Assembly (NCBI RefSeq): GCF_003054265.1
Contig: NZ_QBKT01000003.1
Coordinates: 186,001-250,000, forward strand
Source of the DNA: Kordia periserrulae
Lineage (GTDB): Bacteria; Bacteroidota; Bacteroidia; Flavobacteriales; Flavobacteriaceae
Length of the DNA stretch: 64,000 bases
Direction: 5' to 3'
In this document: positions 1-64,000 of the stretch, one piece after another
Position numbering within the stretch: position 1 is the stretch's first letter
How the letters are laid out: every line of letters begins with the position of its first letter
The notes under the pieces: generated by a model
Seen by the model: the letters and a program-made list of their open reading frames with translations, nothing else
Told to the model about the DNA's origin: nothing
Database searches by the model: none
Translations under genes and position numbers: made by a program

Positions 1-703
1 TGGACCAATAATAGGCTTTCGGAATATTTTTTTTAGGATTTTTGATATCAGTCGCAGCGTTGGCAATCAATTCAAAACCTTCATACGCTACAAAAATAAC
101 CATTCCAGCAGTGAGTAAATCGAAAGCAGCTTCCCAGTTTGCGGGAGATAATTGTGTCAAATTCGGATTTCCAATCAGTCCAAACATTCCTATACCTACA
201 AACGACAGTAAAATAATAAGCTTGATGATAACAGCATACGATTCTATTTTGCCAACTATTTTAATACTGTAATAATTGATGGCTGTTGCCAGAATGATAA
301 TGCTTGAAGAAAATATATGAGAATCTATAGTTGTATCACCTGTAAGTTGTAGTAAATTCGGCGCATACGAACCAAAAGCAGATGCATACAAAGCGAGCAT
401 GATGATATAACTTACCCACAACAAATTGTTGATGCCACCACTAAAAATACCAACACCAAATCCTTCGTTGATAAACTTTACAGTACCGCCTTTATCAGGA
501 AATTTCAAGGATAATTTTACGTAACTATACGAAGTAATCAGTGCAATACCACCTGCAATAAGAAAGGAAATTGGCGTGCCGCCTTTTGCTAAGGCAACGG
601 CAAGTCCGAGAACCGCAAAAATTCCTCCACCAACCATACCGCCTATTCCAATAGACATGGCTTCTTTAAGACCTATTTTATCACTTTCGTTAGAATTAAT
701 CAT
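1..703 (-). CDS. APC-family amino acid permease, C-terminus cut off by window edge
   Basis: Reading leftward from the ATG at 701-703, the frame stays open to the window edge and gives about 234 residues of an integral membrane protein. The start (MINSNESDK) is followed by GIGGMVGGGIF, the glycine-rich first-helix motif of the amino acid-polyamine-organocation superfamily. About six hydrophobic segments are visible, including ones around NNLLWVSYIIMLALY and IIKLIILLSFVGIG. The family moves amino acids across the inner membrane by proton symport or exchange; the substrate cannot be told from this half. It lies 12 bases after the YdeI-like gene on the same strand and is probably the last visible gene of a four-gene minus-strand run. 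Confidence 0.85.
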   Translation of the reverse strand, partial: MINSNESDKIGLKEAMSIGIGGMVGGGIFAVLGLAVALAKGGTPISFLIAGGIALITSYSYVKLSLKFPDKGGTVKFINEGFGVGIFSGGINNLLWVSYIIMLALYASAFGSYAPNLLQLTGDTTIDSHIFSSSIIILATAINYYSIKIVGKIESYAVIIKLIILLSFVGIGMFGLIGNPNLTQLSPANWEAAFDLLTAGMVIFVAYEGFELIANAATDIKNPKKNIPKAYYWS

Positions 704-715
704 AAGAAATTATCA

Positions 716-1288
716 TTAGGCATTTCTACTCTTGATATTCGCTTTACACAATCGAATAATTTCAGTAATACGCTTTTCGCGAGTCGTCTCGCGTTTGGCT
801 TGATTGAGCCAATATAAATAACTTTTTCGATAAGAAGGACTAAAATTTTGATAGTTTTCAAATGCTGTCGGATTGGCATCAAAAGCGATTTGTAAATCCT
901 TCGGAACCATCAAGTTTTCTACATCATCCAGCGCTGTCCACGAACCGTCTTTGATAGCTTCAATCATTTTTTGCGAACCGCTTTCGTGCATTTTCCCTGC
1001 TGCAATCAATTCTACGATGTAGGTTTTATTCAATTTGCTCCACACGCTTTTGGGTTTGCGTGGACAAAAATATTGTCGCCTGCGTTCGTCGTCTAGTTTT
1101 TTAACAGTACTATCAATCCACCCAAAACACAGCGCGACTTTCACGGCTTCTTCCCAACGCATGCTTTCTGCATCAGAACTTACTTTGTAAAAAATCAAAT
1201 ACACACCTATAGACGTGTCGTGATTTTTTTCCAGCCACGCACGCCACTCGTTTTCGTTTTTAAAGTAGAGTTCTTTGTGTTTCGTCAT
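716..1288 (-). CDS. YdeI/OmpD-associated family protein
   Basis: This 190-residue soluble protein opens with the family pattern LYFKNENEWRAWLEKNH, then SIGVYLIFYK and a central VALCFGWIDS segment followed by PRKPKSVWSKLNK. The C-terminal third (PKDLQIAFDANPTAFENYQNFSPSYRKSY) matches the OmdA-type helical domain and ends with the usual basic tail (AKRETTREKRI). The biochemical role of the family is not settled; in enterobacteria members have been linked to antimicrobial peptide tolerance, and some annotations call it a bacteriocin-protection protein. Length is normal. It starts 3 bases after the M28 peptidase stop, so it is very likely cotranscribed with it. Confidence 0.85.
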   Translation of the reverse strand: MTKHKELYFKNENEWRAWLEKNHDTSIGVYLIFYKVSSDAESMRWEEAVKVALCFGWIDSTVKKLDDERRRQYFCPRKPKSVWSKLNKTYIVELIAAGKMHESGSQKMIEAIKDGSWTALDDVENLMVPKDLQIAFDANPTAFENYQNFSPSYRKSYLYWLNQAKRETTREKRITEIIRLCKANIKSRNA

Positions 1289-1291
1289 ATA

Positions 1292-2629
1292 CTATCGGAA
1301 CGTTTTTGCAGGAAAGACAATCAAACTTTCATGACCGTTTTTGCTCACAGAAGCGATTCCAAAGTAATAATTATCTATCACAATGCCTTTGAGTGTATAT
1401 TCAGTTACATTGCCCACAAAGCGCGAATGTTGCCATTGTGGCGCTGTGGTATCACGCCAGTAAATCTTATATCCAATAATGTTGTCATCTTCTGATGCTG
1501 ACCATTTGAATTTGGCACTTGGTTCCACAATTCCGCCAATTTTCACATCTTTTGGCGGCAACGGTGACCACGCCAAACTCGCCAAATTAATTGCGTTTAC
1601 AGCGGTTAGTTTTTTAGCATAATCAAAATTAACACCTTCAATGACATCACCGTATTTGATGCCGTTTTCTTCACGAATATCTTGGTGTTGGCGATTGTAA
1701 TTTTCATGCGCTTCCATGATTCGAATTCCTGCAAAGCCCAAATCGTTAAACGGTCGGTGATGTCCGCCACGACCAAATCTGTCCAAACGGTAAATCATCA
1801 TTGGGTTCATTTCTGGCATGTAGGTTTGCGTTTGCTTGTGCACATAACGAGCCAATTGTCGCGAAATACCATCTACTTCACCACCGTAAAAACGTCTTGC
1901 TCTTCGTTCGCGCTCAGTTTCGTTGGCTGGAACAGGTTCAGAGAAAATTCGGAACGAACGGTTGTCAATCACGCCATCTACACCTTCAATATTTCCAATC
2001 ATGTCATTGTTGAGTACGCCAATAATATCCCAACCTTGCTCTTTCGCATATTTTGCCAAGCCTTGCCCGCCAAACAATCCTTGTTCTTCGCCAGACAATC
2101 CCACATAAATGATACTGTTTTCAAATTGATATTTCGATAATACTCGTGCAGCTTCAATAGTTCCTGCCATTCCCGAAGCGTTGTCATTCGCTCCTGGAGC
2201 GTCTGTGGTAAAGTCCATCGTATCGCTGGCGCGCGAGTCAATATCACCACTCATAATCACGTAGCGATTTGGATATTTTGTGCCTTTTTGAATCGCCACT
2301 ACATTCACAACCCACGCATCTTTTGGCACACGACGATTGCCTTCTTTCGTTACAAAATCTTTTTGGTAGAATACATTCAAGCAGTTGTCACAATTGCTAG
2401 AAATTTGATCGAATTCTTTCTTAATCCATCGTCTGGCAGCGCCAATACCGCGTGTTTCTGAAACCGTGTCGCTAAAGGTATTTCGCGTACCAAAATTCGC
2501 CAACGTTCGGATATCATTTTCAATACGATCCGCCGAAACCGCATCAATAATGTCGTACAAACGCGGGTCGGTTTGTGCTGTTGCAATGGTGATGGAAAAG
2601 AGTAGGAGAGCGAGGATATTTTTTTTCAT
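1292..2629 (-). CDS. Secreted M28-family zinc peptidase with C-terminal fibronectin-like domain
   Basis: This 445-residue protein has an N-terminal signal peptide ending near ATAQ (residue 19). The M28 co-catalytic zinc aminopeptidase core covers roughly residues 100-340: bridging Asp in PGANDNASG (D149), catalytic/ligand Glu pair in SGEEQGLFGG (E181, E182) and NNDMIGN (D209). The first ligand motif reads SGDIDSR (129-131), where most M28 members have His-x-Asp, so the usual His is an Asp here. The last 95 residues look like a fibronectin III-like beta domain (FKWSASEDDNIIGYKIYWRD). It probably cleaves peptides in the periplasm or outside the cell. It follows the propeller gene by 32 bases. 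Confidence 0.88.
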   Translation of the reverse strand: MKKNILALLLFSITIATAQTDPRLYDIIDAVSADRIENDIRTLANFGTRNTFSDTVSETRGIGAARRWIKKEFDQISSNCDNCLNVFYQKDFVTKEGNRRVPKDAWVVNVVAIQKGTKYPNRYVIMSGDIDSRASDTMDFTTDAPGANDNASGMAGTIEAARVLSKYQFENSIIYVGLSGEEQGLFGGQGLAKYAKEQGWDIIGVLNNDMIGNIEGVDGVIDNRSFRIFSEPVPANETERERRARRFYGGEVDGISRQLARYVHKQTQTYMPEMNPMMIYRLDRFGRGGHHRPFNDLGFAGIRIMEAHENYNRQHQDIREENGIKYGDVIEGVNFDYAKKLTAVNAINLASLAWSPLPPKDVKIGGIVEPSAKFKWSASEDDNIIGYKIYWRDTTAPQWQHSRFVGNVTEYTLKGIVIDNYYFGIASVSKNGHESLIVFPAKTFR

Positions 2630-2661
2630 GTTTTTTATGCTAAATGTTTATGTTGATGAAA

Positions 2662-3927
2662 TTATTTTTTTGTGTAATAAAAAGGAACAATGGCGTTGCT
2701 GCCGTCTTTTTGTCCGATGGTTACGTACACAATCATGTTGTTGGCGTCGACGGATTCAAAAATCATTCCTTCAAAAATGGCTTTGTTGGGCGTGACTTTT
2801 ATCAGCGGGAAATCCACAGTTTCGTCTTTGGTTTCCCAACCTTTTAAGTCGTTGTTAAAATGTTTCAGGCGTAATAGCAGACTATTGTTGACTTCCGAAA
2901 TCGTTTCAATTTCATAAAAATTCACTTTTCCATCTACAATCAGTTTAAACGTTGCCATCATAGAGCCGCCCGAAGGTTCGCTCCAGTTTTCTTCCGTAAT
3001 ACCGCCGAACGCTTCGCCTTTCCAATTGCCTGCAATCCAACGTATATTTTCTAAGGTTGGCGCAAGTGTTTTTTCGGGTTCGGCAACTAACGCTAGTTTG
3101 TTATTTGGTTGATTCACCGCAATACGCGTAATGTTGTCAAAAGGTGCTTTGTCAAACAGTTTGATAATTTTCCAGTCCTTATCCTTTTCGGGATGGAATC
3201 TGTACAAGGTTTTTCCTTTTGCCATCAAGATAGAACCATCATTCAACCAACACATGTCTTCTACATTTGGAACGGTGTTGGCGATTTTTTTAGTTTCGTA
3301 CGTGTTTACGTCAAGCGAACGAATTTCCCAAGCCTCATTTTTTTTACTAATATAACTTACCAAATTTGAGTTGGGAATGTTGTGTAGTGAGCGTCCAATG
3401 TTAGTGTCACAAGTAATTGAATGATTTTCTTTGTAATTATAGACTAAGAGTTCATTAGGATTCCCAAGTTCAAAATACACCAAAATATCTTGATTGTACC
3501 AAACATAATAGCCAATTACAGTATCTTGTAAGTAAGGTTCATTTTCATTATTAGCATGATAAATATATAGAGCTTGTTTTCCCGTTGTATCTAGACGAAC
3601 TGCTGATATTTCTTTTGTATTAGGAATCTTCATAGGCGAATATTCACTGCCTTGTGGTGTGTTGCTCAACCATTGTTTTTCACCATTGTTGGTATGATAG
3701 GCGGCAATATCGGTTTGTCCGTTTCGGGTAGAAGCGAAGAGGATTTTATTTTCGTATTGAAACGACGGTTGATTGTCGTAGCCTTCGTTATTAGAAATAT
3801 TTTTTCCGTCTGTAAGCTGTATTTGATTGTTTTCTATAGAAAGATTAAAAAGAAAAACTTCCGTATTGGGTTGACAATACATCGCAAGCGGAAGCACCAA
3901 TACGAGCAAACGCAGTATTTTTTTCAT
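2662..3927 (-). CDS. Secreted WD40/TolB-like propeller protein with C-terminal DUF6265 domain
   Basis: 421 residues with a signal peptide (MKKILRLLVLVLPLAMYCQ). Residues about 40-290 contain repeated short beta motifs such as NQPSFQYENKILFASTRNGQTDIAAY and VEDMCWLNDGSILMAKGKTLY, typical of a PD40/TolB-like beta-propeller. Residues about 300-421 (IRWIAGNWKGEAFGG, then NWSEPSGGSMMATFKL) match DUF6265, a calycin-like fold of unknown role. The fusion suggests binding of a ligand or protein in the periplasm, but no function can be assigned. It is the first gene of the minus-strand run ending in the APC permease. Confidence 0.75.
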   Translation of the reverse strand: MKKILRLLVLVLPLAMYCQPNTEVFLFNLSIENNQIQLTDGKNISNNEGYDNQPSFQYENKILFASTRNGQTDIAAYHTNNGEKQWLSNTPQGSEYSPMKIPNTKEISAVRLDTTGKQALYIYHANNENEPYLQDTVIGYYVWYNQDILVYFELGNPNELLVYNYKENHSITCDTNIGRSLHNIPNSNLVSYISKKNEAWEIRSLDVNTYETKKIANTVPNVEDMCWLNDGSILMAKGKTLYRFHPEKDKDWKIIKLFDKAPFDNITRIAVNQPNNKLALVAEPEKTLAPTLENIRWIAGNWKGEAFGGITEENWSEPSGGSMMATFKLIVDGKVNFYEIETISEVNNSLLLRLKHFNNDLKGWETKDETVDFPLIKVTPNKAIFEGMIFESVDANNMIVYVTIGQKDGSNAIVPFYYTKK

Positions 3928-4262
3928 ATTTAGACCAGATTAGTTAGGTGTTTCTAAATGTACGGATTTTTGAAAAAACGCTGCGTTTTCGTGTCTATTT
4001 TAACAGAATAGGTTTAAGATGTTTGTTTCTCTTTCATTTATCAAATTGTTAAAAAGCATTTTCTAGTTTTTGTGTAAGTTTTTTGATGATAGCTTTTTTT
4101 TTGAGATTTGCTTAAGAAATAATATTGAATTTTCTTTAAAAAGTATTCGTAAAATCATGCGTTTTTAATTTAAACAGTTTACTTGATTATAGGCGAGTAA
4201 TTCCATTCAAATTTATGGCGAAAAAGCGTTTGGGTTTTTGTAGATTTGAAAATCTTTAGCTA
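3928..4262. promoter_or_regulatory. Divergent intergenic region with putative -7 box for the TPR/AraC regulator
   Basis: About 335 very AT-rich bases between two divergently transcribed genes. The sequence TAGATTTG at 4241-4248 matches the Bacteroidetes -7 consensus TAnnTTTG and lies 15 bases before the ATG of the regulator gene, giving a very short leader. No convincing -33 TTTG was seen at the expected distance. No open reading frame or RNA fold was found in the rest. Confidence 0.45.
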
Positions 4263-6038
4263 ATGAATACTACAAAATCTATAGCCGTACTACCTTTTGT
4301 CAATATGAGTAATGATATTGATAATGAATTTTTTTGTGATGGAATTACAGAAGAAATTATCAATGCTCTGACAAAAATTAAAGAGCTTAAAGTTATTGCA
4401 AGAACATCTTCATTTGCTTTTAAGGGAAAAGATATAGATGTAAGAATTATAGGAGAACAACTTGGAGTAAATACGATTCTTGAAGGAAGCATAAAAAAAT
4501 CTCAAGAACGACTTAGAATTACCGCACAGTTAATAGATGTTAGCGATGGAATACACTATTGGTCTAAAAAATTTGATAGAAAATTAATTGATATTTTCGA
4601 CTTAGAAGATGAGATTAGTTTGGCAATTGCAGATGAGGTTCGAAATAATTTTGGACATTTTGATGTTCAAAAACAATTAATTACCCAACCTACAAGTAAT
4701 ATTGATGCTTATCAATTATTTTTAAAAGGACGCTCATTACAGTTAAAATGGACACCTGAAAGCATAAATCAAGCAATATCTTATTACAACCAAGCTATTG
4801 CTTTAGATAAAAATTATGCGAAAGCCTATTATGCTAATTTACAATGTTATGGCTTATTGGCAATGTGGGGTTATATGCCTTATGAGGAAGCAATGGATTT
4901 GGCAATTAGTAATCTTTTAGTAGCCAAAGAAATAGACACTTCTTTGCCTGAATATCCATTATCTTATGTAGGTAAGTTTTTTTGGGAAGAGTGGGATTTT
5001 AAAAATGCGTATCTACACATTCATAAAGTGTTAAAAATAAATCCGAATCATATTGATGGCTTGGAAGCCATGACAGAGTTATTTATAGCACTAGGTTTTT
5101 TTGACGAAGCTTTAATGTATGCAAACAAATTGTTGGAGGTAGATCCGCTCTCAGCAAATAATTATTACACATTAGCCCATATTTACTACTATCAACGTCA
5201 ATTTGATGTAGCACTAGATAATGTTGATTATGCATTAACGCTTAACCCTGAATTAGAGTTAGCACATCATTTAAAATGTTTTTGCTTGATATGGCTTAAC
5301 AAAAAACAGCAGTTTGAAGAGTTTATAGCTGGAACGTTACTGATAGAAGAAAAAGAACTACTATTTAGACTTATTAATGAAAAAGATGCTAAAGTTCCAG
5401 AAGAAATTATAATAAAATGGGCAAATAATGGTAGTAAAGAAACTTTATTGGTTCCTTATGACGTATTTATTCTAAGTAATTCAAGTTACACAGAGTTGGC
5501 GTTTTCTCGTTTACATGATATGATTCAACAAAGGCGAGGTCAAGTTATAAATTATAGGCAAGAACCTTTTTTACAACCGCTTCATAAAATACATTCGTTT
5601 ACAGAATTGCATTGTTCCAATTTGTCGCTTTCAGATGTAAAATCACCTAAGGAGGACAAAGAAAAATTAGCTTCAAGTATTTTAGATGATGCACAAATAG
5701 CAATCATAAAAGAAGAATTGCTTACGTATTTTGATGAAGAAAAACCATTTTTAAATCCACAATTGAGTTTAAAGCTTGTTGCAGATGTTTTAGAATTAAA
5801 TACGAATAAAATATCTTATGTAGTCAACAAAGCCTTTCACCTTAATTTTAACGATTTTGTTAACTCTTATCGCTTAAAACACTTCAAAAATATAGCTTTA
5901 GATCCTAAGAATTCGCATCTTACGATTCTTGGATTGGCTTATGATAGTGGTTTTAACTCAAAAAGTGTGTTTAATACGTATTTTAAAAAAATTGAGGGTA
6001 TTACTCCAAGAGCTTGGATGAAAGCCAATTCATGCTAA
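4263..6038 (+). CDS. TolB/FlgO-like N-domain, TPR and AraC-type HTH transcriptional regulator
   Basis: This 591-residue protein has three parts. Residues 1-130 (SIAVLPFVNMSNDIDNEFFCDGITEEI, then LKVIARTSSFAFKGK) match the TolB-like/FlgO-type domain often found in adenylate-cyclase-like and TPR regulators. Residues about 140-370 contain TPR-like helices (AISYYNQAIALDKNYAKAYY, ALDNVDYALTLNPELELAHH). Residues about 490-591 form an AraC-type helix-turn-helix (LSLKLVADVLELNTNKISYVVNKAF, then TILGLAYDSGFNSKSVFNTYFKKI). There is no transmembrane segment, so it should be cytoplasmic. It precedes the serine hydrolase gene, and three downstream promoters share a motif, so it is the natural candidate regulator of that block; this link is inference. 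Confidence 0.88.
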   Translation: MNTTKSIAVLPFVNMSNDIDNEFFCDGITEEIINALTKIKELKVIARTSSFAFKGKDIDVRIIGEQLGVNTILEGSIKKSQERLRITAQLIDVSDGIHYWSKKFDRKLIDIFDLEDEISLAIADEVRNNFGHFDVQKQLITQPTSNIDAYQLFLKGRSLQLKWTPESINQAISYYNQAIALDKNYAKAYYANLQCYGLLAMWGYMPYEEAMDLAISNLLVAKEIDTSLPEYPLSYVGKFFWEEWDFKNAYLHIHKVLKINPNHIDGLEAMTELFIALGFFDEALMYANKLLEVDPLSANNYYTLAHIYYYQRQFDVALDNVDYALTLNPELELAHHLKCFCLIWLNKKQQFEEFIAGTLLIEEKELLFRLINEKDAKVPEEIIIKWANNGSKETLLVPYDVFILSNSSYTELAFSRLHDMIQQRRGQVINYRQEPFLQPLHKIHSFTELHCSNLSLSDVKSPKEDKEKLASSILDDAQIAIIKEELLTYFDEEKPFLNPQLSLKLVADVLELNTNKISYVVNKAFHLNFNDFVNSYRLKHFKNIALDPKNSHLTILGLAYDSGFNSKSVFNTYFKKIEGITPRAWMKANSC

Positions 6039-6062
6039 CTCATTATTAGTTCGTTTCAAATT

Positions 6063-6103
6063 ATAATTCAGAACGATTGCTTCAAAAATCGGATGAATCT
6101 TTG
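6063..6103 (+). promoter_or_regulatory. Shared 15-base motif plus -7 box, copy 1 (serine hydrolase promoter)
   Basis: ATAATTCAGAACGAT occupies 6063-6077. A TTTG (6100-6103, in context GAATCTTTG) starts 37 bases after the motif start, like the 3' half of a TAnnTTTG box. The same motif with the same 37-base offset occurs at 8909 and 10695. Likely an activator site for the regulator encoded just upstream. Confidence 0.6.
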
Positions 6104-6134
6104 CATCATAATTAATTTAAAAAAACGAACAATT

Positions 6135-7214
6135 ATGACAACATTACACAAATTCTTAGTAGTATTTACTGGATTAATTTTAGGGCTTTTTACATCTTGT
6201 TCAAGTGATGATGATACTAATACGCCAACAAGCAGTTATACAACTGTTGAAAATTTATTGAATGAAATAGATTTTCAAGGATATGCTATCATCACTAAAA
6301 ATGGAACTGATTTAGTCCGTCAAGGTTTTGGATTTGCAAATGAAAGCACAACATTATCTCAAGATGAAGAACTGGCTTATCGTATTGGTTCTGTAACCAA
6401 AACGTTTACAGCAGCAGCGTTAGTACAACTAAAGCGAGATGGATTAATAAGTAGTTTTAATCAGACTTTAGATGAATTTGACACAGCATTCCCCAATGGC
6501 AATCAAATTACCCTTGCAAATTTATTATCGCACCAATCAGGCATTCCGGAGTATCAATTATTGGTAGAACAAGCCTTTGAAGATGGATATGTGCTAGATG
6601 TAGAAGATATTTATACTGCAATCACAGAATTAATAACTGAGAATGGACTTAATTTTACGCCTGGTACAAGCAAGGAATACTGTAACTCCAACTATCTTAT
6701 TTCAGCGTTATTAGTAGAGCAATTATCTGGTATGACATTTCATCAATATGTACAGCAGAAAATATTCAATCCGCTAGGCATGAACAACTCTTATAAAGGA
6801 ACAGATGTAATAGATATCAACGCACATGCTCAAGGATATTTAAATGGAACTCCTAACAGTACATATCCTATGACTATTCCGTTTGGTGCGGGTGATTTTA
6901 GTAGTACACCAAAAGATATGGAAACTTGGATAAATGCTGTAAAAACTAGTTGGTTTACTGAAGCCGAAAAAAACGAAATATTTGCGCAAAATGTGCCGAA
7001 TGGATATGTTGACTTTGGCTTAGGATGGTTTACTACCCAAGAAAGTAATACTACAATGTATTGGCATGGAGGCGATATCAATGGATTTTGGAGTATGATT
7101 GGCTTTGTACCAGCACATAACGCTACAATTGTATTGCTAAGCAACCAACAAGATTTAACAGGTTCTCAACGTAACTCCATAATTCAACAATTACTAACAA
7201 ACGAGTTTAATTAA
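6135..7214 (+). CDS. Class C beta-lactamase/PBP-like serine hydrolase, lipoprotein
   Basis: The frame is open from 6093, but the ATG at 6135 gives a proper lipoprotein signal (MTTLHKFLVVFTGLILGLFTSC, with Cys22 as the lipid site), so it is preferred. The protein of about 359 residues belongs to the penicillin-binding/class C beta-lactamase superfamily: nucleophile motif SVTK at residues 86-89, a YCN-like second motif in KEYCNSNY, and a HGG third motif in WHGGDING. It should be anchored to a membrane and face the periplasm. Members cut D-Ala peptides, esters or beta-lactams, so the substrate is open. It follows promoter copy 1 and is the first of two such hydrolases in this block. Confidence 0.88.
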   Translation: MTTLHKFLVVFTGLILGLFTSCSSDDDTNTPTSSYTTVENLLNEIDFQGYAIITKNGTDLVRQGFGFANESTTLSQDEELAYRIGSVTKTFTAAALVQLKRDGLISSFNQTLDEFDTAFPNGNQITLANLLSHQSGIPEYQLLVEQAFEDGYVLDVEDIYTAITELITENGLNFTPGTSKEYCNSNYLISALLVEQLSGMTFHQYVQQKIFNPLGMNNSYKGTDVIDINAHAQGYLNGTPNSTYPMTIPFGAGDFSSTPKDMETWINAVKTSWFTEAEKNEIFAQNVPNGYVDFGLGWFTTQESNTTMYWHGGDINGFWSMIGFVPAHNATIVLLSNQQDLTGSQRNSIIQQLLTNEFN

Positions 7215-7239
7215 AATTGGTCTCCTAAACTTAGCAATA

Positions 7240-8109
7240 ATGAAACATACCAATGTATTATTAGCAGGTGCCACAGGCTATTTGGGGAGTTATTTATTAA
7301 AAATATTAATTGAAAAAGAAAATCAGGTAATCGCTATTGTACGCAACCCTAATAAATTACTATACGAAAGTGAAAACTATTTAGAAATAAAGCAAGCAGA
7401 AGTAACCCAACCTGAAACCTTACGGGATATTTGTAAGGGAATTGATACTGTAATATCTACCGTTGGCATTACAAGGCAACAAGATGGATTAACCTACATG
7501 GATGTAGATTATAAAGCCAATATGAACTTGCTTGCAGAAGCAAAAAAAGCAGGCGTAAGACATTTTGTTTATATATCAGCCATCAATGGAAATAACCATC
7601 GAAAGTTGAAAATTTTTGAGGCTAAAGAAAAGTTTGTTGATGCTTTAAAATCTTCGGGTTTACACTATACTATTATAAGACCGAATGGTTTTTTTTCAGA
7701 CATGAAAGATTTTTTGCAAATGGCTACATCGGGTCGTATTTATTTGTTTGGCTCAGGAAATCAAAAATTAAATCCTATTCACGGTGAAGATTTGGCAAAA
7801 GTCATTATAAATACTTTAGATGATGTCAATAAAGAAGTAACCATTGGAGGACCAGACATTTTAAGCCTTAATGACATCAGCAAACTAGCTTTTGCAGCTT
7901 TAAACAAACCTGTAAAAATAACTCATTTGCCAAATTGGCTTCGGAAACTGAGTATTTGGAGTTTACGAACCTTTACAAGTGTGAAAACATACGGTCCTAT
8001 TGAATTTTTTTTAACCGTAATGGCAGAAGATAATATTGCTCCATTGTATGGAAATCAGCATTTGAAAGATTTTTATCTTAGAGAAGCTAATAAATTCCTT
8101 GAATTTTAA
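7240..8109 (+). CDS. NmrA/atypical SDR family NAD(P)-binding protein
   Basis: 289 residues with an N-terminal Rossmann motif (VLLAGATGYLGSYL, a GxxGxxG variant). It continues with VIAIVRNPNKL, GIDTVISTVGITRQ and HFVYISAINGN, and with the family's YTIIRPNGFFSDM segment. This is the pattern of atypical short-chain dehydrogenases of the NmrA/ycf39-like group, which use NAD(P)H for reduction or redox sensing. The substrate is unknown. It starts 25 bases after the serine hydrolase and is probably in the same transcript. Confidence 0.85.
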   Translation: MKHTNVLLAGATGYLGSYLLKILIEKENQVIAIVRNPNKLLYESENYLEIKQAEVTQPETLRDICKGIDTVISTVGITRQQDGLTYMDVDYKANMNLLAEAKKAGVRHFVYISAINGNNHRKLKIFEAKEKFVDALKSSGLHYTIIRPNGFFSDMKDFLQMATSGRIYLFGSGNQKLNPIHGEDLAKVIINTLDDVNKEVTIGGPDILSLNDISKLAFAALNKPVKITHLPNWLRKLSIWSLRTFTSVKTYGPIEFFLTVMAEDNIAPLYGNQHLKDFYLREANKFLEF

Positions 8110-8172
8110 TAAACTATAAATAAAAATCTCAGCTATAGCGCTATTTTATTCATCAAAACGAATACAATCTTT

Positions 8173-8790
8173 ATGAAAATTCCTAGTTCTAACACGGTTT
8201 TTCCAATTCAGAATTACCAAAACCTTTGCTTTTTAAAAAACTATATTGATAATCCAAACATTGTTGTGGGAGATTATACATACTACGATGACTTTGAAGA
8301 GGTATCTAACTTTGAAAAAAATGTCAAATACCATTTTGATTTTATAGGAGATAAACTCATCATTGGTAAGTTTTGTATGATTGCATCAGACGCAACATTT
8401 ATAATGAATGGAGGAAACCATTTAACAGAAGCTACAACCGCTTATCCATTTGCTATATTTGGAGGAGCTTGGCAACATGCTATGGAAGGGAAAAGCTATC
8501 CATACAAGGGAAATACTGTTATTGGAAACGATGTGTGGATAGGTCATGGAGCTACTATAATGCCAGGTGTTCAAATTGGAGATGGCGCCATTATTGCCAC
8601 AAAAGCAGTAGTTACAAAAAATGTAGCACCCTATACCATTGTTGGAGGAAATCCAGCGAAACCAATCAAAAAACGTTTCTCTGAAGACACTGTAAGAAAA
8701 CTACTGAAACTAAAATGGTGGGATTGGGACATTGAAAAAATTACCCAAAATATAGATAAACTCACTTCGTCTCCAGAAGAAATATTCTAA
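8173..8790 (+). CDS. CatB/Vat-like left-handed beta-helix O-acetyltransferase
   Basis: This 205-residue acetyltransferase has hexapeptide repeats (residues about 60-170) such as [39 protein letters not shown] and [15 protein letters not shown]. The MNGGNH segment contains the catalytic His of xenobiotic acetyltransferases. It ends with [18 protein letters not shown] and the W-rich tail ([10 protein letters not shown]) typical of the CatB/Vat group. Family members acetylate chloramphenicol or streptogramins using acetyl-CoA; environmental homologues often have unknown substrates. It follows the NmrA-like gene by 63 bases and is closed by a strong terminator. Confidence 0.88.
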
Positions 8791-8800
8791 AAAAAGTATA

Positions 8801-8836
8801 AAAATGGCTTAGCAAAAAAAGGTAAGCCATTTTTTT
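8801..8836 (+). terminator. Rho-independent terminator after the acetyltransferase
   Basis: An 11-bp perfect stem (AAAATGGCTTA pairing with TAAGCCATTTT) with an 11-base loop is followed by a run of T. It sits 10 bases after the acetyltransferase stop codon and ends the first transcript of the accessory block. Confidence 0.85.
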
Positions 8837-8908
8837 ATGATAATATCTAATGCAAAAACTACTTCACAAAAACGGCATTAGTACGATATATCAAAAAGGT
8901 GTGAAATC

Positions 8909-8949
8909 ATAATTCAGAACGATACACTTTAATTTCTAGTGTTTCTTTG
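8909..8949 (+). promoter_or_regulatory. Shared 15-base motif plus -7 box, copy 2
   Basis: ATAATTCAGAACGAT at 8909-8923 is identical to the copy at 6063. TTTG at 8946-8949 (in TTTCTTTG) starts exactly 37 bases after the motif start. It drives the gene starting at 9001. Confidence 0.6.
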
Positions 8950-9000
8950 CTTCATCAATTAATCAGAAATAAAAAACGAACAATTACAAACACATTAAAA

Positions 9001-9644
9001 TGAGAAAAATAGTAATCATCAGTTTTGCGCTTTGTACCTTAAATATTTTTGCGCAAAGCACTAAAGAATCATTCAAAAATAATAACTCAGATTTTAAATA
9101 CAGAGTGAGCTTTCCTGCAATTATTTTGGGCAATATTGGTAAAGGAGGCGAAAGAACGAACACACAGCATATTGAATTTCATGTAAAACGTGAATTAGAT
9201 GCTAAAAACATCATTGGAGTAAAATTTGCCACTTGGCGATTGTTTCAACCTATGGGGATTCAATGGTGGGACGGACTTAGAGATAAAATAGATTCTGAAA
9301 CTGAATTTTATCCTGGTTACCTGCGCGAAACAGGAATTGGAATATCGTATCAGCGAATGCTTTGGAAAGGATTATTTGCTTCAATAGAAGTATTACCGCA
9401 ATACAAAACCTACTTAGACTTAAACAATAAAAAAATAGCAAACGGATTCAAGTTATATACTTCATATCACATAGGCTATCACATTGCTTTTGGTAAAAAG
9501 AAGCGAATTTTTATTGAACCTCAAATACATTGTCAAAATTGGATGATTGACACTAACACGCCAACAGCATTTAAGAAACTAGACAATAAATGGAAATCGT
9601 ATTTCCTTTTTGAGCCTAATCTTTATATAGGAATACGGTTATAA
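9001..9644 (+). CDS. Secreted protein of unknown function, probable outer-membrane barrel
   Basis: The ATG at 9001 begins about 214 residues. There is a signal peptide (MRKIVIISFALCTLNIFAQ), then alternating hydrophobic/polar strands rich in aromatics (KRIFIEPQIHCQNWM, WKSYFLFEPNLYIGIRL). It ends on a hydrophobic/aromatic strand, as outer-membrane beta-barrels do. No named family is recognised. It follows motif copy 2 and precedes the alpha/beta hydrolase by 40 bases, so the two are probably cotranscribed. Confidence 0.7.
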
Positions 9645-9684
9645 ATCAAGATGAGTTCAATATCATATTTTTTAATCTAATATT

Positions 9685-10671
9685 ATGAAACATTTACTCA
9701 TACCTATTTTTATTGTGCTATCCTATAGTGTATTTGGACAAACCGCAAAAGGTAATTCAAATAGTATCCACACAACCCAATACGTGGAAATTGGAGGCGT
9801 AAAACAATTTGTAAGTATCAAAGGGGATAAAAGTAAACCGCTTCTTTTATATCTACACGGTGGGCCAGGAGCGGCTACTTCATCTCATAGGCAACAAATA
9901 ACTAATATATTGGAAACGCATTTTTTAGTTGTTCATTGGGATCAGCGAGGAGCCGGGAAATCAGAGAATAGCAATTTAAAGCCACCAACTTTATCAGAAA
10001 TGAAGCAAGATGCAGAAGAAATTTTAAAATATCTACTAAAAGAATTTAATAAGGATAAAATTGTATTGGTAACCAATTCTTGGGGAACTGTTTTAGGATT
10101 TCATTTAGCATTACATTATCCAAATGCAATAGATGCACTTGTCGCAATTAGTCCTTTAATAGATAATCAAAAAAGTCAACATCTTACAAATAACAAACTT
10201 ATAAGCTACTATAATACACACGACAATATTGAAGCGGTTAAGCAACTTACAGCAGTACACATACCTTATGAAAATGTAGAAGATATGGTAATTCAATTTA
10301 AATGGATAAGCAATTTTAAAGGAACACATATTTCAGATACAGAATTTCAACAGTATATGAAGTTCTTTAAACAATGGGAAAAACAATGGATGCCTCTATA
10401 CAAAGAACTATATGCTATAAACTTGTTAAAAGATAAAACAGTCTTTAAAATTCCTATCTACATTTTAATTGGAGAACACGACTTAACAACAAACGCTGAA
10501 CTTACCGAAGCATTTTTTAAAAAGCTTGAAGCGCCTAAAAAGCAATTGTTTTGGCTGAAAAATGTAGGACACCATATTCCTATGTATAAATCTAATGAAA
10601 TGCAAAACTTAGTAGGTAATATTTTATTAAAAGAAACTACACAAATCAAGCAAAAGCAAAAGCAAAAGTAA
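9685..10671 (+). CDS. Secreted alpha/beta hydrolase, proline iminopeptidase-like
   Basis: This 328-residue protein has a signal peptide (MKHLLIPIFIVLSYSVFGQ) and an alpha/beta-hydrolase core. LLYLHGGPGAATSS is the HGGPG oxyanion motif of the S33 proline iminopeptidase group, VVHWDQRGAGKS is the next conserved strand, and VTNSWGTVLGF is the nucleophile elbow. The elbow has Asn where a Gly is usual before the Ser. IGEHD supplies the acid and NVGHHIP the catalytic His. It probably hydrolyses peptides or amides in the periplasm. The lysine/glutamine-rich tail (KQKQKQK) is unusual. Confidence 0.88.
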   Translation: MKHLLIPIFIVLSYSVFGQTAKGNSNSIHTTQYVEIGGVKQFVSIKGDKSKPLLLYLHGGPGAATSSHRQQITNILETHFLVVHWDQRGAGKSENSNLKPPTLSEMKQDAEEILKYLLKEFNKDKIVLVTNSWGTVLGFHLALHYPNAIDALVAISPLIDNQKSQHLTNNKLISYYNTHDNIEAVKQLTAVHIPYENVEDMVIQFKWISNFKGTHISDTEFQQYMKFFKQWEKQWMPLYKELYAINLLKDKTVFKIPIYILIGEHDLTTNAELTEAFFKKLEAPKKQLFWLKNVGHHIPMYKSNEMQNLVGNILLKETTQIKQKQKQK

Positions 10672-10694
10672 TTTGAGTTGTAAAGTTCTAAATT

Positions 10695-10735
10695 ATAATT
10701 CAAGACGATTCACTTCAATAAATATCTCAACTTTG
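10695..10735 (+). promoter_or_regulatory. Shared 15-base motif plus -7 box, copy 3
   Basis: ATAATTCAAGACGAT at 10695-10709 differs from copies 1 and 2 only by an AG/GA swap. TTTG at 10732-10735 (in CAACTTTG) again starts 37 bases after the motif start. It lies upstream of the gene at 10770. Confidence 0.55.
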
Positions 10736-10769
10736 TGATATCAAATCAAAAAACAAAAAATAGTTACAA

Positions 10770-11372
10770 ATGAAAACAATCAAAAAACAATCTATTCTGA
10801 TGGCATTCGTTGTCTTTATCGTAATGTCTACAATAACTTTCGCGCAAAATAATTCCACAACTGAAATCGCTTCAAAACGTGAAGGTTTTATGTTCGAATT
10901 TGCTGTTGGAGGTGGTATTATAAGCATTGAAGACAGTAAAGGCATTCAAACGTTTGACAAATCGCAAGGAGCTCTGAGCTTTCCTGAATTAAAATTTGGT
11001 TATATGCTAAATGATAAGTTTGCAATAACGGCATCAATACCTGGAATGATTTATGAATTTCAAGACAATGATCGACATTTTGGAGCATTTATTCCTTCCG
11101 TACAATATTGGGTGAAAAATCGTTGGTGGATTCACGGAGGAGTTGGTTTAGCAATTGATTCACCAGCTCTGTATGATATTAAAGATAATGTTAACGATGA
11201 TTGGAATGTTGGCTGTGCTTTTATGGCTAGTACAGGATATGAAATTTATAAAAAGAAAAACTTTGCGTTAAATTTACAATCAAAATTAGTAATGGGGAGA
11301 GCATTTTTAACAGGAAATGCACATAGAGATGTTGTGTCATTCAACATAGGGTTAGGTTTTAGTTGGTTCTAA
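10770..11372 (+). CDS. Secreted outer-membrane beta-barrel-like protein, unknown function
   Basis: 200 residues with a signal peptide (through MSTITFAQ). The mature part is a series of amphipathic strands (GFMFEFAVGGGIISIED, FAITASIPGMIYEF, NRWWIHGGVGLAIDS, FNIGLGFSWF). It ends in an aromatic residue, as expected for an outer-membrane barrel. It resembles generic OmpW/outer-membrane-beta-barrel proteins of Bacteroidetes but no specific family can be named. It is the first gene after motif copy 3 and leads the second serine hydrolase by about 50 bases. Confidence 0.72.
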   Translation: MKTIKKQSILMAFVVFIVMSTITFAQNNSTTEIASKREGFMFEFAVGGGIISIEDSKGIQTFDKSQGALSFPELKFGYMLNDKFAITASIPGMIYEFQDNDRHFGAFIPSVQYWVKNRWWIHGGVGLAIDSPALYDIKDNVNDDWNVGCAFMASTGYEIYKKKNFALNLQSKLVMGRAFLTGNAHRDVVSFNIGLGFSWF

Positions 11373-11421
11373 TAGAAACAAGATAAATTTACAGCCATAA
11401 GAAAAATTTTAAATCACTTCA

Positions 11422-12579
11422 ATGATAAGAAAACAGCAACAAATGAAAAATAATACAATATTCGGTCTATTACTTCTAATTTCACTCTCTTGTTTTGGTC
11501 AAAAAAATGTAAAAGAAGACGTTGAAAAATTGCTGAAAGCCGAATTAAAAAAAGAAACAATTAAAAGTGCTTTTCTACACATATATTCTACCACTAAAGA
11601 AATTGATATTCAGTTGGCAGAAAGTAAAATGAACTCAGGAGATGTTGTATCTATCAATACGCCTTTTTATACCGCAAGTATTACCAAAATGCTAACAGCT
11701 ACCGCAATAGGTATCTTAAAAGATGAAAAAAAATTAAATTTTGAAGACACCATAGCTCAATACTTACCTAAAAAACTCATCAATAAGCTACATGTTTTTG
11801 AAGGTAAAGAATATTCAGAAAGTATCACTATTGCACAATTATTACAACATACTTCTGGCTTACCAGATTATTTTACAGACGCAACAATTGACGGAAGTCC
11901 CAATATCATAAATCAATTGCTTGTCAACACCAATAAATCTTGGTCAGCAGAGGAAATTATTCAATTTACCAAAGAAAAGATGCAATCGCGGTTTGTTCCC
12001 GGTAATGGGTATCATTATAGTGATACGGAATATGTGCTTTTAGGATTAATTATAGAAAAAATAAGCGGTTTGTCTTTAGATGAGTTTTTTAAACAGCATA
12101 TTTTTAAACCGTTAGGAATGAATAGTTCTTACCTTAACTTAAAATCATCTCCTTTAAATAATAAATTGGCAATGGCTGAGTTTTATGTTGGAAACATAGA
12201 GCTGTCTTCCATTAAAAGTTTAAGTGCCGATTGGGGCGGCGGTGGTTTAGTAGCAACAACAAAAGACTTAATACGTTTTTTAGAAGCTTTACGGAAAGGG
12301 CAAATAGTAAGAAAAGAAACGTACTTAGCCATGCAGCAATGGACGCATGAAACAAAGGGAATGAAATATGGCTTTGGCTTACGAAAAGTATCTTTAAACG
12401 AAAAATACAATACATATTCAAACTTTGAACTTATTGGACATACAGGAAGCACTGCATCTTTTTTATGGTATTGTCCGCAATTAGATACATATATAGCAGG
12501 AACCTTAAACCAATTAGAAGCATCTAAAAGCACGCTGAATTTGGTTTATAATATTCTTAAAATAATAAAAAATGAATAG
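11422..12579 (+). CDS. Class C beta-lactamase/PBP-like serine hydrolase, second copy in block
   Basis: This 385-residue secreted hydrolase could start at 11422 or at the internal ATG at 11443; the latter gives a cleaner signal peptide (MKNNTIFGLLLLISLSCFG). Catalytic motifs are SITK (nucleophile Ser, residues 79-82 from the second start), YSD in YHYSDTEY, and HTG in GHTGSTASF. It is not close to the first serine hydrolase in sequence, so it is unlikely to be a recent duplicate. Its 3' end overlaps the S41 peptidase start by 8 bases, showing translational coupling and probably a shared substrate pathway. Confidence 0.88.
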   Translation: MIRKQQQMKNNTIFGLLLLISLSCFGQKNVKEDVEKLLKAELKKETIKSAFLHIYSTTKEIDIQLAESKMNSGDVVSINTPFYTASITKMLTATAIGILKDEKKLNFEDTIAQYLPKKLINKLHVFEGKEYSESITIAQLLQHTSGLPDYFTDATIDGSPNIINQLLVNTNKSWSAEEIIQFTKEKMQSRFVPGNGYHYSDTEYVLLGLIIEKISGLSLDEFFKQHIFKPLGMNSSYLNLKSSPLNNKLAMAEFYVGNIELSSIKSLSADWGGGGLVATTKDLIRFLEALRKGQIVRKETYLAMQQWTHETKGMKYGFGLRKVSLNEKYNTYSNFELIGHTGSTASFLWYCPQLDTYIAGTLNQLEASKSTLNLVYNILKIIKNE

Positions 12580-13822
12580 TCAAATAAACTCATATAAAAA
12601 GCACATTGTGTATACGTTACTTCTTTTAATTTCAACGTTGAACGTCTTATTTGCACAGACACCAAACAAAATTGATTGGAAGAAAGATCTTGAAATATAC
12701 AAAGCATCTTTAGAAGAAAAGCATATAAACCTATATCATTCGGTTACTAAAGAAGAATTTTTAAAGGAATGGAATTCAATTTACAACAATCTCAATTCAC
12801 TAAGTGATGCTGAAATTGTACTAAAACTAATGCGCTTAACAAGACGCGTACAGGATGGACACACATCGGTTTCTTTGCGAAATATGCCAACACATCGTTA
12901 TCCTTTTGAAGTTGAATACATTGGTAACAAATGGCATGTTGTAAAAATAAGTAACGAACATAAAAGCGTATTAAATTCATCACTAATTGCGATAGATGAT
13001 GTTCCTATCAAAGAGGTTTCAACGAAAGTTTCAGAAGTCGCACAATTTGTAGAAAACAAGTATTCGCAAGTAGTAAGAACAGGGAGCTATATGAATATTA
13101 GCGAAGTATTATATGCTCTCAACATAACCAACAAAAAACAGGAAGCAACCTTTACATTTATAGACGCTAACAATCAAAAAATAAAAATAACACTTAATGC
13201 TTTAGAAGCGGATACCTCAAATTTTGTACATCAAACTATAGGTGTGCCTGAAATTACTAAGCCAAACAATCCTAAATTTCCATACTTATGGTTTACACCT
13301 ATCAAAAATACGCAAGCTATATATATAAATTTTGAAAGTTATCCGCCTTTTACAGCAATGCAAAACTTTGGAGAAACAGTAGTAAAGTACATTTCTCAGC
13401 ATCAAATAAAAAATGTAATAATAGACATGCGCAATAATGGTGGCGGCGATTTATATGTGGGAATCGTTTTAGCATATGCACTTAATCTTGCCGACTCTGT
13501 AGATTGGGAAAATGGAGTATTTGTCTTGACGAGTAATAAAACTTTTTCTGCAGGAACTAGTAATGCGGCTCTTTTCCAACAATTACTAAATGCCAAAGTA
13601 GTAGGGCAACCAACAGGCTCTAATCCTACAGGCTATCAAGATATGGATGAGTTTACACTGCCAAACTCAAAACTAGTTATTACATATTCTAAACGAAAAT
13701 TCAATTTATCAAACACTATTACACAAGGCATTCAACCAGACGTACAATTAAATTACAATTGGAATGACTATCTCGAAGGTAAAGACAACATACTACAATG
13801 GATTATTAAGCAATTAAAATAA
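12572..13822 (+). CDS. Secreted S41-family (tricorn/Ctp-like) serine peptidase
   Basis: 416 residues with a signal peptide (through NVLFAQ). A helical N-terminal region contains VQDGHTSVSL, the typical pre-core motif of flavobacterial S41 proteins. The catalytic core has IIDMRNNGGGD, FVLTSNKTFSAGTSNAA with the nucleophile Ser in FSAGT, and VVGQPTGSNPTGY. No clear PDZ domain is visible. It should cleave peptides outside the inner membrane. The 8-base overlap with the upstream serine hydrolase indicates one transcript. Confidence 0.88.
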   Translation: MNSQINSYKKHIVYTLLLLISTLNVLFAQTPNKIDWKKDLEIYKASLEEKHINLYHSVTKEEFLKEWNSIYNNLNSLSDAEIVLKLMRLTRRVQDGHTSVSLRNMPTHRYPFEVEYIGNKWHVVKISNEHKSVLNSSLIAIDDVPIKEVSTKVSEVAQFVENKYSQVVRTGSYMNISEVLYALNITNKKQEATFTFIDANNQKIKITLNALEADTSNFVHQTIGVPEITKPNNPKFPYLWFTPIKNTQAIYINFESYPPFTAMQNFGETVVKYISQHQIKNVIIDMRNNGGGDLYVGIVLAYALNLADSVDWENGVFVLTSNKTFSAGTSNAALFQQLLNAKVVGQPTGSNPTGYQDMDEFTLPNSKLVITYSKRKFNLSNTITQGIQPDVQLNYNWNDYLEGKDNILQWIIKQLK

Positions 13823-13834
13823 ACTGTATATCTG

Positions 13835-14314
13835 CTACTTTCGCAAGCCAAATCCTTTTGGAGCTTTTAATGGACTGGAATCATACATATTAATATAGAT
13901 GGTCACGGTATCTTTCGAACCTTCCCACGAAACACGGTATCTGTCCAAAATAGCACTGTCTCCGTAAGGTGAATTTTCGCTTGGCACAGGACAACAACTT
14001 CCAGCGCGGTAATAGGAGATTTCTTCACCATTCGGACCTGTCAAAGCATTTAAGTAACGACGTTCATTTATTGGTCCTTCGGAGTCTTTTACGCCACCAA
14101 CTTCCACCGCATTTTTAGCCGAATAACCATACGTATCGTCTGTAGAAATTTCTTTGACCACAAACGTGTAACTGTCGCGCAAGGTTTGCTGGTAATTTTT
14201 ATTTTTTGCTTTTTTGATGCTTGCTGTGCTTGTTTTTGTCGTTGAAGCTGATTTTTTAGTTCCACAAGCAATTACAAAGGTGAATGCGAGCAATACAAGT
14301 CCTAATTTTTTCAT
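13835..14314 (-). CDS. Small lipoprotein of unknown function
   Basis: 159 residues with a lipoprotein signal (MKKLGLVLLAFTFVIAC, Cys17). A Ser/Thr/Lys-rich linker (TKKSASTTKTSTASIKKAKNK) is followed by a compact domain of about 110 residues containing a Cys-Cys pair in AGSCCPVPSENSPYG and a beta-rich end (VTIYINMYDS). No family is recognised. It is convergent with the S41 peptidase gene, ending 12 bases from it with no obvious terminator between. Confidence 0.7.
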   Translation of the reverse strand: MKKLGLVLLAFTFVIACGTKKSASTTKTSTASIKKAKNKNYQQTLRDSYTFVVKEISTDDTYGYSAKNAVEVGGVKDSEGPINERRYLNALTGPNGEEISYYRAGSCCPVPSENSPYGDSAILDRYRVSWEGSKDTVTIYINMYDSSPLKAPKGFGLRK

Positions 14315-14487
14315 TATGAAGGGTTTTTATGGTGAATCAATAGTATCGAAGCTAGCATTTTTTTGAGAGAAAACAAATTTTTACAGTATCCATTGAGTGA
14401 ATACAATGTATTTTTTAGGGAAATTGTGTTTTGACTGAGCATTGCAATTTTTTTATATTATCATGATAAAAACACTAACTTTACCAA

Positions 14488-14850
14488 ATGCCAGAAACTT
14501 CACTTACTTCCTTATACATTATGGCTGCCATATATATTGTGGCAGGAATCTTCCATTTTGTAACGCCTACTATTTTTTTAAAAATCACGCCAAAATGGGT
14601 TCCCAAACCCAAAGTAGTGAACGTTTTGGTAGGAAGTATTGAAATTGGATTGGGAGTTGCGCTGCTGTTTCCAGAAACGCGTTCGTATGCTGCTATCGGT
14701 ATTATTGCGTTGTTGATTGCCGTATTTCCTGCGAATTGGAAATATTATCAAATCGTAAAGCGCAAAAAACAACAGGTACAAATTATCATTGCGTTGATTC
14801 GATTACCGATACAGGCTTTGTTGATTTATTGGGCGTATGTTTTTGTGTAA
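14488..14850 (+). CDS. DoxX-like four-helix membrane protein
   Basis: This 120-residue inner-membrane protein has about four transmembrane helices (SLYIMAAIYIVAGIFHFV, VNVLVGSIEIGLGVALLF, AIGIIALLIAVFPANW, IRLPIQALLIYWAYVFV). The FHF after helix 1 and the GSIEIGLGVALL helix are typical of DoxX-like proteins, a family near quinone-linked redox proteins with unsettled role. The ATG at 14488 is chosen because the overlapping frame starting at 14442 encodes no membrane pattern. It is a single gene. Confidence 0.78.
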   Translation: MPETSLTSLYIMAAIYIVAGIFHFVTPTIFLKITPKWVPKPKVVNVLVGSIEIGLGVALLFPETRSYAAIGIIALLIAVFPANWKYYQIVKRKKQQVQIIIALIRLPIQALLIYWAYVFV

Positions 14851-14854
14851 AAAA

Positions 14855-15580
14855 TCAAACTTCTTTTAATCTATGTTCCATACTATAGATTAATTCTCGA
14901 AAAGTTTTAAAACCATTAACATCTAATTTTTCAGGTTGTTTTTTATCATCAAAAATAGATGTTATGCCAAGAATAATTGGAAGAAGTAATATCCAGTGAA
15001 AATTCCATATCAATCCAACTGCGATAAGAAGTAAAAAACCAAGTATGGTAATACTACGTCCAATGCGTGATAATTTATGCGATGTATATTCAAATTTTGA
15101 TAATGTTCCAGGCGCCATCAAGTTGACTTCATTGAATAATAATCCGCCATATTTAAGAAAAAATGGATTTATTTGTGAACTCGGTTTTAAGTTTGAAGTA
15201 TTTGCTCCTTTTTCGGTTAGTTTACGTTTGAGTTCTTTAAAAATTGCTGCACTTCTACAATATTTTCCCAAAAGTTTTACAGATTCAATAGATTCTCGTT
15301 TTCCATGAAATGCAATATATTCACAAAAATCACCTACAGTTTTATTGCTCTTTTCATGGAGGATATGTTCTAATTCAAAAATAGGTCTGTTAATGTTGAA
15401 TTCTTTGTGAAAAATGCTAGCTAATTCCTTGAAACTTACCAAATCGCATGCATCTAGCCAATCAAAAATAAAACTGTCATACTCTATGCTCATGTTGCGA
15501 ATAACTACAGGATCAAATGCAATAGAAAATTCATATTGAGAACGTAGCATTTGTAATATGTCATTCTTAGTATATTTCAT
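14855..15580 (-). CDS. Uncharacterised protein with two C-terminal transmembrane helices
   Basis: The frame is open from 15625, but the ATG at 15580 (MKYTKNDILQML) avoids overlapping the upstream gene's stop and is preferred, giving about 241 residues. The N-terminal two thirds are soluble and helical. The hydrophobic pair (SITILGFLLLIAVGLIWNF and ILLLPIILGITSIF) lies at about residues 180-215, followed by a short cytoplasmic tail. No named family is recognised. It sits directly after the VOC-like lipoprotein gene. Confidence 0.68.
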   Translation of the reverse strand: MKYTKNDILQMLRSQYEFSIAFDPVVIRNMSIEYDSFIFDWLDACDLVSFKELASIFHKEFNINRPIFELEHILHEKSNKTVGDFCEYIAFHGKRESIESVKLLGKYCRSAAIFKELKRKLTEKGANTSNLKPSSQINPFFLKYGGLLFNEVNLMAPGTLSKFEYTSHKLSRIGRSITILGFLLLIAVGLIWNFHWILLLPIILGITSIFDDKKQPEKLDVNGFKTFRELIYSMEHRLKEV

Positions 15581-15603
15581 GAAAATATTGTTATTCTTTT
15601 TAA

Positions 15604-16149
15604 TTAATCTAAATTCAACTGCCAATACACGCCAAATTTATCCTCAACATACGCAAATAGCGTGCTGAATCCGTAATTATCCAACGGCATCATAATGTTT
15701 CCTCCTTCCGATAGCCTAGCGAGTAATCGTTTTTGCTCTTCTTCCGAAGCACAATCTACCCAATTGGACACTGCTGGCGAAAAATTCCATGCGTGTTTTA
15801 TATAACTGTCCGAACAGGCAAATTGACTTCCGTTCAATTCAAAACGCGCCATTAAAATAGCACCTTCTTTAGCAGGACTGTCTTTTCCGTAGCGGCGAAT
15901 GTCTAGTATTTTAGAGTTTTCAAACACATTTACATAAAAGTTCATCGCTTCTTCCGCATTGTATTCTTGAAAGGTTAAAAATGTAGTGATTTGCCCATTT
16001 TCGGTAGTTGCTTTCTCTTGAACCAGCTTTTTTAAACTATCAACTTCAGCGAGTATGTTTTGCAATTCACTAGTGTTTTTGTCGTTTTGGGAGTTATAAC
16101 AACTGAAACACAAAACAGCGATTAGTAGTATTGGAATTAGTTTTTTCAT
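15604..16149 (-). CDS. VOC/PhnB-like (3-demethylubiquinone methyltransferase-type) domain lipoprotein
   Basis: 181 residues starting with a lipoprotein signal (MKKLIPILLIAVLCFSC, Cys17) and a short coiled-coil-like spacer (LQNILAEVDSLKKLVQE). Residues 55-181 carry a PhnB-like VOC fold: ITTFLTFQEYNAEEAMNFYVNVFENSKI, then GAILMARFELNGSQFACSDS and EGGNIMMPLDNYGFSTLFAYVEDKFGVYWQL. These domains are usually cytoplasmic, so a lipid-anchored secreted version is unusual. It is followed on the same strand by the membrane protein at 14855. Confidence 0.85.
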   Translation of the reverse strand: MKKLIPILLIAVLCFSCYNSQNDKNTSELQNILAEVDSLKKLVQEKATTENGQITTFLTFQEYNAEEAMNFYVNVFENSKILDIRRYGKDSPAKEGAILMARFELNGSQFACSDSYIKHAWNFSPAVSNWVDCASEEEQKRLLARLSEGGNIMMPLDNYGFSTLFAYVEDKFGVYWQLNLD

Positions 16150-16165
16150 CTTTTAAATATTTGAT

Positions 16166-16561
16166 TTACAGCATTTCTACAATTTGCATATTATTTCCAC
16201 AAGTATCATTGAACACCGCAAATTTAAAGGTTCCCATCACCGTAGGTTTTACGCTAAATTCTACACCAAGCGCGACCAAACGCTCGTATTCGCCATCTAC
16301 ATCGTCTACGTCAAATTGTGTGTACGGAATTCCTTTTTCCATCAACGCTTCTTGGTATACTTTACTCGGTTCAAAATGTAAGGGAGCAGGTTCTAATAAA
16401 ATTTCAATTCCGTCAGGTGCTTCTTTGGAAACAAGTGTTATCCATCTATTTCCGCCTTCTAACGGCATGTCTTTCTTTTTGATGAACCCTAAGGTTTCAG
16501 TGTAAAATTGCAATGCTTTTTCTTGATTTAAAACAGGAATACTAATAAGCGTAACTTTCAT
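16166..16561 (-). CDS. VOC-family (glyoxalase/bleomycin resistance-like) protein
   Basis: This 131-residue single VOC domain has the two beta-alpha-beta-beta-beta halves: VTLISIPVLNQEKALQFYTETLGFIKKKDM and FDVDDVDGEYERLVALGVEFSV. It ends with FAVFNDTCGNNMQIVEML, where the usual acidic metal ligand near the end can be the Glu in VEML. It is a cytoplasmic metalloenzyme or binding protein with unknown substrate. It lies 16 bases upstream of the VOC lipoprotein gene on the same strand and 31 bases downstream of an AraC regulator, so the three probably form one unit. Confidence 0.88.
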   Translation of the reverse strand: MKVTLISIPVLNQEKALQFYTETLGFIKKKDMPLEGGNRWITLVSKEAPDGIEILLEPAPLHFEPSKVYQEALMEKGIPYTQFDVDDVDGEYERLVALGVEFSVKPTVMGTFKFAVFNDTCGNNMQIVEML

Positions 16562-16592
16562 GGAGTTTGATGTTTTAATTAAAAGTCAAAAA

Positions 16593-16997
16593 TCAGGATT
16601 TTAAAATTGAGTTGCTTCTTGAAAGTTGCTCTTTTTGATATTCGCTGGGCGATTTCCCCGTTTTTGCTTTAAACAAACTGCTGAAGGAGCCTAAACTTTC
16701 AAAACCAACGGCAAAGCAAGTTTCTGTTACGGAAAGTTGCTGTTGTAGCTGTTCTTTCGATTTTTCAATCCGAACATCAATCAAATATTGTCTCGGCGTC
16801 ATGCCGTAATATTTTTTAAATAAGCGCAGTAAATGGTATTTGGAAACAAATTTTAAATGAGATAAAACGTCCAAATTCAAATCACGTTCATAATTTGCTT
16901 TAATATAATTTTTAACACCAATCACGGTTTCTAGTTGCTTTTCATTAGAGAAACAAGCCGTTTTTATACGTTGTATTTCCGATTGGTAAAATGTCAT
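16593..16997 (-). CDS. Short AraC-family transcriptional regulator
   Basis: 134 residues that consist almost only of an AraC-type double helix-turn-helix: NLDVLSHLKFVSKYHLLRLFKKYYGMTPRQYLIDVRIEK and VTETCFAVGFESLGSFSSLFKAKTGKSPSEYQK. It has no ligand-binding domain, only a short helical N-terminus. It is placed directly upstream of the VOC pair and likely controls it. Confidence 0.88.
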   Translation of the reverse strand: MTFYQSEIQRIKTACFSNEKQLETVIGVKNYIKANYERDLNLDVLSHLKFVSKYHLLRLFKKYYGMTPRQYLIDVRIEKSKEQLQQQLSVTETCFAVGFESLGSFSSLFKAKTGKSPSEYQKEQLSRSNSILKS

Positions 16998-17088
16998 GCG
17001 TCCATTTTATAACTGGCGAATATGTTATAAATGTAAACTAAACATCACACTTATACAATTCTGTTACGGCAACTACAATACAATTGGT

Positions 17089-17808
17089 TTATTTTTTATC
17101 TTCCTCTTCTTCAATTTCTCTTGCTTTTGTCAGTGCAGTAGCGACCAAACCTGCGGGAACGGTTACAATTCCAATTCCAATAATCAATACAAAAAATGTG
17201 AAAATTTTTCCACCTACGGTAATCGGAATCACATCTCCATATCCTAACGTGGTTAAAGTGACAATTGCCCACCAAAGACTGTGAAAAATAGAACTAAATA
17301 TTTCAGGTTGTACGTCGTGCTCGAAGAAATAGATTCCAGACGCCGTGAGATAAATTAAAATACCTGTCACAATAAAGAATAATATGACTTCTTCCTTGAC
17401 AATTTTTGCCGCAAGATGAAATCTGCGCAAGGCTTTGTTGTAGCGAATTAACTTTAACGCTCTAAAAATTCGAAATACTCGAAAGCTTCTCAGCGATCGT
17501 AAGTCAATTGAAAGATTTAAGTAGAAGGGAAGAATGGCTATTAAATCAATAATGCCATAAAAGCTAAAAATATAACGCCATGTTTTTTTAGCAACATATA
17601 CTCGCAACACATATTCAATGGAAAATATAATGACGCAAACAACTTCTATGAAAAATAATAATTGCTCAGTAAAAGCACTGTTGTTGGGAAGTGTTTCTAC
17701 GGCGTATGCAATTAAAGAAATCAAGATTAATATTTGAATACAATAGTCAAATATTTTCCCTGCCTTTGTGGTATTATCTTCAATAAATATTCTAAGCTTT
17801 TCTTTCAT
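17089..17808 (-). CDS. Voltage-gated-like potassium channel (six-helix ion transporter)
   Basis: The frame is open from 17859, but the ATG at 17808 (MKEKLRIFIED) looks like the true start, giving about 239 residues. Six transmembrane segments are visible. The fourth is arginine-rich (LRSLRSFRVFRIFRALKLIRYNKALRRF), like a voltage sensor. The pore helix and selectivity filter are in FHSLWWAIVTLTTLGYGDVIPIT, with TLGYGD in place of the common TVGYGD. It passes K+ across the inner membrane. Confidence 0.9.
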   Translation of the reverse strand: MKEKLRIFIEDNTTKAGKIFDYCIQILILISLIAYAVETLPNNSAFTEQLLFFIEVVCVIIFSIEYVLRVYVAKKTWRYIFSFYGIIDLIAILPFYLNLSIDLRSLRSFRVFRIFRALKLIRYNKALRRFHLAAKIVKEEVILFFIVTGILIYLTASGIYFFEHDVQPEIFSSIFHSLWWAIVTLTTLGYGDVIPITVGGKIFTFFVLIIGIGIVTVPAGLVATALTKAREIEEEEDKK

Positions 17809-17978
17809 TATATATTGATTAGGTAGTTGGTATGAAAATATAATTTCAGCATTTTTCAAGAGTACATTGCATTCTTGTATTTGCTTTAAAGACCTTTAAA
17901 TATATTAAATAATTAACTGCTTATTAGTATTGATAGTAGGAAAAATTATACATTACATTTCCTTTTTGATTACCATAC

Positions 17979-18007
17979 AAAAAAAGTCACTTCCATACAG
18001 AAGTGAC
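17979..18007 (-). terminator. Terminator after the NmrA-like gene
   Basis: A perfect 8-bp stem (GTCACTTC / GAAGTGAC) with a 6-base loop is followed, on the minus strand, by seven T. It sits 24 bases downstream of the stop of the gene at 18032. Confidence 0.78.
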
Positions 18008-18031
18008 GTTACAAGTGATTCGTGTTTGATT

Positions 18032-18874
18032 TTAGATGCTTTGTGTGATGGATTGATGCCAAACACCAGTAGTAGCCGTTTTTTGAGCAAATTCTGAGAA
18101 GCTAATGGCTTTTCTACCCAACACTTTTTCAATGTCATGCGAAATGGTTTGATTGTCTGCATTTCCCAATACTTCTTTAAATAAATAGCCAAAAAGCCAA
18201 ATAAAATCGTCAGGAACGCCCGCATTTTTCATACCCTCTAAATAGTCGTCTAATGAAATTACTTGAAAATTGATGGTTTTATCAGCAGCATTGGCTATGA
18301 TTTGAATAGCATCTTTAAAAGTTAATTTTTCAGGACCTGTTACGGTGATGATTTGCCCGTTTAGCGAATCGTCCAACAACGCTTTTGCGGCAACTTCGGC
18401 AATGTCGTCGGCATCTACAAACGGAATTTCAGCTGCAGCCATCGGCAAGGCAACGTGTCCCGCCAAAATAGGCTCTAAAAAGACACTTTCGCTAAAATTC
18501 TGATTGAACCATGAAGCGCGGACAATGGTATAGTTTAATCCTGAGTTTGCAACGATTTCTTCGCAAGCTTCTGCTTCTTTTTCGCCTTTTCCAGAAAGTA
18601 AAACTACTTTTTCCAATCCTTCCTGTAGCGCGATTTCGGTCAGTGTTTGAATGGCTTCTTTAGCACCTGGCACTGCCAAATCGGGAGTGTACACGATATA
18701 CGCACGATCCATGTTTTTTAAGACGCTTTTGTACGTGGCTGGATTGTTCCAATCGAAAGTTGGCGTGTTATTTCGCGAACCGATAAAGACGTTTTGCTGT
18801 TCGTTTTTTAAGATGTTTACAACGCGGCGACCTGTTTTTCCAGTACCGCCAATAACTAAGATATTTGATTTCAT
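18032..18874 (-). CDS. NmrA/QorB-like NAD(P)H-binding reductase
   Basis: 280 residues with N-terminal Rossmann motif ILVIGGTGKTGRRVVNIL. It continues with VFIGSRNNTPTFDW, DRAYIVYTPDLAVPG, KVVLLSGKGEKEAE, YTIVRASWFNQNFSE and PFVDADDIAEVAAKAL. This order matches the NmrA-like atypical SDR proteins related to QorB, which bind NADP(H) and act on quinones or serve as redox sensors. It is soluble. It is unrelated by operon to the other NmrA-like gene at 7240. Confidence 0.87.
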   Translation of the reverse strand: MKSNILVIGGTGKTGRRVVNILKNEQQNVFIGSRNNTPTFDWNNPATYKSVLKNMDRAYIVYTPDLAVPGAKEAIQTLTEIALQEGLEKVVLLSGKGEKEAEACEEIVANSGLNYTIVRASWFNQNFSESVFLEPILAGHVALPMAAAEIPFVDADDIAEVAAKALLDDSLNGQIITVTGPEKLTFKDAIQIIANAADKTINFQVISLDDYLEGMKNAGVPDDFIWLFGYLFKEVLGNADNQTISHDIEKVLGRKAISFSEFAQKTATTGVWHQSITQSI

Positions 18875-18914
18875 AGTGTTTGATTTTAATGATGAATGAA
18901 TTGTTTATTTTTTT

Positions 18915-18962
18915 ATTAAAAGATTAAAAGATTAAAAGATTAAAAGATTGAAGGATTGAAAA
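18915..18962. repeat. Octamer tandem repeat ATTAAAAG, six units
   Basis: Four exact ATTAAAAG units followed by ATTGAAGG and ATTGAAAA. A related run (ATTGAAAG) is found at 20805. The repeats lie in the intergenic spaces on either side of the DUF1772/AraC pair. Confidence 0.85.
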
Positions 18963-18979
18963 ACTGTTATGTTGTTTTG

Positions 18980-19492
18980 TTAGCTGTTTGTTTGATATTT
19001 GGCTATATGGATAAGTGCTATCAATAAGCTGCCAAATGAAAGTGTACTCGTTATCGTTCGTATAAAATGGAAGCGGTTCCAGCGGACTTCAAACTGATTG
19101 CGCAATTGCTGTAATTCTTCTGCGGAAGCATTTGCTATATTGGTTTGGTCTAATAGTTCATTTAGTGGCACATTCCCAAAAATGGTGACAATGACCAATC
19201 CGAAAAAATAGAGAAGTGTTGCGGCAATTAAAAGGAGTATAATGGTACTAGACGCATTTTTCCAAAGGATAACACTCACAAGTTGCGCTATAAAAGCACC
19301 AAAAAAGACTACCATAAACGTCGGATTGATGATGGCACGATTCATTGCTTGAAATGCTTGTAAATAGCTTACATTGTCAAGTCTGCCAATACCTGGCGTC
19401 ACGGCATTTGTCCATGTAAAGCACAACCCTGCGGAAAGTCCTGTGAGTAGCACCGCAATCATAATAATGAGGAGTTTTATTGAAATATCCAT
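18980..19492 (-). CDS. DUF1772 (anthrone-oxygenase-like) membrane protein
   Basis: 170 residues with about four transmembrane helices: LLIIMIAVLLTGLSAGLCFTW, FMVVFFGAFIAQLVSVILW, IILLLIAATLLYFFGLVIVTIFG and TSTLSFGSLLIALI. The features SAGLCFTWTNAVTPG, AFQAMNRAIINP, TIFGNVPLN and WNRFHFIRTITS are characteristic of the DUF1772 family, which includes fungal anthrone oxygenases; bacterial members are uncharacterised. It lies downstream of an AraC regulator on the same strand. Confidence 0.88.
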   Translation of the reverse strand: MDISIKLLIIMIAVLLTGLSAGLCFTWTNAVTPGIGRLDNVSYLQAFQAMNRAIINPTFMVVFFGAFIAQLVSVILWKNASSTIILLLIAATLLYFFGLVIVTIFGNVPLNELLDQTNIANASAEELQQLRNQFEVRWNRFHFIRTITSTLSFGSLLIALIHIAKYQTNS

Positions 19493-19503
19493 GTTGAGGT
19501 GAT

Positions 19504-19671
19504 TTAAAGGTTACATGCTTTTTTATCAGAAATATGAGTTGCGTTAAGCGTATTTTCTGTAATGCGAATCGTAGTCGAATGATGAACGGTTTCTGCGTTT
19601 GCCTCTGTTATAGAAAACATGTTGAGCATCTTACAGAGTACACAATAAATAATGATGTTTAAAAGTCCCAT
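19504..19671 (-). CDS. Possible small protein of 55 residues
   Basis: An open frame on the minus strand between the AraC regulator and DUF1772 reads MGLLNIIIYCVLCKMLNMFS and ends KKACNL. It has a hydrophobic N-terminal stretch like a short membrane anchor or signal. No family is recognised, and the length is within what can occur by chance in such DNA. If real, it would be cotranscribed with DUF1772, ending 11 bases before it. Confidence 0.3.
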   Translation of the reverse strand: MGLLNIIIYCVLCKMLNMFSITEANAETVHHSTTIRITENTLNATHISDKKACNL

Positions 19672-19776
19672 GATTGTTTGTTTTTGTTTGACAAGACAAA
19701 ATTGGGGAAAGTCGAGAAGTGATGTTTGACTGTTTACGCCAATGTTTTGACAGTTTGTGCCAATGTGTTGAAAATC

Positions 19777-20763
19777 TTAGGATTTACGATAGGAAATAGG
19801 CGTTTTTCCTGTCCATCGTTTAAAGGCACGATTGAAAGCACTTTGTTCAGAAAAGCCCGTTTCAAAGGCAATTTGTGCCAAACTAGCATCTGATTTGCTC
19901 AGTAGATACTTGGCGCGCTCTTCTTGTTTTTGTTGAATAACATCGCGAAAAGTAATTTCCTGTTCCGCAAGTCTACGCGTCAGTGTACGTGCGCTCATTC
20001 CTAAGATTTCAGCAATAGAAACCACGCTCGGAATACCGCTGGGTAATGCATCTTCAATCAATTGTTCAATATCTGTGATGAGTTTGTTGGAATTGATGTT
20101 GATACCACTCACTTCTTCTTCCACACGTTCCACGAGAAATTTATTGATACTGCTATCGGCTTTGGCAGTACGTAGTTGTAATTCGTTGGTTTTATACGCA
20201 ATGATGTTATGCGGTTGATTGAATAAAACTGGACACTGAAACGCTTTGTGATAATCATCCAATTGCTTTGGTGCACTGTGTTTGAACGCAACCGAAACTG
20301 GAAAAATCGGCTGTTCGCTCATGGCTTGCAGTACGACCACGGTTGCCGAAAAAGTAGCTTCGTTGGAGAGTTCCAATCCGCGACGATGTGCATCACGGTA
20401 CAAATATACTTTTGAAATTTCCGCGCCTTTTTCCACTTTAAACACATAGGTGTCCGACAAGAGTTTAAAATAGCGTTCGCTTCGGTCAAAGATTTCGCCA
20501 ACCCACGAACAGGTGCGCCACGCCAAGCCAAGTACACCGTAATCGTCAATTTTCATTTGTTGTCCGACACGCACCGAAAATCCCGCACCTAGTTTTTGAT
20601 CTAAAAATTCGTGCAGTTCAAAAAAGTGATTGGCAGGAACAGCGTTGATATTAGGAATCGCATCTAGAGGCGTTGGTAATTGTTGAAGTTCGTCTGTAGG
20701 CAATCCTTCATCAAGTGCATGATGAATCATTTTTTTGTAAAGATTGATGGAAATGTATTTCAC
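19777..20763 (-). CDS. AraC-family regulator with N-terminal arabinose-binding-like domain
   Basis: 328 residues. The N-terminal region (about residues 15-200; LGAGFSVRVGQQMKIDDYGVLGLAWRTC) matches the arabinose-binding domain of OruR/ArgR-like AraC regulators. The C-terminal 100 residues carry the helix-turn-helix pair (PSVVSIAEILGMSARTLTRRLAEQ and ASLAQIAFETGFSEQSAFNRAFKRWTGKTPISYRKS). It is cytoplasmic and probably controls the DUF1772 gene downstream; the inducer is unknown. Confidence 0.88.
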   Translation of the reverse strand: MKYISINLYKKMIHHALDEGLPTDELQQLPTPLDAIPNINAVPANHFFELHEFLDQKLGAGFSVRVGQQMKIDDYGVLGLAWRTCSWVGEIFDRSERYFKLLSDTYVFKVEKGAEISKVYLYRDAHRRGLELSNEATFSATVVVLQAMSEQPIFPVSVAFKHSAPKQLDDYHKAFQCPVLFNQPHNIIAYKTNELQLRTAKADSSINKFLVERVEEEVSGININSNKLITDIEQLIEDALPSGIPSVVSIAEILGMSARTLTRRLAEQEITFRDVIQQKQEERAKYLLSKSDASLAQIAFETGFSEQSAFNRAFKRWTGKTPISYRKS

Positions 20764-20804
20764 ACTACAGACTTTGTGCTAAGATACTATTTTTTGATTT
20801 TTTA

Positions 20805-20836
20805 ATTGAAAGATTGAAAGATTGAAAGATTGAAGA
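20805..20836. repeat. Octamer tandem repeat ATTGAAAG, four units
   Basis: Three ATTGAAAG units plus ATTGAAGA just upstream of the AraC gene start. Same register and orientation as the repeat at 18915, so the two runs bracket the DUF1772/AraC module as direct repeats. Confidence 0.8.
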
Positions 20837-20990
20837 ATAATGTATTTGATAATAACTTTGAAACGTCTTTGCGGAAGTTTTGTAAAAACTTGTGGCAATC
20901 TTTTTGTTCAAATAGTACAATGATTACCTATGAAGCAGATTGCTTCGACTTTGTTTCGGAAGACATTTAAGTTTTAAATAGGATATGTTT

Positions 20991-21464
20991 TTAGTTTTCG
21001 AAAACGGTAAGCCACACTGCTACAAACTCTTCTGTGGTCAATTCGCCATCAAAATTAAATACAATATCGCCTCGAAATCGTGAATTTCCTTTGTACACTT
21101 TGCCATCTTCAATACGTGCAATGATGTCAAAAGAAGAAATAGAATTGCCGTTGTAAATGGTATTGTTTTGTATGTTGAATACAATATCACCTTGAAAAAA
21201 CGAATTCCCACGATATATTTTTCCATCACGAATGGTCACCACAATATCTTTTAGAAAGTTCATATTGCCTTTATAGACTTTGCCATCCTTGACATTGTAT
21301 AAAATATCTTGTCTGAAGTTTGAGTTTCCGTCGTAGACCTTTCCATCTTCCACCGTACACATCAAATCATTTATAAAGTTTGAATTTCCATTGTACACAT
21401 AGGTTTGCGCAAGGAGTAGTGCGTTGGTAAAAAGTAGGAGTGTGGTGAGGATGTGTTTTTTCAT
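20991..21464 (-). CDS. Secreted protein built of six 20-residue YxGNSxF repeats
   Basis: 157 residues: a signal peptide (MKKHILTTLLLFTNALLLAQ) and then six consecutive repeats of exactly 20 residues with the pattern [VI]Y.GN..F..D[IL]...[VI].DGK. Units start with VYNGNSNF, VYDGNSNF, VYKGNMNF, IYRGNSFF, IYNGNSIS and VYKGNSRF. A non-repeat tail (TTEEFVAVWLTVFEN) closes it. The regular beta-turn-beta spacing suggests a beta-roll or beta-solenoid. Similar short repeats occur in flavobacterial proteins annotated only as hypothetical. Role unknown; secretion to the periplasm is likely. Confidence 0.75.
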   Translation of the reverse strand: MKKHILTTLLLFTNALLLAQTYVYNGNSNFINDLMCTVEDGKVYDGNSNFRQDILYNVKDGKVYKGNMNFLKDIVVTIRDGKIYRGNSFFQGDIVFNIQNNTIYNGNSISSFDIIARIEDGKVYKGNSRFRGDIVFNFDGELTTEEFVAVWLTVFEN

Positions 21465-21535
21465 GGAATTTATTAGCGATTTAAAACTGAATTAATTTTC
21501 AAAAGCTTACACAAAATGTCAAAATGAACACATTA

Positions 21536-21630
21536 TGTCAAATCGAGCATTATCGTAAATACCGAGCATAGCTCTCGAGATTCAATAGAAATATATAGTT
21601 TATTAGTGTTCTCGACTGCGCTCGAACTGA
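21536..21630. repeat. Dispersed intergenic repeat, copy A
   Basis: About 95 bases beginning TGTCAAATCGAGCATTATCG and ending with CTCGACTGCGCTCGAACTGA. The reverse complement of the block 55274-55371 matches it closely at both ends, and the end core also occurs inside purL at 40269. It contains several CGAG/CTCG palindromic words, so it can fold, like REP or MITE elements. Confidence 0.75.
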
Positions 21631-21682
21631 AAAGCAATCGTTTTAAGTAAGCTTATAAGTGGTGTAAAGATTTTAGACCTTA

Positions 21683-23122
21683 CTAATTATCCCCATAATT
21701 TACCGAGATAATGGTTTTTCCATCGTCCCAACCTTTGCGTATTTCTTCAGATGGAAAATAGGTGCGATTTCTCCAGGCTTGTGAATATAATCCACTTCCT
21801 TTCGACAAGACCAATGCCCAAACGCCATCGCCATAGGTAAGTGAGGTAATGTCATAGCCATCATCCCAACCTTTTTTGATTTCATCTTTCGGGAAGTATG
21901 AACGAGTTCGCCATTTTTGCAATTCCGATTTGGAACCTTTCGACAAGACCAATACCCACGTTCCATCACCGTAGGAAAGTGAAGTAATCTGTCTGCCATC
22001 ATCCCAACCTTTTTTAATTTCATCTTTTGGGAAATTAACGCGTGTACGCCATTGTTGCGCATACAATCCGCTTCCTTTCGACATTACGAGTGCCCACATT
22101 CCGTCACCATAGGTAATTGACGTGATGGCATATCCATCATCCCAACCTTTTTTGATTTCATCTTTCGGGAAGTATGAACGAGTTCGCCATCGTTGCGTAG
22201 TGTATTTGGTGCCTTTCGACATGACAAGCGTCCACTTATTATCTCCGTAGGTGAGCGAAGTTATATATCTATTATCATCCCAACCTTTTTTGATTTCGTC
22301 ACTAGGAAAGTCAAAACTCGTTTTCCATGTTTGTCCATAATAGCCCGTTCCTTTTCCCATGACCAATGAAAATACCTTGTTGCTGGTAGAAGTGGTTGTT
22401 TTAGGTTTGGTAGTTGTCGTCGTTTTAGGATACGTCGTCGTATTTGGATAGTTGGTTTTTGTGGTTGTATTAGGATAGTTCTTTTTGTAATCAGGAAGTT
22501 TACTAACGGTCGTTTTTCCGTCTTTTTCTTTTGCTTTTTGATATCCGACTGCTACGGCTTCCAATCGGGCAGAAGTTGCAGGATGCGTTGCCGATTCGTA
22601 ACGCGTGTACATCAAACTGTTGTTGAACATCGATTGCGCTTGCTCTAACGTGGCACCCATTTTATATAAGATAAAACCAGCAAACTCATCTGCTTCTAGC
22701 TCCGTTGGTGGTCGGCTAGGTCCTTTTAAGGTATGTCCGTTGAGGTGATGTGCAATTTCATGCGCCATCACGCCAATAGCAGCCCAATACGAGTTGGAAC
22801 GGTTGATAATTCTACTGATGAAATTTTGACTGTATAAAATATATCGTTCGTAAGTTCCATTAGGACTTCGCCTTATCGTGGCAGCCGCATTGGGAACGTT
22901 ACTCGCCTGTATTTGAAAATTTCTTTTAAGTCCAATATGTCCTACGATTTCATCTACAATACTAATTGCTTCATTGGAGGAAGCGAAACCGTAAATTTCT
23001 CCTGTAATGGGTGAACCGTCAAAACTGCATGAATTTGTCAAGTCCATATTCAGTTTTTGTTGACTGAATAGCGTTGTGCAAACTAACAGGGTAAATGCGA
23101 AAAAAATATTCTTACGTATCAT
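21683..23122 (-). CDS. Secreted M48-like metallopeptidase fused to five 46-residue repeats
   Basis: 479 residues with a signal peptide (through TTLFSQ). The peptidase domain (about 45-210) has the zinc motif HEIAHH (H121, E122, H125) and a downstream ELEADEFAG with the expected third ligand Glu143. A Thr/Pro/Lys/Tyr-rich linker (about 215-250) joins it to five tandem repeats of 46 residues with the pattern V[ML].KG....Q.WR[TN]R..FP..EI[KR]KGWDDG..I.S..YGD. This repeat type resembles DUF7477, a propeller-like unit also found on kinases. The protease end probably acts in the periplasm or outside; the repeats probably bind a partner. Confidence 0.85.
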   Translation of the reverse strand: MIRKNIFFAFTLLVCTTLFSQQKLNMDLTNSCSFDGSPITGEIYGFASSNEAISIVDEIVGHIGLKRNFQIQASNVPNAAATIRRSPNGTYERYILYSQNFISRIINRSNSYWAAIGVMAHEIAHHLNGHTLKGPSRPPTELEADEFAGFILYKMGATLEQAQSMFNNSLMYTRYESATHPATSARLEAVAVGYQKAKEKDGKTTVSKLPDYKKNYPNTTTKTNYPNTTTYPKTTTTTKPKTTTSTSNKVFSLVMGKGTGYYGQTWKTSFDFPSDEIKKGWDDNRYITSLTYGDNKWTLVMSKGTKYTTQRWRTRSYFPKDEIKKGWDDGYAITSITYGDGMWALVMSKGSGLYAQQWRTRVNFPKDEIKKGWDDGRQITSLSYGDGTWVLVLSKGSKSELQKWRTRSYFPKDEIKKGWDDGYDITSLTYGDGVWALVLSKGSGLYSQAWRNRTYFPSEEIRKGWDDGKTIISVNYGDN

Positions 23123-23269
23123 AATATCAGTTGTTTATAGGGAAAGGAATCTAATAAAAAACCTTAATAAGTCTAAAGATAAGGTAAAGATGATACTTGT
23201 GCAAAGTGGATTTTATTTTTTTGTAAAATCATAGGAAACTAGTTGTATCCGTAACTCTTAGCATGTTAA

Positions 23270-24484
23270 TTATTCGATTTTTATGTAAACACACTTTAAA
23301 TAGGCACCTTCTTTAAACCCTATTGGATGATCGATGTCATGCAAAGTCTGTTCCAAAATGGAATATGCGGCATTGTTCCGTAAAAGCATTTCTTCTACCA
23401 AGTCAAAAAATATCTCCGCAGTAACGCGTGAACTACAGGAAGCTAAAACCAAAATTCCTTTTTTGTTGACGAGTTGCAATCCGAGTTGCGTGAGTTTTTT
23501 ATAGCTTGTTATTGCCCTTCCAATTTCTGCAGCGCTTTTGGCAAACGACGGCGGATCAATCACTACGATGTCAAATTTTTGTTTGGCTTTCGCCAGATGG
23601 TTCAATTCCTCAAACGCATCGCCGACAATAATGTGATGCGTGCCAGAATAGGTGTTGAGTTTGGCATTGCTTTTCGCAATTTCCAACGCAGGTGCGCTAA
23701 TGTCCAGACTCGTAACTTCTTTCGCACCACCAACCAAGGCATGCACGGAAAATCCGCCCGCATAGGAAAATACGTCTAGAACGGTTTTGTTTTTGGAAAG
23801 TTCGCCTACTTTTTTCCGATTGGCTCTATGGTCTAAAAAGTAGCCTGTTTTATGTCCGTGAATCACGTTTGCAGAAAACTTCACGCCGTGTTCTTTAAAG
23901 ATAACGACTTCATTATCGAGTTCGCCGTCTAAAAGTTGTCCGTCCGTAAAACCGAATGTATTGCCTTCTTTTTGTACATTTCGACTCAAGCGTAAGACCG
24001 TTGTGGAAGCATTACTCGTTTCAATCAATGCAGGCAAGATGTCTTTTAAATAGTAGAACCAATACGACGCATATAATTTTACAACAAGAACACTATCATA
24101 CACATCTGCGACGAGTGAAGGTAAATTGTCATTTTCACCATAAATCAAGCGATAACTATTGGTGTCGGTTTGTAACAGCGGAATTCGTTTGTTGTAGGCT
24201 TCTTGCACTTTCGTTGCAAACCATTCCGCATTAATCGTTGCAGGTTTGTTGGCTTGTAAGATTTTAATACGAATGGGAGAATTCGGGTCGTAAAAGCCAA
24301 CCGCTAAGAATTGATTTTTTCGATTGTCAAAAATAACCGCTAAATCCCCCGTATTTCCTTCTTTATTTTGCTTTGCAATGCTATTTTCAAACACCCACGG
24401 ATGTCCTTTTTTGACCAAAACTTCCGCAGAAGGTTTCAGTTTGATGGCGATTTTTTGTGTTGGGATGTTTGGGAATGAAATCAA
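23270..24484 (-). CDS. Class I SAM-dependent rRNA cytosine methyltransferase, RlmI-like
   Basis: 404 residues. The N-terminal PUA domain shows KKGHPWVFENSIAKQN. The middle region has YRLIYGENDNLPSLVADVY. The Rossmann methyltransferase domain has VLDVFSYAGGFSVHAL (motif I), VTSLDISAPALEIAKSN and VVIDPPSFAKSAAEIGRA, then LASCSSRV. This is the arrangement of RlmI, which makes 5-methylcytosine 1962 in 23S rRNA, and of its close relatives. The DPPSFAK and CSS motifs fit the active site. It is a single gene in the cytoplasm. Confidence 0.9.
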   Translation of the reverse strand: MISFPNIPTQKIAIKLKPSAEVLVKKGHPWVFENSIAKQNKEGNTGDLAVIFDNRKNQFLAVGFYDPNSPIRIKILQANKPATINAEWFATKVQEAYNKRIPLLQTDTNSYRLIYGENDNLPSLVADVYDSVLVVKLYASYWFYYLKDILPALIETSNASTTVLRLSRNVQKEGNTFGFTDGQLLDGELDNEVVIFKEHGVKFSANVIHGHKTGYFLDHRANRKKVGELSKNKTVLDVFSYAGGFSVHALVGGAKEVTSLDISAPALEIAKSNAKLNTYSGTHHIIVGDAFEELNHLAKAKQKFDIVVIDPPSFAKSAAEIGRAITSYKKLTQLGLQLVNKKGILVLASCSSRVTAEIFFDLVEEMLLRNNAAYSILEQTLHDIDHPIGFKEGAYLKCVYIKIE

Positions 24485-24650
24485 GTTTTATTTGTTGGAA
24501 TTGATGACAAAAATACAATTTTTAATGCCATGTATCAAAACGTTTCATTGTAGTTTCATGAGTTCTAAATATTAAGATTCTATAAGAAGAATCGAAAGAT
24601 AGATATTCTTAAAAGTACTAAGGATGCCTTGTTTTTTTCAGAATTATTGG

Positions 24651-24679
24651 GTTGTGCAACGGTTACCATTGTTGGCAAC
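24651..24679. repeat. Left flank of DUF262 gene: palindromic GTTGGCAAC sequence
   Basis: A stretch with an imperfect CAACGGTTACCATTGTTG palindrome ends in GTTGGCAAC (24671-24679), just after the stop of the DUF262/DUF1524 gene. Its inverse, GTTGCCAAC, lies on the other side of the gene at 26449. Confidence 0.5.
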
Positions 24680-24687
24680 TGGCATTT

Positions 24688-26370
24688 TTAATTAAGCTCT
24701 TGTATTCTCCATATTGACTTAGCCAGTTTTGCTAATTCCCTTTGTCTTGCAGAAACCTTATTTTCATTCCAGTCATTATACTCTTCGGGAATTGAATTTG
24801 TGGAATGACAATTTGATTTTTTAAAAATTTCTTTTTTATCAATATAAGTTTTAGTTCCAGCTTCTAAATTTAATTTATTCTCTATTAAAGCCAAATTCCC
24901 AAGTCTATATATAGATCGATTCACTTGCTCGTTATTGAAATCTCCCCAATTTTCATCAGCACTTTCAGGTAATATATGCTCTATGGTGTAATTATCACTT
25001 TCAGAATTAATATCGTTATTAAAAATATGTTTCTCAATTTTTGAATAAATATATTTGACTATTTTATGATTTTTTGAAGTTCTCTTAAACTGTTTGGTTT
25101 TAAAATCATTTTCAAAGTTGATGTCTGATACATAAACAGTTTGAAAGTCAGTTAGACTGACTGATTTATTTGTAGAGATAGAATTAGCTATCTTATTGTA
25201 GACATCTTCTTGTTCATTTGGATTCAAGCCTCCAATTATATTATATCTAAAGGAAATTACAGAACAAGTTTTTACTAATTTGGTAAAAGAATTTATGTCT
25301 AAATTTTTATAAGCGGACATAAGAAGCGAATTAGTTTGTTTGATCTGAAATAGTTTAAGTTCTTTTAAAGATTTTATTATCTCAGGTTTATCACTCCAAA
25401 TTTCGCTACCTGGATCCTGTATTGCGATATAAATATCAGTTGATTCTTCTAAGTCCCTTATTAATTCAAAAGTGTCTTTCTTTGAATTTATGTTATTTTT
25501 TATAACTTTAAAAAGCTGATTTTTACGGACAGTTTTATTTTTACTGTTCCAGTAATATCTCAAGTAATCTTCAAATTTTTTATTTCCTAATTTCCCTATT
25601 ATTCTACTCCATAACTTTTCCAGTTCTTCAATTTCCGTGTGATGAGGATTGGACTCATCAATTACAGAAAACAGGTAATTTTTTAGTAAATCAGAAGAAG
25701 AAAGTTGGACACCTCTAGCGTTGAGTGTTTCAAAAACTTTGAATGCATTTATTTGGTCTGTTACTGTAATTACGGTAAAAAAGAGTTTGTCAACTATAGT
25801 CTCAAGGAAGTTTGCTATTTCTTCACCAGTCGAATATTGTTTTAGCTTTTTATAGAACCATTCAAAACAAGACCTCATGTTTTTTTCAGAAGTATTAGTA
25901 TTTCTTAGTGGCAATTCTTTTAAAAGAACCATATAATTTCTGTAATAGTCATCACTATTCCTGTTTAGTTTCAACTTATTGTCTGAAATTAATGTAATTG
26001 TATTTAAACTTCCAATATAATTATTTCTGTAAGTGTTTATTCTTATTTCATTATTCTCTACTTCAGTACCTTGAATAACAAAGTCGTTTAACCTTTTTAA
26101 TACGGCTAAGATTAATATTGTTAGTGTAGTTAATCTTTGTTGACCATCAATTACAGTGTAATTCTTGTTGTCAGTGGTCTGAAGAACCAAGTATCCCATA
26201 TAATGTTCGTTTTCTTCGTTTTCAAGGACTAGTTGTATGTCTTGCCATAAGTCATCCCAGTGCTCTGATTCCCAGCTATAATCTCTTTGGAATTTAGGGA
26301 TAACATACTTAAGCCCATTCCCCATTAACTTTCTATATGTTTCGTTTGAAGTATCTTGTATACCTTTCAT
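24688..26370 (-). CDS. DUF262/DUF1524 protein, GmrSD-like nuclease (possible phage defense)
   Basis: This 560-residue protein has the GmrSD/Type IV restriction architecture in one chain. The N-terminal DUF262 has IPKFQRDYSWE (24-34) and the ParB-like nucleotide-binding motif VIDGQQRLT (DGQQR at 75-79), followed by FKVFETLNARGVQLSSSDLLKNY. The C-terminal DUF1524 is a His-Me/HNH-type nuclease with TIEHILPE (462-469; His465) and YRLGNLALIENKLN. Family members cut modified phage DNA in an NTP-dependent way. It stands alone, with long intergenic spaces and inverted flanking repeats, which fits a mobile defense cassette. Activity is inferred from family only. Confidence 0.87.
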   Translation of the reverse strand: MKGIQDTSNETYRKLMGNGLKYVIPKFQRDYSWESEHWDDLWQDIQLVLENEENEHYMGYLVLQTTDNKNYTVIDGQQRLTTLTILILAVLKRLNDFVIQGTEVENNEIRINTYRNNYIGSLNTITLISDNKLKLNRNSDDYYRNYMVLLKELPLRNTNTSEKNMRSCFEWFYKKLKQYSTGEEIANFLETIVDKLFFTVITVTDQINAFKVFETLNARGVQLSSSDLLKNYLFSVIDESNPHHTEIEELEKLWSRIIGKLGNKKFEDYLRYYWNSKNKTVRKNQLFKVIKNNINSKKDTFELIRDLEESTDIYIAIQDPGSEIWSDKPEIIKSLKELKLFQIKQTNSLLMSAYKNLDINSFTKLVKTCSVISFRYNIIGGLNPNEQEDVYNKIANSISTNKSVSLTDFQTVYVSDINFENDFKTKQFKRTSKNHKIVKYIYSKIEKHIFNNDINSESDNYTIEHILPESADENWGDFNNEQVNRSIYRLGNLALIENKLNLEAGTKTYIDKKEIFKKSNCHSTNSIPEEYNDWNENKVSARQRELAKLAKSIWRIQELN

Positions 26371-26879
26371 TCTTTAGTAATTATAATTAGGGTAAAAATA
26401 TAAAATTATTATATTATAAGCCTTAATATGTTTGTGGAGTTTTAGCTTGTTGCCAACCATACGTATAACAAGAATTCCTGTTTACATACCAAATTAAGAA
26501 GATAACAGGAGCTTTTTTCATCACAACTTCCTATTATTTTTTATAAATGTAAAACAAAACCCACATATTTACAATGTGGTTTCCCGTAACGCACTAAAAA
26601 AACTTCTTTTTTATAAGTAAAAAACATAAAAAATCAACCAACATTTCACCCCAAAAAAGGTCTTTCCAAAAACCTGCGGAGGTTTTACCCAAAAGGTGCT
26701 GAGGAAATGACCAAAACCTGCTGAGGTTTTGGGTAAAAGTAGAGGAGGTTTTTTGGGAAAGGAGCTGAGGTTTTCACAAAAGGTTTTTGTAAAGGATATT
26801 TTCTTTTTCTAAACTAACAATCAAAACTAATTTGGTAAGTCATTAAGTTTTATATTTTTGTGGTAAACTAAATTTATTT
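26371..26879. other. Intergenic region with repeated AAAACCT/AGGTTTT palindromes and a promoter
   Basis: About 509 bases without a convincing gene. CTTGTT-N15-AACAAG (26446-26472) contains GTTGCCAAC. Between 26669 and 26790 the words (A)AACCTGCGGAGGTTTT and AAACCTGCTGAGGTTTT form two short hairpins (26669-26686 and 26711-26732), followed by degenerate GGAGGTTTT and TGAGGTTTT copies. TATTTTTG at 26853-26860 fits the TAnnTTTG -7 box, with TTTG at 26831-26834 eighteen bases upstream as a -33 element; this should drive the gene at 26880. Confidence 0.55.
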
Positions 26880-27914
26880 ATGAAAAAATCTTTACTTTTT
26901 ATTTTTCTATTTGTCAGTTTGGCAAACGCACAAGTTGTTGATGTAGTAACTGGAGTCATTAATCCATTTTCATTAGTTGCCAAAGATGATGAATTATACA
27001 TTGCAGAAGCCAATGGAAATAAAATATCTAAAATTAATTTGACTGAAACAAATCCAACAATAGTAGATGTAGCTTCACTTTCGGGAGGGCCTATAGGATT
27101 AGCGTCTTCTGGAAATAATCTTTACACTTCTGTTTTTCAAGGTGCAAATTTGTATAAAATTGATTTAACAGATACCAATCCATCAGCTTCATTTGTAATC
27201 ACTGGACTTAACGGACATACTTTTTTAGCAACTTCGGGTGATGAGGTATTTATTTCAAGTTCAAGTTCAGATAAAATTTCTAAAATTAATGTAACGGATA
27301 CAAATCCAACTTTAGTAGATTTTGCAACAAATCTTGATTCTCCTTATGGGATAGCCATAAATGGAAATTTCCTGTATTATTGTACTCGTAGTAGTAATGG
27401 CAAGGTATCAAAATTAGATATCACACAATCTAATCCAGTTCCAGTAGAAGTGGTTTCAGGACTTAATGTACCTCAAGTATTAGCTTTTAAAGGAAATGAA
27501 TTATTTATTGGAGAATTCTATAAAATATTTAAAGTCGACGTTACAGATTCGAATCCAACTCCAATACTTGTGGCTGATGGACTTAATGGTGTTTCTGGAT
27601 TAGCCTTTCATGGAGATGATTTATACATCTCTCAATTCCCAGATAATAAAATATTAAAATTGGACACAAGTATTTTAAGTGTTGAAGATAGTAATTTGAA
27701 AAATGTCAAGTTATTTCCCAACCCTGTAGTTGGGCATTTATATATTTCGGGTTTAACATTTAGTGAAGAATATAAAATATTTAATCTTACAGGAGAGTTA
27801 ATAATGACAGGAACCATTTCAAAAGAAGAAAAGATTGATTTAACAGAATTAGATTCAGGTTTATATATTTTAAAGCTTGGCAATGGAATAGTCAAAAAAT
27901 TGATTAAAGCATAG
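26880..27914 (+). CDS. Secreted NHL/SMP-30-like propeller with T9SS sorting domain
   Basis: 344 residues with a signal peptide (MKKSLLFIFLFVSLANAQ). Residues about 20-265 are six-bladed-propeller-like repeats of about 42 residues, each with an ISKINLTETNPT-like or YKIDLTDTNPS-like strand and a GIAINGNFLYY-like strand. The last 75 residues (LKNVKLFPNPVVGHLYISG, then YKIFNLTGELI and GLYILKLGNGIVKKLIKA) are a type A Por secretion sorting domain, so the protein goes out through the type IX system. It likely binds a ligand on the surface. A -33/-7 promoter lies upstream and a terminator follows. Confidence 0.88.
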   Translation: MKKSLLFIFLFVSLANAQVVDVVTGVINPFSLVAKDDELYIAEANGNKISKINLTETNPTIVDVASLSGGPIGLASSGNNLYTSVFQGANLYKIDLTDTNPSASFVITGLNGHTFLATSGDEVFISSSSSDKISKINVTDTNPTLVDFATNLDSPYGIAINGNFLYYCTRSSNGKVSKLDITQSNPVPVEVVSGLNVPQVLAFKGNELFIGEFYKIFKVDVTDSNPTPILVADGLNGVSGLAFHGDDLYISQFPDNKILKLDTSILSVEDSNLKNVKLFPNPVVGHLYISGLTFSEEYKIFNLTGELIMTGTISKEEKIDLTELDSGLYILKLGNGIVKKLIKA

Positions 27915-27919
27915 CACAA

Positions 27920-27947
27920 AAAAGCCACCTTTTTCAAGATGGCTTTT
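27920..27947. terminator. Bidirectional terminator between propeller gene and acyl-CoA dehydrogenase
   Basis: An 8-bp stem (AAAAGCCA / TGGCTTTT) with a 12-base loop lies 5 bases after the propeller stop. A- and T-runs on either side mean it could also serve the convergent acyl-CoA dehydrogenase gene. Confidence 0.65.
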
Positions 27948-28006
27948 ACAAACAACTAAATTCTAAAACCTATATGTTTAGAATTATCTTTTATGTGGTT
28001 TGACTC

Positions 28007-29821
28007 CTAGAAACAGTATTCGTTTTCTGCTGTCATTTTTTCTGCAATGGTGTTGCGTAAGGCAACTACGTTTGGCATATTCGCGTATTTGGTGAAACGC
28101 TTTAATCCCATTAACATCATACGTTGCTCGTCACCTTCTGCGAACGAAACGATGCCTTCTTTGGCTTTGGTCGTAATTTTCTCAACCGCATTGAAAAGGT
28201 TCAAACGTGTCATCGCGATTTGTATTGCTTGCGAATCTTCTCCGAAACGTTTTGCGTTCTTTTCAGTACGTAAGATTGCCGATTCTACCATGTAGATTTC
28301 AATTAAGATATCCGCCGCAGCCATTAATAATTGTTGGTGTTCTTCTAATTGTGGTCCGAATTTTTGAACTGCCGAACCCGCGACCATTAGGAATACTTTC
28401 TTTAATTTGGCTACCATTTCTTTTTCTTCTGAGAAGAGTTCAGAGTAGTCTGGAATATCAAATGACGGAATTCCCATCAATTCGTCCGCTACTTTCATCG
28501 CTGGCTCTAACAAGTTTACGTGCCCTTTCATCGCCTTTTTCACCAACATTCCTACCGCCAACATACGGTTGATTTCGTTGGTTCCTTCGTAAATACGAGA
28601 AATACGTGCATCTCTCCAAGCAGATTCCATTGGTGTGTCTGCCGAGAATCCCATTCCTCCAAAGATTTGGATTCCTTCGTCGGTTACTTTTTGGATGTCT
28701 TCTGAGATTTTTACTTTTAAAATAGAACACTCAATTGCGTATTCTTCTACACCTTTTAATTCCGCTTCTTGAAATGTGTTTCCTTCTGCTTCACGAATCG
28801 CAATGCGGTCTTCAATGTTTTTAGCCGCACGGTAACACGCAGATTCTCCTACGTAACAAGCGGTTGCCATTTCGGCTAATTTCGACTTAATCGCTCCAAA
28901 TTTCGCAATTGGTGTTTTGAACTGAATACGCTCATTCGCATATTTTGTTGCTTCAGTAATGACACGACGTTGTGCATCTAAACAAGCCGCTGCTAATTTG
29001 ATACGTCCTACGTTCAACGCATTCATCGCAATTTTAAAACCGTTTCCACGCTCTGAAAGCATGTTTTCCACAGGAACTTTGGTATCGTTAAAGAATACCT
29101 GACGGGTAGAAGAGGAGTGAATTCCGAGTTTGTGCTCTTCTTCTCCTAAAGTCATTCCGTTTGGATTGTCTTTGTCGTACTCTACAATAAATCCTGTGAT
29201 GTTTTTGTCGTCTTCAATACGTGCAAATACGATGAATGTTTCTGCAAAACCAGCATTTGAAATCCACATTTTTTGTCCAGAAATCAAATAGTGCTTTCCA
29301 TCTTCTGATAATACAGCTTTGGTTTTTCCAGAGTTGGCATCTGATCCTGCACCTGGTTCCGTTAAACAGTACGCTCCAAATTTTTCTCCTACAGCTAACG
29401 AAGGCACGTATTTTTGCTTTTGTTCTTCGGTTCCGTACAGTGTAATTGGCATGGTTCCAATTCCGGTATGTGCTCCAAAAGCGGTAGCGATAGAACCTGT
29501 AGCACCTGAAATATAATCACATACCAACATGGTAGAAACGAATCCCATTCCCATTCCGTCATACTTTTCAGGAACGGCAATTCCTAAAAATCCAAGTTCA
29601 CCTGCTTTGCGCATTACTTCTTCGGTAAGTGCATAATCTTTCTTTTCAAAACGTTCTTTGTGTGGCCAAATTTCACGATCAACGAATTCTTTTACCGATT
29701 CTTTCATCATGATTTGCTCCTCCGAGAAATCTTCTGGAGTAAATACGTCTTCACATTTTGTTTCTTTCACAAGGAACTGTCCCCCGCGTAAGATGTCTTT
29801 GTTTATTGCTTCTGTGCTCAT
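28007..29821 (-). CDS. Acyl-CoA dehydrogenase of the beta-oxidation cluster
   Basis: The frame is open from 29851, but MSTEAINKDILRGGQF at 29821 is the usual start, giving 604 residues. N-terminal, middle and C-terminal acyl-CoA dehydrogenase domains cover residues 30-410: AYCLTEPGAGSDANSGKTKA and KMWISNAGFAETFIVFAR bind FAD and substrate, and IYEGTNEINRM contains the catalytic Glu. A C-terminal extension of about 190 residues is typical of the long flavobacterial/FadE-like form. It oxidises acyl-CoA to enoyl-CoA with electrons passed to ETF. It is the last fad gene in the minus-strand set. Confidence 0.92.
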   Translation of the reverse strand: MSTEAINKDILRGGQFLVKETKCEDVFTPEDFSEEQIMMKESVKEFVDREIWPHKERFEKKDYALTEEVMRKAGELGFLGIAVPEKYDGMGMGFVSTMLVCDYISGATGSIATAFGAHTGIGTMPITLYGTEEQKQKYVPSLAVGEKFGAYCLTEPGAGSDANSGKTKAVLSEDGKHYLISGQKMWISNAGFAETFIVFARIEDDKNITGFIVEYDKDNPNGMTLGEEEHKLGIHSSSTRQVFFNDTKVPVENMLSERGNGFKIAMNALNVGRIKLAAACLDAQRRVITEATKYANERIQFKTPIAKFGAIKSKLAEMATACYVGESACYRAAKNIEDRIAIREAEGNTFQEAELKGVEEYAIECSILKVKISEDIQKVTDEGIQIFGGMGFSADTPMESAWRDARISRIYEGTNEINRMLAVGMLVKKAMKGHVNLLEPAMKVADELMGIPSFDIPDYSELFSEEKEMVAKLKKVFLMVAGSAVQKFGPQLEEHQQLLMAAADILIEIYMVESAILRTEKNAKRFGEDSQAIQIAMTRLNLFNAVEKITTKAKEGIVSFAEGDEQRMMLMGLKRFTKYANMPNVVALRNTIAEKMTAENEYCF

Positions 29822-29870
29822 TTTGTTGTTTGATATAATTTTTAGAATCAAGAGTCATGAATCAGGACTG

Positions 29871-30221
29871 TTAACCGAGTCTATCTTTGAATCTTGATAT
29901 CATTTTTTGTAATTGATTTATCGTCTCTACTAATATGTTATATTCTTTTTCTGTCAAATACTTTTCTCTAAAAGCAATGATTAATTGTGTTTCTAATTCA
30001 AAAGCTGAACCTAAACTATCTTCCAAATATTTGTTGAAATGTTTATCAGAACTTTTACTCGTTCCTTCAGCAATATTTGAAGGAATAGAAACTGCGCAAC
30101 GGTTCATTTGAGAAGCGAGTCCGAATTTTTCAATATCTGGAAATGTTCTTGTAAGCTTGTAAATTTCGCCTACCAATTCCATACTGTCTATCCAGATTTT
30201 CAGCTTTTTAAAATTATGCAC
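29871..30221 (-). CDS. Four-helix bundle protein (S23/23S rRNA intervening-sequence type)
   Basis: 116 residues of the four-helix bundle (S23) family: FKKLKIWIDSMELVGEIYKLTRTFPDIEKFGLASQMNRCAVSIPSNIAEG is the diagnostic region, then LEDSLGSAFELETQLIIA and a last helix NQLQKMISRFKDRLG. First seen in rRNA intervening sequences, the proteins form pentamers and their role is unknown. It sits between the thiolase and the acyl-CoA dehydrogenase, an uncommon place. The flanks carry AATCAAGA on one side and TCTTGATT on the other, an inverted pair that could mark an insertion. Confidence 0.9.
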   Translation of the reverse strand: MHNFKKLKIWIDSMELVGEIYKLTRTFPDIEKFGLASQMNRCAVSIPSNIAEGTSKSSDKHFNKYLEDSLGSAFELETQLIIAFREKYLTEKEYNILVETINQLQKMISRFKDRLG

Positions 30222-30273
30222 AATTAAAAGTCTTGATTCTTGTTTCTAACAATCTTGGTTCTGAGCGTAAGCG

Positions 30274-31464
30274 TTACGCGAGAAATTCAAAAATTCCCGC
30301 TGCTCCTTGTCCGGTTCCTACGCACATGGTAACCATTCCGTATTTGCCTTGCATGTTTTGCTTGCGCATTTCATCAAATAATTGAACGGATAGTTTTCCG
30401 CCTGTACAGCCTAATGGATGTCCTAACGCAATGGCACCACCGTTTACGTTGATGATGTCTGGATTTAAGTTCAATTCTCTAATTACTGCGAGCGATTGCG
30501 ATGCAAAGGCTTCGTTTAATTCGATAAGCGAGATTTGATCTTGTGTCAATCCTGCTTGTTTTAATGCTTTTGGAACCGCCGCTACAGGACCAATTCCCAT
30601 AATTCTTGGTGGAACACCAGCTGCTGCATAACTTACCATACGTGCGATAGGCTCTAGATTTAATTCTTTGACCATTTCTTCACTCATCACCATGACAAAC
30701 GCTGCTCCGTCACTGGTTTGTGACGAGTTTCCTGCGGTTACGCTTCCGTTTTGTGCAAATACAGGACGTAATTTAGACAACGCTTCAATGCTGGTTCCTT
30801 TACGTGGTCCTTCGTCTTTGGTTACCGTGTATGATTTTGTGGCTTTTTTTCCGTTTGCATCTACGTAGGTTTCCTCAACATTAATTGGAACGATTTGATC
30901 TTGGAAACGATTTTCTGCCTGTGCGCGCAAAGCTTTCATGTGTGAATGGTACGCGAATTCATCTTGGTCTTCACGAGAAACTTTGAATTGTTCAGCAACT
31001 GCTTCTGCCGTATTTCCCATTCCCCAGTAATAATCTTCGTGTCCTTCGCTGATGAGGTCGTAGTTTAATTCGGTTTTAAATCCTGTCATTGGTACCGAAC
31101 TCATGCTTTCTGTTCCTCCAGCAATGATACAATCGGCCATTCCTGATTGAATTTTCGCGACTGCCATTCCGATAGTTTCTAATCCTGACGAACAGAAACG
31201 GTTGACCGTTACACCTGGTACATCTTCTACTTTTAATCCCATTAAAGAAATTAATCGTGCCATATTGAGTCCTTGCGAACCTTCTGGCATGGCGTTACCA
31301 ACGATGACATCGTCGATGCGTTTTACGTCAAATTCTGGTAGCTGCTGTATCATGTATTGAATGGTTTCGGCAGCTAATTCGTCCGCTCTTTTAAATCGGA
31401 AAACTCCTTTTTTAGATTTCCCAACCGCGGTTCTATATCCTTTTACTATGTATGCTGTTTTCAT
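30274..31464 (-). CDS. fadA: Acetyl-CoA C-acyltransferase (3-ketoacyl-CoA thiolase)
   Basis: This 396-residue thiolase has the nucleophile Cys in VNRFCSSGLETIGMA, and the two C-terminal active-site motifs NEAFASQSLAV and NGGAIALGHPLGCTGG plus GMVTMCVGTGQGAAGIFE. It cleaves 3-ketoacyl-CoA to acetyl-CoA and a shortened acyl-CoA, the last step of beta-oxidation. The substrate preference cannot be read from sequence, but the company of FadN- and FadE-like genes supports the degradative role. It is downstream of the FadN-like gene on the same strand. Confidence 0.92.
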   Translation of the reverse strand: MKTAYIVKGYRTAVGKSKKGVFRFKRADELAAETIQYMIQQLPEFDVKRIDDVIVGNAMPEGSQGLNMARLISLMGLKVEDVPGVTVNRFCSSGLETIGMAVAKIQSGMADCIIAGGTESMSSVPMTGFKTELNYDLISEGHEDYYWGMGNTAEAVAEQFKVSREDQDEFAYHSHMKALRAQAENRFQDQIVPINVEETYVDANGKKATKSYTVTKDEGPRKGTSIEALSKLRPVFAQNGSVTAGNSSQTSDGAAFVMVMSEEMVKELNLEPIARMVSYAAAGVPPRIMGIGPVAAVPKALKQAGLTQDQISLIELNEAFASQSLAVIRELNLNPDIINVNGGAIALGHPLGCTGGKLSVQLFDEMRKQNMQGKYGMVTMCVGTGQGAAGIFEFLA

Positions 31465-31566
31465 GTTTTCTTGCTTTTGGCTATTAGCTTTTGGCCTCTA
31501 GCTTGTAATTTACTTTATGTTTGTAAGCCAATAGCTAAAAGCTAAAGGCTAGAAGCAAAGTAACTT
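31465..31566. repeat. Inverted low-complexity repeats (TAGCTTTTGGC words) between thiolase and fadN-like gene
   Basis: The left half has TGCTTTTGGCTATTAGCTTT and the right half the near inverse (CCAATAGCTAAAAGCTAAAG), so the 102-base spacer can fold into a long imperfect hairpin. It may act as an mRNA stability element within the operon; this is inference. Confidence 0.5.
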
Positions 31567-33972
31567 TTAGTTACGTAATGGCTTCCCCGTTTTCAACATA
31601 TGCTGAATACGCTCTAAGGTTTTACGCTCTGTACATAGACTTAAAAACGCTTCACGCTCTAGGTCTAGTAAATAGTCTTCCGTTACGAGTGTTGGTTCTG
31701 ATAAATCGCCACCTGCCATTACGTAGGCAAGTTTGTTTGCGATTTTTTTGTCGTGTTCAGAGATGTATCTGCTGGCTTCCATGGCGTCCGTTCCTACTAA
31801 GAACATTCCTAAGGCTTGTTTTCCAAGGACTTTTACGTCTTTTCTGCGTGGTGGTTGCGTGTATCCAGATTCTGCCATCAATTTCGCATGTGCTTTTGCC
31901 GTTGCGATTTGACGCTCTTTGTTGACTACTACAATGTCTTTTCCTTGTTGCAATATGCCCATATCAAACGCTTCGTAAGCAGAAGTGGCTACTTTTGCCA
32001 TTCCGATGGTCATAAAGTATTCTTGTAAGACGTTCAATTCTACATCACCTTTTCTAAACGTATCCGATGCGCGTAATGCCATTTCTTTGGATCCTCCACC
32101 GCCAGGAATTACTCCGACACCAAATTCAACCAAACCAATGTACGTTTCTGCAGCAGCGACTACTTTATCAGCATGCATGGAAAGCTCACATCCACCACCG
32201 AGTGTCATTCCGTGAGGAGCGACTACGACAGGAATAGAGGAGTAGCGCGCACGCATCATGGTGTTTTGGAACATTTTGATTGCCATGTTCAATTCGTCAT
32301 ATTCTTGCTCTACTGCCATCATAAAAATCATTCCGATATTCGCGCCGACAGAGAAGTTAGCTGCTTGATTTCCAATCACCAATCCTTGGAAGTCTTTTTC
32401 GGCTAAGTCAATCGCTTTGTTGATTCCTTGCAATACGCCGCCGCCAATGGTGTTCATTTTCGACTGGAATTCCAAGTTAAGGATTCCGTCGCCTAAGTCT
32501 TCAATAACTGCTTCACTGTTTTTCCAAACTTCATTTGATTTGCGAATGTTATCTAAGATGATGAATGCATCTTGACCTGGTTTTTTGGTTTGCGCTTTCG
32601 CTGGAATGTCGTAATAGTACGTTGCACCATCTTTTACCGTGTAGAAACTTTTTTCGCCAGCAGCAACCATTTCCGTTACCCAAGAAGCTGGTTCTAAACC
32701 TTCTGCTTTCATGAGTTCAATCCCTTTTTCGATGCCGACAGCATCCCAAATTTCAAACGGTCCGTTTTCCCAACCAAAACCAGCTTTCATCGCATCGTCA
32801 ATTCGGTAGAGTTCGTCGGAGATTTCAGGAATTCTGTTTTGTACATACGCAAACATCGCCGCGAAGTTTTTACGGTAAAATTCACCTGCTTTGTCTTTTC
32901 CACCTACCAATACTTTAAAACGGTCAATTGGTTTGTCGATGGTTTTTGTGAGTTCAAGCGTTGCAAACTTGGCTCTTTTATTTGGGCGATATTCCATCGT
33001 GTCTAAGTCCAACGAAAGAATTTCTTTTTTACCTTCAGGAGTTACTGTTTTTTTATAGAAACCTTGTCCTGTTTTGCTTCCCAACCATTTGTTTTCCATC
33101 ATGGTTTTGATGAAATCTGGCAACTTGAATAAGTCGTGTGCTTCATCATCTGGACAGTTTTCGTAGATTCCGTTGGCTACGTGTACAAGTGTGTCTAATC
33201 CGACAACATCAACCGTACGGAACGTAGCAGATTTTGGTCGACCAATTACAGGACCTGTGAGTTTATCTACTTCTTCTATGGTTAATCCAAGTTCTTTTAC
33301 TTGGTGGAATAGACTTTGAATTCCGAAGATTCCGATTCTGTTTCCGATAAATGCAGGTGTATCTTTTGCCAATACAGACGTTTTACCCAAGAATTTTTCA
33401 CCATACATCATTAAGAAGTCTGTTACTTCTTGTTTACAGTTTGGTCCCGGAACTACTTCGAATAGTTTTAAATAACGTGGCGGATTGAAAAAGTGTGTTA
33501 CGGCGAAGTGTTGTTGGAAATCTTCGCTACGACCTTCGTTCATGAATTTGATAGGAATACCAGATGTGTTTGATGTTATCAATGTTCCCGGCGTTCTGTG
33601 TTTTTCAACTTGCTCAAATACTTTTTGTTTGATGTCTAATCGTTCCACAACTACTTCAATAATCCAATCGACATCTTTGATTTTGTGGATATCGTCGGTT
33701 AAGTTTCCTGTAGAAATTCGGTTTGCGAATTTTTGTGAGTAAATCGGTGATGGTTTCGATTTTAGAGACGCAGCAAGGTTGTCGTTTACCAATCTGTTGC
33801 GAACTACGTTGTCTTCAAGCGTTAATCCTTTCGCTTTTTCTTTTTCGGAAAGTTCAAAAGGCACTATGTCTAATAGCAACACTTCGACTCCGATATTGGC
33901 AAAATGACAGGCAATTCCAGAACCCATGATTCCAGAACCGATGACTGCTATTTTGGTAATTGGTCGTTTCAT
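31567..33972 (-). CDS. fadN: 3-hydroxyacyl-CoA dehydrogenase/enoyl-CoA hydratase fusion, FadN-like
   Basis: 801 residues in the order found in Bacillus FadN: the N-terminal NAD domain (KIAVIGSGIMGSGIACHFANIGVEVLLLDI) and the HCDH C-domain (FRTVDVVGLDTLVHVANGIYEN, WLGSKTGQGFYKK) come first. The crotonase-like hydratase follows in the last third (VIGNQAANFSVGANIGMIFMMA, GGGCELSMHADKVVAAAETYIGLVEFGVGVIPGGGG). It carries out hydration of enoyl-CoA and oxidation of 3-hydroxyacyl-CoA. It follows the MarR gene, with the thiolase downstream, matching a fadNA layout. Confidence 0.92.
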   Translation of the reverse strand: MKRPITKIAVIGSGIMGSGIACHFANIGVEVLLLDIVPFELSEKEKAKGLTLEDNVVRNRLVNDNLAASLKSKPSPIYSQKFANRISTGNLTDDIHKIKDVDWIIEVVVERLDIKQKVFEQVEKHRTPGTLITSNTSGIPIKFMNEGRSEDFQQHFAVTHFFNPPRYLKLFEVVPGPNCKQEVTDFLMMYGEKFLGKTSVLAKDTPAFIGNRIGIFGIQSLFHQVKELGLTIEEVDKLTGPVIGRPKSATFRTVDVVGLDTLVHVANGIYENCPDDEAHDLFKLPDFIKTMMENKWLGSKTGQGFYKKTVTPEGKKEILSLDLDTMEYRPNKRAKFATLELTKTIDKPIDRFKVLVGGKDKAGEFYRKNFAAMFAYVQNRIPEISDELYRIDDAMKAGFGWENGPFEIWDAVGIEKGIELMKAEGLEPASWVTEMVAAGEKSFYTVKDGATYYYDIPAKAQTKKPGQDAFIILDNIRKSNEVWKNSEAVIEDLGDGILNLEFQSKMNTIGGGVLQGINKAIDLAEKDFQGLVIGNQAANFSVGANIGMIFMMAVEQEYDELNMAIKMFQNTMMRARYSSIPVVVAPHGMTLGGGCELSMHADKVVAAAETYIGLVEFGVGVIPGGGGSKEMALRASDTFRKGDVELNVLQEYFMTIGMAKVATSAYEAFDMGILQQGKDIVVVNKERQIATAKAHAKLMAESGYTQPPRRKDVKVLGKQALGMFLVGTDAMEASRYISEHDKKIANKLAYVMAGGDLSEPTLVTEDYLLDLEREAFLSLCTERKTLERIQHMLKTGKPLRN

Positions 33973-34050
33973 CTTTTTTTCAATTTTTAGATTGTTAGGT
34001 AAAATGTACTTTGTTATGCGTACGTAGATTTCTGTATATGTTGATTCGTA

Positions 34051-34515
34051 TTATTTATCTACAGTAGCTTCTACGTCTTCTTCAGCATATATTTTCTTAT
34101 TGCTGATGAGTTCTAGAATGATTTCTGAAACTTCGTAGAAATGCTTTAATTTTTCTTGTTCAATATTCGCGCGAATGGCATCGTTAAAACGCAAAACCGT
34201 CGTTTTAGAAACAGCTCGCATTTCTTTGCCAAATTCTGTTAAACAGATTAATACGCTTCTACCATCTTTAGGATTCTTTTTTCTGTAGATGAGTCCTTTT
34301 TCCTCCATACCTTTTAAGGTACGTGACAGACTCGTGGCTTCCATGCCCATTTTCGGGCCGAGCGCGGTAGATGGTGTTCCTTCTTCTTGATCAATGCTAA
34401 GTAATGTGAATCCTGTAGCCATGGTACTGCCATATTTTCCTGCCTCCTCATTATACATTTTGGAGATGGCTTGCCATGTAGCTCGCATTACATGATCTAT
34501 TGTTTTTTCTTTCAT
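34051..34515 (-). CDS. MarR-family transcriptional regulator of the fad cluster
   Basis: 154 residues with a MarR winged helix-turn-helix: IDQEEGTPSTALGPKMGMEATSLSRTLKGMEEKGLIYRKKNPKDGRSVLICLTEFGKEM. The wing sequence (NPKDGRSVLICLT) is typical. It is the first gene of the minus-strand fad set and ends about 78 bases before the FadN-like gene starts, so it probably senses acyl-CoA or fatty acids and represses the operon; the ligand is inference. Confidence 0.9.
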   Translation of the reverse strand: MKEKTIDHVMRATWQAISKMYNEEAGKYGSTMATGFTLLSIDQEEGTPSTALGPKMGMEATSLSRTLKGMEEKGLIYRKKNPKDGRSVLICLTEFGKEMRAVSKTTVLRFNDAIRANIEQEKLKHFYEVSEIILELISNKKIYAEEDVEATVDK

Positions 34516-34704
34516 ATAGTTGTTTGTGCTTCAAATATATGAAAAAATACTATGCATGCATAATAAAAATAAAAAATTATTTTATGAATTTGCTAAAATT
34601 TTAGGAGTTGGAGTAGGAGTTTTATATTTAAAGCACATTTTATTGCAGATTTTACAGTTTGACTTGTGCTTTTTTGAATAAAATTAATATATGAGTAATT
34701 AGTG

Positions 34705-35556
34705 CTAGTTTTGAGTTGCTGCTACCAGTAGCAGCGGAAAAGTTCGTTTGTTTATAAATTCAATTGTTTCCCACTGCGCTTCTATAATTGCAAAATATTT
34801 TTCTGTCTTTTCTGTTTGAATGCTACTATTGAAAGTTATTGTTTCAGTAGGTTTGATGGTCCTCTTTTTTTTAAAAAATTGATAATCAAACGGTGAAGCT
34901 GAACCATATATTCGTGGAACATCTAGCAAATACTCCTCACGACTGATTTGTGAAACTAGAAGCATGCGTTTTTTTAGAATTTCTTCTTTTGGAACCAATA
35001 GTGTAATCGGAACTTTTCCCGAATTATGTAATGAAATTGTAGCATTGTTTTTTGTAATATTGAAAGAAGCTGTGATTGTTTGATGCTTAAATTGTAGACT
35101 GTTTTTGATGAGTTTTTGTAGTGACTTGCTCAGGTTTTGTAGTTCCTTTGGGATTTTTGCAAAATGCCCCCATTGTATTTTTTTACTTTTTGTTGTATCA
35201 AAGAGCGTCAAGTGATATCTAAGACTTCCAGGTAGTTTTTCACCGTAGAAACCTTCTACAGCGTTTACATTTTCTATATTTTTATAAAGTTGCTGAGTTT
35301 CTTCTCGCGAAAGCATACACTTATACACGCCAACTTCTGAGGTGTTTTCAAGAATTGGCCATCCATTTTCAACAAATACTATAACTTGCCTATTTTTCGA
35401 AATATGAATTGAAACAGCAGTATTTGGTGGAGCACCACCATTTATGGAAAATTTTAATATTGGTTGTGTTATTTGCATTGTGTTTGGTTTCACAAAAGAA
35501 CAGTTCAGAATAAAAAAAAGAAAAAGCAATATTTTATTGAAGTAATATTTTTTCAT
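34705..35556 (-). CDS. Secreted protein of unknown function, partner of the DUF4157 gene
   Basis: 283 residues with a signal peptide (KILLFLFFILNCSFVKPN). The mature part is beta-rich, with an N-terminal segment of about 120 residues (LKFSINGGAPPNTAVSIHISKNRQ) and a second domain (ITKNNATISLHNSGKVPITLLVPKEEILKKRM) that looks like an immunoglobulin-type fold. No family is recognised. It starts 3 bases after the stop of the DUF4157 gene, so the two are cotranscribed. A role as inhibitor, immunity or carrier for that metalloprotease-like protein is possible but not shown. Confidence 0.72.
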   Translation of the reverse strand: MKKYYFNKILLFLFFILNCSFVKPNTMQITQPILKFSINGGAPPNTAVSIHISKNRQVIVFVENGWPILENTSEVGVYKCMLSREETQQLYKNIENVNAVEGFYGEKLPGSLRYHLTLFDTTKSKKIQWGHFAKIPKELQNLSKSLQKLIKNSLQFKHQTITASFNITKNNATISLHNSGKVPITLLVPKEEILKKRMLLVSQISREEYLLDVPRIYGSASPFDYQFFKKKRTIKPTETITFNSSIQTEKTEKYFAIIEAQWETIEFINKRTFPLLLVAATQN

Positions 35557-35559
35557 GAT

Positions 35560-37431
35560 TTATGGTCCATTCATTAGTCTATAAACGCTTTCTCCAGGTA
35601 ATCTATTGCTATTTAACCAACTTACAAATGAAGATAAGTGTCTTCGATGAACTCGTTGAGTGTTAACTCCCATAACAGAATCAGAAGCTGTAAACGAGCT
35701 TGAAGCAGCATGTGTAGTTGCTGTGCTTCCAGCAGCCGTTGGACTTGAACCTATTAATCGCGTATATTCTGCTGTAGACAAACGATATTCATCTTCTAAA
35801 CCAATTATATGACCAAACTCATGAGCAATAGTGTTTGTAGAACTCGATAAATACCAATTGCTCCTATTTGCGCGTCCACTTCCTGAATGTACTTCCACAG
35901 AAATATGATTGTCATCATCCGTAAATACAGGATCAAATTCTATGGCTAAACGTCTTGGTCCTTGAATGTGAAAATGTCCATTCCAACGGCTTCTAATTCC
36001 AGCAAGCCAACTTGACTTTGTGGCTGCAGGAACGGTTTCTCCATCCAATTCAATTCGAACAATTATTTTTAGTCGATCACGATGGTATTCGATGTCATAA
36101 TTTACATCCCAAGCATATTCTTTTTCTTCCCAAGTTCCATCACCATCATCATCTTCAAAATGACGTTCAGTAGCGTCTGTGTCAATTTCTTCCCAAACGA
36201 GTAAACCATTGAGCATTTGCACAATTCGGTTATAGGTACTTTCAGAAAAATCACTTTCCAATTGTGCTAATGTGTCGGTATCAGCTAAAGTTGTCGTTAA
36301 TTCTCCATCAGGTGCGGTCCTAATTTTTTGGTACACATTTTCGGTACTTGCACCTTCAAAAGCCATCCAGTTTAATTGAAAGTTTAGATCGCCGCCCAAA
36401 GCCTCTACGGCTTCTACCATGGTATCATTATCGCAAATTCCAGCAAAATACCCTCGCATGGTAGTGCTACTTCGAATGGTAGCTACATCTTGTGTGTTTT
36501 CTGTGAGCATGGTTTGTACATCTTCCCAACTAGTACCTTCATAAAACATCCATTCCAATCGTTTTTTAATAGCTCCATCATTATAGCGCATGGCGGTAAA
36601 CATTTCATTGTTATCTAAGGCAGAAGCGGCTTGTACCTTGAGCGTATTATCATTTAAGGCTATGTTGGATTCAGCAGCATTTAGACTTCCAAAAATAGCA
36701 ATGACTTCATTTTCAGGAATGTCAAAATAACCTAATATTTCTCGTAATCGTTGTAGCTCATCACTTTCTGCATCTTGCTTTTGTATGATGGTGCGTTGTA
36801 TAGAATTTGCTCCTTTTTGTTGAATGGTATGTGTAAGTTCATGTGCTAATAGGTGTTTTCCTGATTGTGAATTTGGTGCGTATTGTCCTTTGTTAAAGTA
36901 AATATTATTTCCATTGGTAAATGCCCGCGCACCTAGACTTTGACTCATCTGAACAGCATCGTGGTCTTTGTGAATGCGCACATTTTGAAAGCTTGCACTA
37001 AATCTACTTTCCATGTAATTTTTGGTTGTAGCATCCATGTGATCACCTTTTCCATTTTTGCTGTTTAGTTTTTGACTGATACTTCCTGAAGGCGAATTAT
37101 TTTCTGATGTATTACTCGATTTTTGTATGATAGGAGTGATGCTATCTGCTAGTATTTTTCGTTGAGGTTTTGTATTGTGAATAGTAGAAATAGTGTTGGC
37201 AGTACTTTCTAGGTTTTCAGGAGGCTTAGACATAGTAACAACTTTTGTAGCAATTGTATCTGCTTCTTTTTCGTAACTATCATTAGGTTGTCCTACTTTT
37301 AATTTGGGTTGAATGAACGTAGGAGCACTTATGCTTTTAGCATTCTTTTTAGGAATAAATGAAGTTGTAGGCGAAGCATTTTTGTTGGCTTTCCCCGTTT
37401 GTTTATTTCCTTGTAGACTTTGTGCAAACAT
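35560..37431 (-). CDS. DUF4157 (eCIS core) protein with a second, metzincin-like zinc motif
   Basis: 623 residues, no signal peptide. Residues 40-210 are the eCIS-core DUF4157 domain: LKVGQPNDSYEKEAD, FQNVRIHKDHDAVQMSQSLGARAFT and HLLAHELTHTIQQKG (H197, E198, H201). The middle holds two related repeats, LEWMFYEGTSWEDVQTML and LNWMAFEGASTENVYQKI, then an acidic EF-hand-like stretch (EDDDGDGTWEE). The C-terminal domain has IAHEFGHIIGLEDEYR with H537, E538, H541 and D547, the HExxHxxGxxD pattern of metzincin peptidases. DUF4157 proteins are linked to contractile injection systems, but none lies in the window. It starts in the gap between the acyl-CoA ligase and the fad genes. Confidence 0.85.
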   Translation of the reverse strand: MFAQSLQGNKQTGKANKNASPTTSFIPKKNAKSISAPTFIQPKLKVGQPNDSYEKEADTIATKVVTMSKPPENLESTANTISTIHNTKPQRKILADSITPIIQKSSNTSENNSPSGSISQKLNSKNGKGDHMDATTKNYMESRFSASFQNVRIHKDHDAVQMSQSLGARAFTNGNNIYFNKGQYAPNSQSGKHLLAHELTHTIQQKGANSIQRTIIQKQDAESDELQRLREILGYFDIPENEVIAIFGSLNAAESNIALNDNTLKVQAASALDNNEMFTAMRYNDGAIKKRLEWMFYEGTSWEDVQTMLTENTQDVATIRSSTTMRGYFAGICDNDTMVEAVEALGGDLNFQLNWMAFEGASTENVYQKIRTAPDGELTTTLADTDTLAQLESDFSESTYNRIVQMLNGLLVWEEIDTDATERHFEDDDGDGTWEEKEYAWDVNYDIEYHRDRLKIIVRIELDGETVPAATKSSWLAGIRSRWNGHFHIQGPRRLAIEFDPVFTDDDNHISVEVHSGSGRANRSNWYLSSSTNTIAHEFGHIIGLEDEYRLSTAEYTRLIGSSPTAAGSTATTHAASSSFTASDSVMGVNTQRVHRRHLSSFVSWLNSNRLPGESVYRLMNGP

Positions 37432-37516
37432 TCTTTAGTTGTGTAAAAACACATAGTTACCATATTTACAAACATAAAAAAAGAGGATAAACACCCTAAT
37501 CTAAATATCATAAAAG

Positions 37517-37547
37517 AAAAAACCGCTCAAATTAGTTGAACGGTTTT
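37517..37547 (-). terminator. Terminator after the acyl-CoA ligase gene
   Basis: AAAACCGCTCAA pairs with TTGAACGGTTTT around a 5-base loop (one mismatch), and the minus strand has a T-rich tail. It lies 11 bases downstream of the acyl-CoA ligase stop. Confidence 0.8.
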
Positions 37548-37557
37548 CGATATTTAG

Positions 37558-39333
37558 TTAAGCTCTATCATAAATTTTATCACAATAGTCTTTGTAGATT
37601 TCTTTGATGACTTTTCGCTTCATTTTCATGGTTGGCGTGAGTTCGCCGCCGTCAATAGACCATACTTTTGGAATGAGTTCGAAGCGTTTGATTTGTTCCC
37701 ACTTCCCGAAATGACTATTGGCTTCATCTACTTCTTTTTGAATTCGTGCGATGATTTCCTCAGAAGCACAGATTTCTTTTTCGGACGAACCGATGTTTTT
37801 GCCTTTCTTTTTTATCCAATCTTTGATGAATTCGAAGTTTGGCTGAATTAACGCTGCTGGCATTTTTTCACCTTCTCCAATCACCATGATTTGTTCTATG
37901 AAACGCGATTGTTTGAAACGGTTTTCGATTAATGCAGGAATGACATATTTTCCTCCCGATGTTTTAAACATATCTTTTTTACGATCGGTAATTTTTAAGA
38001 AACCATCCGCACTGACTTCTCCAATATCTCCTGTGTGGAAATATCCATCAGTCATCACGCTAGCAGTTTTCTCAGGATCTTTGTAATAGCCTTGCATAAC
38101 GTTTGGTCCTTTTACTAAGATTTCACCATCTTCAGCAATTTTGACTTCTACATTGTCAATCACGCGTCCTACGGTTCCTACTCGGAATCCGCCATTGCGT
38201 TGGTCATTTACAGAAATTACAGGTGACGTTTCCGTTAATCCATATCCTTCCATGATTGGAATTCCTGCTGCGGCAAATACACGCGTTAATCGCGCTTGTA
38301 ATGGCGCACTTCCAGAAACCATTAACTCTAAGTTTCCGCCCAAACCTTCTTTCCATTTGCTAAAGATAAGTTTACGAGCAATTTTAAGTTTAAATTCATA
38401 CCACCATCCGTTTTTACCGTACGGTTCGTATTGCAATCCGAGCTCAATTGCCCAAAAGAATAGTTTCTTTTTGATGCCTGTTAAATCCGCTCCTTTGGCG
38501 TAAATTTTGTCATATACTTTTTCATACAAACGCGGAACAGCTGTCATGACGTTTGGCTTGACTTCTTTTAGGTTATCGCTAATTTTCTCAATAGATTCTG
38601 CAAAGAAAATTTCAATGCCACAGTATTGGTATAAATATAAAATCATGCGTTCAAATACGTGACATACAGGCAAGAAACTCAAAGCTCTTGCTTGTCCAAT
38701 ATGTAGTGGAACGCGCTTTTGACTATCTATGACATTTGATACCAAATTGCTGTGTGCTAACATTACGCCTTTTGGTTTTCCTGTAGTTCCAGAAGTGTAT
38801 ATCAAAGTTGCTAAGTCTTCTGGTGTTACAGCATCTTTTCTAGCTTTTAATTCATCGTCATTACTCGTGTCTTCTCCAAGCTTTAAAACCTCTGTCCAAT
38901 TGTGTTCGCCCGCAACTTCATCAAAAGTGTATATGCCTTTCAATTTTGTATTGCCTTTGATGGCGTTAAGTTTTTCAACAATTTCTTCATCCGACGCAAA
39001 GCAATAAATCGCTTCTGAATGATTTAAAATATATTCGTAATCTTCTTTGGCGATGGTTGGATAAATCGGAACATTTTGCGCGCCAATTTGTAACACACCA
39101 ATGTCCATCACATTCCACTCCGTTCTATTGTTGGTGGATATGACGGCGATTTTATCATTCGGTTTTACTCCTAAACGCAACAAACCTCTACTGATAGCAT
39201 TGGCTTGATTGAGATATTCTTGCGTTGAAATGGAAGTCCACTTTCCATCTTTAAAGGATGTGAGCGCTTTTGCTAAAGGATAATTGTCAAGTTGATAGTA
39301 TGGAAAATCAAATAATCGGGTTACATTCGTCAT
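37558..39333 (-). CDS. Long-chain fatty acid-CoA ligase (AMP-forming)
   Basis: The frame is open from 39381, but MTNVTRLFDFPYYQL at 39333 is the better start, giving 591 residues. The AMP-binding motifs are clear: LIYTSGTTGKPKGVMLAHSNLV, MEGYGLTETSPVISVN, YFHTGDIGEVSADGFLKITDRKKDMFKTSGGKYV, with a bulky middle insert usual for long-chain (ACSL-like) enzymes. It activates fatty acids to acyl-CoA for beta-oxidation or lipid synthesis at the inner membrane. It is separated from the other fad genes by the DUF4157 two-gene unit. Confidence 0.92.
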   Translation of the reverse strand: MTNVTRLFDFPYYQLDNYPLAKALTSFKDGKWTSISTQEYLNQANAISRGLLRLGVKPNDKIAVISTNNRTEWNVMDIGVLQIGAQNVPIYPTIAKEDYEYILNHSEAIYCFASDEEIVEKLNAIKGNTKLKGIYTFDEVAGEHNWTEVLKLGEDTSNDDELKARKDAVTPEDLATLIYTSGTTGKPKGVMLAHSNLVSNVIDSQKRVPLHIGQARALSFLPVCHVFERMILYLYQYCGIEIFFAESIEKISDNLKEVKPNVMTAVPRLYEKVYDKIYAKGADLTGIKKKLFFWAIELGLQYEPYGKNGWWYEFKLKIARKLIFSKWKEGLGGNLELMVSGSAPLQARLTRVFAAAGIPIMEGYGLTETSPVISVNDQRNGGFRVGTVGRVIDNVEVKIAEDGEILVKGPNVMQGYYKDPEKTASVMTDGYFHTGDIGEVSADGFLKITDRKKDMFKTSGGKYVIPALIENRFKQSRFIEQIMVIGEGEKMPAALIQPNFEFIKDWIKKKGKNIGSSEKEICASEEIIARIQKEVDEANSHFGKWEQIKRFELIPKVWSIDGGELTPTMKMKRKVIKEIYKDYCDKIYDRA

Positions 39334-39466
39334 GCTCTGATTTGGTTTATGTATGAAGTTGCAAATTATGAAAATTGTCAACCATTTTCAAGAGAATGTT
39401 AAAAATCGCTGTGTTTTTTTTAAGAAATCTGTAAGTATTTGTGATTTGTGTTGCGAATGTATACAA

Positions 39467-39494
39467 AAAAGACTCGCTGTTAGGCAAGTCTTTT
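39467..39494 (-). terminator. Terminator after purL
   Basis: AAAAGACTCGC pairs with GCAAGTCTTTT (one mismatch) around a 6-base loop, followed by T on the minus strand. It lies 25 bases beyond the purL stop. Confidence 0.78.
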
Positions 39495-39518
39495 GGAATG
39501 TTATTTATTGATAATGAA

Positions 39519-42500
39519 TTATTTACTCTTCGCTTCAATCCACTTTCTAGCATTGACAAAGGCTTCTAACCATGGCGAAACTTCATCGTTGCGACCTTCT
39601 GGGTAGTTTGCCCAATTCCACTGAAATGTAGAACGTTCAATGTGTGGCATCGTTACCAAATGTCTTCCTGTAGCATCGCATAGCATGGCAGTGTTAAAGT
39701 CAGAACCATTCGGATTGGAAGGATAGCCTTCATAACCATATTTTGCTACGATTTGATACTTACTTTCTTCGTACGGAAGCTTAAATTTTCCTTCTCCATG
39801 CGAAATCCACACTCCTAAGGTCGTTCCCGCCAAGGACGAAAGCATTACCGAATTGTTCTCCTGAATTTTTACCGAAGTAAAGGCACTTTCGTGTTTTTGA
39901 GAATCGTTGTAGGTCATTTTTCCGTGAACTTCATGCTCCGGATTGATGACTTCCAATTCCATAAATAATTGGCAACCATTGCAAATTCCGACCGAAAGTG
40001 TGTCTTCGCGTTTAAAGAAATTTTTCAACGCTGTATTGGCTTTTTCGTTGTATAAGAAGGCACCTGCCCAACCTTTGGCAGAACCTAATACATCTGAATT
40101 AGAAAATCCACCAACGGCACCAATAAATTGAATATCCTCCAACGTTTCACGTCCCGAAATCAAGTCGGTCATGTGTACATCTTTTACATCAAAACCAGCC
40201 AAATACATCGCATTTGCCATTTCGCGCTCGCTGTTGCTTCCTTTTTCTCTAATAATAGCTGCTTTTGGCTTCTCGACTGCGCTCGAAGTGACATCTGCTA
40301 GTTTTCCTGTAAAGTGTTTCGGGAAAGTATATGTTAAGGGTTGATTGGCATAGTTTTCATAGCGCGCTTTTGCCAAACCATTTGCCGTTTGTTTTTGGTC
40401 GAGTAGGAACGAGGTTTTATACCAAATATCACGATATTCTGAAATACTCAAGCTAAATTTATCTTCTTGATTTTTAATGTTGACACGATCACTTTCGGTA
40501 ACTTTTCCTAGATTGTAAAAGGTAATTCCAGCGTCGTTCAATATATTTTCTACCGAATTGTCAGTTGCCTGAAAAACGATTCCGTTATTTTCTGAGAATA
40601 ATAATTTGATAGAATCTGCTTCGTTCAACGCATCAAAGTTCAAGTTGGCGCCTACATTGTTGTCTGCAAAGCAAAGTTCAAGGAGTGTTGTTATCAATCC
40701 GCCAGAAGCGACATCGTGTCCCGCCACAATTTTATCTTGCTTGATAAGTTCTTGCATCACATTAAACGTCTTTTTAAACTGCGCAGCATCTACAATTGTT
40801 GGTGTTTCGTTGCCTATTTTATGTAAGGTTTGTGCAAACGAACTTCCTCCGAGTTTAAAATCGTCCTGAGACAAATTGATATAATAAATATCACCTGCAT
40901 TTTTACGAAATACAGGTTCTACCACTTTAGTAATATCGTTACAATTGGCTGCCGCAGAAATGACTACCGTTCCTGGAGAAATGACTTCTTCATTTGGGTA
41001 TTTTTGTTTCATCGACAAGGAATCTTTTCCTGTTGGCACGTTGATTCCCAAGTCAATCGCAAATTCTGAAATGGCAGAAACCGCTTCGTATAAACGCGCA
41101 TCTTCTCCTTCGTTCTTACATGGCCACATCCAGTTTGCGGAAAGCGATACGCTTTTCAAACCATCTTTCAACGGTGCCCAAATAATATTACTCAAGGCTT
41201 CTGCAATAGCGTTTCGGCTTCCTGCTGTTGGACTTATCAATCCAGCAATTGGTGCATGTCCTACAGAAGTTGCAATGCCTTCTTTTCCAGCATAATCCAA
41301 CGCCATTACGCCCACATTGTTTAGTGGTAATTGTAACGGTCCGGCACATTGTTGTTTGGCAACTTTTCCACCGACACAACGGTCTACTTTGTTGGTTAAC
41401 CAGTCTTTACAGGCAACGGCTTCTAGTTGTAACACTTGCGTGAGATAGTTCTCAAATTCGGTTGTATTATATTGAAGAGGCGCATATTGTCGCGAAACCG
41501 TAGAATCGGTCATGATGGTTTTTGGCGAACTTCCAAACATATCGCTCAAAGCCAAATCCATTGGTTTGTCGCCTTTGGTGGCAGATTCAAACGTAAAACG
41601 GTCATCGCCTGTCACATCTCCAACGGTGTACATTGGCGAACGTTCACGTTGTGCTATTTTATTCAGTGTTTCTAAATGTTCTTCTGCAATGACCAATCCC
41701 ATACGTTCTTGTGATTCGTTTCCGATGATTTCTTTTGCAGATAGGGTTGGATCGCCCACAGGCAATTTATCCAAATCAATTTTTCCACCCGTTTCTTCCA
41801 CCAATTCCGACAAACAATTCAAATGGCCACCTGCACCGTGATCGTGAATAGAAACAATATAATTTTCCTCGCTTTCCACCATCCCACGAATGGCATTTGC
41901 TGCGCGTTTTTGCATTTCAGGATTGGAACGTTGTACCGCATTCAATTCAATTCCTGTAGAGAATTCGCCCGTATCTGCAGACGAAACTGCCGCGCCGCCC
42001 ATTCCGATTCGGTAGTTTTCACCACCTAAAATCACAACTTTATCACCTATTTTTGGTGTATGTTTAATCGCTTGTGACGCTTTTCCATAGCCGATTCCGC
42101 CCGCTTGCATGATGACTTTGTCATAGCCCAACTTTCTTGAAGTCACGTTTAAATTGTCAGAAGCTTCATCATGCTCAAAGGTCAACACTGAACCGCAGAT
42201 TAACGGTTGTCCAAATTTATTTCCAAAATCCGAAGCTCCGTTTGATGCTTTTATTAAGATATCGATTGGAGTTTGGTACAACCAATCGCGCGCTGGCATT
42301 ACTTTTTCCCAAGTTTTTTCTTCTTCTAAACGCGAATAGGCCGTCATATACACCGCTGTTCCTGCCAATGGCAATGAACCTTGTCCGCCCGCAAGTCTGT
42401 CACGAATTTCTCCTCCAGAACCTGTAGCGGCTCCGTTAAACGGCTCAACCGTAGTAGGGAAGTTGTGCGTTTCCGCTTTCAACGAAATGACAGAATCAAA

Positions 42501-43211
42501 TTCTTGCACTTCGTAAAAGTCAGGTTTGTCAGCAGATTTTGGCGCAAATTGGGCGACTTTCGGGCCTTTTATAAAGGCAACATTGTCTTTATATGCTGAA
42601 ACAATATCGTTTGGATGTTGTTTCGAAGTTTCTTTGATGAGTTTGAATAACGACGTAGGTTTTTCTTCGCCGTCAATCACGAAGGTTCCATTGAAAATTT
42701 TATGTCGACAGTGTTCTGAGTTTACTTGTGAAAAGCCAAATACTTCAGAATCCGTAAGTTTCCTGTTGAGTTTTTTGGCGAGATTGTTCAGGTAGTCAAT
42801 TTCTTCGGAGCTTAACGCCAATCCTTCTTGTTCGTTGTACGCAGCAATATTGTCAATTTCCAAAATGGCTTCTGGTTCAATAGCAATCGTAAACGTATTT
42901 TGATGCAAACCGTTGAATTTTTGGGAAATCATAGGGTCAAACTCTGTAAAATCTTCCGAAACTGCTTTAAATTCTTCAATTCGGATGATGCCCTCAATGC
43001 CCATGTTTTGGGTGATTTCGACTGCGTTGGTACTCCAAGGTGTAATCATGGCAGCTCTAGGACCAACAAAAAAAGCATCCAATGATGCTTGTTCGATTTT
43101 CGCGGTGTTGCCAAAAAGCCAGTTCAGCTTTGCAACGTTTTCTGTTGATAATTCTTTTACTGTTTGAACAGCAAATACTTTGCTGTGTACGTTTCCAAAG
43201 AAATGAATCAT
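39519..43211 (-). CDS. purL: Phosphoribosylformylglycinamidine synthase, single-chain
   Basis: 1230 residues, the long single-chain form: an N-terminal PurS-like region, two AIR-synthase-type halves (SVISLKAETHNFPTTVEPFNGAATGSGGEIRDRLAGG, VSIHDHGAGGHLNCLSELVEETGG) and a C-terminal glutaminase with the nucleophile Cys in VGICNGCQLFMELE and a His-Glu pair near the end (TMPHIERSTFQWNW). It makes FGAM from FGAR, glutamine and ATP in purine synthesis. Oddly, 24 bases of the dispersed genome repeat are in frame at 40269-40292 and code for VTSSAVEK in the linker before the glutaminase domain. Confidence 0.95.
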   Translation of the reverse strand: MIHFFGNVHSKVFAVQTVKELSTENVAKLNWLFGNTAKIEQASLDAFFVGPRAAMITPWSTNAVEITQNMGIEGIIRIEEFKAVSEDFTEFDPMISQKFNGLHQNTFTIAIEPEAILEIDNIAAYNEQEGLALSSEEIDYLNNLAKKLNRKLTDSEVFGFSQVNSEHCRHKIFNGTFVIDGEEKPTSLFKLIKETSKQHPNDIVSAYKDNVAFIKGPKVAQFAPKSADKPDFYEVQEFDSVISLKAETHNFPTTVEPFNGAATGSGGEIRDRLAGGQGSLPLAGTAVYMTAYSRLEEEKTWEKVMPARDWLYQTPIDILIKASNGASDFGNKFGQPLICGSVLTFEHDEASDNLNVTSRKLGYDKVIMQAGGIGYGKASQAIKHTPKIGDKVVILGGENYRIGMGGAAVSSADTGEFSTGIELNAVQRSNPEMQKRAANAIRGMVESEENYIVSIHDHGAGGHLNCLSELVEETGGKIDLDKLPVGDPTLSAKEIIGNESQERMGLVIAEEHLETLNKIAQRERSPMYTVGDVTGDDRFTFESATKGDKPMDLALSDMFGSSPKTIMTDSTVSRQYAPLQYNTTEFENYLTQVLQLEAVACKDWLTNKVDRCVGGKVAKQQCAGPLQLPLNNVGVMALDYAGKEGIATSVGHAPIAGLISPTAGSRNAIAEALSNIIWAPLKDGLKSVSLSANWMWPCKNEGEDARLYEAVSAISEFAIDLGINVPTGKDSLSMKQKYPNEEVISPGTVVISAAANCNDITKVVEPVFRKNAGDIYYINLSQDDFKLGGSSFAQTLHKIGNETPTIVDAAQFKKTFNVMQELIKQDKIVAGHDVASGGLITTLLELCFADNNVGANLNFDALNEADSIKLLFSENNGIVFQATDNSVENILNDAGITFYNLGKVTESDRVNIKNQEDKFSLSISEYRDIWYKTSFLLDQKQTANGLAKARYENYANQPLTYTFPKHFTGKLADVTSSAVEKPKAAIIREKGSNSEREMANAMYLAGFDVKDVHMTDLISGRETLEDIQFIGAVGGFSNSDVLGSAKGWAGAFLYNEKANTALKNFFKREDTLSVGICNGCQLFMELEVINPEHEVHGKMTYNDSQKHESAFTSVKIQENNSVMLSSLAGTTLGVWISHGEGKFKLPYEESKYQIVAKYGYEGYPSNPNGSDFNTAMLCDATGRHLVTMPHIERSTFQWNWANYPEGRNDEVSPWLEAFVNARKWIEAKSK
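40269..40292. repeat. Copy of the dispersed-repeat core inside purL
   Basis: CTTCTCGACTGCGCTCGAAG followed by TGAC. It shares the CTCGACTGCGCTCGAA word with the intergenic element at 21536 and is close to the inverse of that at 55274. It is read in frame, encoding VTSSAVEK, in the linker between the FGAM synthase core and the glutaminase domain of PurL. Confidence 0.75.
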
Positions 43212-43410
43212 TATGTAGTTTTTGTGTGTTGTTGTTTAGAAAAGGCAAATTTACATTTTTTTACTTAGATTTTAGAGTATTATTTTCGATGATAATTTTG
43301 GAGTTATTTACATTGTTTTGAACATTTTTTGGTATCGCTTTGCTTTTGGTGTTTTGGAGTTGATTTCACCTTTTAGACCTTTAGATTTTAAGAAAGTAAG
43401 ATATTATTAT

Positions 43411-44007
43411 TTAATATAAATATACAGGATGCCTGTAATAATCATTTCTCAATTTGAACAATTGAGGAAGAGGCTTTAATAATTCGGTTGTTTTGTTTAA
43501 ATCAATTATTATATTTCTACCACGATTTTTTTCTTGGAAAATCATACGATAATAATATGTCACGCAAATAAGTAATGCACCAACAGAATTAAGCGCATTT
43601 TGAAGATTTGCCATATTAAAATGCTCATTCCTTTGGTGTTTGATTTTGTTATGACTACGCCACCAATCTGGATTTTCATCATTATTCCAATTTTCCCACG
43701 GAATGAACTCTAAGCCATATCTATGTATGAAAACAGGTTCATCAATTATTTCTGGTAAGTTTTGTTGAATAACTTTTCTGTAATCGTTTATATTGTTTGC
43801 ACTTTCATCATTGAGTATTAGATTGCATATTTCTCGCAGAATTACATCAACTTCTGATGATGCTGAAATCAAAATACGTGCTAGTTCGATAGAGTAAGTC
43901 CCTAGATTATCTCCACAAAACTCAATAAACCTGCTAGTTTTTATTAAGTCAGTTTCAATTGAGAGAAAGTAATTCCAATGGAGTTTCGCAGGTTTGCTTT
44001 TTATCAT
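43411..44007 (-). CDS. Helical protein of unknown function with an RxxxHxKxKHxR stretch
   Basis: 198 residues, mostly helical. A central WWRSHNKIKHQRNEHFNMANLQNALNSVGALL segment has an Arg and His-rich signature like those of HEPN-fold proteins, but the match is not diagnostic. There is no signal peptide and no membrane segment. It stands alone between purL and fumC, with no named family recognised. Confidence 0.65.
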   Translation of the reverse strand: MIKSKPAKLHWNYFLSIETDLIKTSRFIEFCGDNLGTYSIELARILISASSEVDVILREICNLILNDESANNINDYRKVIQQNLPEIIDEPVFIHRYGLEFIPWENWNNDENPDWWRSHNKIKHQRNEHFNMANLQNALNSVGALLICVTYYYRMIFQEKNRGRNIIIDLNKTTELLKPLPQLFKLRNDYYRHPVYLY

Positions 44008-44132
44008 TAGGTGTTTTGTTCAGATTTTTAATTGTAATTATAGCATGAAAGTTACAATTTTTCTGATTTGAAGTAAAGATTATTAATAACAATTTAATAA
44101 TAAAAAACCAGCAACCAACAACCAGCAACTAA

Positions 44133-44200
44133 AAAAAGGTCATTCAAAAAACTCATCAAGTGTATTAACTACAATGTTAAGTTTTTCAAAGAACCTTTTT
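44133..44200 (-). terminator. Imperfect stem-loop after fumC
   Basis: AAAAAGGT...AAAAACT (44133-44153) and the inverse AGTTTTT...ACCTTTTT (44180-44200) can pair in two blocks around a 6-base internal loop. The minus strand ends in T residues. It begins about 20 bases after the fumC stop. Confidence 0.6.
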
Positions 44201-44221
44201 AATTGTTTTCTATAAAAAGAA

Positions 44222-45619
44222 TTACTTCAAAGAGCCAACCATATCTTCAGGTTTTACCCATTCGTCGTATTCTTCTGGAGTTACGTAGCCCAAGTTGATA
44301 GCTTCTTCACGTAAGGTTGTTCCGTTTTGATGTGCTGTATTGGCAATTTCAGCCGCTTTGTAATACCCGATTTTAGTGTTTAATGCAGTGACTAACATTA
44401 AGGAGTTGTTTACCAATTCTTTGATTCTTCCGTGATTTGGTTCAATTCCCGCCGCACAGTTTTCATCAAAACTAACACAGGCGTCACCAATCAATTGTGC
44501 CGATTGCAATACATTGTAAATCATCATTGGTTTGAATACGTTGAGTTCGTAGTGTCCTTGTGTCCCACCAACCGTTACGGCAACATCGTTCCCCATGACT
44601 TGTGCGCATACCATTGTAATTGCTTCGCATTGTGTTGGATTTACTTTTCCAGGCATGATAGAACTTCCAGGTTCGTTAGCCGGAATGATTAATTCGCCAA
44701 TTCCAGAACGTGGTCCAGATGCCATTAAACGAATGTCATTCGCAATTTTGTTTAACGAAACCGCTAGTTGTTTTAAAGCACCGTGTGTTTCCACCATAGC
44801 ATCATGTGCAGCTAGTGCTTCAAATTTGTTTTCAGCAGTGACAAAAGGCAATTCGGTAAAACGCGCGATGAATTCCGAAACACGTTTGGCGTAGCCTTTC
44901 GGTGTGTTTAATCCCGTTCCAACGGCAGTTCCACCCAACGCCAATTCGCTTAAATGCGGTAAAGTGTTTTGTAAGGCTTTTAATCCGTGATCTAATTGTG
45001 ATACATACCCAGAAAATTCTTGTCCGAGCGTTAACGGTGTCGCGTCCATCAAGTGTGTTCTACCGATTTTTACCACATCTTTAAATTCTTCTGATTTTTT
45101 CTTTAAGGTATTGCGTAATTGCTTGACACCTGGAATGGTCGTTTCTACAATTTTCTTATACGCGGCAATGTGCATTCCTGTTGGAAAGGTATCGTTTGAC
45201 GATTGTGATTTGTTCACATCATCATTTGGTTGAATGGTTTTTTCGCCTTCTCCAATTTTCTTTCCAGCCAATTGATGCGCTCTGTTGGCAATTACTTCAT
45301 TTACGTTCATATTGGATTGCGTTCCAGAACCTGTTTGCCATACAACTAACGGAAATTGGTCATCGTGTTTTCCAGCTAAAATTTCATCACAAACCGCAGC
45401 AATTAAGTCTCTTTTTTCAATAGGTAACACGCCTAATTCGCAGTTGGTAAACGCAGCGGCTTTTTTCAAATAAGCGAATCCATATATTACTTCTAACGGC
45501 ATGCTAGCAGGTGCGCCGATTTTAAAATTATTTCTTGAGCGTTCTGTTTGTGCTCCCCAGATTTTATCTGCCGGAACTTTTACTTCGCCCATCGTATCTT
45601 TTTCAATTCTGTATTCCAT
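44222..45619 (-). CDS. fumC: Class II fumarate hydratase
   Basis: 465 residues of the aspartase/fumarase superfamily. Diagnostic parts are [15 protein letters not shown], the [18 protein letters not shown] substrate loop, [45 protein letters not shown], and the signature [16 protein letters not shown]. It converts fumarate to malate in the TCA cycle and has no iron-sulfur cluster. Full length, single gene, with a probable terminator downstream. Confidence 0.95.
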
Positions 45620-45727
45620 CTGATTGGTTTTTTGCAGGGCAAAATTACGATTTTTTTGTGTGACAAGGAATTAAAAAGGGGAAAAACACGCTCGAATTTG
45701 GGGATTTTCATGGCGATATTTTTAGGA

Positions 45728-45735
45728 TAGGTTTG
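45728..45735 (+). promoter_or_regulatory. Putative -7 box upstream of the NlpC/CHAP-like gene
   Basis: TAGGTTTG matches TAnnTTTG, 40 bases before the ATG at 45776. A TTTG lies 27 bases upstream (45697), farther than usual, so the -33 part is uncertain. Confidence 0.4.
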
Positions 45736-45775
45736 ATAGATTTATTGATGAAATTTTTAACCTTAAAAAAAGAAC

Positions 45776-46762
45776 ATGCAAGCGAAAACAACGACATCCA
45801 TCAGATTGCCTCAATCTATCACGTTACAAATAGAAACCAAAACACCTGCTAGTAATAATATGACTCGAAAGTTGATTTTTGAGAATTATGAAGGCAGGCG
45901 AATTGAATTACCGATAACATTGATGCGGACAGCAAGTCATCAATTGGAAGTTACTGATTTTCCTGATACCACGCATAATCTTCAAATTTTAGGAAGTTTG
46001 AACCATCGTTCGTTTTGGGATAAAATTTATATCAAAAATACAGGTGGAAATAGTAGCATAGACATTTATAGAATGACTTTAATTGTGCATTATCATAAAG
46101 TTGTGGCTGGCGCTGAAAAAGACATTCCGATGTTGTCAAATACGATTGTGAATCGCGTATTGGGTTCGGGCGATAGTGAAGTGTATTTAACGCCTTTTAT
46201 AGAGCGTCAAATGCTTCGTCATGCAGGCTTGACAAGTAGAAATCATCCAGCAGCAGTATTGGCGGCGAAAGATTTGGGTAAAAGTGGAACGAGTGCAGAA
46301 AGTTATGATCAATACGGGAAAAATCCAAAATATAGAGGTTGGATTAGTTATGAGTGTAGTGAATTTGCTTCGTGGTATTTGCATGAAACTGAATGCTGGA
46401 GAGATTTTACAAACAAACCCAAAACTGTATTTAGAGATATTACAGCAACGAGCCAATTGCACGCTGTTTACAAAAGCAAAAAACGAACGTATTATTATCA
46501 CAACGGAAGAAATCGATTTTTAAATGAAGAAACAGAAGTTGCATACACACCAAAACCGGGTGACATTTTTATGCGTAGAGGCAATGGAAAGTTTGAACAT
46601 TCTATGATTTTCTTACGCTGGAATGCGCGTAATAAAACAGCATTGGTGATTGACGGTCCGTATCCTGTGACGCTGCGAACAGTAGAAGTTCATGCGCTAG
46701 AAACACGTGCAGATGATCCGAAGGATTTTATTGTGTGTGAATCAGTAATGACACGGTTTTAA
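45776..46762 (+). CDS. Putative NlpC/P60 or CHAP-like amidase-type protein
   Basis: 328 residues. The N-terminal half (about 1-130) is beta-rich and unrecognised (VTDFPDTTHNLQILGSLNHRSFWDKIY). The C-terminal half has WISYECSEFASWYLHE, with a Cys at the start of a helix, and later PKPGDIFMRRGNGKFEHSMIFLRWN, where PGD and the His match the order of papain-like NlpC/P60 and CHAP amidases. These usually cut peptidoglycan cross-links. There is no signal peptide visible, so it may act in the cytoplasm or be exported another way. Family assignment is tentative. Confidence 0.6.
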   Translation: MQAKTTTSIRLPQSITLQIETKTPASNNMTRKLIFENYEGRRIELPITLMRTASHQLEVTDFPDTTHNLQILGSLNHRSFWDKIYIKNTGGNSSIDIYRMTLIVHYHKVVAGAEKDIPMLSNTIVNRVLGSGDSEVYLTPFIERQMLRHAGLTSRNHPAAVLAAKDLGKSGTSAESYDQYGKNPKYRGWISYECSEFASWYLHETECWRDFTNKPKTVFRDITATSQLHAVYKSKKRTYYYHNGRNRFLNEETEVAYTPKPGDIFMRRGNGKFEHSMIFLRWNARNKTALVIDGPYPVTLRTVEVHALETRADDPKDFIVCESVMTRF

Positions 46763-46859
46763 GAAGTAAAGGAGTTTTTTTAACAGATTGGGTAAAAGTA
46801 CGTATAAATAAAAGCAGTCTTTTTATTACTTTGTAAGCTTAATCAACAAACAATAAGTT

Positions 46860-48236
46860 ATGAGAACTCTTTTTGTGTATATGCTGCTTATAGGAATGCT
46901 TCTTTTTAGCTGTAAGCACGATACTTCCAAATGTCCAAAATGTCCCGAGTGTGCTAAGTTTCACGCTGATGCGCACGTTGTAAAAACGCCTAAAACTACT
47001 AAAACAAGCACATTTTTGGCATTGTCGGATGTGCATATTGATAGAGAATTACGTCAGACTTGTTTTGAAACAGAGGGTATGTCAGATAAAAGTGTTACTA
47101 GTGACACGCTTTGGAAGCGAACCAAATTTAAGATTGAAAGTGTTGCGAAATCTGAAAATCCGAAATTTATGGTGTATTTGGGCGATTTACCAGGCTATAA
47201 GAATAGTGAGCGAAGAAATAATTCACATCTAATGCTACAAAATTTACGAAAATTAAAAGTGAATGTTCCAATTTTATACTTGCCTGGAAATAACGATTCT
47301 TTAGAAGGTGATTATTATTCGTTTAGTAACGATTCGTTAAATACAGTTTTAAAAGAAGATGCTGATGCAGGAAATCCTTGGCCAATTATTAATAGTAAGT
47401 CGACGACAGTACAAGTTAAAAACCTTGATGATAGTAAAAAGCAGTTTGGTTATTATTCAGTAGATTTAGTTGATGGAAAAAACACCTTAAAGGTTATTGC
47501 GCTTAATACTGTAATTTTTTGTGCAAAAGGGAAGCATCAATACGTTGCTAAAGATGGCGTATCGCAACAAAAAGCAACACAAGAACAAATGACTTGGTTA
47601 GAAGCGAAACTGACCAGTTTAGGAATGAATGATCGCGTATTGATTATGATGCATATTCCTATCGGAAAGGATGGATATAATGGAAAACAAATGTGGCAAA
47701 ATGATTTGGAATTTATTGATAAATCAGGGAATAAGCATACATTATATAATGGTTTTTTAGATTTAATTGCAGCGCATAAAACCAATATTGTAGGTTTGTT
47801 AAACGGACATACGCATACAGATGGTTTACGTAGATTATACGCATCTGATAGCAAAAGTATGATGACATCATTTTCTGTGTCAACTCCCGGAATAGCCGTA
47901 AATCATGGAAATAATCCTTCTTTTAAGATATTTACATACAATACAAATACCTTTGATTTGTTAGATTTTAAAACATATTATGCTTCGCCTACAGTGAAGA
48001 AAAAATATAAATATAGTACAGATTCAAAAAACACAGATTTTAAATTTTTGGATGGATCTTCCTATACATTTCGTGATTCGTATTATGTCCACAATCCAAA
48101 CCAAACTATTTTTAATACTTTGGAAAAACAACCCTATGATTCCTTGGTTAAGTATGTAAATAGTACATTGGGCGCAAAAAGCAATCGACATTCAAAACTA
48201 AAACACCCTGATGCTGTAAATGTTTACAAAGAGTAA
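46860..48236 (+). CDS. Lipoprotein metallophosphoesterase, sphingomyelinase-like
   Basis: 458 residues with a lipoprotein signal (MRTLFVYMLLIGMLLFSC) followed by a Cys-rich KCPKCPECAKFH stretch. The calcineurin-like metal motifs are in order: SDVHIDRE (DxH), VYLGDLPG (GD), LYLPGNNDS (GNND), MMHIPIG and LLNGHTHTDG (GHTH). The order and length suit the acid-sphingomyelinase-like phosphodiesterase group, which cuts phosphodiesters outside the inner membrane. The Cys-rich tail after the lipid site could bind metal. Confidence 0.88.
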   Translation: MRTLFVYMLLIGMLLFSCKHDTSKCPKCPECAKFHADAHVVKTPKTTKTSTFLALSDVHIDRELRQTCFETEGMSDKSVTSDTLWKRTKFKIESVAKSENPKFMVYLGDLPGYKNSERRNNSHLMLQNLRKLKVNVPILYLPGNNDSLEGDYYSFSNDSLNTVLKEDADAGNPWPIINSKSTTVQVKNLDDSKKQFGYYSVDLVDGKNTLKVIALNTVIFCAKGKHQYVAKDGVSQQKATQEQMTWLEAKLTSLGMNDRVLIMMHIPIGKDGYNGKQMWQNDLEFIDKSGNKHTLYNGFLDLIAAHKTNIVGLLNGHTHTDGLRRLYASDSKSMMTSFSVSTPGIAVNHGNNPSFKIFTYNTNTFDLLDFKTYYASPTVKKKYKYSTDSKNTDFKFLDGSSYTFRDSYYVHNPNQTIFNTLEKQPYDSLVKYVNSTLGAKSNRHSKLKHPDAVNVYKE

Positions 48237-48327
48237 TTGTATATTGTTAATAATTCTATCCGATTCAGTATGAATATTGAATTTAAACCAATATCTTTGT
48301 GCTGAATTCGATAAAATTCCGGAAAAT

Positions 48328-48492
48328 ATGTTTGAATTTGATCAATATTTAGGCTTCTTAGCTTTCCTTACTATCTTAACCATTGGATTTTGGTTAATGA
48401 TTCTTTTATTAACGTTTATCGTACCATATTGGGTAGGAGGCGCTTTAAAAGAACGCTTTGACGAGTGGAAAGAAGCAAAAAAAGATTCCTAA
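48328..48492 (+). CDS. Small single-span inner-membrane protein of 54 residues
   Basis: The ATG at 48328 gives MFEFDQYLGFLAFLTILTIGFWLMILLLTFIVPYWVGGALKERF and a charged tail (DEWKEAKKDS). An in-frame TTG at 48277 could extend it, but the ATG start is likelier. One long hydrophobic helix followed by a basic/acidic tail is typical of small membrane proteins. The role is unknown. It has its own strong terminator 20 bases after the stop. Confidence 0.6.
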   Translation: MFEFDQYLGFLAFLTILTIGFWLMILLLTFIVPYWVGGALKERFDEWKEAKKDS

Positions 48493-48511
48493 ATACGAAA
48501 AGGACAAAGAT

Positions 48512-48547
48512 AAAAAGGGAACTTACGCAAGTGTAAGTTCCCTTTTT
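48512..48547 (+). terminator. Strong terminator after the small membrane protein
   Basis: A perfect 15-bp stem (AAAAAGGGAACTTAC / GTAAGTTCCCTTTTT) with the 6-base loop GCAAGT and a T-run. Also suited to end the convergent DJ-1-like gene. Confidence 0.9.
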
Positions 48548-48572
48548 TTAAACATATTGATTGAGATATTTT

Positions 48573-49343
48573 TTATAATGCTTCCAAAAGCATTTCAGCT
48601 ACTTTTTCAGAAGATGCAGGGTTTTGTCCTGTAATCAACAAACCGTCTTGTACTGCATACGGATTCCAGTTGTCAGCTTTGCTGTAGGTTCCACCATTTT
48701 CTTTCAACATTTCTTCGACTAAAAATGGCACCACGTCTGTTAATTGCACAGCTTCTTCTTCTGTATTCGAAAAACCAGTCACTTTTTTTCCTTGTACCAA
48801 AGGTGTTCCATCTACCTTTTTTGTATTCTTAAAAACGGCTGGTGCATGACACACTGCAGCCACAGGTTTGTTACTTTGGTAAAAAGCTTCAATAAGCTTG
48901 ATGGAAGTTGGGTCTTCTGACAAATCCCACAACGGACCGTGTCCGCCAGGGTAAAAAATAGCGTCATAATCTGCAGCATTAACCTTGTCTAATTGTACAG
49001 TGTTTGCCAATAATTGCTGTGTTTCTTTGTCGGCATTAAATCGTTTTGTCGCAGGCGTTTGTGCATCGTCAGCGGCACTTTTAGGATCAATTGGCGGTTG
49101 TCCTCCTTTGGGAGAAGCTAAGGTAATCTCAACTCCTTTGTCTTTTAATGTGTAATACGGCGCAGCAAATTCTTCAATCCAAAAACCCGTTTTTTCTCCC
49201 GTGTTTCCTAATTGATTGTGGCTCGTTAAAACAAACAATACTTTTTTCATTTGTTGTTGTGGTTCTTTTTGAGGTTTCTTTTCAGTTAATGTACAGGCTG
49301 TAATCACAATAATGACAGCGAGTACACTCATTATGTATTTCAT
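48573..49343 (-). CDS. DJ-1/PfpI family type 1 glutamine amidotransferase-like lipoprotein
   Basis: The frame is open from 49364, but the ATG at 49343 gives a lipoprotein signal (MKYIMSVLAVIIVITAC), leaving about 256 residues. The DJ-1/PfpI core has KKVLFVLTSHNQLGNTGEKTGFWIEEFAAPYYTL, the FYPGGHGPLWDL motif and the nucleophile Cys in VAAVCHAPAVF. This is closest to Hsp31-type members, which act as glyoxalase III or deglycase. A lipid anchor is unusual for the family. It follows the Crp/Fnr gene on the same strand. Confidence 0.87.
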   Translation of the reverse strand: MKYIMSVLAVIIVITACTLTEKKPQKEPQQQMKKVLFVLTSHNQLGNTGEKTGFWIEEFAAPYYTLKDKGVEITLASPKGGQPPIDPKSAADDAQTPATKRFNADKETQQLLANTVQLDKVNAADYDAIFYPGGHGPLWDLSEDPTSIKLIEAFYQSNKPVAAVCHAPAVFKNTKKVDGTPLVQGKKVTGFSNTEEEAVQLTDVVPFLVEEMLKENGGTYSKADNWNPYAVQDGLLITGQNPASSEKVAEMLLEAL

Positions 49344-49401
49344 AGGGGAATGATTATACTGCAAATATATTTTTTTAAATCGAGAAAAAAATTGATGTAT
49401 G

Positions 49402-50001
49402 TTAAGAATGTGTAAAACTAATTTCCTTTCGGATTCGACTCAAGCTTTCGGTAGTAATTCCTAAATACGATGCAATATGGTAATTTTTAACGGATTGCTC
49501 CACGTTTGGATAATCGTGGGTAAAGTTGAGATAACGCTCTTTGGCGGTTTGTGATAAATTGGCTAAAATTCGTTTTTGAAGGCTGACAAACGAGCGCTCT
49601 AGCTTTTTGCGAATAAAACGTTCGGTTTTGGGAATTTGATTGAAAATGTCTTCTACATCACTTCTAGAAACTTTATAGAGTGTAGCATCTTCCAAACATT
49701 CGATATTGAGTGCTGCATCAGTTCCTGAGAAAAATCCAATATAATCGCTAATCCACCAACCTTTAATGGCAAATTGAATGGTGTGTTCTTTTCCTGATTT
49801 AGAGATTAAGTACGTTCGCAAACAACCGTCCGCCACAAAATATTGACAATCGACCTTTTCGCCAGCATGTAAAATAATCTCGCCTTTTTTAAACGTAACT
49901 TTGCGATACTTTTTTTCAATAAAATCAATTTCAGCTTCCGTAAATGAAAGCTGTTTGTCATGATAAATTTGATATACTATAGAAGTTGCTTTTGGCATCA
50001 A
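49402..50001 (-). CDS. Crp/Fnr-family transcriptional regulator
   Basis: 199 residues. The N-terminal cNMP-type sensor has the jelly-roll motif (VTFKKGEIILHAGEKVDCQYFVADGCLRTYL), with ADGCLR in place of the usual phosphate-binding loop, and the C-terminal helix-turn-helix is NYHIASYLGITTESLSRIRKEIS. This is the common Bacteroidetes form that often lacks true cAMP contacts. It probably controls the DJ-1-like gene 59 bases downstream. Confidence 0.88.
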   Translation of the reverse strand: MMPKATSIVYQIYHDKQLSFTEAEIDFIEKKYRKVTFKKGEIILHAGEKVDCQYFVADGCLRTYLISKSGKEHTIQFAIKGWWISDYIGFFSGTDAALNIECLEDATLYKVSRSDVEDIFNQIPKTERFIRKKLERSFVSLQKRILANLSQTAKERYLNFTHDYPNVEQSVKNYHIASYLGITTESLSRIRKEISFTHS

Positions 50002-50265
50002 AAATTAAAAGAGTTTGAAAAAGCTTAGTTAAGGTTTCTACATAAATAACTTTTTATAAAATTAAAAGTAAATTCATACAAAACTAAAATAAATATAAGA
50101 AAAATACGTATATAAAAGTGATTCTTTAAGAGCTATGTTTCTTAAATAATGTGTTATTTTTTGGTATAACATTACTGTTGTTTGGTATGCCGATTCAAAT
50201 TTTACAGATAAAAAACAAAAACCAAACGGCTTTTTGCTAATTTCGCAATCTCAAAAAAATAGAAC

Positions 50266-51903
50266 ATGATTACGGTTGACAATATTGCGGTAGAATTTAG
50301 TGGAACAACGTTGTTTAGCGATGTGAATTTTGTCATTAACGAAAATGATAAAATCGCGTTGATGGGAAAAAATGGCGCTGGAAAATCAACAATGATGAAG
50401 ATTATTGCAGGTGTGCAAAACGCAACACGCGGAAAAGTAAATGCGCCTAAAGACACCGTGATTGCCTACTTGCCACAGCATTTGTTGACGGAAGATAAGC
50501 GTACCGTTTTTGAAGAAGCTTCGAAAGCATTTCAACATATTTTTGAAATGCGCGACCGTATGGACGAACTCAATAAACAGTTGGAAACGCGAACTGATTA
50601 TGAAAGTGAAGCGTATATGAAAATCATTGAAGAAGTTTCTGAATTGGGCGAACGCTATTATGCGTTGGAAGAAATAAATTACGATGCCGAAGTTGAAAAA
50701 GCACTGAAAGGACTTGGTTTTAAGCAAGACGATTTTCAACGTATGACGAGTGAATTTAGTGGCGGTTGGCGTATGCGAATTGAATTGGCGAAAATTCTAT
50801 TGCAAAAACCCGATTTAATTCTGCTTGATGAGCCAACAAATCATATTGACATCGAATCGGTGATTTGGTTAGAAGATTTTTTGGTGAACAAAGCCAATGC
50901 AGTCATGGTGATATCGCACGACAGAGCGTTTATTGACAATATTACCAATCGTACCATTGAAGTCACTATGGGACGCATTTACGACTACAAAGCCAATTAC
51001 TCACATTACTTGGAATTGCGTGCCGATCGTCGCGCACATCAACTAAAAGCCTATCAAGAACAGCAAAAATTTATAGCGGACAATCAGGCGTTTATAGAGC
51101 GATTTAAAGGGACGTATTCCAAAACAAATCAAGTCGCTTCTCGTGTGCGAATGCTGGAAAAGTTAGAAATCATTGAAGTGGATGAGGTTGACAATTCAGC
51201 CTTAAAACTCAAATTTCCACCTGCGCCGCGTTCCGGTGATTATCCTGTGATTGTGGAAGATTTGTCCAAAAGTTATGAGAATCATGTGGTGTTTAAAAAT
51301 GCAAGTTTCTCCATTGCACGTGGTGAAAAAGTATCGTTTGTTGGTAGAAACGGAGAAGGAAAATCGACGATGATTAAATCCATTTTAGGAGAAATAGAAC
51401 ACGAAGGTACCTGTACGCTTGGACACAATGTGAAAGTTGGGTATTTCGCGCAAAATCAGGCATCATTGCTCGACCCGAATTTGACAATTTTTCAAACTGT
51501 AGATGAAGTTGCTAAAGGAGACATTCGCACGCAAATCAAAAATATCTTGGGACAGTTTATGTTTCAAGGAGATGATATTGATAAAAAAGTCAGCGTACTT
51601 TCTGGAGGCGAAAAAACACGTTTGGCAATGGTAAAGTTGTTGCTAGAACCTGTAAATCTGCTCATTTTAGATGAGCCAACCAATCATTTAGATTTACGTT
51701 CCAAAGACGTATTAAAAGATGCGCTCAAAGCGTTTGATGGCACGCTAATTTTGGTTTCTCACGACCGTGATTTTCTTCAAGGACTATCGCAAAAAGTATT
51801 CGAATTTAAAGACCAACGCGTTATTGAACACTTTGAAACCATTGATGCATTTTTAGAGCGCAATCGTATCAAAAATATTAAGGAAATTGATTTAAAAGCT
51901 TAA
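50266..51903 (+). CDS. ABC-F family ATPase, YbiT/EttA-like translation factor
   Basis: 545 residues with two ABC domains and no membrane part. Domain 1 has Walker A GKNGAGKST, the signature FSGGWRMR and Walker B LILLDEPTNHID. Domain 2 has GRNGEGKST, LSGGEKTR and LLILDEPTNHLD. The linker (RADRRAHQLKAYQEQQKFIADNQAFIERFKGTYSK) is the P-site tRNA interaction motif region. Family members bind the ribosomal E site and affect translation or confer resistance; this looks like the housekeeping YbiT-like class. TAATTTCG at 50238 is near the -7 consensus. Confidence 0.92.
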   Translation: MITVDNIAVEFSGTTLFSDVNFVINENDKIALMGKNGAGKSTMMKIIAGVQNATRGKVNAPKDTVIAYLPQHLLTEDKRTVFEEASKAFQHIFEMRDRMDELNKQLETRTDYESEAYMKIIEEVSELGERYYALEEINYDAEVEKALKGLGFKQDDFQRMTSEFSGGWRMRIELAKILLQKPDLILLDEPTNHIDIESVIWLEDFLVNKANAVMVISHDRAFIDNITNRTIEVTMGRIYDYKANYSHYLELRADRRAHQLKAYQEQQKFIADNQAFIERFKGTYSKTNQVASRVRMLEKLEIIEVDEVDNSALKLKFPPAPRSGDYPVIVEDLSKSYENHVVFKNASFSIARGEKVSFVGRNGEGKSTMIKSILGEIEHEGTCTLGHNVKVGYFAQNQASLLDPNLTIFQTVDEVAKGDIRTQIKNILGQFMFQGDDIDKKVSVLSGGEKTRLAMVKLLLEPVNLLILDEPTNHLDLRSKDVLKDALKAFDGTLILVSHDRDFLQGLSQKVFEFKDQRVIEHFETIDAFLERNRIKNIKEIDLKA

Positions 51904-52023
51904 TATTATATTCTTCTTATCATTCTAAATACAAAACAGAAAAGTAAGATTAAACCTTAAATATAGGTGTAAAAAACCTGCACAAAAGGTGTTTTAACTA
52001 TTCTAAATTTAAAGTTCCAAAGC

Positions 52024-52031
52024 TAATTTTG
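52024..52031 (+). promoter_or_regulatory. Putative -7 box of the gingipain-like gene
   Basis: TAATTTTG fits TAnnTTTG, 59 bases before the ATG at 52090. No clear -33 TTTG seen. Confidence 0.4.
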
Positions 52032-52089
52032 CCTTCAATATTTCTAGAATTTATCAAAAAACTAGGGATAGTAACTAAAACAAAGGGAA

Positions 52090-55000
52090 ATGAAAACAGC
52101 AATGAACTTATCAAAAAAGTGGAACTATTTTATACTATGTATAGTAGCTTTTACGACAAGCAATTTATTAGAAGCGCAAACCATAACTTCTATCATGTCC
52201 TCGTATAATGGATATGATATGAATACTGATGGTATAAACGAAATTAATCAATTAACGTATTTACCATTTGAAAATATCTATGAAAGAGTCAACAACAATG
52301 AAAAATTGGTGTTGGTATTGGTTGAAGACAGAATATTGGAAAGCATCACGGGAAGTTCTTTATCGGAACAAGAACTATTAAAAAGACTCGAACAATATAA
52401 AGATGATTTAAAATCAGAAGGATACACGACAAAATTCATAAAAGCCAGTATTTATAATGGTGTAGAACATCAAGACGGGAGAACACTGCTTGCGATACGC
52501 GCCTTCTTAAAAGACATTAAACAGTCTAAAAACTTACAAGGAGTTGTATTGGTTGGTGCATTTCCTGAAGCGATGATTGTGAGGCGATGGATTTGGAGAC
52601 GAAAAAACTGGGACGTTACTATTGACGGAACCGCGTATACAGGAAGTAATCAACGAGATTTTTTAAGAATCGTTCCTGAAATTGTTGCACACAGAGCAGA
52701 TATTGTTTTGGCAGATTTGGACGGGAATTGGGAAAAAATCTATGAAAAAGGTCCTGTAGGTTTAGCATCTATCGAAGCACTTCCTGTAACTGGAACCAAT
52801 ACTAATTGGCCACTATCTGGCATGACATTTACTTCTACAAAATATAATGACCAAGTGAAGTCATTTCAAGATTTTTTCTGGATACAAGATGATAATTTTA
52901 TTCGACTTGATTCACCTAGAGGAGTCCTTAAATTAAAAATTAGAACAACTCAAAGACATCCAGAAATTAGTCGTAGTGATCGAGCGAAACCAAATCCTAT
53001 TGCGAGGCCAGAAATATTTGTGTCAAGAATTAATGCTAGAAACATTGCCGTTTCAACCAATAAAAATTATGTAGACGCAAGCAACCAAGGATTACTAGAT
53101 GCAAATGGAAAGCCTCGAACTCTGGAAACAAATCAAAATTTAAATCCAAAATCATTTTTAATAAAAGATCCAATTACAGAACGTAAAATCCTTATCAATT
53201 ATTTTGATAGAAATCATAGTTACAGAGTAGGTGGTAATCCGTTAAACAGTCATAGAACGGGAGCTGTAAAATTTGGAACAGGTTTAATCAATGCTTCAAA
53301 TCTCAATAATTATCTAAAAAAGGCATCATCAAGCTTTAGTAGTTCTGTTACATATGATGAAGCGAGTTTAGTAGATTATGTAAAATTTTTAAAAACACCT
53401 GCAACCCTCAGAGGGATGTCATCACATTCAGATCCTTGGGGAAGTATATACGATGATTCTTATAATGTAAATGAATTGGAAAATTTAGTAGGAGGGAAGC
53501 CTTGGCTTTGGAAAAAAGAAGCTATTTCAAGCGGATATCGGTATACACCTTCGTTAGTTGGACTCAATGGAAAAGCTGATGCGTATGTGCATAGAACCAT
53601 TTATGAAAACAATATTCTTTCAGGAACGGGAGGAAACCTTTTTATACACAATGGTTGTGAAGTAAACAGTCCTGGAAACGCATCTAAAAGACCTTATAAT
53701 CACAAAGATTACGGTTCTTCTAGCGGACTACAGAATGCAGAAAGTATTTTATTTTTCCTAAATGGAGTTGCTTTGGCTTCACGAGCAAAAGTATTTTATG
53801 ACAAACCAGAAGGCTTTACAGAAGAAATTGGTAAAAATAAAAAGAATCATTTCGGTATAGGTTGGAAAGCATATTTTACCAAAGAATCGAATAATGCTAG
53901 CTTAGCTTCAAATGTTTCTGGAAATAAACGAACTTATACTTGGAGTATTATTGGCGATTGGACTGCTAGAGTTCAGTATGACAATGGACTTGGTATCCTA
54001 AAACTTGAAGGAAACAACTTAAAAAATCATGCAGTACATGCAAATCAAGCGTGGTTTGGTGGCTGGAATTTTGATTCAAAACTCAATGATATAAAGGGTA
54101 AAGGTGATTTTAATGGTGACGGAATTGATGATATTTTGATTAATAGTTCGTGGGGAATCGGAGTATTATCCCGCATTGGAAATCAATGGAAAAGTATTGT
54201 AGTAAAGCCAAAAGATAGTTGGTTTGGTGGATGGCGTTATGGCGTGAATGATAAAATTGAAGCTATTGCAGATTTTGACAATGATGGAAAAGACGAAATT
54301 TTAATTACTAGTAATTGGGGAATTGCCATTTTGAAACTTCAAGGAAACTCATTTAGATCTATAATGGTAAAACCCAATGGAACTCGTTTTGGTACCTGGA
54401 CATACAATAAAACTACGGTGCGCGATAACAAAATAGAAGGTGTTGGCGATTTTAACGGTGATGGCAAAGTTGATATTTTAGTCTCAAAGCCTTACGGAAT
54501 TGGGCTATTAACCTTATCAGGATCTACTTTTCAAAGTATTGTTGTAAAGCCAAATGACACTTGGTTTGGTGGATGGCGTTATGCAGTTAGTAATAAAATT
54601 GAAGCTATTGCAGATTTTAATAATGACGGAAAAGATGAAATTTTAATCACCAGCAATTGGGGAATCGGAATACTGAAACTTCAAGGAAATACATTTAAAT
54701 CAATATTGGTAAAACCCAATGGAACTCGTTTTGGGACGTGGACATACAACACAACTACTGTTCGCGACAACAAAATAGAAGGTGTTGGCGATTTTAATGG
54801 GGATGGAAAAGCTGATATTTTAGTCTCAAAACCCTACGGAATTGCACTATTGACATTATCAAGAACTACTTTGCGTAGTATTGTTGTAAAACCTGTGGGA
54901 ACTCGATTTGGTCAATGGACTTACAACACGCGATACGTACGTGACAACAAGGTTGAAAAAATAGGCGATTTTAATGGGGATGGAAAAGCTGATATCCTAA

Positions 55001-55176
55001 TGTCAAAACCTTACGGGATTGCCTTGTTGAGTCTTTCAGGTGATACCTTTACAAGTTTATATATCAAACAAAATAATAACAAAATAGGAAATTGGCATCT
55101 AAAAGCAACAAATAGTTTTCCTGTTATTGGAAATTTCGATGGACAATCAGGAGAAGAAATCATTATATATAACTAG
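52090..55176 (+). CDS. Secreted gingipain/caspase-like (C25-type) protein with FG-GAP repeats
   Basis: 1028 residues. A signal peptide (through LLEAQ) precedes a large domain with VVLVGAFPEAMIVRRWIWRR and a possible His-Cys dyad: His446 in RGMSSHSDPWG and Cys523 in NLFIHNGCEVNSPG. The spacing fits clan CD peptidases such as C25 (gingipain). Residues about 665-1028 are six FG-GAP/VCBS-like repeats with calcium-binding motifs DFNGDG or DFDNDG at intervals of 54-60 residues. Two tandem repeats (54202 and 54544 onward, offset exactly 342 bases) are nearly identical. No T9SS sorting domain is visible at the end. It is a likely extracellular protease or adhesin. Confidence 0.8.
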   Translation: MKTAMNLSKKWNYFILCIVAFTTSNLLEAQTITSIMSSYNGYDMNTDGINEINQLTYLPFENIYERVNNNEKLVLVLVEDRILESITGSSLSEQELLKRLEQYKDDLKSEGYTTKFIKASIYNGVEHQDGRTLLAIRAFLKDIKQSKNLQGVVLVGAFPEAMIVRRWIWRRKNWDVTIDGTAYTGSNQRDFLRIVPEIVAHRADIVLADLDGNWEKIYEKGPVGLASIEALPVTGTNTNWPLSGMTFTSTKYNDQVKSFQDFFWIQDDNFIRLDSPRGVLKLKIRTTQRHPEISRSDRAKPNPIARPEIFVSRINARNIAVSTNKNYVDASNQGLLDANGKPRTLETNQNLNPKSFLIKDPITERKILINYFDRNHSYRVGGNPLNSHRTGAVKFGTGLINASNLNNYLKKASSSFSSSVTYDEASLVDYVKFLKTPATLRGMSSHSDPWGSIYDDSYNVNELENLVGGKPWLWKKEAISSGYRYTPSLVGLNGKADAYVHRTIYENNILSGTGGNLFIHNGCEVNSPGNASKRPYNHKDYGSSSGLQNAESILFFLNGVALASRAKVFYDKPEGFTEEIGKNKKNHFGIGWKAYFTKESNNASLASNVSGNKRTYTWSIIGDWTARVQYDNGLGILKLEGNNLKNHAVHANQAWFGGWNFDSKLNDIKGKGDFNGDGIDDILINSSWGIGVLSRIGNQWKSIVVKPKDSWFGGWRYGVNDKIEAIADFDNDGKDEILITSNWGIAILKLQGNSFRSIMVKPNGTRFGTWTYNKTTVRDNKIEGVGDFNGDGKVDILVSKPYGIGLLTLSGSTFQSIVVKPNDTWFGGWRYAVSNKIEAIADFNNDGKDEILITSNWGIGILKLQGNTFKSILVKPNGTRFGTWTYNTTTVRDNKIEGVGDFNGDGKADILVSKPYGIALLTLSRTTLRSIVVKPVGTRFGQWTYNTRYVRDNKVEKIGDFNGDGKADILMSKPYGIALLSLSGDTFTSLYIKQNNNKIGNWHLKATNSFPVIGNFDGQSGEEIIIYN

Positions 55177-55209
55177 TGGAACCTAAAATGATTCTACATA
55201 TTCATTAAA

Positions 55210-55429
55210 TTAACGTGAGTTCGACTTAAGAAATCACTATTCAATTCATAATTCGCTGATAAACAAATAATTGTCAGTTCGAGCGCAGTCAAGAACAGCT
55301 AAGAATTGATAATTTCAAAGGAATCTCGTGAGCTATGCTCGGTATCTACGATGATGCTCGATTTGACATTGAGTATAATTTATTAGTAATCAACTACATA
55401 ATAAAATAGTTGTATCAAGCTCACGTTAA
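55210..55429. repeat. MITE-like element with terminal TTAACGTGAG inverted repeats, copy B
   Basis: TTAACGTGAG at 55210-55219 and its exact inverse CTCACGTTAA at 55420-55429 flank 200 bases. Inside, 55274-55371 is the reverse complement of the repeat at 21536-21630: GTCAGTTCGAGCGCAGTC at one end and GATGCTCGATTTGACA at the other. There is no open reading frame, so any transposition would need a helper. Confidence 0.7.
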
Positions 55430-55465
55430 AATATAAAAACGAACTTAGGTTCGTTTTTATATTTT
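55428..55465 (+). terminator. Strong hairpin after the MITE-like element
   Basis: A perfect 17-bp stem (arms AAAATATAAAAACGAAC and GTTCGTTTTTATATTTT) with loop TTAG and a T-run. It overlaps the edge of the MITE-like element and could end the transcript of the gingipain-like gene. Confidence 0.8.
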
Positions 55466-55849
55466 TGGTAGTATCCAAAATCATATAGAATTAATTAAAA
55501 AAAGCACACAATCGAACCCAAAATGTAGGTCTTAAAAGTAGGATACGCTTGTAGCAGAAGTACTACTGTAAATCCGTTATTTTTACACGATTTAAACTTG
55601 CGCTAAGGTTATCTCATCTTTAAAAAATCACAAATTCTATACTTTTTCACACAGGTTGATGTTTTAATTTGTAAATTTAAAAGTAGGGAAATAATTATTT
55701 TTCTTACATAACAAATTCAATAAGAACCAACGTACATTCAGAATTTAATTTTTTAAATTCAAAAAAAGAAGAGAAGATAGTTGAAGCATACGTCATTCTA
55801 CTAGTATCTTAAACATACCATTATGCCATATTAAATCGTACTAAAAATA

Positions 55850-56605
55850 ATGAAAAACACCGATTATTCTAAAATTGCAGATTCCTACAGCGAAAGCAAA
55901 ACACGGCACAATATCAATCCTGACGAACACATCAACAATTTGTTGCAACACAAAAAGAAACTACGCGTTTTGGACGTAGGTTGTGGTACTGGAAATTATT
56001 TGATGAAACAGCAACAATTTTTTGAGGAACGCGGGCAAATCGAATGGTTTGGCATTGATTCTTCGGAAGCGATGTTAGACGTTTTTGCAAAGAATAATCA
56101 ACAAGATACTATTACGATAAAATTGGCGGCTGCCGAAGCGATTCCTTTTGAAGCTAATTATTTTGATTATGTCATTTGCAATCATTCGTATCATCATTTT
56201 GCAGACAAAGAAAAAGCGTTTGCTGAAATTTTTCGTGTTTTGCGAAAAAAGGGCGTGTATTGTATTCATACAATTCATCCCTACGACATGAAAAAATCGT
56301 GGGTATATCAATTTTTTCCAAACGTATATCAAGAAGATATCTCACTATTTTATTCAATGGATAAACTTTTTAGAGCCTTGGAAACTGCGGGATTTAATGC
56401 CGAAATAGAAAAAAGAGTGTTTACGTATCGTCGCAGTATGAAATCCATTCAAGAAGAGGCAAAACTTCGAAATTACTCGCAATTGCAACTTATTTCAGAT
56501 GTAGAATACGAGAATGGTATCATTGCTATTGAAAATTTCATGCAGTTTAACAAAAGTGTCTTAATTGAGCATGCAAAGCTGTATCCGATTGGGTTTAAAA
56601 GCTAG
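55850..56605 (+). CDS. Class I SAM-dependent methyltransferase
   Basis: 251 residues of the UbiE/Methyltransf_11 type. Motif I is VLDVGCGTGNYL, followed by WFGIDSSEAMLDVFAKNN, AAAEAIPFEANYFDYVICNHSYHHF (motif post-I/II) and KKGVYCIHTIHP. The substrate is unknown. It precedes the RiPP cluster by about 295 bases and has no visible link to it, though a role in peptide methylation cannot be ruled out. Confidence 0.88.
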   Translation: MKNTDYSKIADSYSESKTRHNINPDEHINNLLQHKKKLRVLDVGCGTGNYLMKQQQFFEERGQIEWFGIDSSEAMLDVFAKNNQQDTITIKLAAAEAIPFEANYFDYVICNHSYHHFADKEKAFAEIFRVLRKKGVYCIHTIHPYDMKKSWVYQFFPNVYQEDISLFYSMDKLFRALETAGFNAEIEKRVFTYRRSMKSIQEEAKLRNYSQLQLISDVEYENGIIAIENFMQFNKSVLIEHAKLYPIGFKS

Positions 56606-56837
56606 AGAAATTCTTTAAAACTACAGAAAATAGTTTTCCACTTTTCATAGAAACTACATTTTTTTGTAAGGATTTTATAAAATTTAACAATATAATTCTG
56701 TGTTGATATTATGAAGTTTCATCAAAAAGCCTATTTTTACAGTCTACAGATTAAAAAATAATAATACACCTAAAATTACACACAATTATCACATTCAGTT
56801 TATCCTTACTAATAATGAAAGAGCGACTTACAAAAAG

Positions 56838-56883
56838 CTACCCGTAAGTGTAGTAGTGTGTAATCGTCTTTGGTATAACTTTG
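56838..56883 (+). promoter_or_regulatory. Putative dyad and -7 box upstream of the ThiF-like gene
   Basis: CTACCCGTAAGTGTAG (56838-56853) is an imperfect dyad like the one between the LuxR and GNAT genes. TAACTTTG (56876-56883) is an exact TAnnTTTG -7 box, 22 bases after the dyad and 16 bases before the ATG. Confidence 0.5.
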
Positions 56884-56899
56884 TGATAAACCTTAAAAA

Positions 56900-57655
56900 A
56901 TGGAAAGTAGATACGATAGGAATAGAATATACTTGAGCAATCAAGAACAAGAAATTATCAAGCAGTGTCCGATTCTTTTAGGAGGTTCAGGAATTGGAAG
57001 CGTAATTGCCGAGTGTGCTTTACGCTTAGGTTTTGAAAATATTACAATTGTGGATGGCGATCAAGTTGAAACCTCAAACCTTAACAGGCAAAATTACACC
57101 GAAGATGATATTTCTGAGGACAAAGTAAGTGCTATTCAACGACGATTAAAGTCAATCAATAAAAACGCTACGATTGAAGTGCATAATTGTTTTTTGACAG
57201 CAGAAAATGTAGCCGATTTTATTGACGGTCATGAAATTGCTATCAATGCCTTAGATTTTTCTTCGGAAGTACCGTTACTCTTTGACGAAATATGTCAACA
57301 AAAAGGAATTCCTGTCTTACATCCGTACAATTTAGGTTGGGGCGGCTTATTGACGATTATTTCTCCCAAAGGATTGTCGCTCACATCCATTGAGAAACCA
57401 CAAGAAACATTTAACGAAGTCAAAATGGTGGAGTATGCTTCCAACTATTTAAAATTTTGGAGAACGCCACATCATTGGATTGATGAAGTGATAGAAAAAT
57501 ACAAAAAAGAAAAAGGCTCTTTGCCGCCACCACAACTTTCCATTGCTTCGTGGACAGTAGCTGCCATGTGTACGCATATTATGTTTAATATTGCGACAGA
57601 TAAGCATATTAAAACATTTCCAGAGTTTTACCTTTCTACCTTAATGAACGATTAA
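56900..57655 (+). CDS. ThiF/MoeB-like (E1-type) adenylyltransferase, RiPP cluster
   Basis: 251 residues with the E1-like ATP-binding fold: GGSGIG at 28-33, VDGDQVETSNLNRQNY (Asp52, Asn60, Arg63), Lys75 and Asp119 in NALDF. Unlike MoeB it has no CxxC zinc pairs, and no ThiS/MoaD-like partner lies nearby. Relatives such as MccB and PaaA adenylate or otherwise modify ribosomal peptides; others belong to cyclodehydratase systems. It is the first gene of the cluster and its 3' end overlaps the convergent LuxR gene by 4 bases. A peptide-modifying role here is inference. Confidence 0.85.
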   Translation: MESRYDRNRIYLSNQEQEIIKQCPILLGGSGIGSVIAECALRLGFENITIVDGDQVETSNLNRQNYTEDDISEDKVSAIQRRLKSINKNATIEVHNCFLTAENVADFIDGHEIAINALDFSSEVPLLFDEICQQKGIPVLHPYNLGWGGLLTIISPKGLSLTSIEKPQETFNEVKMVEYASNYLKFWRTPHHWIDEVIEKYKKEKGSLPPPQLSIASWTVAAMCTHIMFNIATDKHIKTFPEFYLSTLMND

Positions 57656-58410
57656 ATAAGTTGATTATTGGTAGCACACACAATAGCTTCCGAAATATTC
57701 GCTACATCGAGCTTTTCAAACAATTTCTTTCGGTGAAATTTTACGGTGTCAGGCGACACAAAAATAGCTTCTGCCACTTCATTAATCGTAAATCCACGCG
57801 TAGAATATTGTAAAATTTCTTTCTCTCTACTAGTAAGTTTGATAACTTCTGTTTCTTTCCAAAAATCACCTTCTAAATCGTAGTGAAATACTTTATTATC
57901 TCCTTTTTTATAAATTTTAATATTACCAGCGTCATCTTCTCCAGAAATAGAAATAATACACAATGCTTTCCAAATTTTACCATCCTGCGTTAAAAAAAGC
58001 GGTGTCAACTTTTGGTTGATTAAAATCTTCTTTCCTTCTTGATTTTTCAGGTGATAATCATAAGAAATCGTGTAGTTTTTTCGCTCTGCTACAGGAATTT
58101 TTTCATAAAATTCAAATCCAATCGTATTGATTTTTAGGAGCAAATTTAAGTCAGACTCAATTACATATTTGAAATAAAAGGCATATCCCATTTCTTTTAC
58201 TTCTTGAGAAGTATGTCCGCATAAAAACAGAGGATTGTCAGAAACGTACTCAAATCCTTTCTTTTGATAATCAATAATATAGATGCTTTTATAAGTGGTT
58301 CTTGCAAAAGCCTCTATAGGTTCAAGGTAATTGGATGTCTGTTTTTTCTCTTCGTCAGAAATACCCCCTACAGTATTCCTGAAAGAAAAAAAGTCGTCAA
58401 TTTTTGTCAT
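57652..58410 (-). CDS. PAS-LuxR transcriptional regulator of the RiPP cluster
   Basis: 252 residues. The N-terminal 150 residues look like a PAS fold (ISDEEKKQTSNYLEPIEAF, YIIDYQKKGFEYVSDNPLFLCGHTSQEVKEMGY). The C-terminal LuxR-type helix-turn-helix is TSREKEILQYSTRGFTINEVAEAIFVSPDTVKFHRKKL (from residue 193). There is no receiver domain, so the PAS probably senses a small molecule or light/redox state. It is divergent from the GNAT gene and convergent with the ThiF gene, the usual place for a local cluster regulator. Confidence 0.88.
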   Translation of the reverse strand: MTKIDDFFSFRNTVGGISDEEKKQTSNYLEPIEAFARTTYKSIYIIDYQKKGFEYVSDNPLFLCGHTSQEVKEMGYAFYFKYVIESDLNLLLKINTIGFEFYEKIPVAERKNYTISYDYHLKNQEGKKILINQKLTPLFLTQDGKIWKALCIISISGEDDAGNIKIYKKGDNKVFHYDLEGDFWKETEVIKLTSREKEILQYSTRGFTINEVAEAIFVSPDTVKFHRKKLFEKLDVANISEAIVCATNNQLI

Positions 58411-58424
58411 GGCGGCAATTTTAA

Positions 58425-58464
58425 CAAAGATACCACTTTTTTTTTCACCTACCCTTTTGGGTAG
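58425..58464. promoter_or_regulatory. Bidirectional promoter with a perfect CTACCC/GGGTAG dyad
   Basis: CTACCCTTTTGGGTAG (58449-58464) is a perfect 6-bp dyad with a TTTT centre. On the minus strand TATCTTTG (58432-58425) is an exact -7 box for the LuxR gene. On the plus strand TAAC at 58484 or TACT at 58488 could be a poor -7 for the GNAT gene. Confidence 0.55.
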
Positions 58465-58552
58465 TTTTTATGTAACCAATTCATAACTACTCTTTTGTGT
58501 AAAAAAACTGATAGTAATGCTATTTAGCTTTGAGTGTAAAACATATATAATC

Positions 58553-59233
58553 ATGATACTCTCGAACAATTACTTAGAAAAACTTCAGGAAAACCAAATG
58601 TACAACTTGGCTGAGTTTGTTGTACAGGAAAACTTCAAACATCATTTAGAAAGTAATCTTCCAAGCAATTACAAAAAAGATGTCAGTGATATCTATAAAG
58701 AGGAATTAGATTACTGTAAAAATTCAAAGGTGTTTGTAAGTAAAGACGAACATGGCAACATCTTAGGAGCCATTCGCGTCTTACAATGGAACTTCACAGA
58801 CGTGTTACCACTACAGAAGATTTTTGGAATCAATCCGCTGTTAGTGATTAAAAATCCAAATGTGAATAATATATATCACATTGGGCGTTTTGCGATTAAA
58901 AAAGGAGTGCGCGACATTAATTTACTCAAAAAATTAATGGTACATGCCATTGCTCCAATTTGTCAACACAAAGATAACATCGCTTTTGCAGAATGCGATA
59001 GCAAATTACTTCGCATTTTAAACATCTTAGGTATTAAAACGGATATCATAGGCGAATCTATAGAATATTTAGGTTCTGAAACCATTCCTATTGCCATGAG
59101 CTATGATGGATTGATTGATTTTTACATCAAAAATTTACATCTAGCGGGCAAACTAGACAGCGATGTTATAGATCCATATGTACTTCCAACTAGGAAGATA
59201 GCAACCATACAACCATACAAGTACACTGCATAA
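58553..59233 (+). CDS. FeeM/autoinducer-synthase-like GNAT acyltransferase
   Basis: The frame is open from 58517 (MLFSFECKTY), but the ATG at 58553 is preferred, giving 226 residues. The pattern SKVFVSKDEHGNILGAIRVLQWN, NIYHIGRFAIKKGVRD and ILGIKTDIIGESIEYLG matches N-acyl amino acid synthases and LuxI-like GNATs, which move a fatty acyl chain from ACP or CoA to an amine. In selidamide-type RiPPs a GNAT fatty-acylates a Lys or Orn of an NHLP core, so the precursor at 60020 is one possible substrate. The other option is a signal-molecule synthase. It is 21 bases upstream of the AraC-like gene. Confidence 0.8.
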   Translation: MILSNNYLEKLQENQMYNLAEFVVQENFKHHLESNLPSNYKKDVSDIYKEELDYCKNSKVFVSKDEHGNILGAIRVLQWNFTDVLPLQKIFGINPLLVIKNPNVNNIYHIGRFAIKKGVRDINLLKKLMVHAIAPICQHKDNIAFAECDSKLLRILNILGIKTDIIGESIEYLGSETIPIAMSYDGLIDFYIKNLHLAGKLDSDVIDPYVLPTRKIATIQPYKYTA

Positions 59234-59254
59234 TCATTTTAAAGAACCATAACC

Positions 59255-59914
59255 ATGAATAATTTAAATGTTAATAACATTGATTGGAGTTCTTCAGAAA
59301 TGTTGATGCAATTCGTAAAGGAAATCAAAGCACCTTTGGATTCCATTATTGAAGCCAATCAAAAACTATCAAAGGGTACGATAGTAACAACACAAGACAA
59401 TACGAGCGATATCATTTTTTCGAGCAGTCAACAAATTGCTAGTTTAATAGAAAAAGTGGTACAACGCGCAAGTACTGACACAACAACCGAAAATCTACCG
59501 CTGATTTACCAAATATACTACAGTAATGAGCGCGTACAATCGATGTGCAAACAAGAAATCAACCCAAACAAAATCTCTAAACAAGATGCCAAATGGTTGA
59601 TGGAGTTGGAAAGCGAAGTCTATAAAAATATCAAACACAAAGACCTTAATTTATACGATTTGTCCTATAAATTAGCGGTAAGTGAACGCCAATTGCATCG
59701 AAAAATAAAAAGTTTGCTACATCTTACACCAAACAAGTACATTAGAATACTGCGGTTGCACAAAGCCAAGCAATTTATTGACGATTATATTTACGATACC
59801 ATTTCGCAAATATCGTATGCAGTAGGCTATTACGATACGCACTATTTTTCAAAACTGTTCAATCAGCAATATGGTGTGTTTCCAAAAGAACTTCTAAAAG
59901 CTAGAAGACTTTAA
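59255..59914 (+). CDS. AraC-type HTH protein with degenerate histidine-kinase dimerization region
   Basis: 219 residues. Residues 18-75 (QFVKEIKAPLDSIIEANQKL, then SSQQIASLIEKVVQ) look like a HisKA dimerization helix pair, with KEIKAPLDS standing where HELRTPLNS is usual, so the phosphate-accepting His is a Lys. Residues about 115-219 are an AraC helix-turn-helix (LYDLSYKLAVSERQLHRKIKSLLHLTPNKYIRILRLHKA and ISYAVGYYDTHYFSKLFNQQYG), as at the C-terminus of hybrid two-component sensors. It has no receiver, ATPase or sensor part. It follows the GNAT gene and probably regulates this cluster. Confidence 0.85.
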   Translation: MNNLNVNNIDWSSSEMLMQFVKEIKAPLDSIIEANQKLSKGTIVTTQDNTSDIIFSSSQQIASLIEKVVQRASTDTTTENLPLIYQIYYSNERVQSMCKQEINPNKISKQDAKWLMELESEVYKNIKHKDLNLYDLSYKLAVSERQLHRKIKSLLHLTPNKYIRILRLHKAKQFIDDYIYDTISQISYAVGYYDTHYFSKLFNQQYGVFPKELLKARRL

Positions 59915-59951
59915 AAAAAAATAGTTGCAGCTCTTTATTTTGGTGTTCTTG

Positions 59952-59995
59952 TCGTCTTTTTGGCAGTTTCGTACGCATGGTAACAATTACATTTA
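59952..59995 (+). promoter_or_regulatory. Putative promoter of the NHLP precursor, shared TTGGCAGTTT word
   Basis: TTGGCAGTTT at 59960-59969 is followed by TACATTTA (59988-59995) as a weak -7. The same word with the same 28-base offset occurs upstream of the export operon at 60516. The left arm (TCGTC) of a possible dyad is poor. Confidence 0.4.
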
Positions 59996-60019
59996 CAAGT
60001 ACATAAACCCTCTAAAAAA

Positions 60020-60370
60020 ATGGCACTAACAGAACAACAAAAAGCACAATATTTCCTTACAAGTATTTATAAAAAAGCTTGGGAGGACAGCGTATTCAAA
60101 AAGAATCTTATCAAAAACCCTTTAGAAACGCTCAATACATTTACGGGAAAAGAAGGGAAAATCCCAGAAGGAAAAATACTCGTAGTAGAAGACCAAACGA
60201 ATCCAAACCATATTTATCTAAATATACCTGCAAAACCAAATAATTATGGGAATACCGAACTTAGTGACAATCAATTAGAAGACATCTCAGGAGCTTCAGA
60301 TTCTGTGACTGCTATTGATTGGAACTACGTCGTACAGGGAATAAAATCCGTTGTGCGAAGTTGGTCTTAA
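60020..60370 (+). CDS. NHLP-family RiPP precursor peptide
   Basis: 116 residues with no Cys. Residues 1-80 are the nitrile-hydratase-alpha-like leader (MALTEQQKAQYF, AWEDSVFKKNLIKNPLETL, PEGKILVVEDQTNPNHIYLNIP), then ELSDNQLEDISGA ending in the Gly-Ala (91-92) cut by NHLM-type peptidase transporters. The predicted core (93-116) begins SDSVTAID and ends SVVRSWS. It has five Ser, one Thr, one Lys (109) and one Arg, two Trp and one Tyr. Without Cys, lanthionine or thiazole formation is not possible. It is followed by a strong terminator before the export genes. The modification is unknown. Confidence 0.92.
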   Translation: MALTEQQKAQYFLTSIYKKAWEDSVFKKNLIKNPLETLNTFTGKEGKIPEGKILVVEDQTNPNHIYLNIPAKPNNYGNTELSDNQLEDISGASDSVTAIDWNYVVQGIKSVVRSWS

Positions 60371-60389
60371 TGCTTTTAAAAAGCTGCAC

Positions 60390-60429
60390 AAATAAAAGGT
60401 ACATTCTGTAAAAAATGTACCTTTTATTT
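60390..60429 (+). terminator. Terminator between precursor and export genes
   Basis: A perfect 16-bp stem (AAATAAAAGGTACATT / AATGTACCTTTTATTT) around an 8-base loop, with more T following. It lies 20 bases after the precursor stop, so the precursor is probably transcribed alone and at higher level than the export operon. Confidence 0.88.
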
Positions 60430-60507
60430 TTTTACTCGATAATCGAGATTGAACATACACCGACGCTTGCCTCGAAATAGTTGACTACAATCCTATGTCA
60501 TTTTCCT

Positions 60508-60551
60508 CTGCCTCATTGGCAGTTTTCAACCCTTTGCAAAACATACCTTAG
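60508..60551 (+). promoter_or_regulatory. Putative dyad and -7 box of the export operon
   Basis: CTGCC-TCATT-GGCAG (60508-60522) is a perfect 5-bp dyad; TTGGCAGTTT (60516-60525) overlaps it. TACCTTAG (60544-60551) is a weak -7 located 21 bases after the dyad, the same distance as at the precursor promoter. Confidence 0.45.
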
Positions 60552-60578
60552 TGCTAACTAATATTTAATACAAAAAAT

Positions 60579-61097
60579 ATGAAACGCGTACTTTTTCTAT
60601 TAGGTCATTTGAGTGATTTAGATATTGAATGGATGATCCACAATGGTAGTAAAGCTGAACTAGAAGTTGGGGACCGATTAATTAAAAAAGGAGAGGCAAT
60701 AGACAATTTATACATTGTACTTTCTGGACAATTATCCATCACCGACGGTACTAGTGACAAACACATTGCTTTACTCGGAGCTGGAGAAATTGTTGGAGAA
60801 ATGTCTTTCTTAGAATCAAGACCGCCATCCGTTTCTGTAATTGCTTCCAAAGCCACGACAGTATTTTGTATTTCCAGAGAATTAATGAATAGCCGTTTGG
60901 CAAACAACTTAGAATTTAGAGCAAATTTCTACTACGCTATTTCGCTATTCCTATCCAACCGATTACGAAAAACAACCAGTCAATTAGGGTATGGTTCGCC
61001 AGAAGAAGCAGACTTAATAGACGAAAATGTGCTGGATGGAGTTTCGCAAGCAGGCTCACGATTTGGACAAATTTTACAAAAATTTTCAGAAGTATAA
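60579..61097 (+). CDS. Cyclic-nucleotide-binding-domain protein without a DNA-binding domain
   Basis: 172 residues. Residues 15-135 form a cNMP-binding jelly roll: LEVGDRLIKKGEAIDNLYIVLSGQLSITDG, then GEIVGEMSFLESRPPSVSVIASKATTVFCISRE, where GEMSFLESRPPSVSV is a good phosphate-binding cassette (Glu and Arg present). There is no helix-turn-helix; the C-terminus is helical and acidic (EEADLIDENVLDG). It could sense cAMP or cGMP and act on the exporter. It lies 12 bases before the TolC gene and is probably its cotranscribed partner. Confidence 0.87.
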   Translation: MKRVLFLLGHLSDLDIEWMIHNGSKAELEVGDRLIKKGEAIDNLYIVLSGQLSITDGTSDKHIALLGAGEIVGEMSFLESRPPSVSVIASKATTVFCISRELMNSRLANNLEFRANFYYAISLFLSNRLRKTTSQLGYGSPEEADLIDENVLDGVSQAGSRFGQILQKFSEV

Positions 61098-61108
61098 ACC
61101 GCCTCAAG

Positions 61109-62677
61109 ATGAATAACAAAATTGTACTCCTAAGTTTGCTAGTGTTTTCCGTATGTATCTCGTACGGACAAAACACAATTCCTGCGGATATTGTTACACT
61201 ATCTGAACTTACCTTTGGTACAAATCCAATAATCAAAAGAAACATCTTAACGGTTTCAAACGCAGAAGGAGGATTAAAAATTCAAACTAGCGCGTTTGAC
61301 TATCAATTAACTTCAGGTTTGTCACTCACCAGAAACAACTTAAATCCTTTTGAAGCGGATCCGCGCAGTAGTTTCCTTACGGGAGATTTAAACTCTAGGT
61401 TCACAGGTGCTTCTGTGGGATTGCAACGTAAATTTCGTTCTAGTTTTACGGTGAACCTTTCGGTAGATTATACCATGATGAATGACAATTTTCCACTCAA
61501 CCGATTCAACCAAGATGTAGGCGCATTTACACAAGAACACATTGTAACAAGTACGCTTTCACTTACGCAACCTTTACTTCGTGGAAGAGGAAAAAAAATA
61601 GCAACCGCACTAGAAGAAGCGTCAAAGCTAAATTTAGAAAGTGTAGATGACAACGCCGAATTCGCCAATTCCTTCGAATTATTACAATTGGGTACGGCGT
61701 ATTGGCAATATGTGGCTGCGTATAAAAGCTTAGAAGTTTTTGAGCAAAATGAAGCTAGAGTGCGACGTGTATTAGAAATTACGCAAGAACTTGTAAAAGC
61801 CGATAAAAAACCTGCGGGCGACTTAGCACAAATTCAGGCGGATTTGGCAAGTCAGGAACGACAAACCAAAGTCGCTGAGCAAGCATTGTACAGTGCCAAA
61901 CTAAACTTAGGACGCGTTATAGGTATCAGTGAAGAAGAAAGCAAACGACTGGGAAATCCAGCCGATGAATTTCCTTCCATCATTGAATCTGGTTATGTCA
62001 ACAATTTGAATATCGACGATTTTAAAGAAATTGCACAAAATAATCGACTGGACATCATTGCCGCGAAAAAAACGCAAGAAGCCATCGAATTACAACTCAA
62101 TTTAGCGCAAAATGACAAACAACCACAACTCGATTTAACGGGTTTTGTCAGTTATGGCGGAATGAATATGGGAAATGGTTTGGATAGAGCATTGGCTACT
62201 TTTTCACGCAATGAAGGAAGAGATGTCGGTTTTGGACTGGGATTGCGTTTCTCCTTTCCTGTCAACAACAACTTGGCAAGAGGTAGATTCATTCAAAATG
62301 AAGTGGCTTTCAAAGATCAAGAAATTGCAAATAAGAACTTGCAGCGAAACATAGATCTAAATGTGTCTATTGCAATGAACAACTTAGATAACAGTGTGTT
62401 AATTCTTGAAAAAGCATTGGAATCACTCGAATTCTATCAAGAAGTATTCAACAATGAGCAAGTAAAATTTCAAAACGGACTCACAACACTGTTGAATCTT
62501 ATCTTATTTCAAGAACGTTTAACCTTTGCACAACTCGATTATTTACAAGCGCAGCAACAATTTGCCAACGCAATCATCAACCTTCGATACGAAACCGGAA
62601 CGCTGTTGTTAAAAAAGGACAACAGCACGGCAGTAAACATAAATAGAGAATTGTTTTACACAATTCCAAGCAATTAA
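61109..62677 (+). CDS. TolC-family outer-membrane efflux protein of the RiPP exporter
   Basis: 522 residues with a signal peptide (MNNKIVLLSLLVFSVCISYG). The TolC helices are present in two repeats: TLSLTQPLLRGRGKKIATALEEASKLNLE and LGTAYWQYVAAYKSLEVFEQNEARVRRV in the first, and FKEIAQNNRLDIIAAKKTQEAIELQLNLAQNDKQPQLDLTG and FRLSFPVNNN-like strands in the second. It makes the outer-membrane channel for the NHLM exporter. It is followed by the HlyD gene after 23 bases. Confidence 0.9.
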   Translation: MNNKIVLLSLLVFSVCISYGQNTIPADIVTLSELTFGTNPIIKRNILTVSNAEGGLKIQTSAFDYQLTSGLSLTRNNLNPFEADPRSSFLTGDLNSRFTGASVGLQRKFRSSFTVNLSVDYTMMNDNFPLNRFNQDVGAFTQEHIVTSTLSLTQPLLRGRGKKIATALEEASKLNLESVDDNAEFANSFELLQLGTAYWQYVAAYKSLEVFEQNEARVRRVLEITQELVKADKKPAGDLAQIQADLASQERQTKVAEQALYSAKLNLGRVIGISEEESKRLGNPADEFPSIIESGYVNNLNIDDFKEIAQNNRLDIIAAKKTQEAIELQLNLAQNDKQPQLDLTGFVSYGGMNMGNGLDRALATFSRNEGRDVGFGLGLRFSFPVNNNLARGRFIQNEVAFKDQEIANKNLQRNIDLNVSIAMNNLDNSVLILEKALESLEFYQEVFNNEQVKFQNGLTTLLNLILFQERLTFAQLDYLQAQQQFANAIINLRYETGTLLLKKDNSTAVNINRELFYTIPSN

Positions 62678-62700
62678 AAAAACACTAAAAACATAAAATC

Positions 62701-63969
62701 ATGGCAGCAGGATTTTTTAGAAAAGCAGCAGTTGAAAAACTCTCAACACCCGAAAAATTAGATCAGTTAATCAAAGTCACTAGCCCAAGAGGCTGGATAG
62801 CATTGATAACGATTACACTCATTTTAGCAACTGGAATTATTTGGGCATTTTTTGGGAATGTAAAAACAAAGCTCAATGTCGTTGGTGTCCTATTGGGAGG
62901 AGAAATTCATGAAGTAGTGGCAACTTCTCAAGGACAACTCATTAGTTTAAACGTCGCTATTGGCGATGTAGTCAACGAAGGCGATGTCATCGCAACGGTT
63001 GAGCAACCAGAATTATTTCAACAAATTGAAGAAGTAAAAGCGTCATTAGAAGAACGCAAATTTGATTTGCAACAATTGCTGTCGTTTGGAAATCAAGATA
63101 CGCGTTTGCAAAGCGAACTCATTCAGCAACAGCGTACCACAATCGTAATGCAAATTGAGTCTGAAAAGAAAAACTTAGAATTTCTACGAAATCAATTAGA
63201 CACCGAAAAAGGATTGTTGGCGCAAGGACTCATCACGCGTACGCAAGTAGTGAATACGGAGCAACAAATTGAAGCTTCTATCAATACGATAGAAAGTTTA
63301 AAAGGACAACAAGTACAAACATCGAGTCGAAAACTCAATCTCGGATTTGATTTGCAACAAAAAATAAACATGAGCAAACAGCGTATTGCAGAAACAGAAC
63401 GACAACTAAGCTATTTGCAAGAACGATACGATATCCAAACAAATATAAAAAGCGCATACACTGGCGAAGTCGTTGAATTGCTCACAGATGCAGGTGTGAT
63501 TGTGCGACAAGGAAGTCCGTTGTTCAAACTAAAAAATCAAAATCAACTGACGGCAGATACTAACAAACTACGCGGCGTCTTATACATTCCGTCACAAGAT
63601 GGTAAAAAAATCAAGGAAGGTATGGAAGCGCTTGTGGTTCCTTCAACAGTTCAGCCACAAGAATACGGTTTTATGAAAGGAAAAGTAACCTATGTATCGG
63701 ACTTTCCAATCACACAAAAAGGAATGATGATGACCGTTAAAAATGATCAATTAGTGCAAGGATTGTTGTCGCAAGGTGCCTTATTTGAAGTATATGTTGA
63801 ATTTGAAAAAGATGAAAACTCATACAGTGGTTTCAAATGGACATCTGCCAAAGGGCCAGAAATTGCCATCAATGAAGGAACTTCCTGTATGGGGAAAATT
63901 ACGGTAAAAAGTGAACCGCCAGCAGCAATTGTAGTACCTGCGTTGAAAAAATTCTTTGATCTCTATTAA
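62701..63969 (+). CDS. HlyD-type periplasmic adaptor, NHLM export system
   Basis: 422 residues. One transmembrane helix (GWIALITITLILATGIIWAFFG) at about 32-53 anchors it, followed by a biotinyl-lipoyl-like half (VVATSQGQLISLNVAIGDVVNEGDVIATVEQPELF), a long coiled coil (about 115-250, rich in Gln and Leu) and the second half-lipoyl motif (IKSAYTGEVVELLTDAGVIVRQGSPLFKLK). This matches NHLM-type HlyD proteins that link the peptidase/ABC transporter with TolC. It follows TolC on the same strand, with the next frame starting 13 bases after its stop. Confidence 0.9.
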   Translation: MAAGFFRKAAVEKLSTPEKLDQLIKVTSPRGWIALITITLILATGIIWAFFGNVKTKLNVVGVLLGGEIHEVVATSQGQLISLNVAIGDVVNEGDVIATVEQPELFQQIEEVKASLEERKFDLQQLLSFGNQDTRLQSELIQQQRTTIVMQIESEKKNLEFLRNQLDTEKGLLAQGLITRTQVVNTEQQIEASINTIESLKGQQVQTSSRKLNLGFDLQQKINMSKQRIAETERQLSYLQERYDIQTNIKSAYTGEVVELLTDAGVIVRQGSPLFKLKNQNQLTADTNKLRGVLYIPSQDGKKIKEGMEALVVPSTVQPQEYGFMKGKVTYVSDFPITQKGMMMTVKNDQLVQGLLSQGALFEVYVEFEKDENSYSGFKWTSAKGPEIAINEGTSCMGKITVKSEPPAAIVVPALKKFFDLY

Positions 63970-63982
63970 AAACCAACACACC

Positions 63983-64000
63983 ATGTTCGAAGTAAAAGAA
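63983..64000 (+). CDS. Start of the next gene, probably the NHLM peptidase/ABC transporter (truncated)
   Basis: Only ATG TTC GAA GTA AAA GAA (MFEVKE) is visible. In NHLM clusters an ABC transporter with a peptidase domain that cuts after Gly-Ala usually follows HlyD. The identity is inferred from position only. Confidence 0.35.

What the first reader, a model, noticed from the sequence alone, without database searches (positions are those of the whole stretch)
56900..64000. Compact NHLP/NHLM RiPP cluster in a flavobacterium with an unusual enzyme set
In one 7-kb stretch there is an NHLP precursor (60020), TolC, an NHLM-type HlyD, a cNMP-binding protein, a ThiF/E1-like enzyme, a FeeM/LuxI-like GNAT and two regulators. 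The visible modifying enzymes are only the E1-like protein and the GNAT; no LanM, YcaO, radical SAM or cyclodehydratase is seen. The product may be a new class of modified peptide. The cluster is cut by the right edge, so more enzymes may follow.
Basis: partly seen in the sequence, partly recalled or inferred. Interest (0 to 1): 0.88.

Follow-up and report, generated by a model that had tools for sequence, protein, structure and literature searches.

The report
Probable signalling switch beside peptide cluster
Next to a peptide-antibiotic-like gene cluster in a marine flavobacterium sits a three-gene cassette, found in many related bacteria in front of many different natural-product clusters, that looks like a chemical on-switch which makes and senses its own small signal.

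Summary
So 'no LanM' is wrong, and the NHLP/NHLM cluster is a new member of a known kind.

The novelty lies elsewhere. ThiF/E1 (+), PAS-LuxR (-) and GNAT (+) form a conserved cassette in Bacteroidota. Of 63 GNAT loci, LuxR is next to GNAT in 61 and E1 is in the locus in 53, with 8 more elsewhere in the genome. It precedes NHLM, LanB/LanC, radical-SAM, NRPS and other operons; 38 of 63 loci show no NHLP/NHLM gene. In 397 family genomes E1 (14) and GNAT (13) co-occur in 13. A palindrome CTACACN4GTGTAG lies exactly 30 bp before a -7 box in 43 of 61 GNAT and 28 of 53 E1 promoters. GNAT folds like FeeM and AHL synthases.

Best reading: GNAT plus E1 make a cyclised N-acyl amino acid sensed by LuxR; they do not modify the peptide. 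The chemistry is untested. Solved structures of an E1 orthologue (9EGB) exist, but I found no paper on them.

The parts
56838..56853 (.). LuxR-type operator CTACCCGTAAGTGTAG of the E1 promoter
   Evidence: one of only two strict sites in 4.73 Mb
56876..56883 (+). Bacteroidota-type -7 box TAACTTTG of the E1 promoter, 30 bp from the operator centre
   Evidence: the -7 consensus TAnnTTTG is recalled
56900..57655 (+). ThiF/E1-like adenylating enzyme, predicted cyclase of the signal pathway
   Evidence: 69% identical to the solved chain 9egb
57652..58410 (-). PAS-LuxR (GerE) regulator, convergent with E1 and divergent from GNAT
58449..58464 (.). upstream operator CTACCCTTTTGGGTAG
58487..58502 (.). 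operator CTACTCTTTTGTGTAA of the GNAT promoter, 30 bp from the -7 box
58525..58532 (+). -7 box TAGCTTTG of the GNAT promoter
58553..59233 (+). GNAT with FeeM/AHL-synthase-like fold, predicted N-acyl amino acid synthase (start corrected from 58517)
59255..59914 (+). AraC-type regulator, 21 bp after GNAT, likely relay to the export cluster
60020..60370 (+). NHLP-leader protein, atypical precursor
60579..61097 (+). cNMP-binding bacteriocin-transport-associated protein (TIGR03896-like, under cut-off)
61109..62677 (+). TolC/OEP outer-membrane channel
62701..63969 (+). NHLM HlyD adaptor (TIGR03794); ABC1, ABC2 and the rest follow beyond 64000

Best explanation
Two linked things lie here. (1) A complete NHLP/NHLM peptide export cluster (shown by sequence). 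(2) In front of it, a self-contained signalling cassette: E1, PAS-LuxR, GNAT. Proposed mechanism: GNAT joins an acyl group to an amino acid (inferred from fold); E1 adenylates the carboxylate of that N-acyl amino acid so that it cyclises to a small lactone-like product such as a saturated N-acyl oxazolone (inferred from the OxzAB/TyzACB/TrzAS precedent); the product builds up and is bound by the PAS domain of LuxR (inferred from fold); LuxR binds CTACACN4GTGTAG next to the E1 and GNAT promoters and activates both, closing a positive loop (operator and geometry shown, binding and activation inferred). Read-through from GNAT into AraC, and AraC itself, then switch on the export cluster (inferred). 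In other species the same cassette faces other natural-product operons.
Against: No product, binding or induction has been measured. The window GNAT itself (from 58553) matches no Pfam family at E 0.01, and GNAT folds are common: FeeM leads the next row by 1.2 Z units and the AHL synthases are tied with generic GNATs. No flavin oxidase was seen in this locus, unlike the known oxazolone pathways. No strict operator lies at AraC or the export genes, so coupling to the cluster would be by read-through. In the 7 Flavobacterium NHLM loci where E1 lies about 7 kb away, and in the 5 loci with DUF7005 but no NHLM, E1 has no site of 10/12 or better and no box at 30 bp. 17 of 61 GNAT promoters and 23 of 53 E1 promoters lack a -7 box at 29-30 bp; no shuffle control was made for the spacing. 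The strict palindrome is no more frequent in the genome (2) than its reversed control (5). A Riemerella plasmid carries E1 and LuxR with no recognisable GNAT. The 63 loci came from exact peptide patterns, so divergent forms are missed.
Confidence: 0.62

Rival explanations
1. E1 and GNAT are tailoring enzymes of the NHLP peptide: GNAT lipidates a side chain (selidamide-like) and E1 activates a carboxylate of the peptide (as MccB, PaaA, GrcB or EnfB do).
For: GNATs lipidate Lys or Orn of precursors in selidamides and nostolysamides (PMC13060382, passages); ThiF-like enzymes act in several RiPP pathways (PMC12250964, abstract, outline and passages); the NHLP protein next to AraC keeps a Gly-x-Lys in the four genomes of the genus that have the cluster.
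Against: E1, LuxR and GNAT stay the same while outputs change, including an NRPS operon and other non-NHLP operons in 38 of 63 loci. NpuN is described as a tandem GNAT; this one is a single domain of 226 aa. The Lys is not kept outside the genus.
Confidence: 0.15
2. LuxR is a plain pathway regulator sensing something else (light, redox, a metabolite), and E1 plus GNAT make a lipid-like end product, for example a stress-linked oxazolone, co-expressed with the clusters but not a signal.
For: PAS domains sense many cues, and LOV structures are among the PAS matches; the role of known oxazolones is unresolved and stress links are proposed (PMC12856293, passages).
Against: The operators stand at exactly the two synthesis genes with one fixed geometry, and the cassette precedes many different operons, which fits a signal better than one shared end product.
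Confidence: 0.2
3. The cluster is simply a proteusin/LanM-dehydratase RiPP cluster with ordinary local regulators; the cassette's repeated neighbourhood is only shared ancestry of cluster edges.
For: NHLM cluster order is conserved.
Against: In G329 (apparently an uncultured Tenacibaculum) no GNAT, LuxR or E1 was seen in the NHLM cluster region, while the cassette sits elsewhere in the same genome before another operon; operator geometry is conserved across families.
Confidence: 0.03

Closest known systems
OxzAB / TyzACB / TrzAS N-acyl oxazolone pathways (PMC12856293)
   Same: an amino acid N-acyltransferase gene next to a ThiF-like cyclase gene
   Different: no flavin-dependent oxidase seen here; stand-alone E1; with a PAS-LuxR and operator; Bacteroidota
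LuxI/LuxR acyl-homoserine lactone quorum sensing
   Same: GNAT-fold acyl synthase divergent from a LuxR regulator whose palindromic operator sits next to the synthase promoter; positive-loop layout
   Different: synthase is FeeM-like without a sequence match to LuxI; receptor domain is PAS by fold, with no Autoind_bind match; an E1 enzyme is added
VqmA-DPO quorum sensing (Vibrio)
   Same: PAS plus LuxR-type HTH receptor; matched across both domains
   Different: about 16% identity and large rmsd between domain settings; different synthesis genes (recalled)
FeeM N-acyl amino acid synthase (PDB 2g0b)
   Different: about 10% identity; different gene setting (recalled)
NHLP/NHLM (proteusin-type) RiPP export clusters
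   Same: NHLP precursors, HlyD, ABC1, ABC2, cNMP protein
   Different: dehydratase is a cyclase-less LanM domain (a stand-alone LanM-type dehydratase, PoyF of polytheonamide, is recalled); two class III cyclases, DUF7005 and a glycosyltransferase in the cluster
PDB 9EGB/9EGC/9EGD, THIF-type NAD/FAD binding fold domain-containing protein
   Same: orthologue of the E1 (453 bits to the profile; 97% identical to the Tenacibaculum larymnensis E1)
   Different: no paper that names these entries was found in the library, so its function is unknown to me

Membership tests
NHLP/NHLM export cluster | HlyD, ABC1 and ABC2 of the NHLM type over cut-off | tested here: met
NHLP/NHLM export cluster | NHLP-leader precursors with a GG-type site in the cluster | tested here: met
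   five precursors over cut-off downstream, the sixth (60020) just under it; cores
Class II lanthipeptide (LanM) | dehydratase domain | tested here: met
   TIGR03897 319.8 bits over positions 50-519 of 932; aligns to LicM2
Class II lanthipeptide (LanM) | LanC-type cyclase domain | tested here: not met
   protein ends at 512 aa with only DUF4135 matched; the four LanC-like matches of the genome lie on other contigs
LuxI/LuxR quorum sensing | synthase of GNAT fold related to AHL synthases | tested here: inconclusive
LuxI/LuxR quorum sensing | receptor with Autoind_bind domain | tested here: not met
   Pfam gave GerE and a sub-cut-off Sigma70_r4 match only; N-terminal domain is PAS by fold
LuxI/LuxR quorum sensing | palindromic operator at the synthase promoter | tested here: met
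LuxI/LuxR quorum sensing | diffusible signal that induces the system | not testable with these tools
   needs chemistry and genetics
N-acyl oxazolone pathway | N-acyltransferase and ThiF cyclase encoded together | tested here: inconclusive
   a FeeM-like GNAT and a ThiF protein are encoded together, but that they act as N-acyltransferase and cyclase is inferred
N-acyl oxazolone pathway | flavin-dependent oxidase fused or adjacent | tested here: not met
   no such family among the proteins of this locus that were scanned
Selidamide GNAT maturase | tandem GNAT fold, as described for NpuN | tested here: not met
   single 226 aa GNAT domain
Selidamide GNAT maturase | acylation of a Lys or Orn side chain of the precursor | not testable with these tools
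   needs biochemistry; a candidate Lys is kept only within the genus

The most novel reading that the evidence does not exclude
E1-LuxR-GNAT is a complete acyl-signal quorum-sensing system native to Bacteroidota, an architecture of its own beside LuxI/LuxR: an N-acyl amino acid is closed by an E1-like cyclase (oxazolone, or a homoserine lactone if homoserine is the amino acid) and read by a PAS-LuxR that activates its own synthesis genes and many kinds of natural-product clusters. It would give N-acyl oxazolone-type chemistry a function and may explain AHL-like activities reported in flavobacteria without LuxI.
Probability: 0.42. Interest if true: 0.92.

Novelty: new variant of a known kind. 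Interest (0 to 1): 0.74.

Why it matters
Bacteroidota are commonly held to lack LuxI-type acyl signalling (recalled), yet AHL production was reported in Tenacibaculum maritimum while no AHL synthase gene was found in its genome (PMC5561996, passages), and the role of N-acyl oxazolones is stated to be unresolved (PMC12856293, passages). A widespread, apparently autoregulated GNAT-E1-LuxR cassette with an explicit operator makes both questions directly testable. It also offers a handle to find and switch on silent natural-product clusters of this phylum: search for the cassette or its 16-bp operator, and induce with its product.

Tried and rejected
E1 acting on the C-terminal tail of GNAT (many tails end LP[KE]SVVFN...NYSLV or -Y[ST]A): rejected, since loci with E1 but no such tail exist (L080, L084, L115, L116, L119). 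GNAT as a LuxI homologue by sequence: no PDB sequence matched its profile at E up to 10. Rfam over 55000-64000: nothing at the gathering scores. DUF7005 in PDB by sequence: nothing significant. A GNAT remnant around E1-LuxR in one Riemerella plasmid of four records: none found. An upstream GNAT for a Vibrio E1-like gene: not detected with the A2 profile. A link to T. maritimum: that species is not among the loci listed, so the AHL report there is context only. Literature: searches listed, by title and start of abstract, no paper on this cassette; lists were capped at 15-20 rows and most subscription journals are not held. A Mantel correlation of 0.80-0.86 among E1, LuxR and GNAT distances over 53 loci is confounded by species kinship and is not leaned on.

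Mixed or limiting results: '38 of 63 without NHLP/NHLM genes' means none recognised by BLAST against this cluster's proteins (HlyD or cNMP over 100 bits, ABC over 50% identity, any NHLP or DUF7005 hit, AraC over 100 bits); distant C39 ABC transporters are not counted as NHLM, and the 38 include short contigs (L064, L066, L073, L085). G006, G008, G137 and G329 appear to be the same records as L058, L113, L096 and L062 (equal contig lengths), so they are not independent of those loci. The region of G137 was cut before its E1, which L096 and one search show. In one search, 20 NHLP proteins without a recognised GG-type site were left out of the core count, and G006 was left out of the DUF7005 alignment by my ORF-overlap filter. 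In one search the best E1 site scores 7 of 12 in two of the 28 loci with the 30-bp spacing. The one E1 without GNAT among the 397 genomes is G233, cut about 30 bp after E1 in the locus fetched.
Full report
1. Place and observation. The window is G000:C3:186001-250000. Its nearest named relative is Kordia sp. TARA_039_SRF (L058; 93-98% protein identity for the cassette and export genes), so the host is probably a Kordia. The GNAT start is better placed at 58553, since ATG 58517 lies upstream of the promoter box at 58525.

2. The cluster past the edge (L009 = C3:249000-268000). In order: NHLM ABC1 with C39 peptidase, ABC2, a DUF7005 protein, a GAF-PAS class III nucleotide cyclase, an NHLP precursor, a TPR class III cyclase, four NHLP precursors, a small hydrophobic protein of 76 aa, a UDP-type glycosyltransferase and a 512 aa LanM dehydratase domain without a LanC domain. 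The dehydratase aligns to LicM2 over 81-511 and keeps in that alignment the DFHxEN, LIDxET and RPTxVY stretches (their catalytic role is recalled). None of the six cores in this genome has a Cys, and one has no Ser or Thr, which fits a dehydratase without cyclase for only some precursors. Across 102 cores parsed from all loci (partly overlapping records; 20 more proteins had no recognised GG-type site), 32 have a Cys. LanC-like matches exist at four other places in the genome, one in a 975 aa frame that is probably a full LanM.

3. Conservation of the cluster. In the genus, ABC2 is over cut-off in 4 of 11 genomes; in the three others beside this one (G005, G006, G008) the order E1-LuxR-GNAT-AraC-NHLP-cNMP-TolC-HlyD-ABC1-ABC2-DUF7005-cyclases-precursor array is kept. 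The LanM domain is in G000, G006 and G008 but not in the 40 kb around the G005 cluster; G137 has a distant one (31%); G329 has a split LanB-type dehydratase and a JmjC protein beside the cluster. In the family, ABC2 is in 4 of 397 genomes and DUF7005 in 3 of 397, each time next to ABC2. A proteusin-like Kordia cluster was already reported (PMC10734526, passages). This part is a new member of a known kind.

4. The cassette. A profile of five GNATs found 63 loci in genome contigs, nearly all titled as Bacteroidota (one contig titled Zambryskibacteria is probably misbinned). LuxR lies divergent and next to GNAT in 61 of 63; E1 is in the fetched locus in 53, tail to tail with LuxR within 180 bp in 46 and about 7 kb upstream in 7. 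Of the 10 genomes without E1 in the locus, 8 have a relative of 53-66% identity elsewhere, so 61 of 63 genomes have one. NHLM genes are in 18 of 63 loci, only NHLP, DUF7005 or AraC relatives in 7, and none of these in 38. The other outputs include LanB/LanC lanthipeptide genes with several GG precursors (L069), radical SAM enzymes (L067, L089, L115), C39 ABC exporters (L075, L114), a NusG-like gene with a PPTase (L080) or with a 2411 aa NRPS (L074), and an operon with HTTM, DCC1-like and ABC proteins (L062). In 397 family genomes E1 is in 14 and GNAT in 13, both in 13 (p 2e-23). The pair therefore tracks itself, not NHLM. In one genome (G329, apparently the Tenacibaculum of L062) no GNAT, LuxR or E1 was seen in the NHLM region, and the cassette stands elsewhere before another operon. 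Divergent GNAT-E1 pairs also occur as tight operons without LuxR in the fetched 1.5 kb flanks, in G329 next to a LytTR response regulator and a histidine kinase.

5. The operator. The LuxR-GNAT gap holds a palindrome CTACACN4GTGTAG: a match of 10 of 12 or better in 54 of 61 gaps, against 0.44 expected from dinucleotide shuffles. A -7 box TAnnTTTG stands exactly 30 bp from a site centre in 43 of 61 GNAT promoters and from the best site in 28 of 53 E1 promoters; 1 and 2 more, respectively, stand at 29. No shuffle control was made for the spacing, but of all boxes found 8-60 bp from the best E1 site, 28 of 30 were at 30. Where two sites occur they are mostly 38-39 bp apart. In this genome the strict form CTACNCN4GNGTAG occurs only at window 56838-56853 (E1) and 58449-58464 (LuxR/GNAT); the reversed control pattern occurs 5 times, so the place, not the number, is the evidence. 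E1 and GNAT thus look co-regulated, and the site position fits an activator bound just upstream of the promoter. In the 7 clusters where E1 moved away, and in the five loci with DUF7005 but no NHLM, E1 has no site of 10/12 or better.

7. Mechanism. Shown: gene linkage, co-occurrence, operator, geometry, predicted folds. Inferred: GNAT makes an N-acyl amino acid; E1 closes it through an acyl-adenylate; the PAS domain reads it; LuxR activates both genes; AraC relays to the export genes. The chemistry has a direct precedent: TrzA acylates Trp and the ThiF domain of TrzS cyclises it with ATP, giving a saturated product when the oxidase is blocked; the authors note the likeness to AHLs and call the role unresolved (PMC12856293, abstract and passages). 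Here no oxidase was seen and there is a dedicated LuxR.

8. The NHLP protein at 60020 is odd. One such gene stands between AraC and cNMP in 16 of 18 NHLM loci; 7 of these 16 lack a GG site yet keep a C-terminal TD[YF]xx[LI]Y[DN]SL motif. It may not be an ordinary precursor.

9. Verdict. The cluster is a solid, known kind of RiPP export cluster. The cassette in front of it is the find: a probable acyl-type signalling circuit of Bacteroidota, not described in any paper that my searches listed, though the 9EGB deposit shows that another group has the E1 in hand, so a description may exist outside the library.

Noticed in passing
window 60390-60490: An inverted-repeat element after the NHLP gene; about 29 similar ~50-bp copies elsewhere in the genome, a dispersed intergenic repeat family.
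   Followed up: no
window 60020-60370 and the AraC-cNMP gap of 16 NHLM loci: NHLP-leader protein; 7 of 16 relatives lack the GG site yet keep a C-terminal motif, so it may be an accessory protein rather than a precursor.
   Followed up: partly
L009:6108-7295: DUF7005 (PF22541) keeps HExxH and a following IADY segment in 10 of 10 sequences compared; it looks like a zincin and tracks NHLP/NHLM genes.
   Followed up: partly
L094, L095, L097, L098, L112: E1-LuxR-GNAT followed by a core-less NHLP protein (86 aa) and DUF7005, with no NHLM genes recognised in the fetched flanks.
   Followed up: partly
L009:7234-9378 and 9848-11815: Two class III nucleotide cyclases inside a cluster that also has a cNMP-binding export protein: cNMP-gated peptide export is possible. 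Both are kept in the four genomes of the genus that have the cluster.
   Followed up: no
GNAT C-termini, many of L058-L120: Tails with a shared end LP[KE]SVVFN...NYSLV, or -YTFV, or -YSA, disordered in the window model; perhaps a degradation signal.
   Followed up: partly
L144/L158 (G043) and L145/L159 (G329): Divergent GNAT-E1 operons (overlapping by 8 bp or 7 bp apart) without LuxR nearby; the G329 one lies next to a LytTR response regulator and a histidine kinase.
   Followed up: partly
L160 (Riemerella anatipestifer plasmid NZ_CP081938.1): E1 and an HTH regulator in the same tail-to-tail layout with operator-like sites, but no recognisable GNAT.
   Followed up: partly
L161 (Vibrio sp. plasmid pTHAF191d_b) 4995-5741: E1-like gene, 41% identical over 60% of the query, just after a 388 aa frame without a family match.
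   Followed up: partly
G000: C10, C2, C7, C1: Four LanC-like loci elsewhere in the genome, one in a 975 aa frame: probably further lanthipeptide clusters.
   Followed up: no
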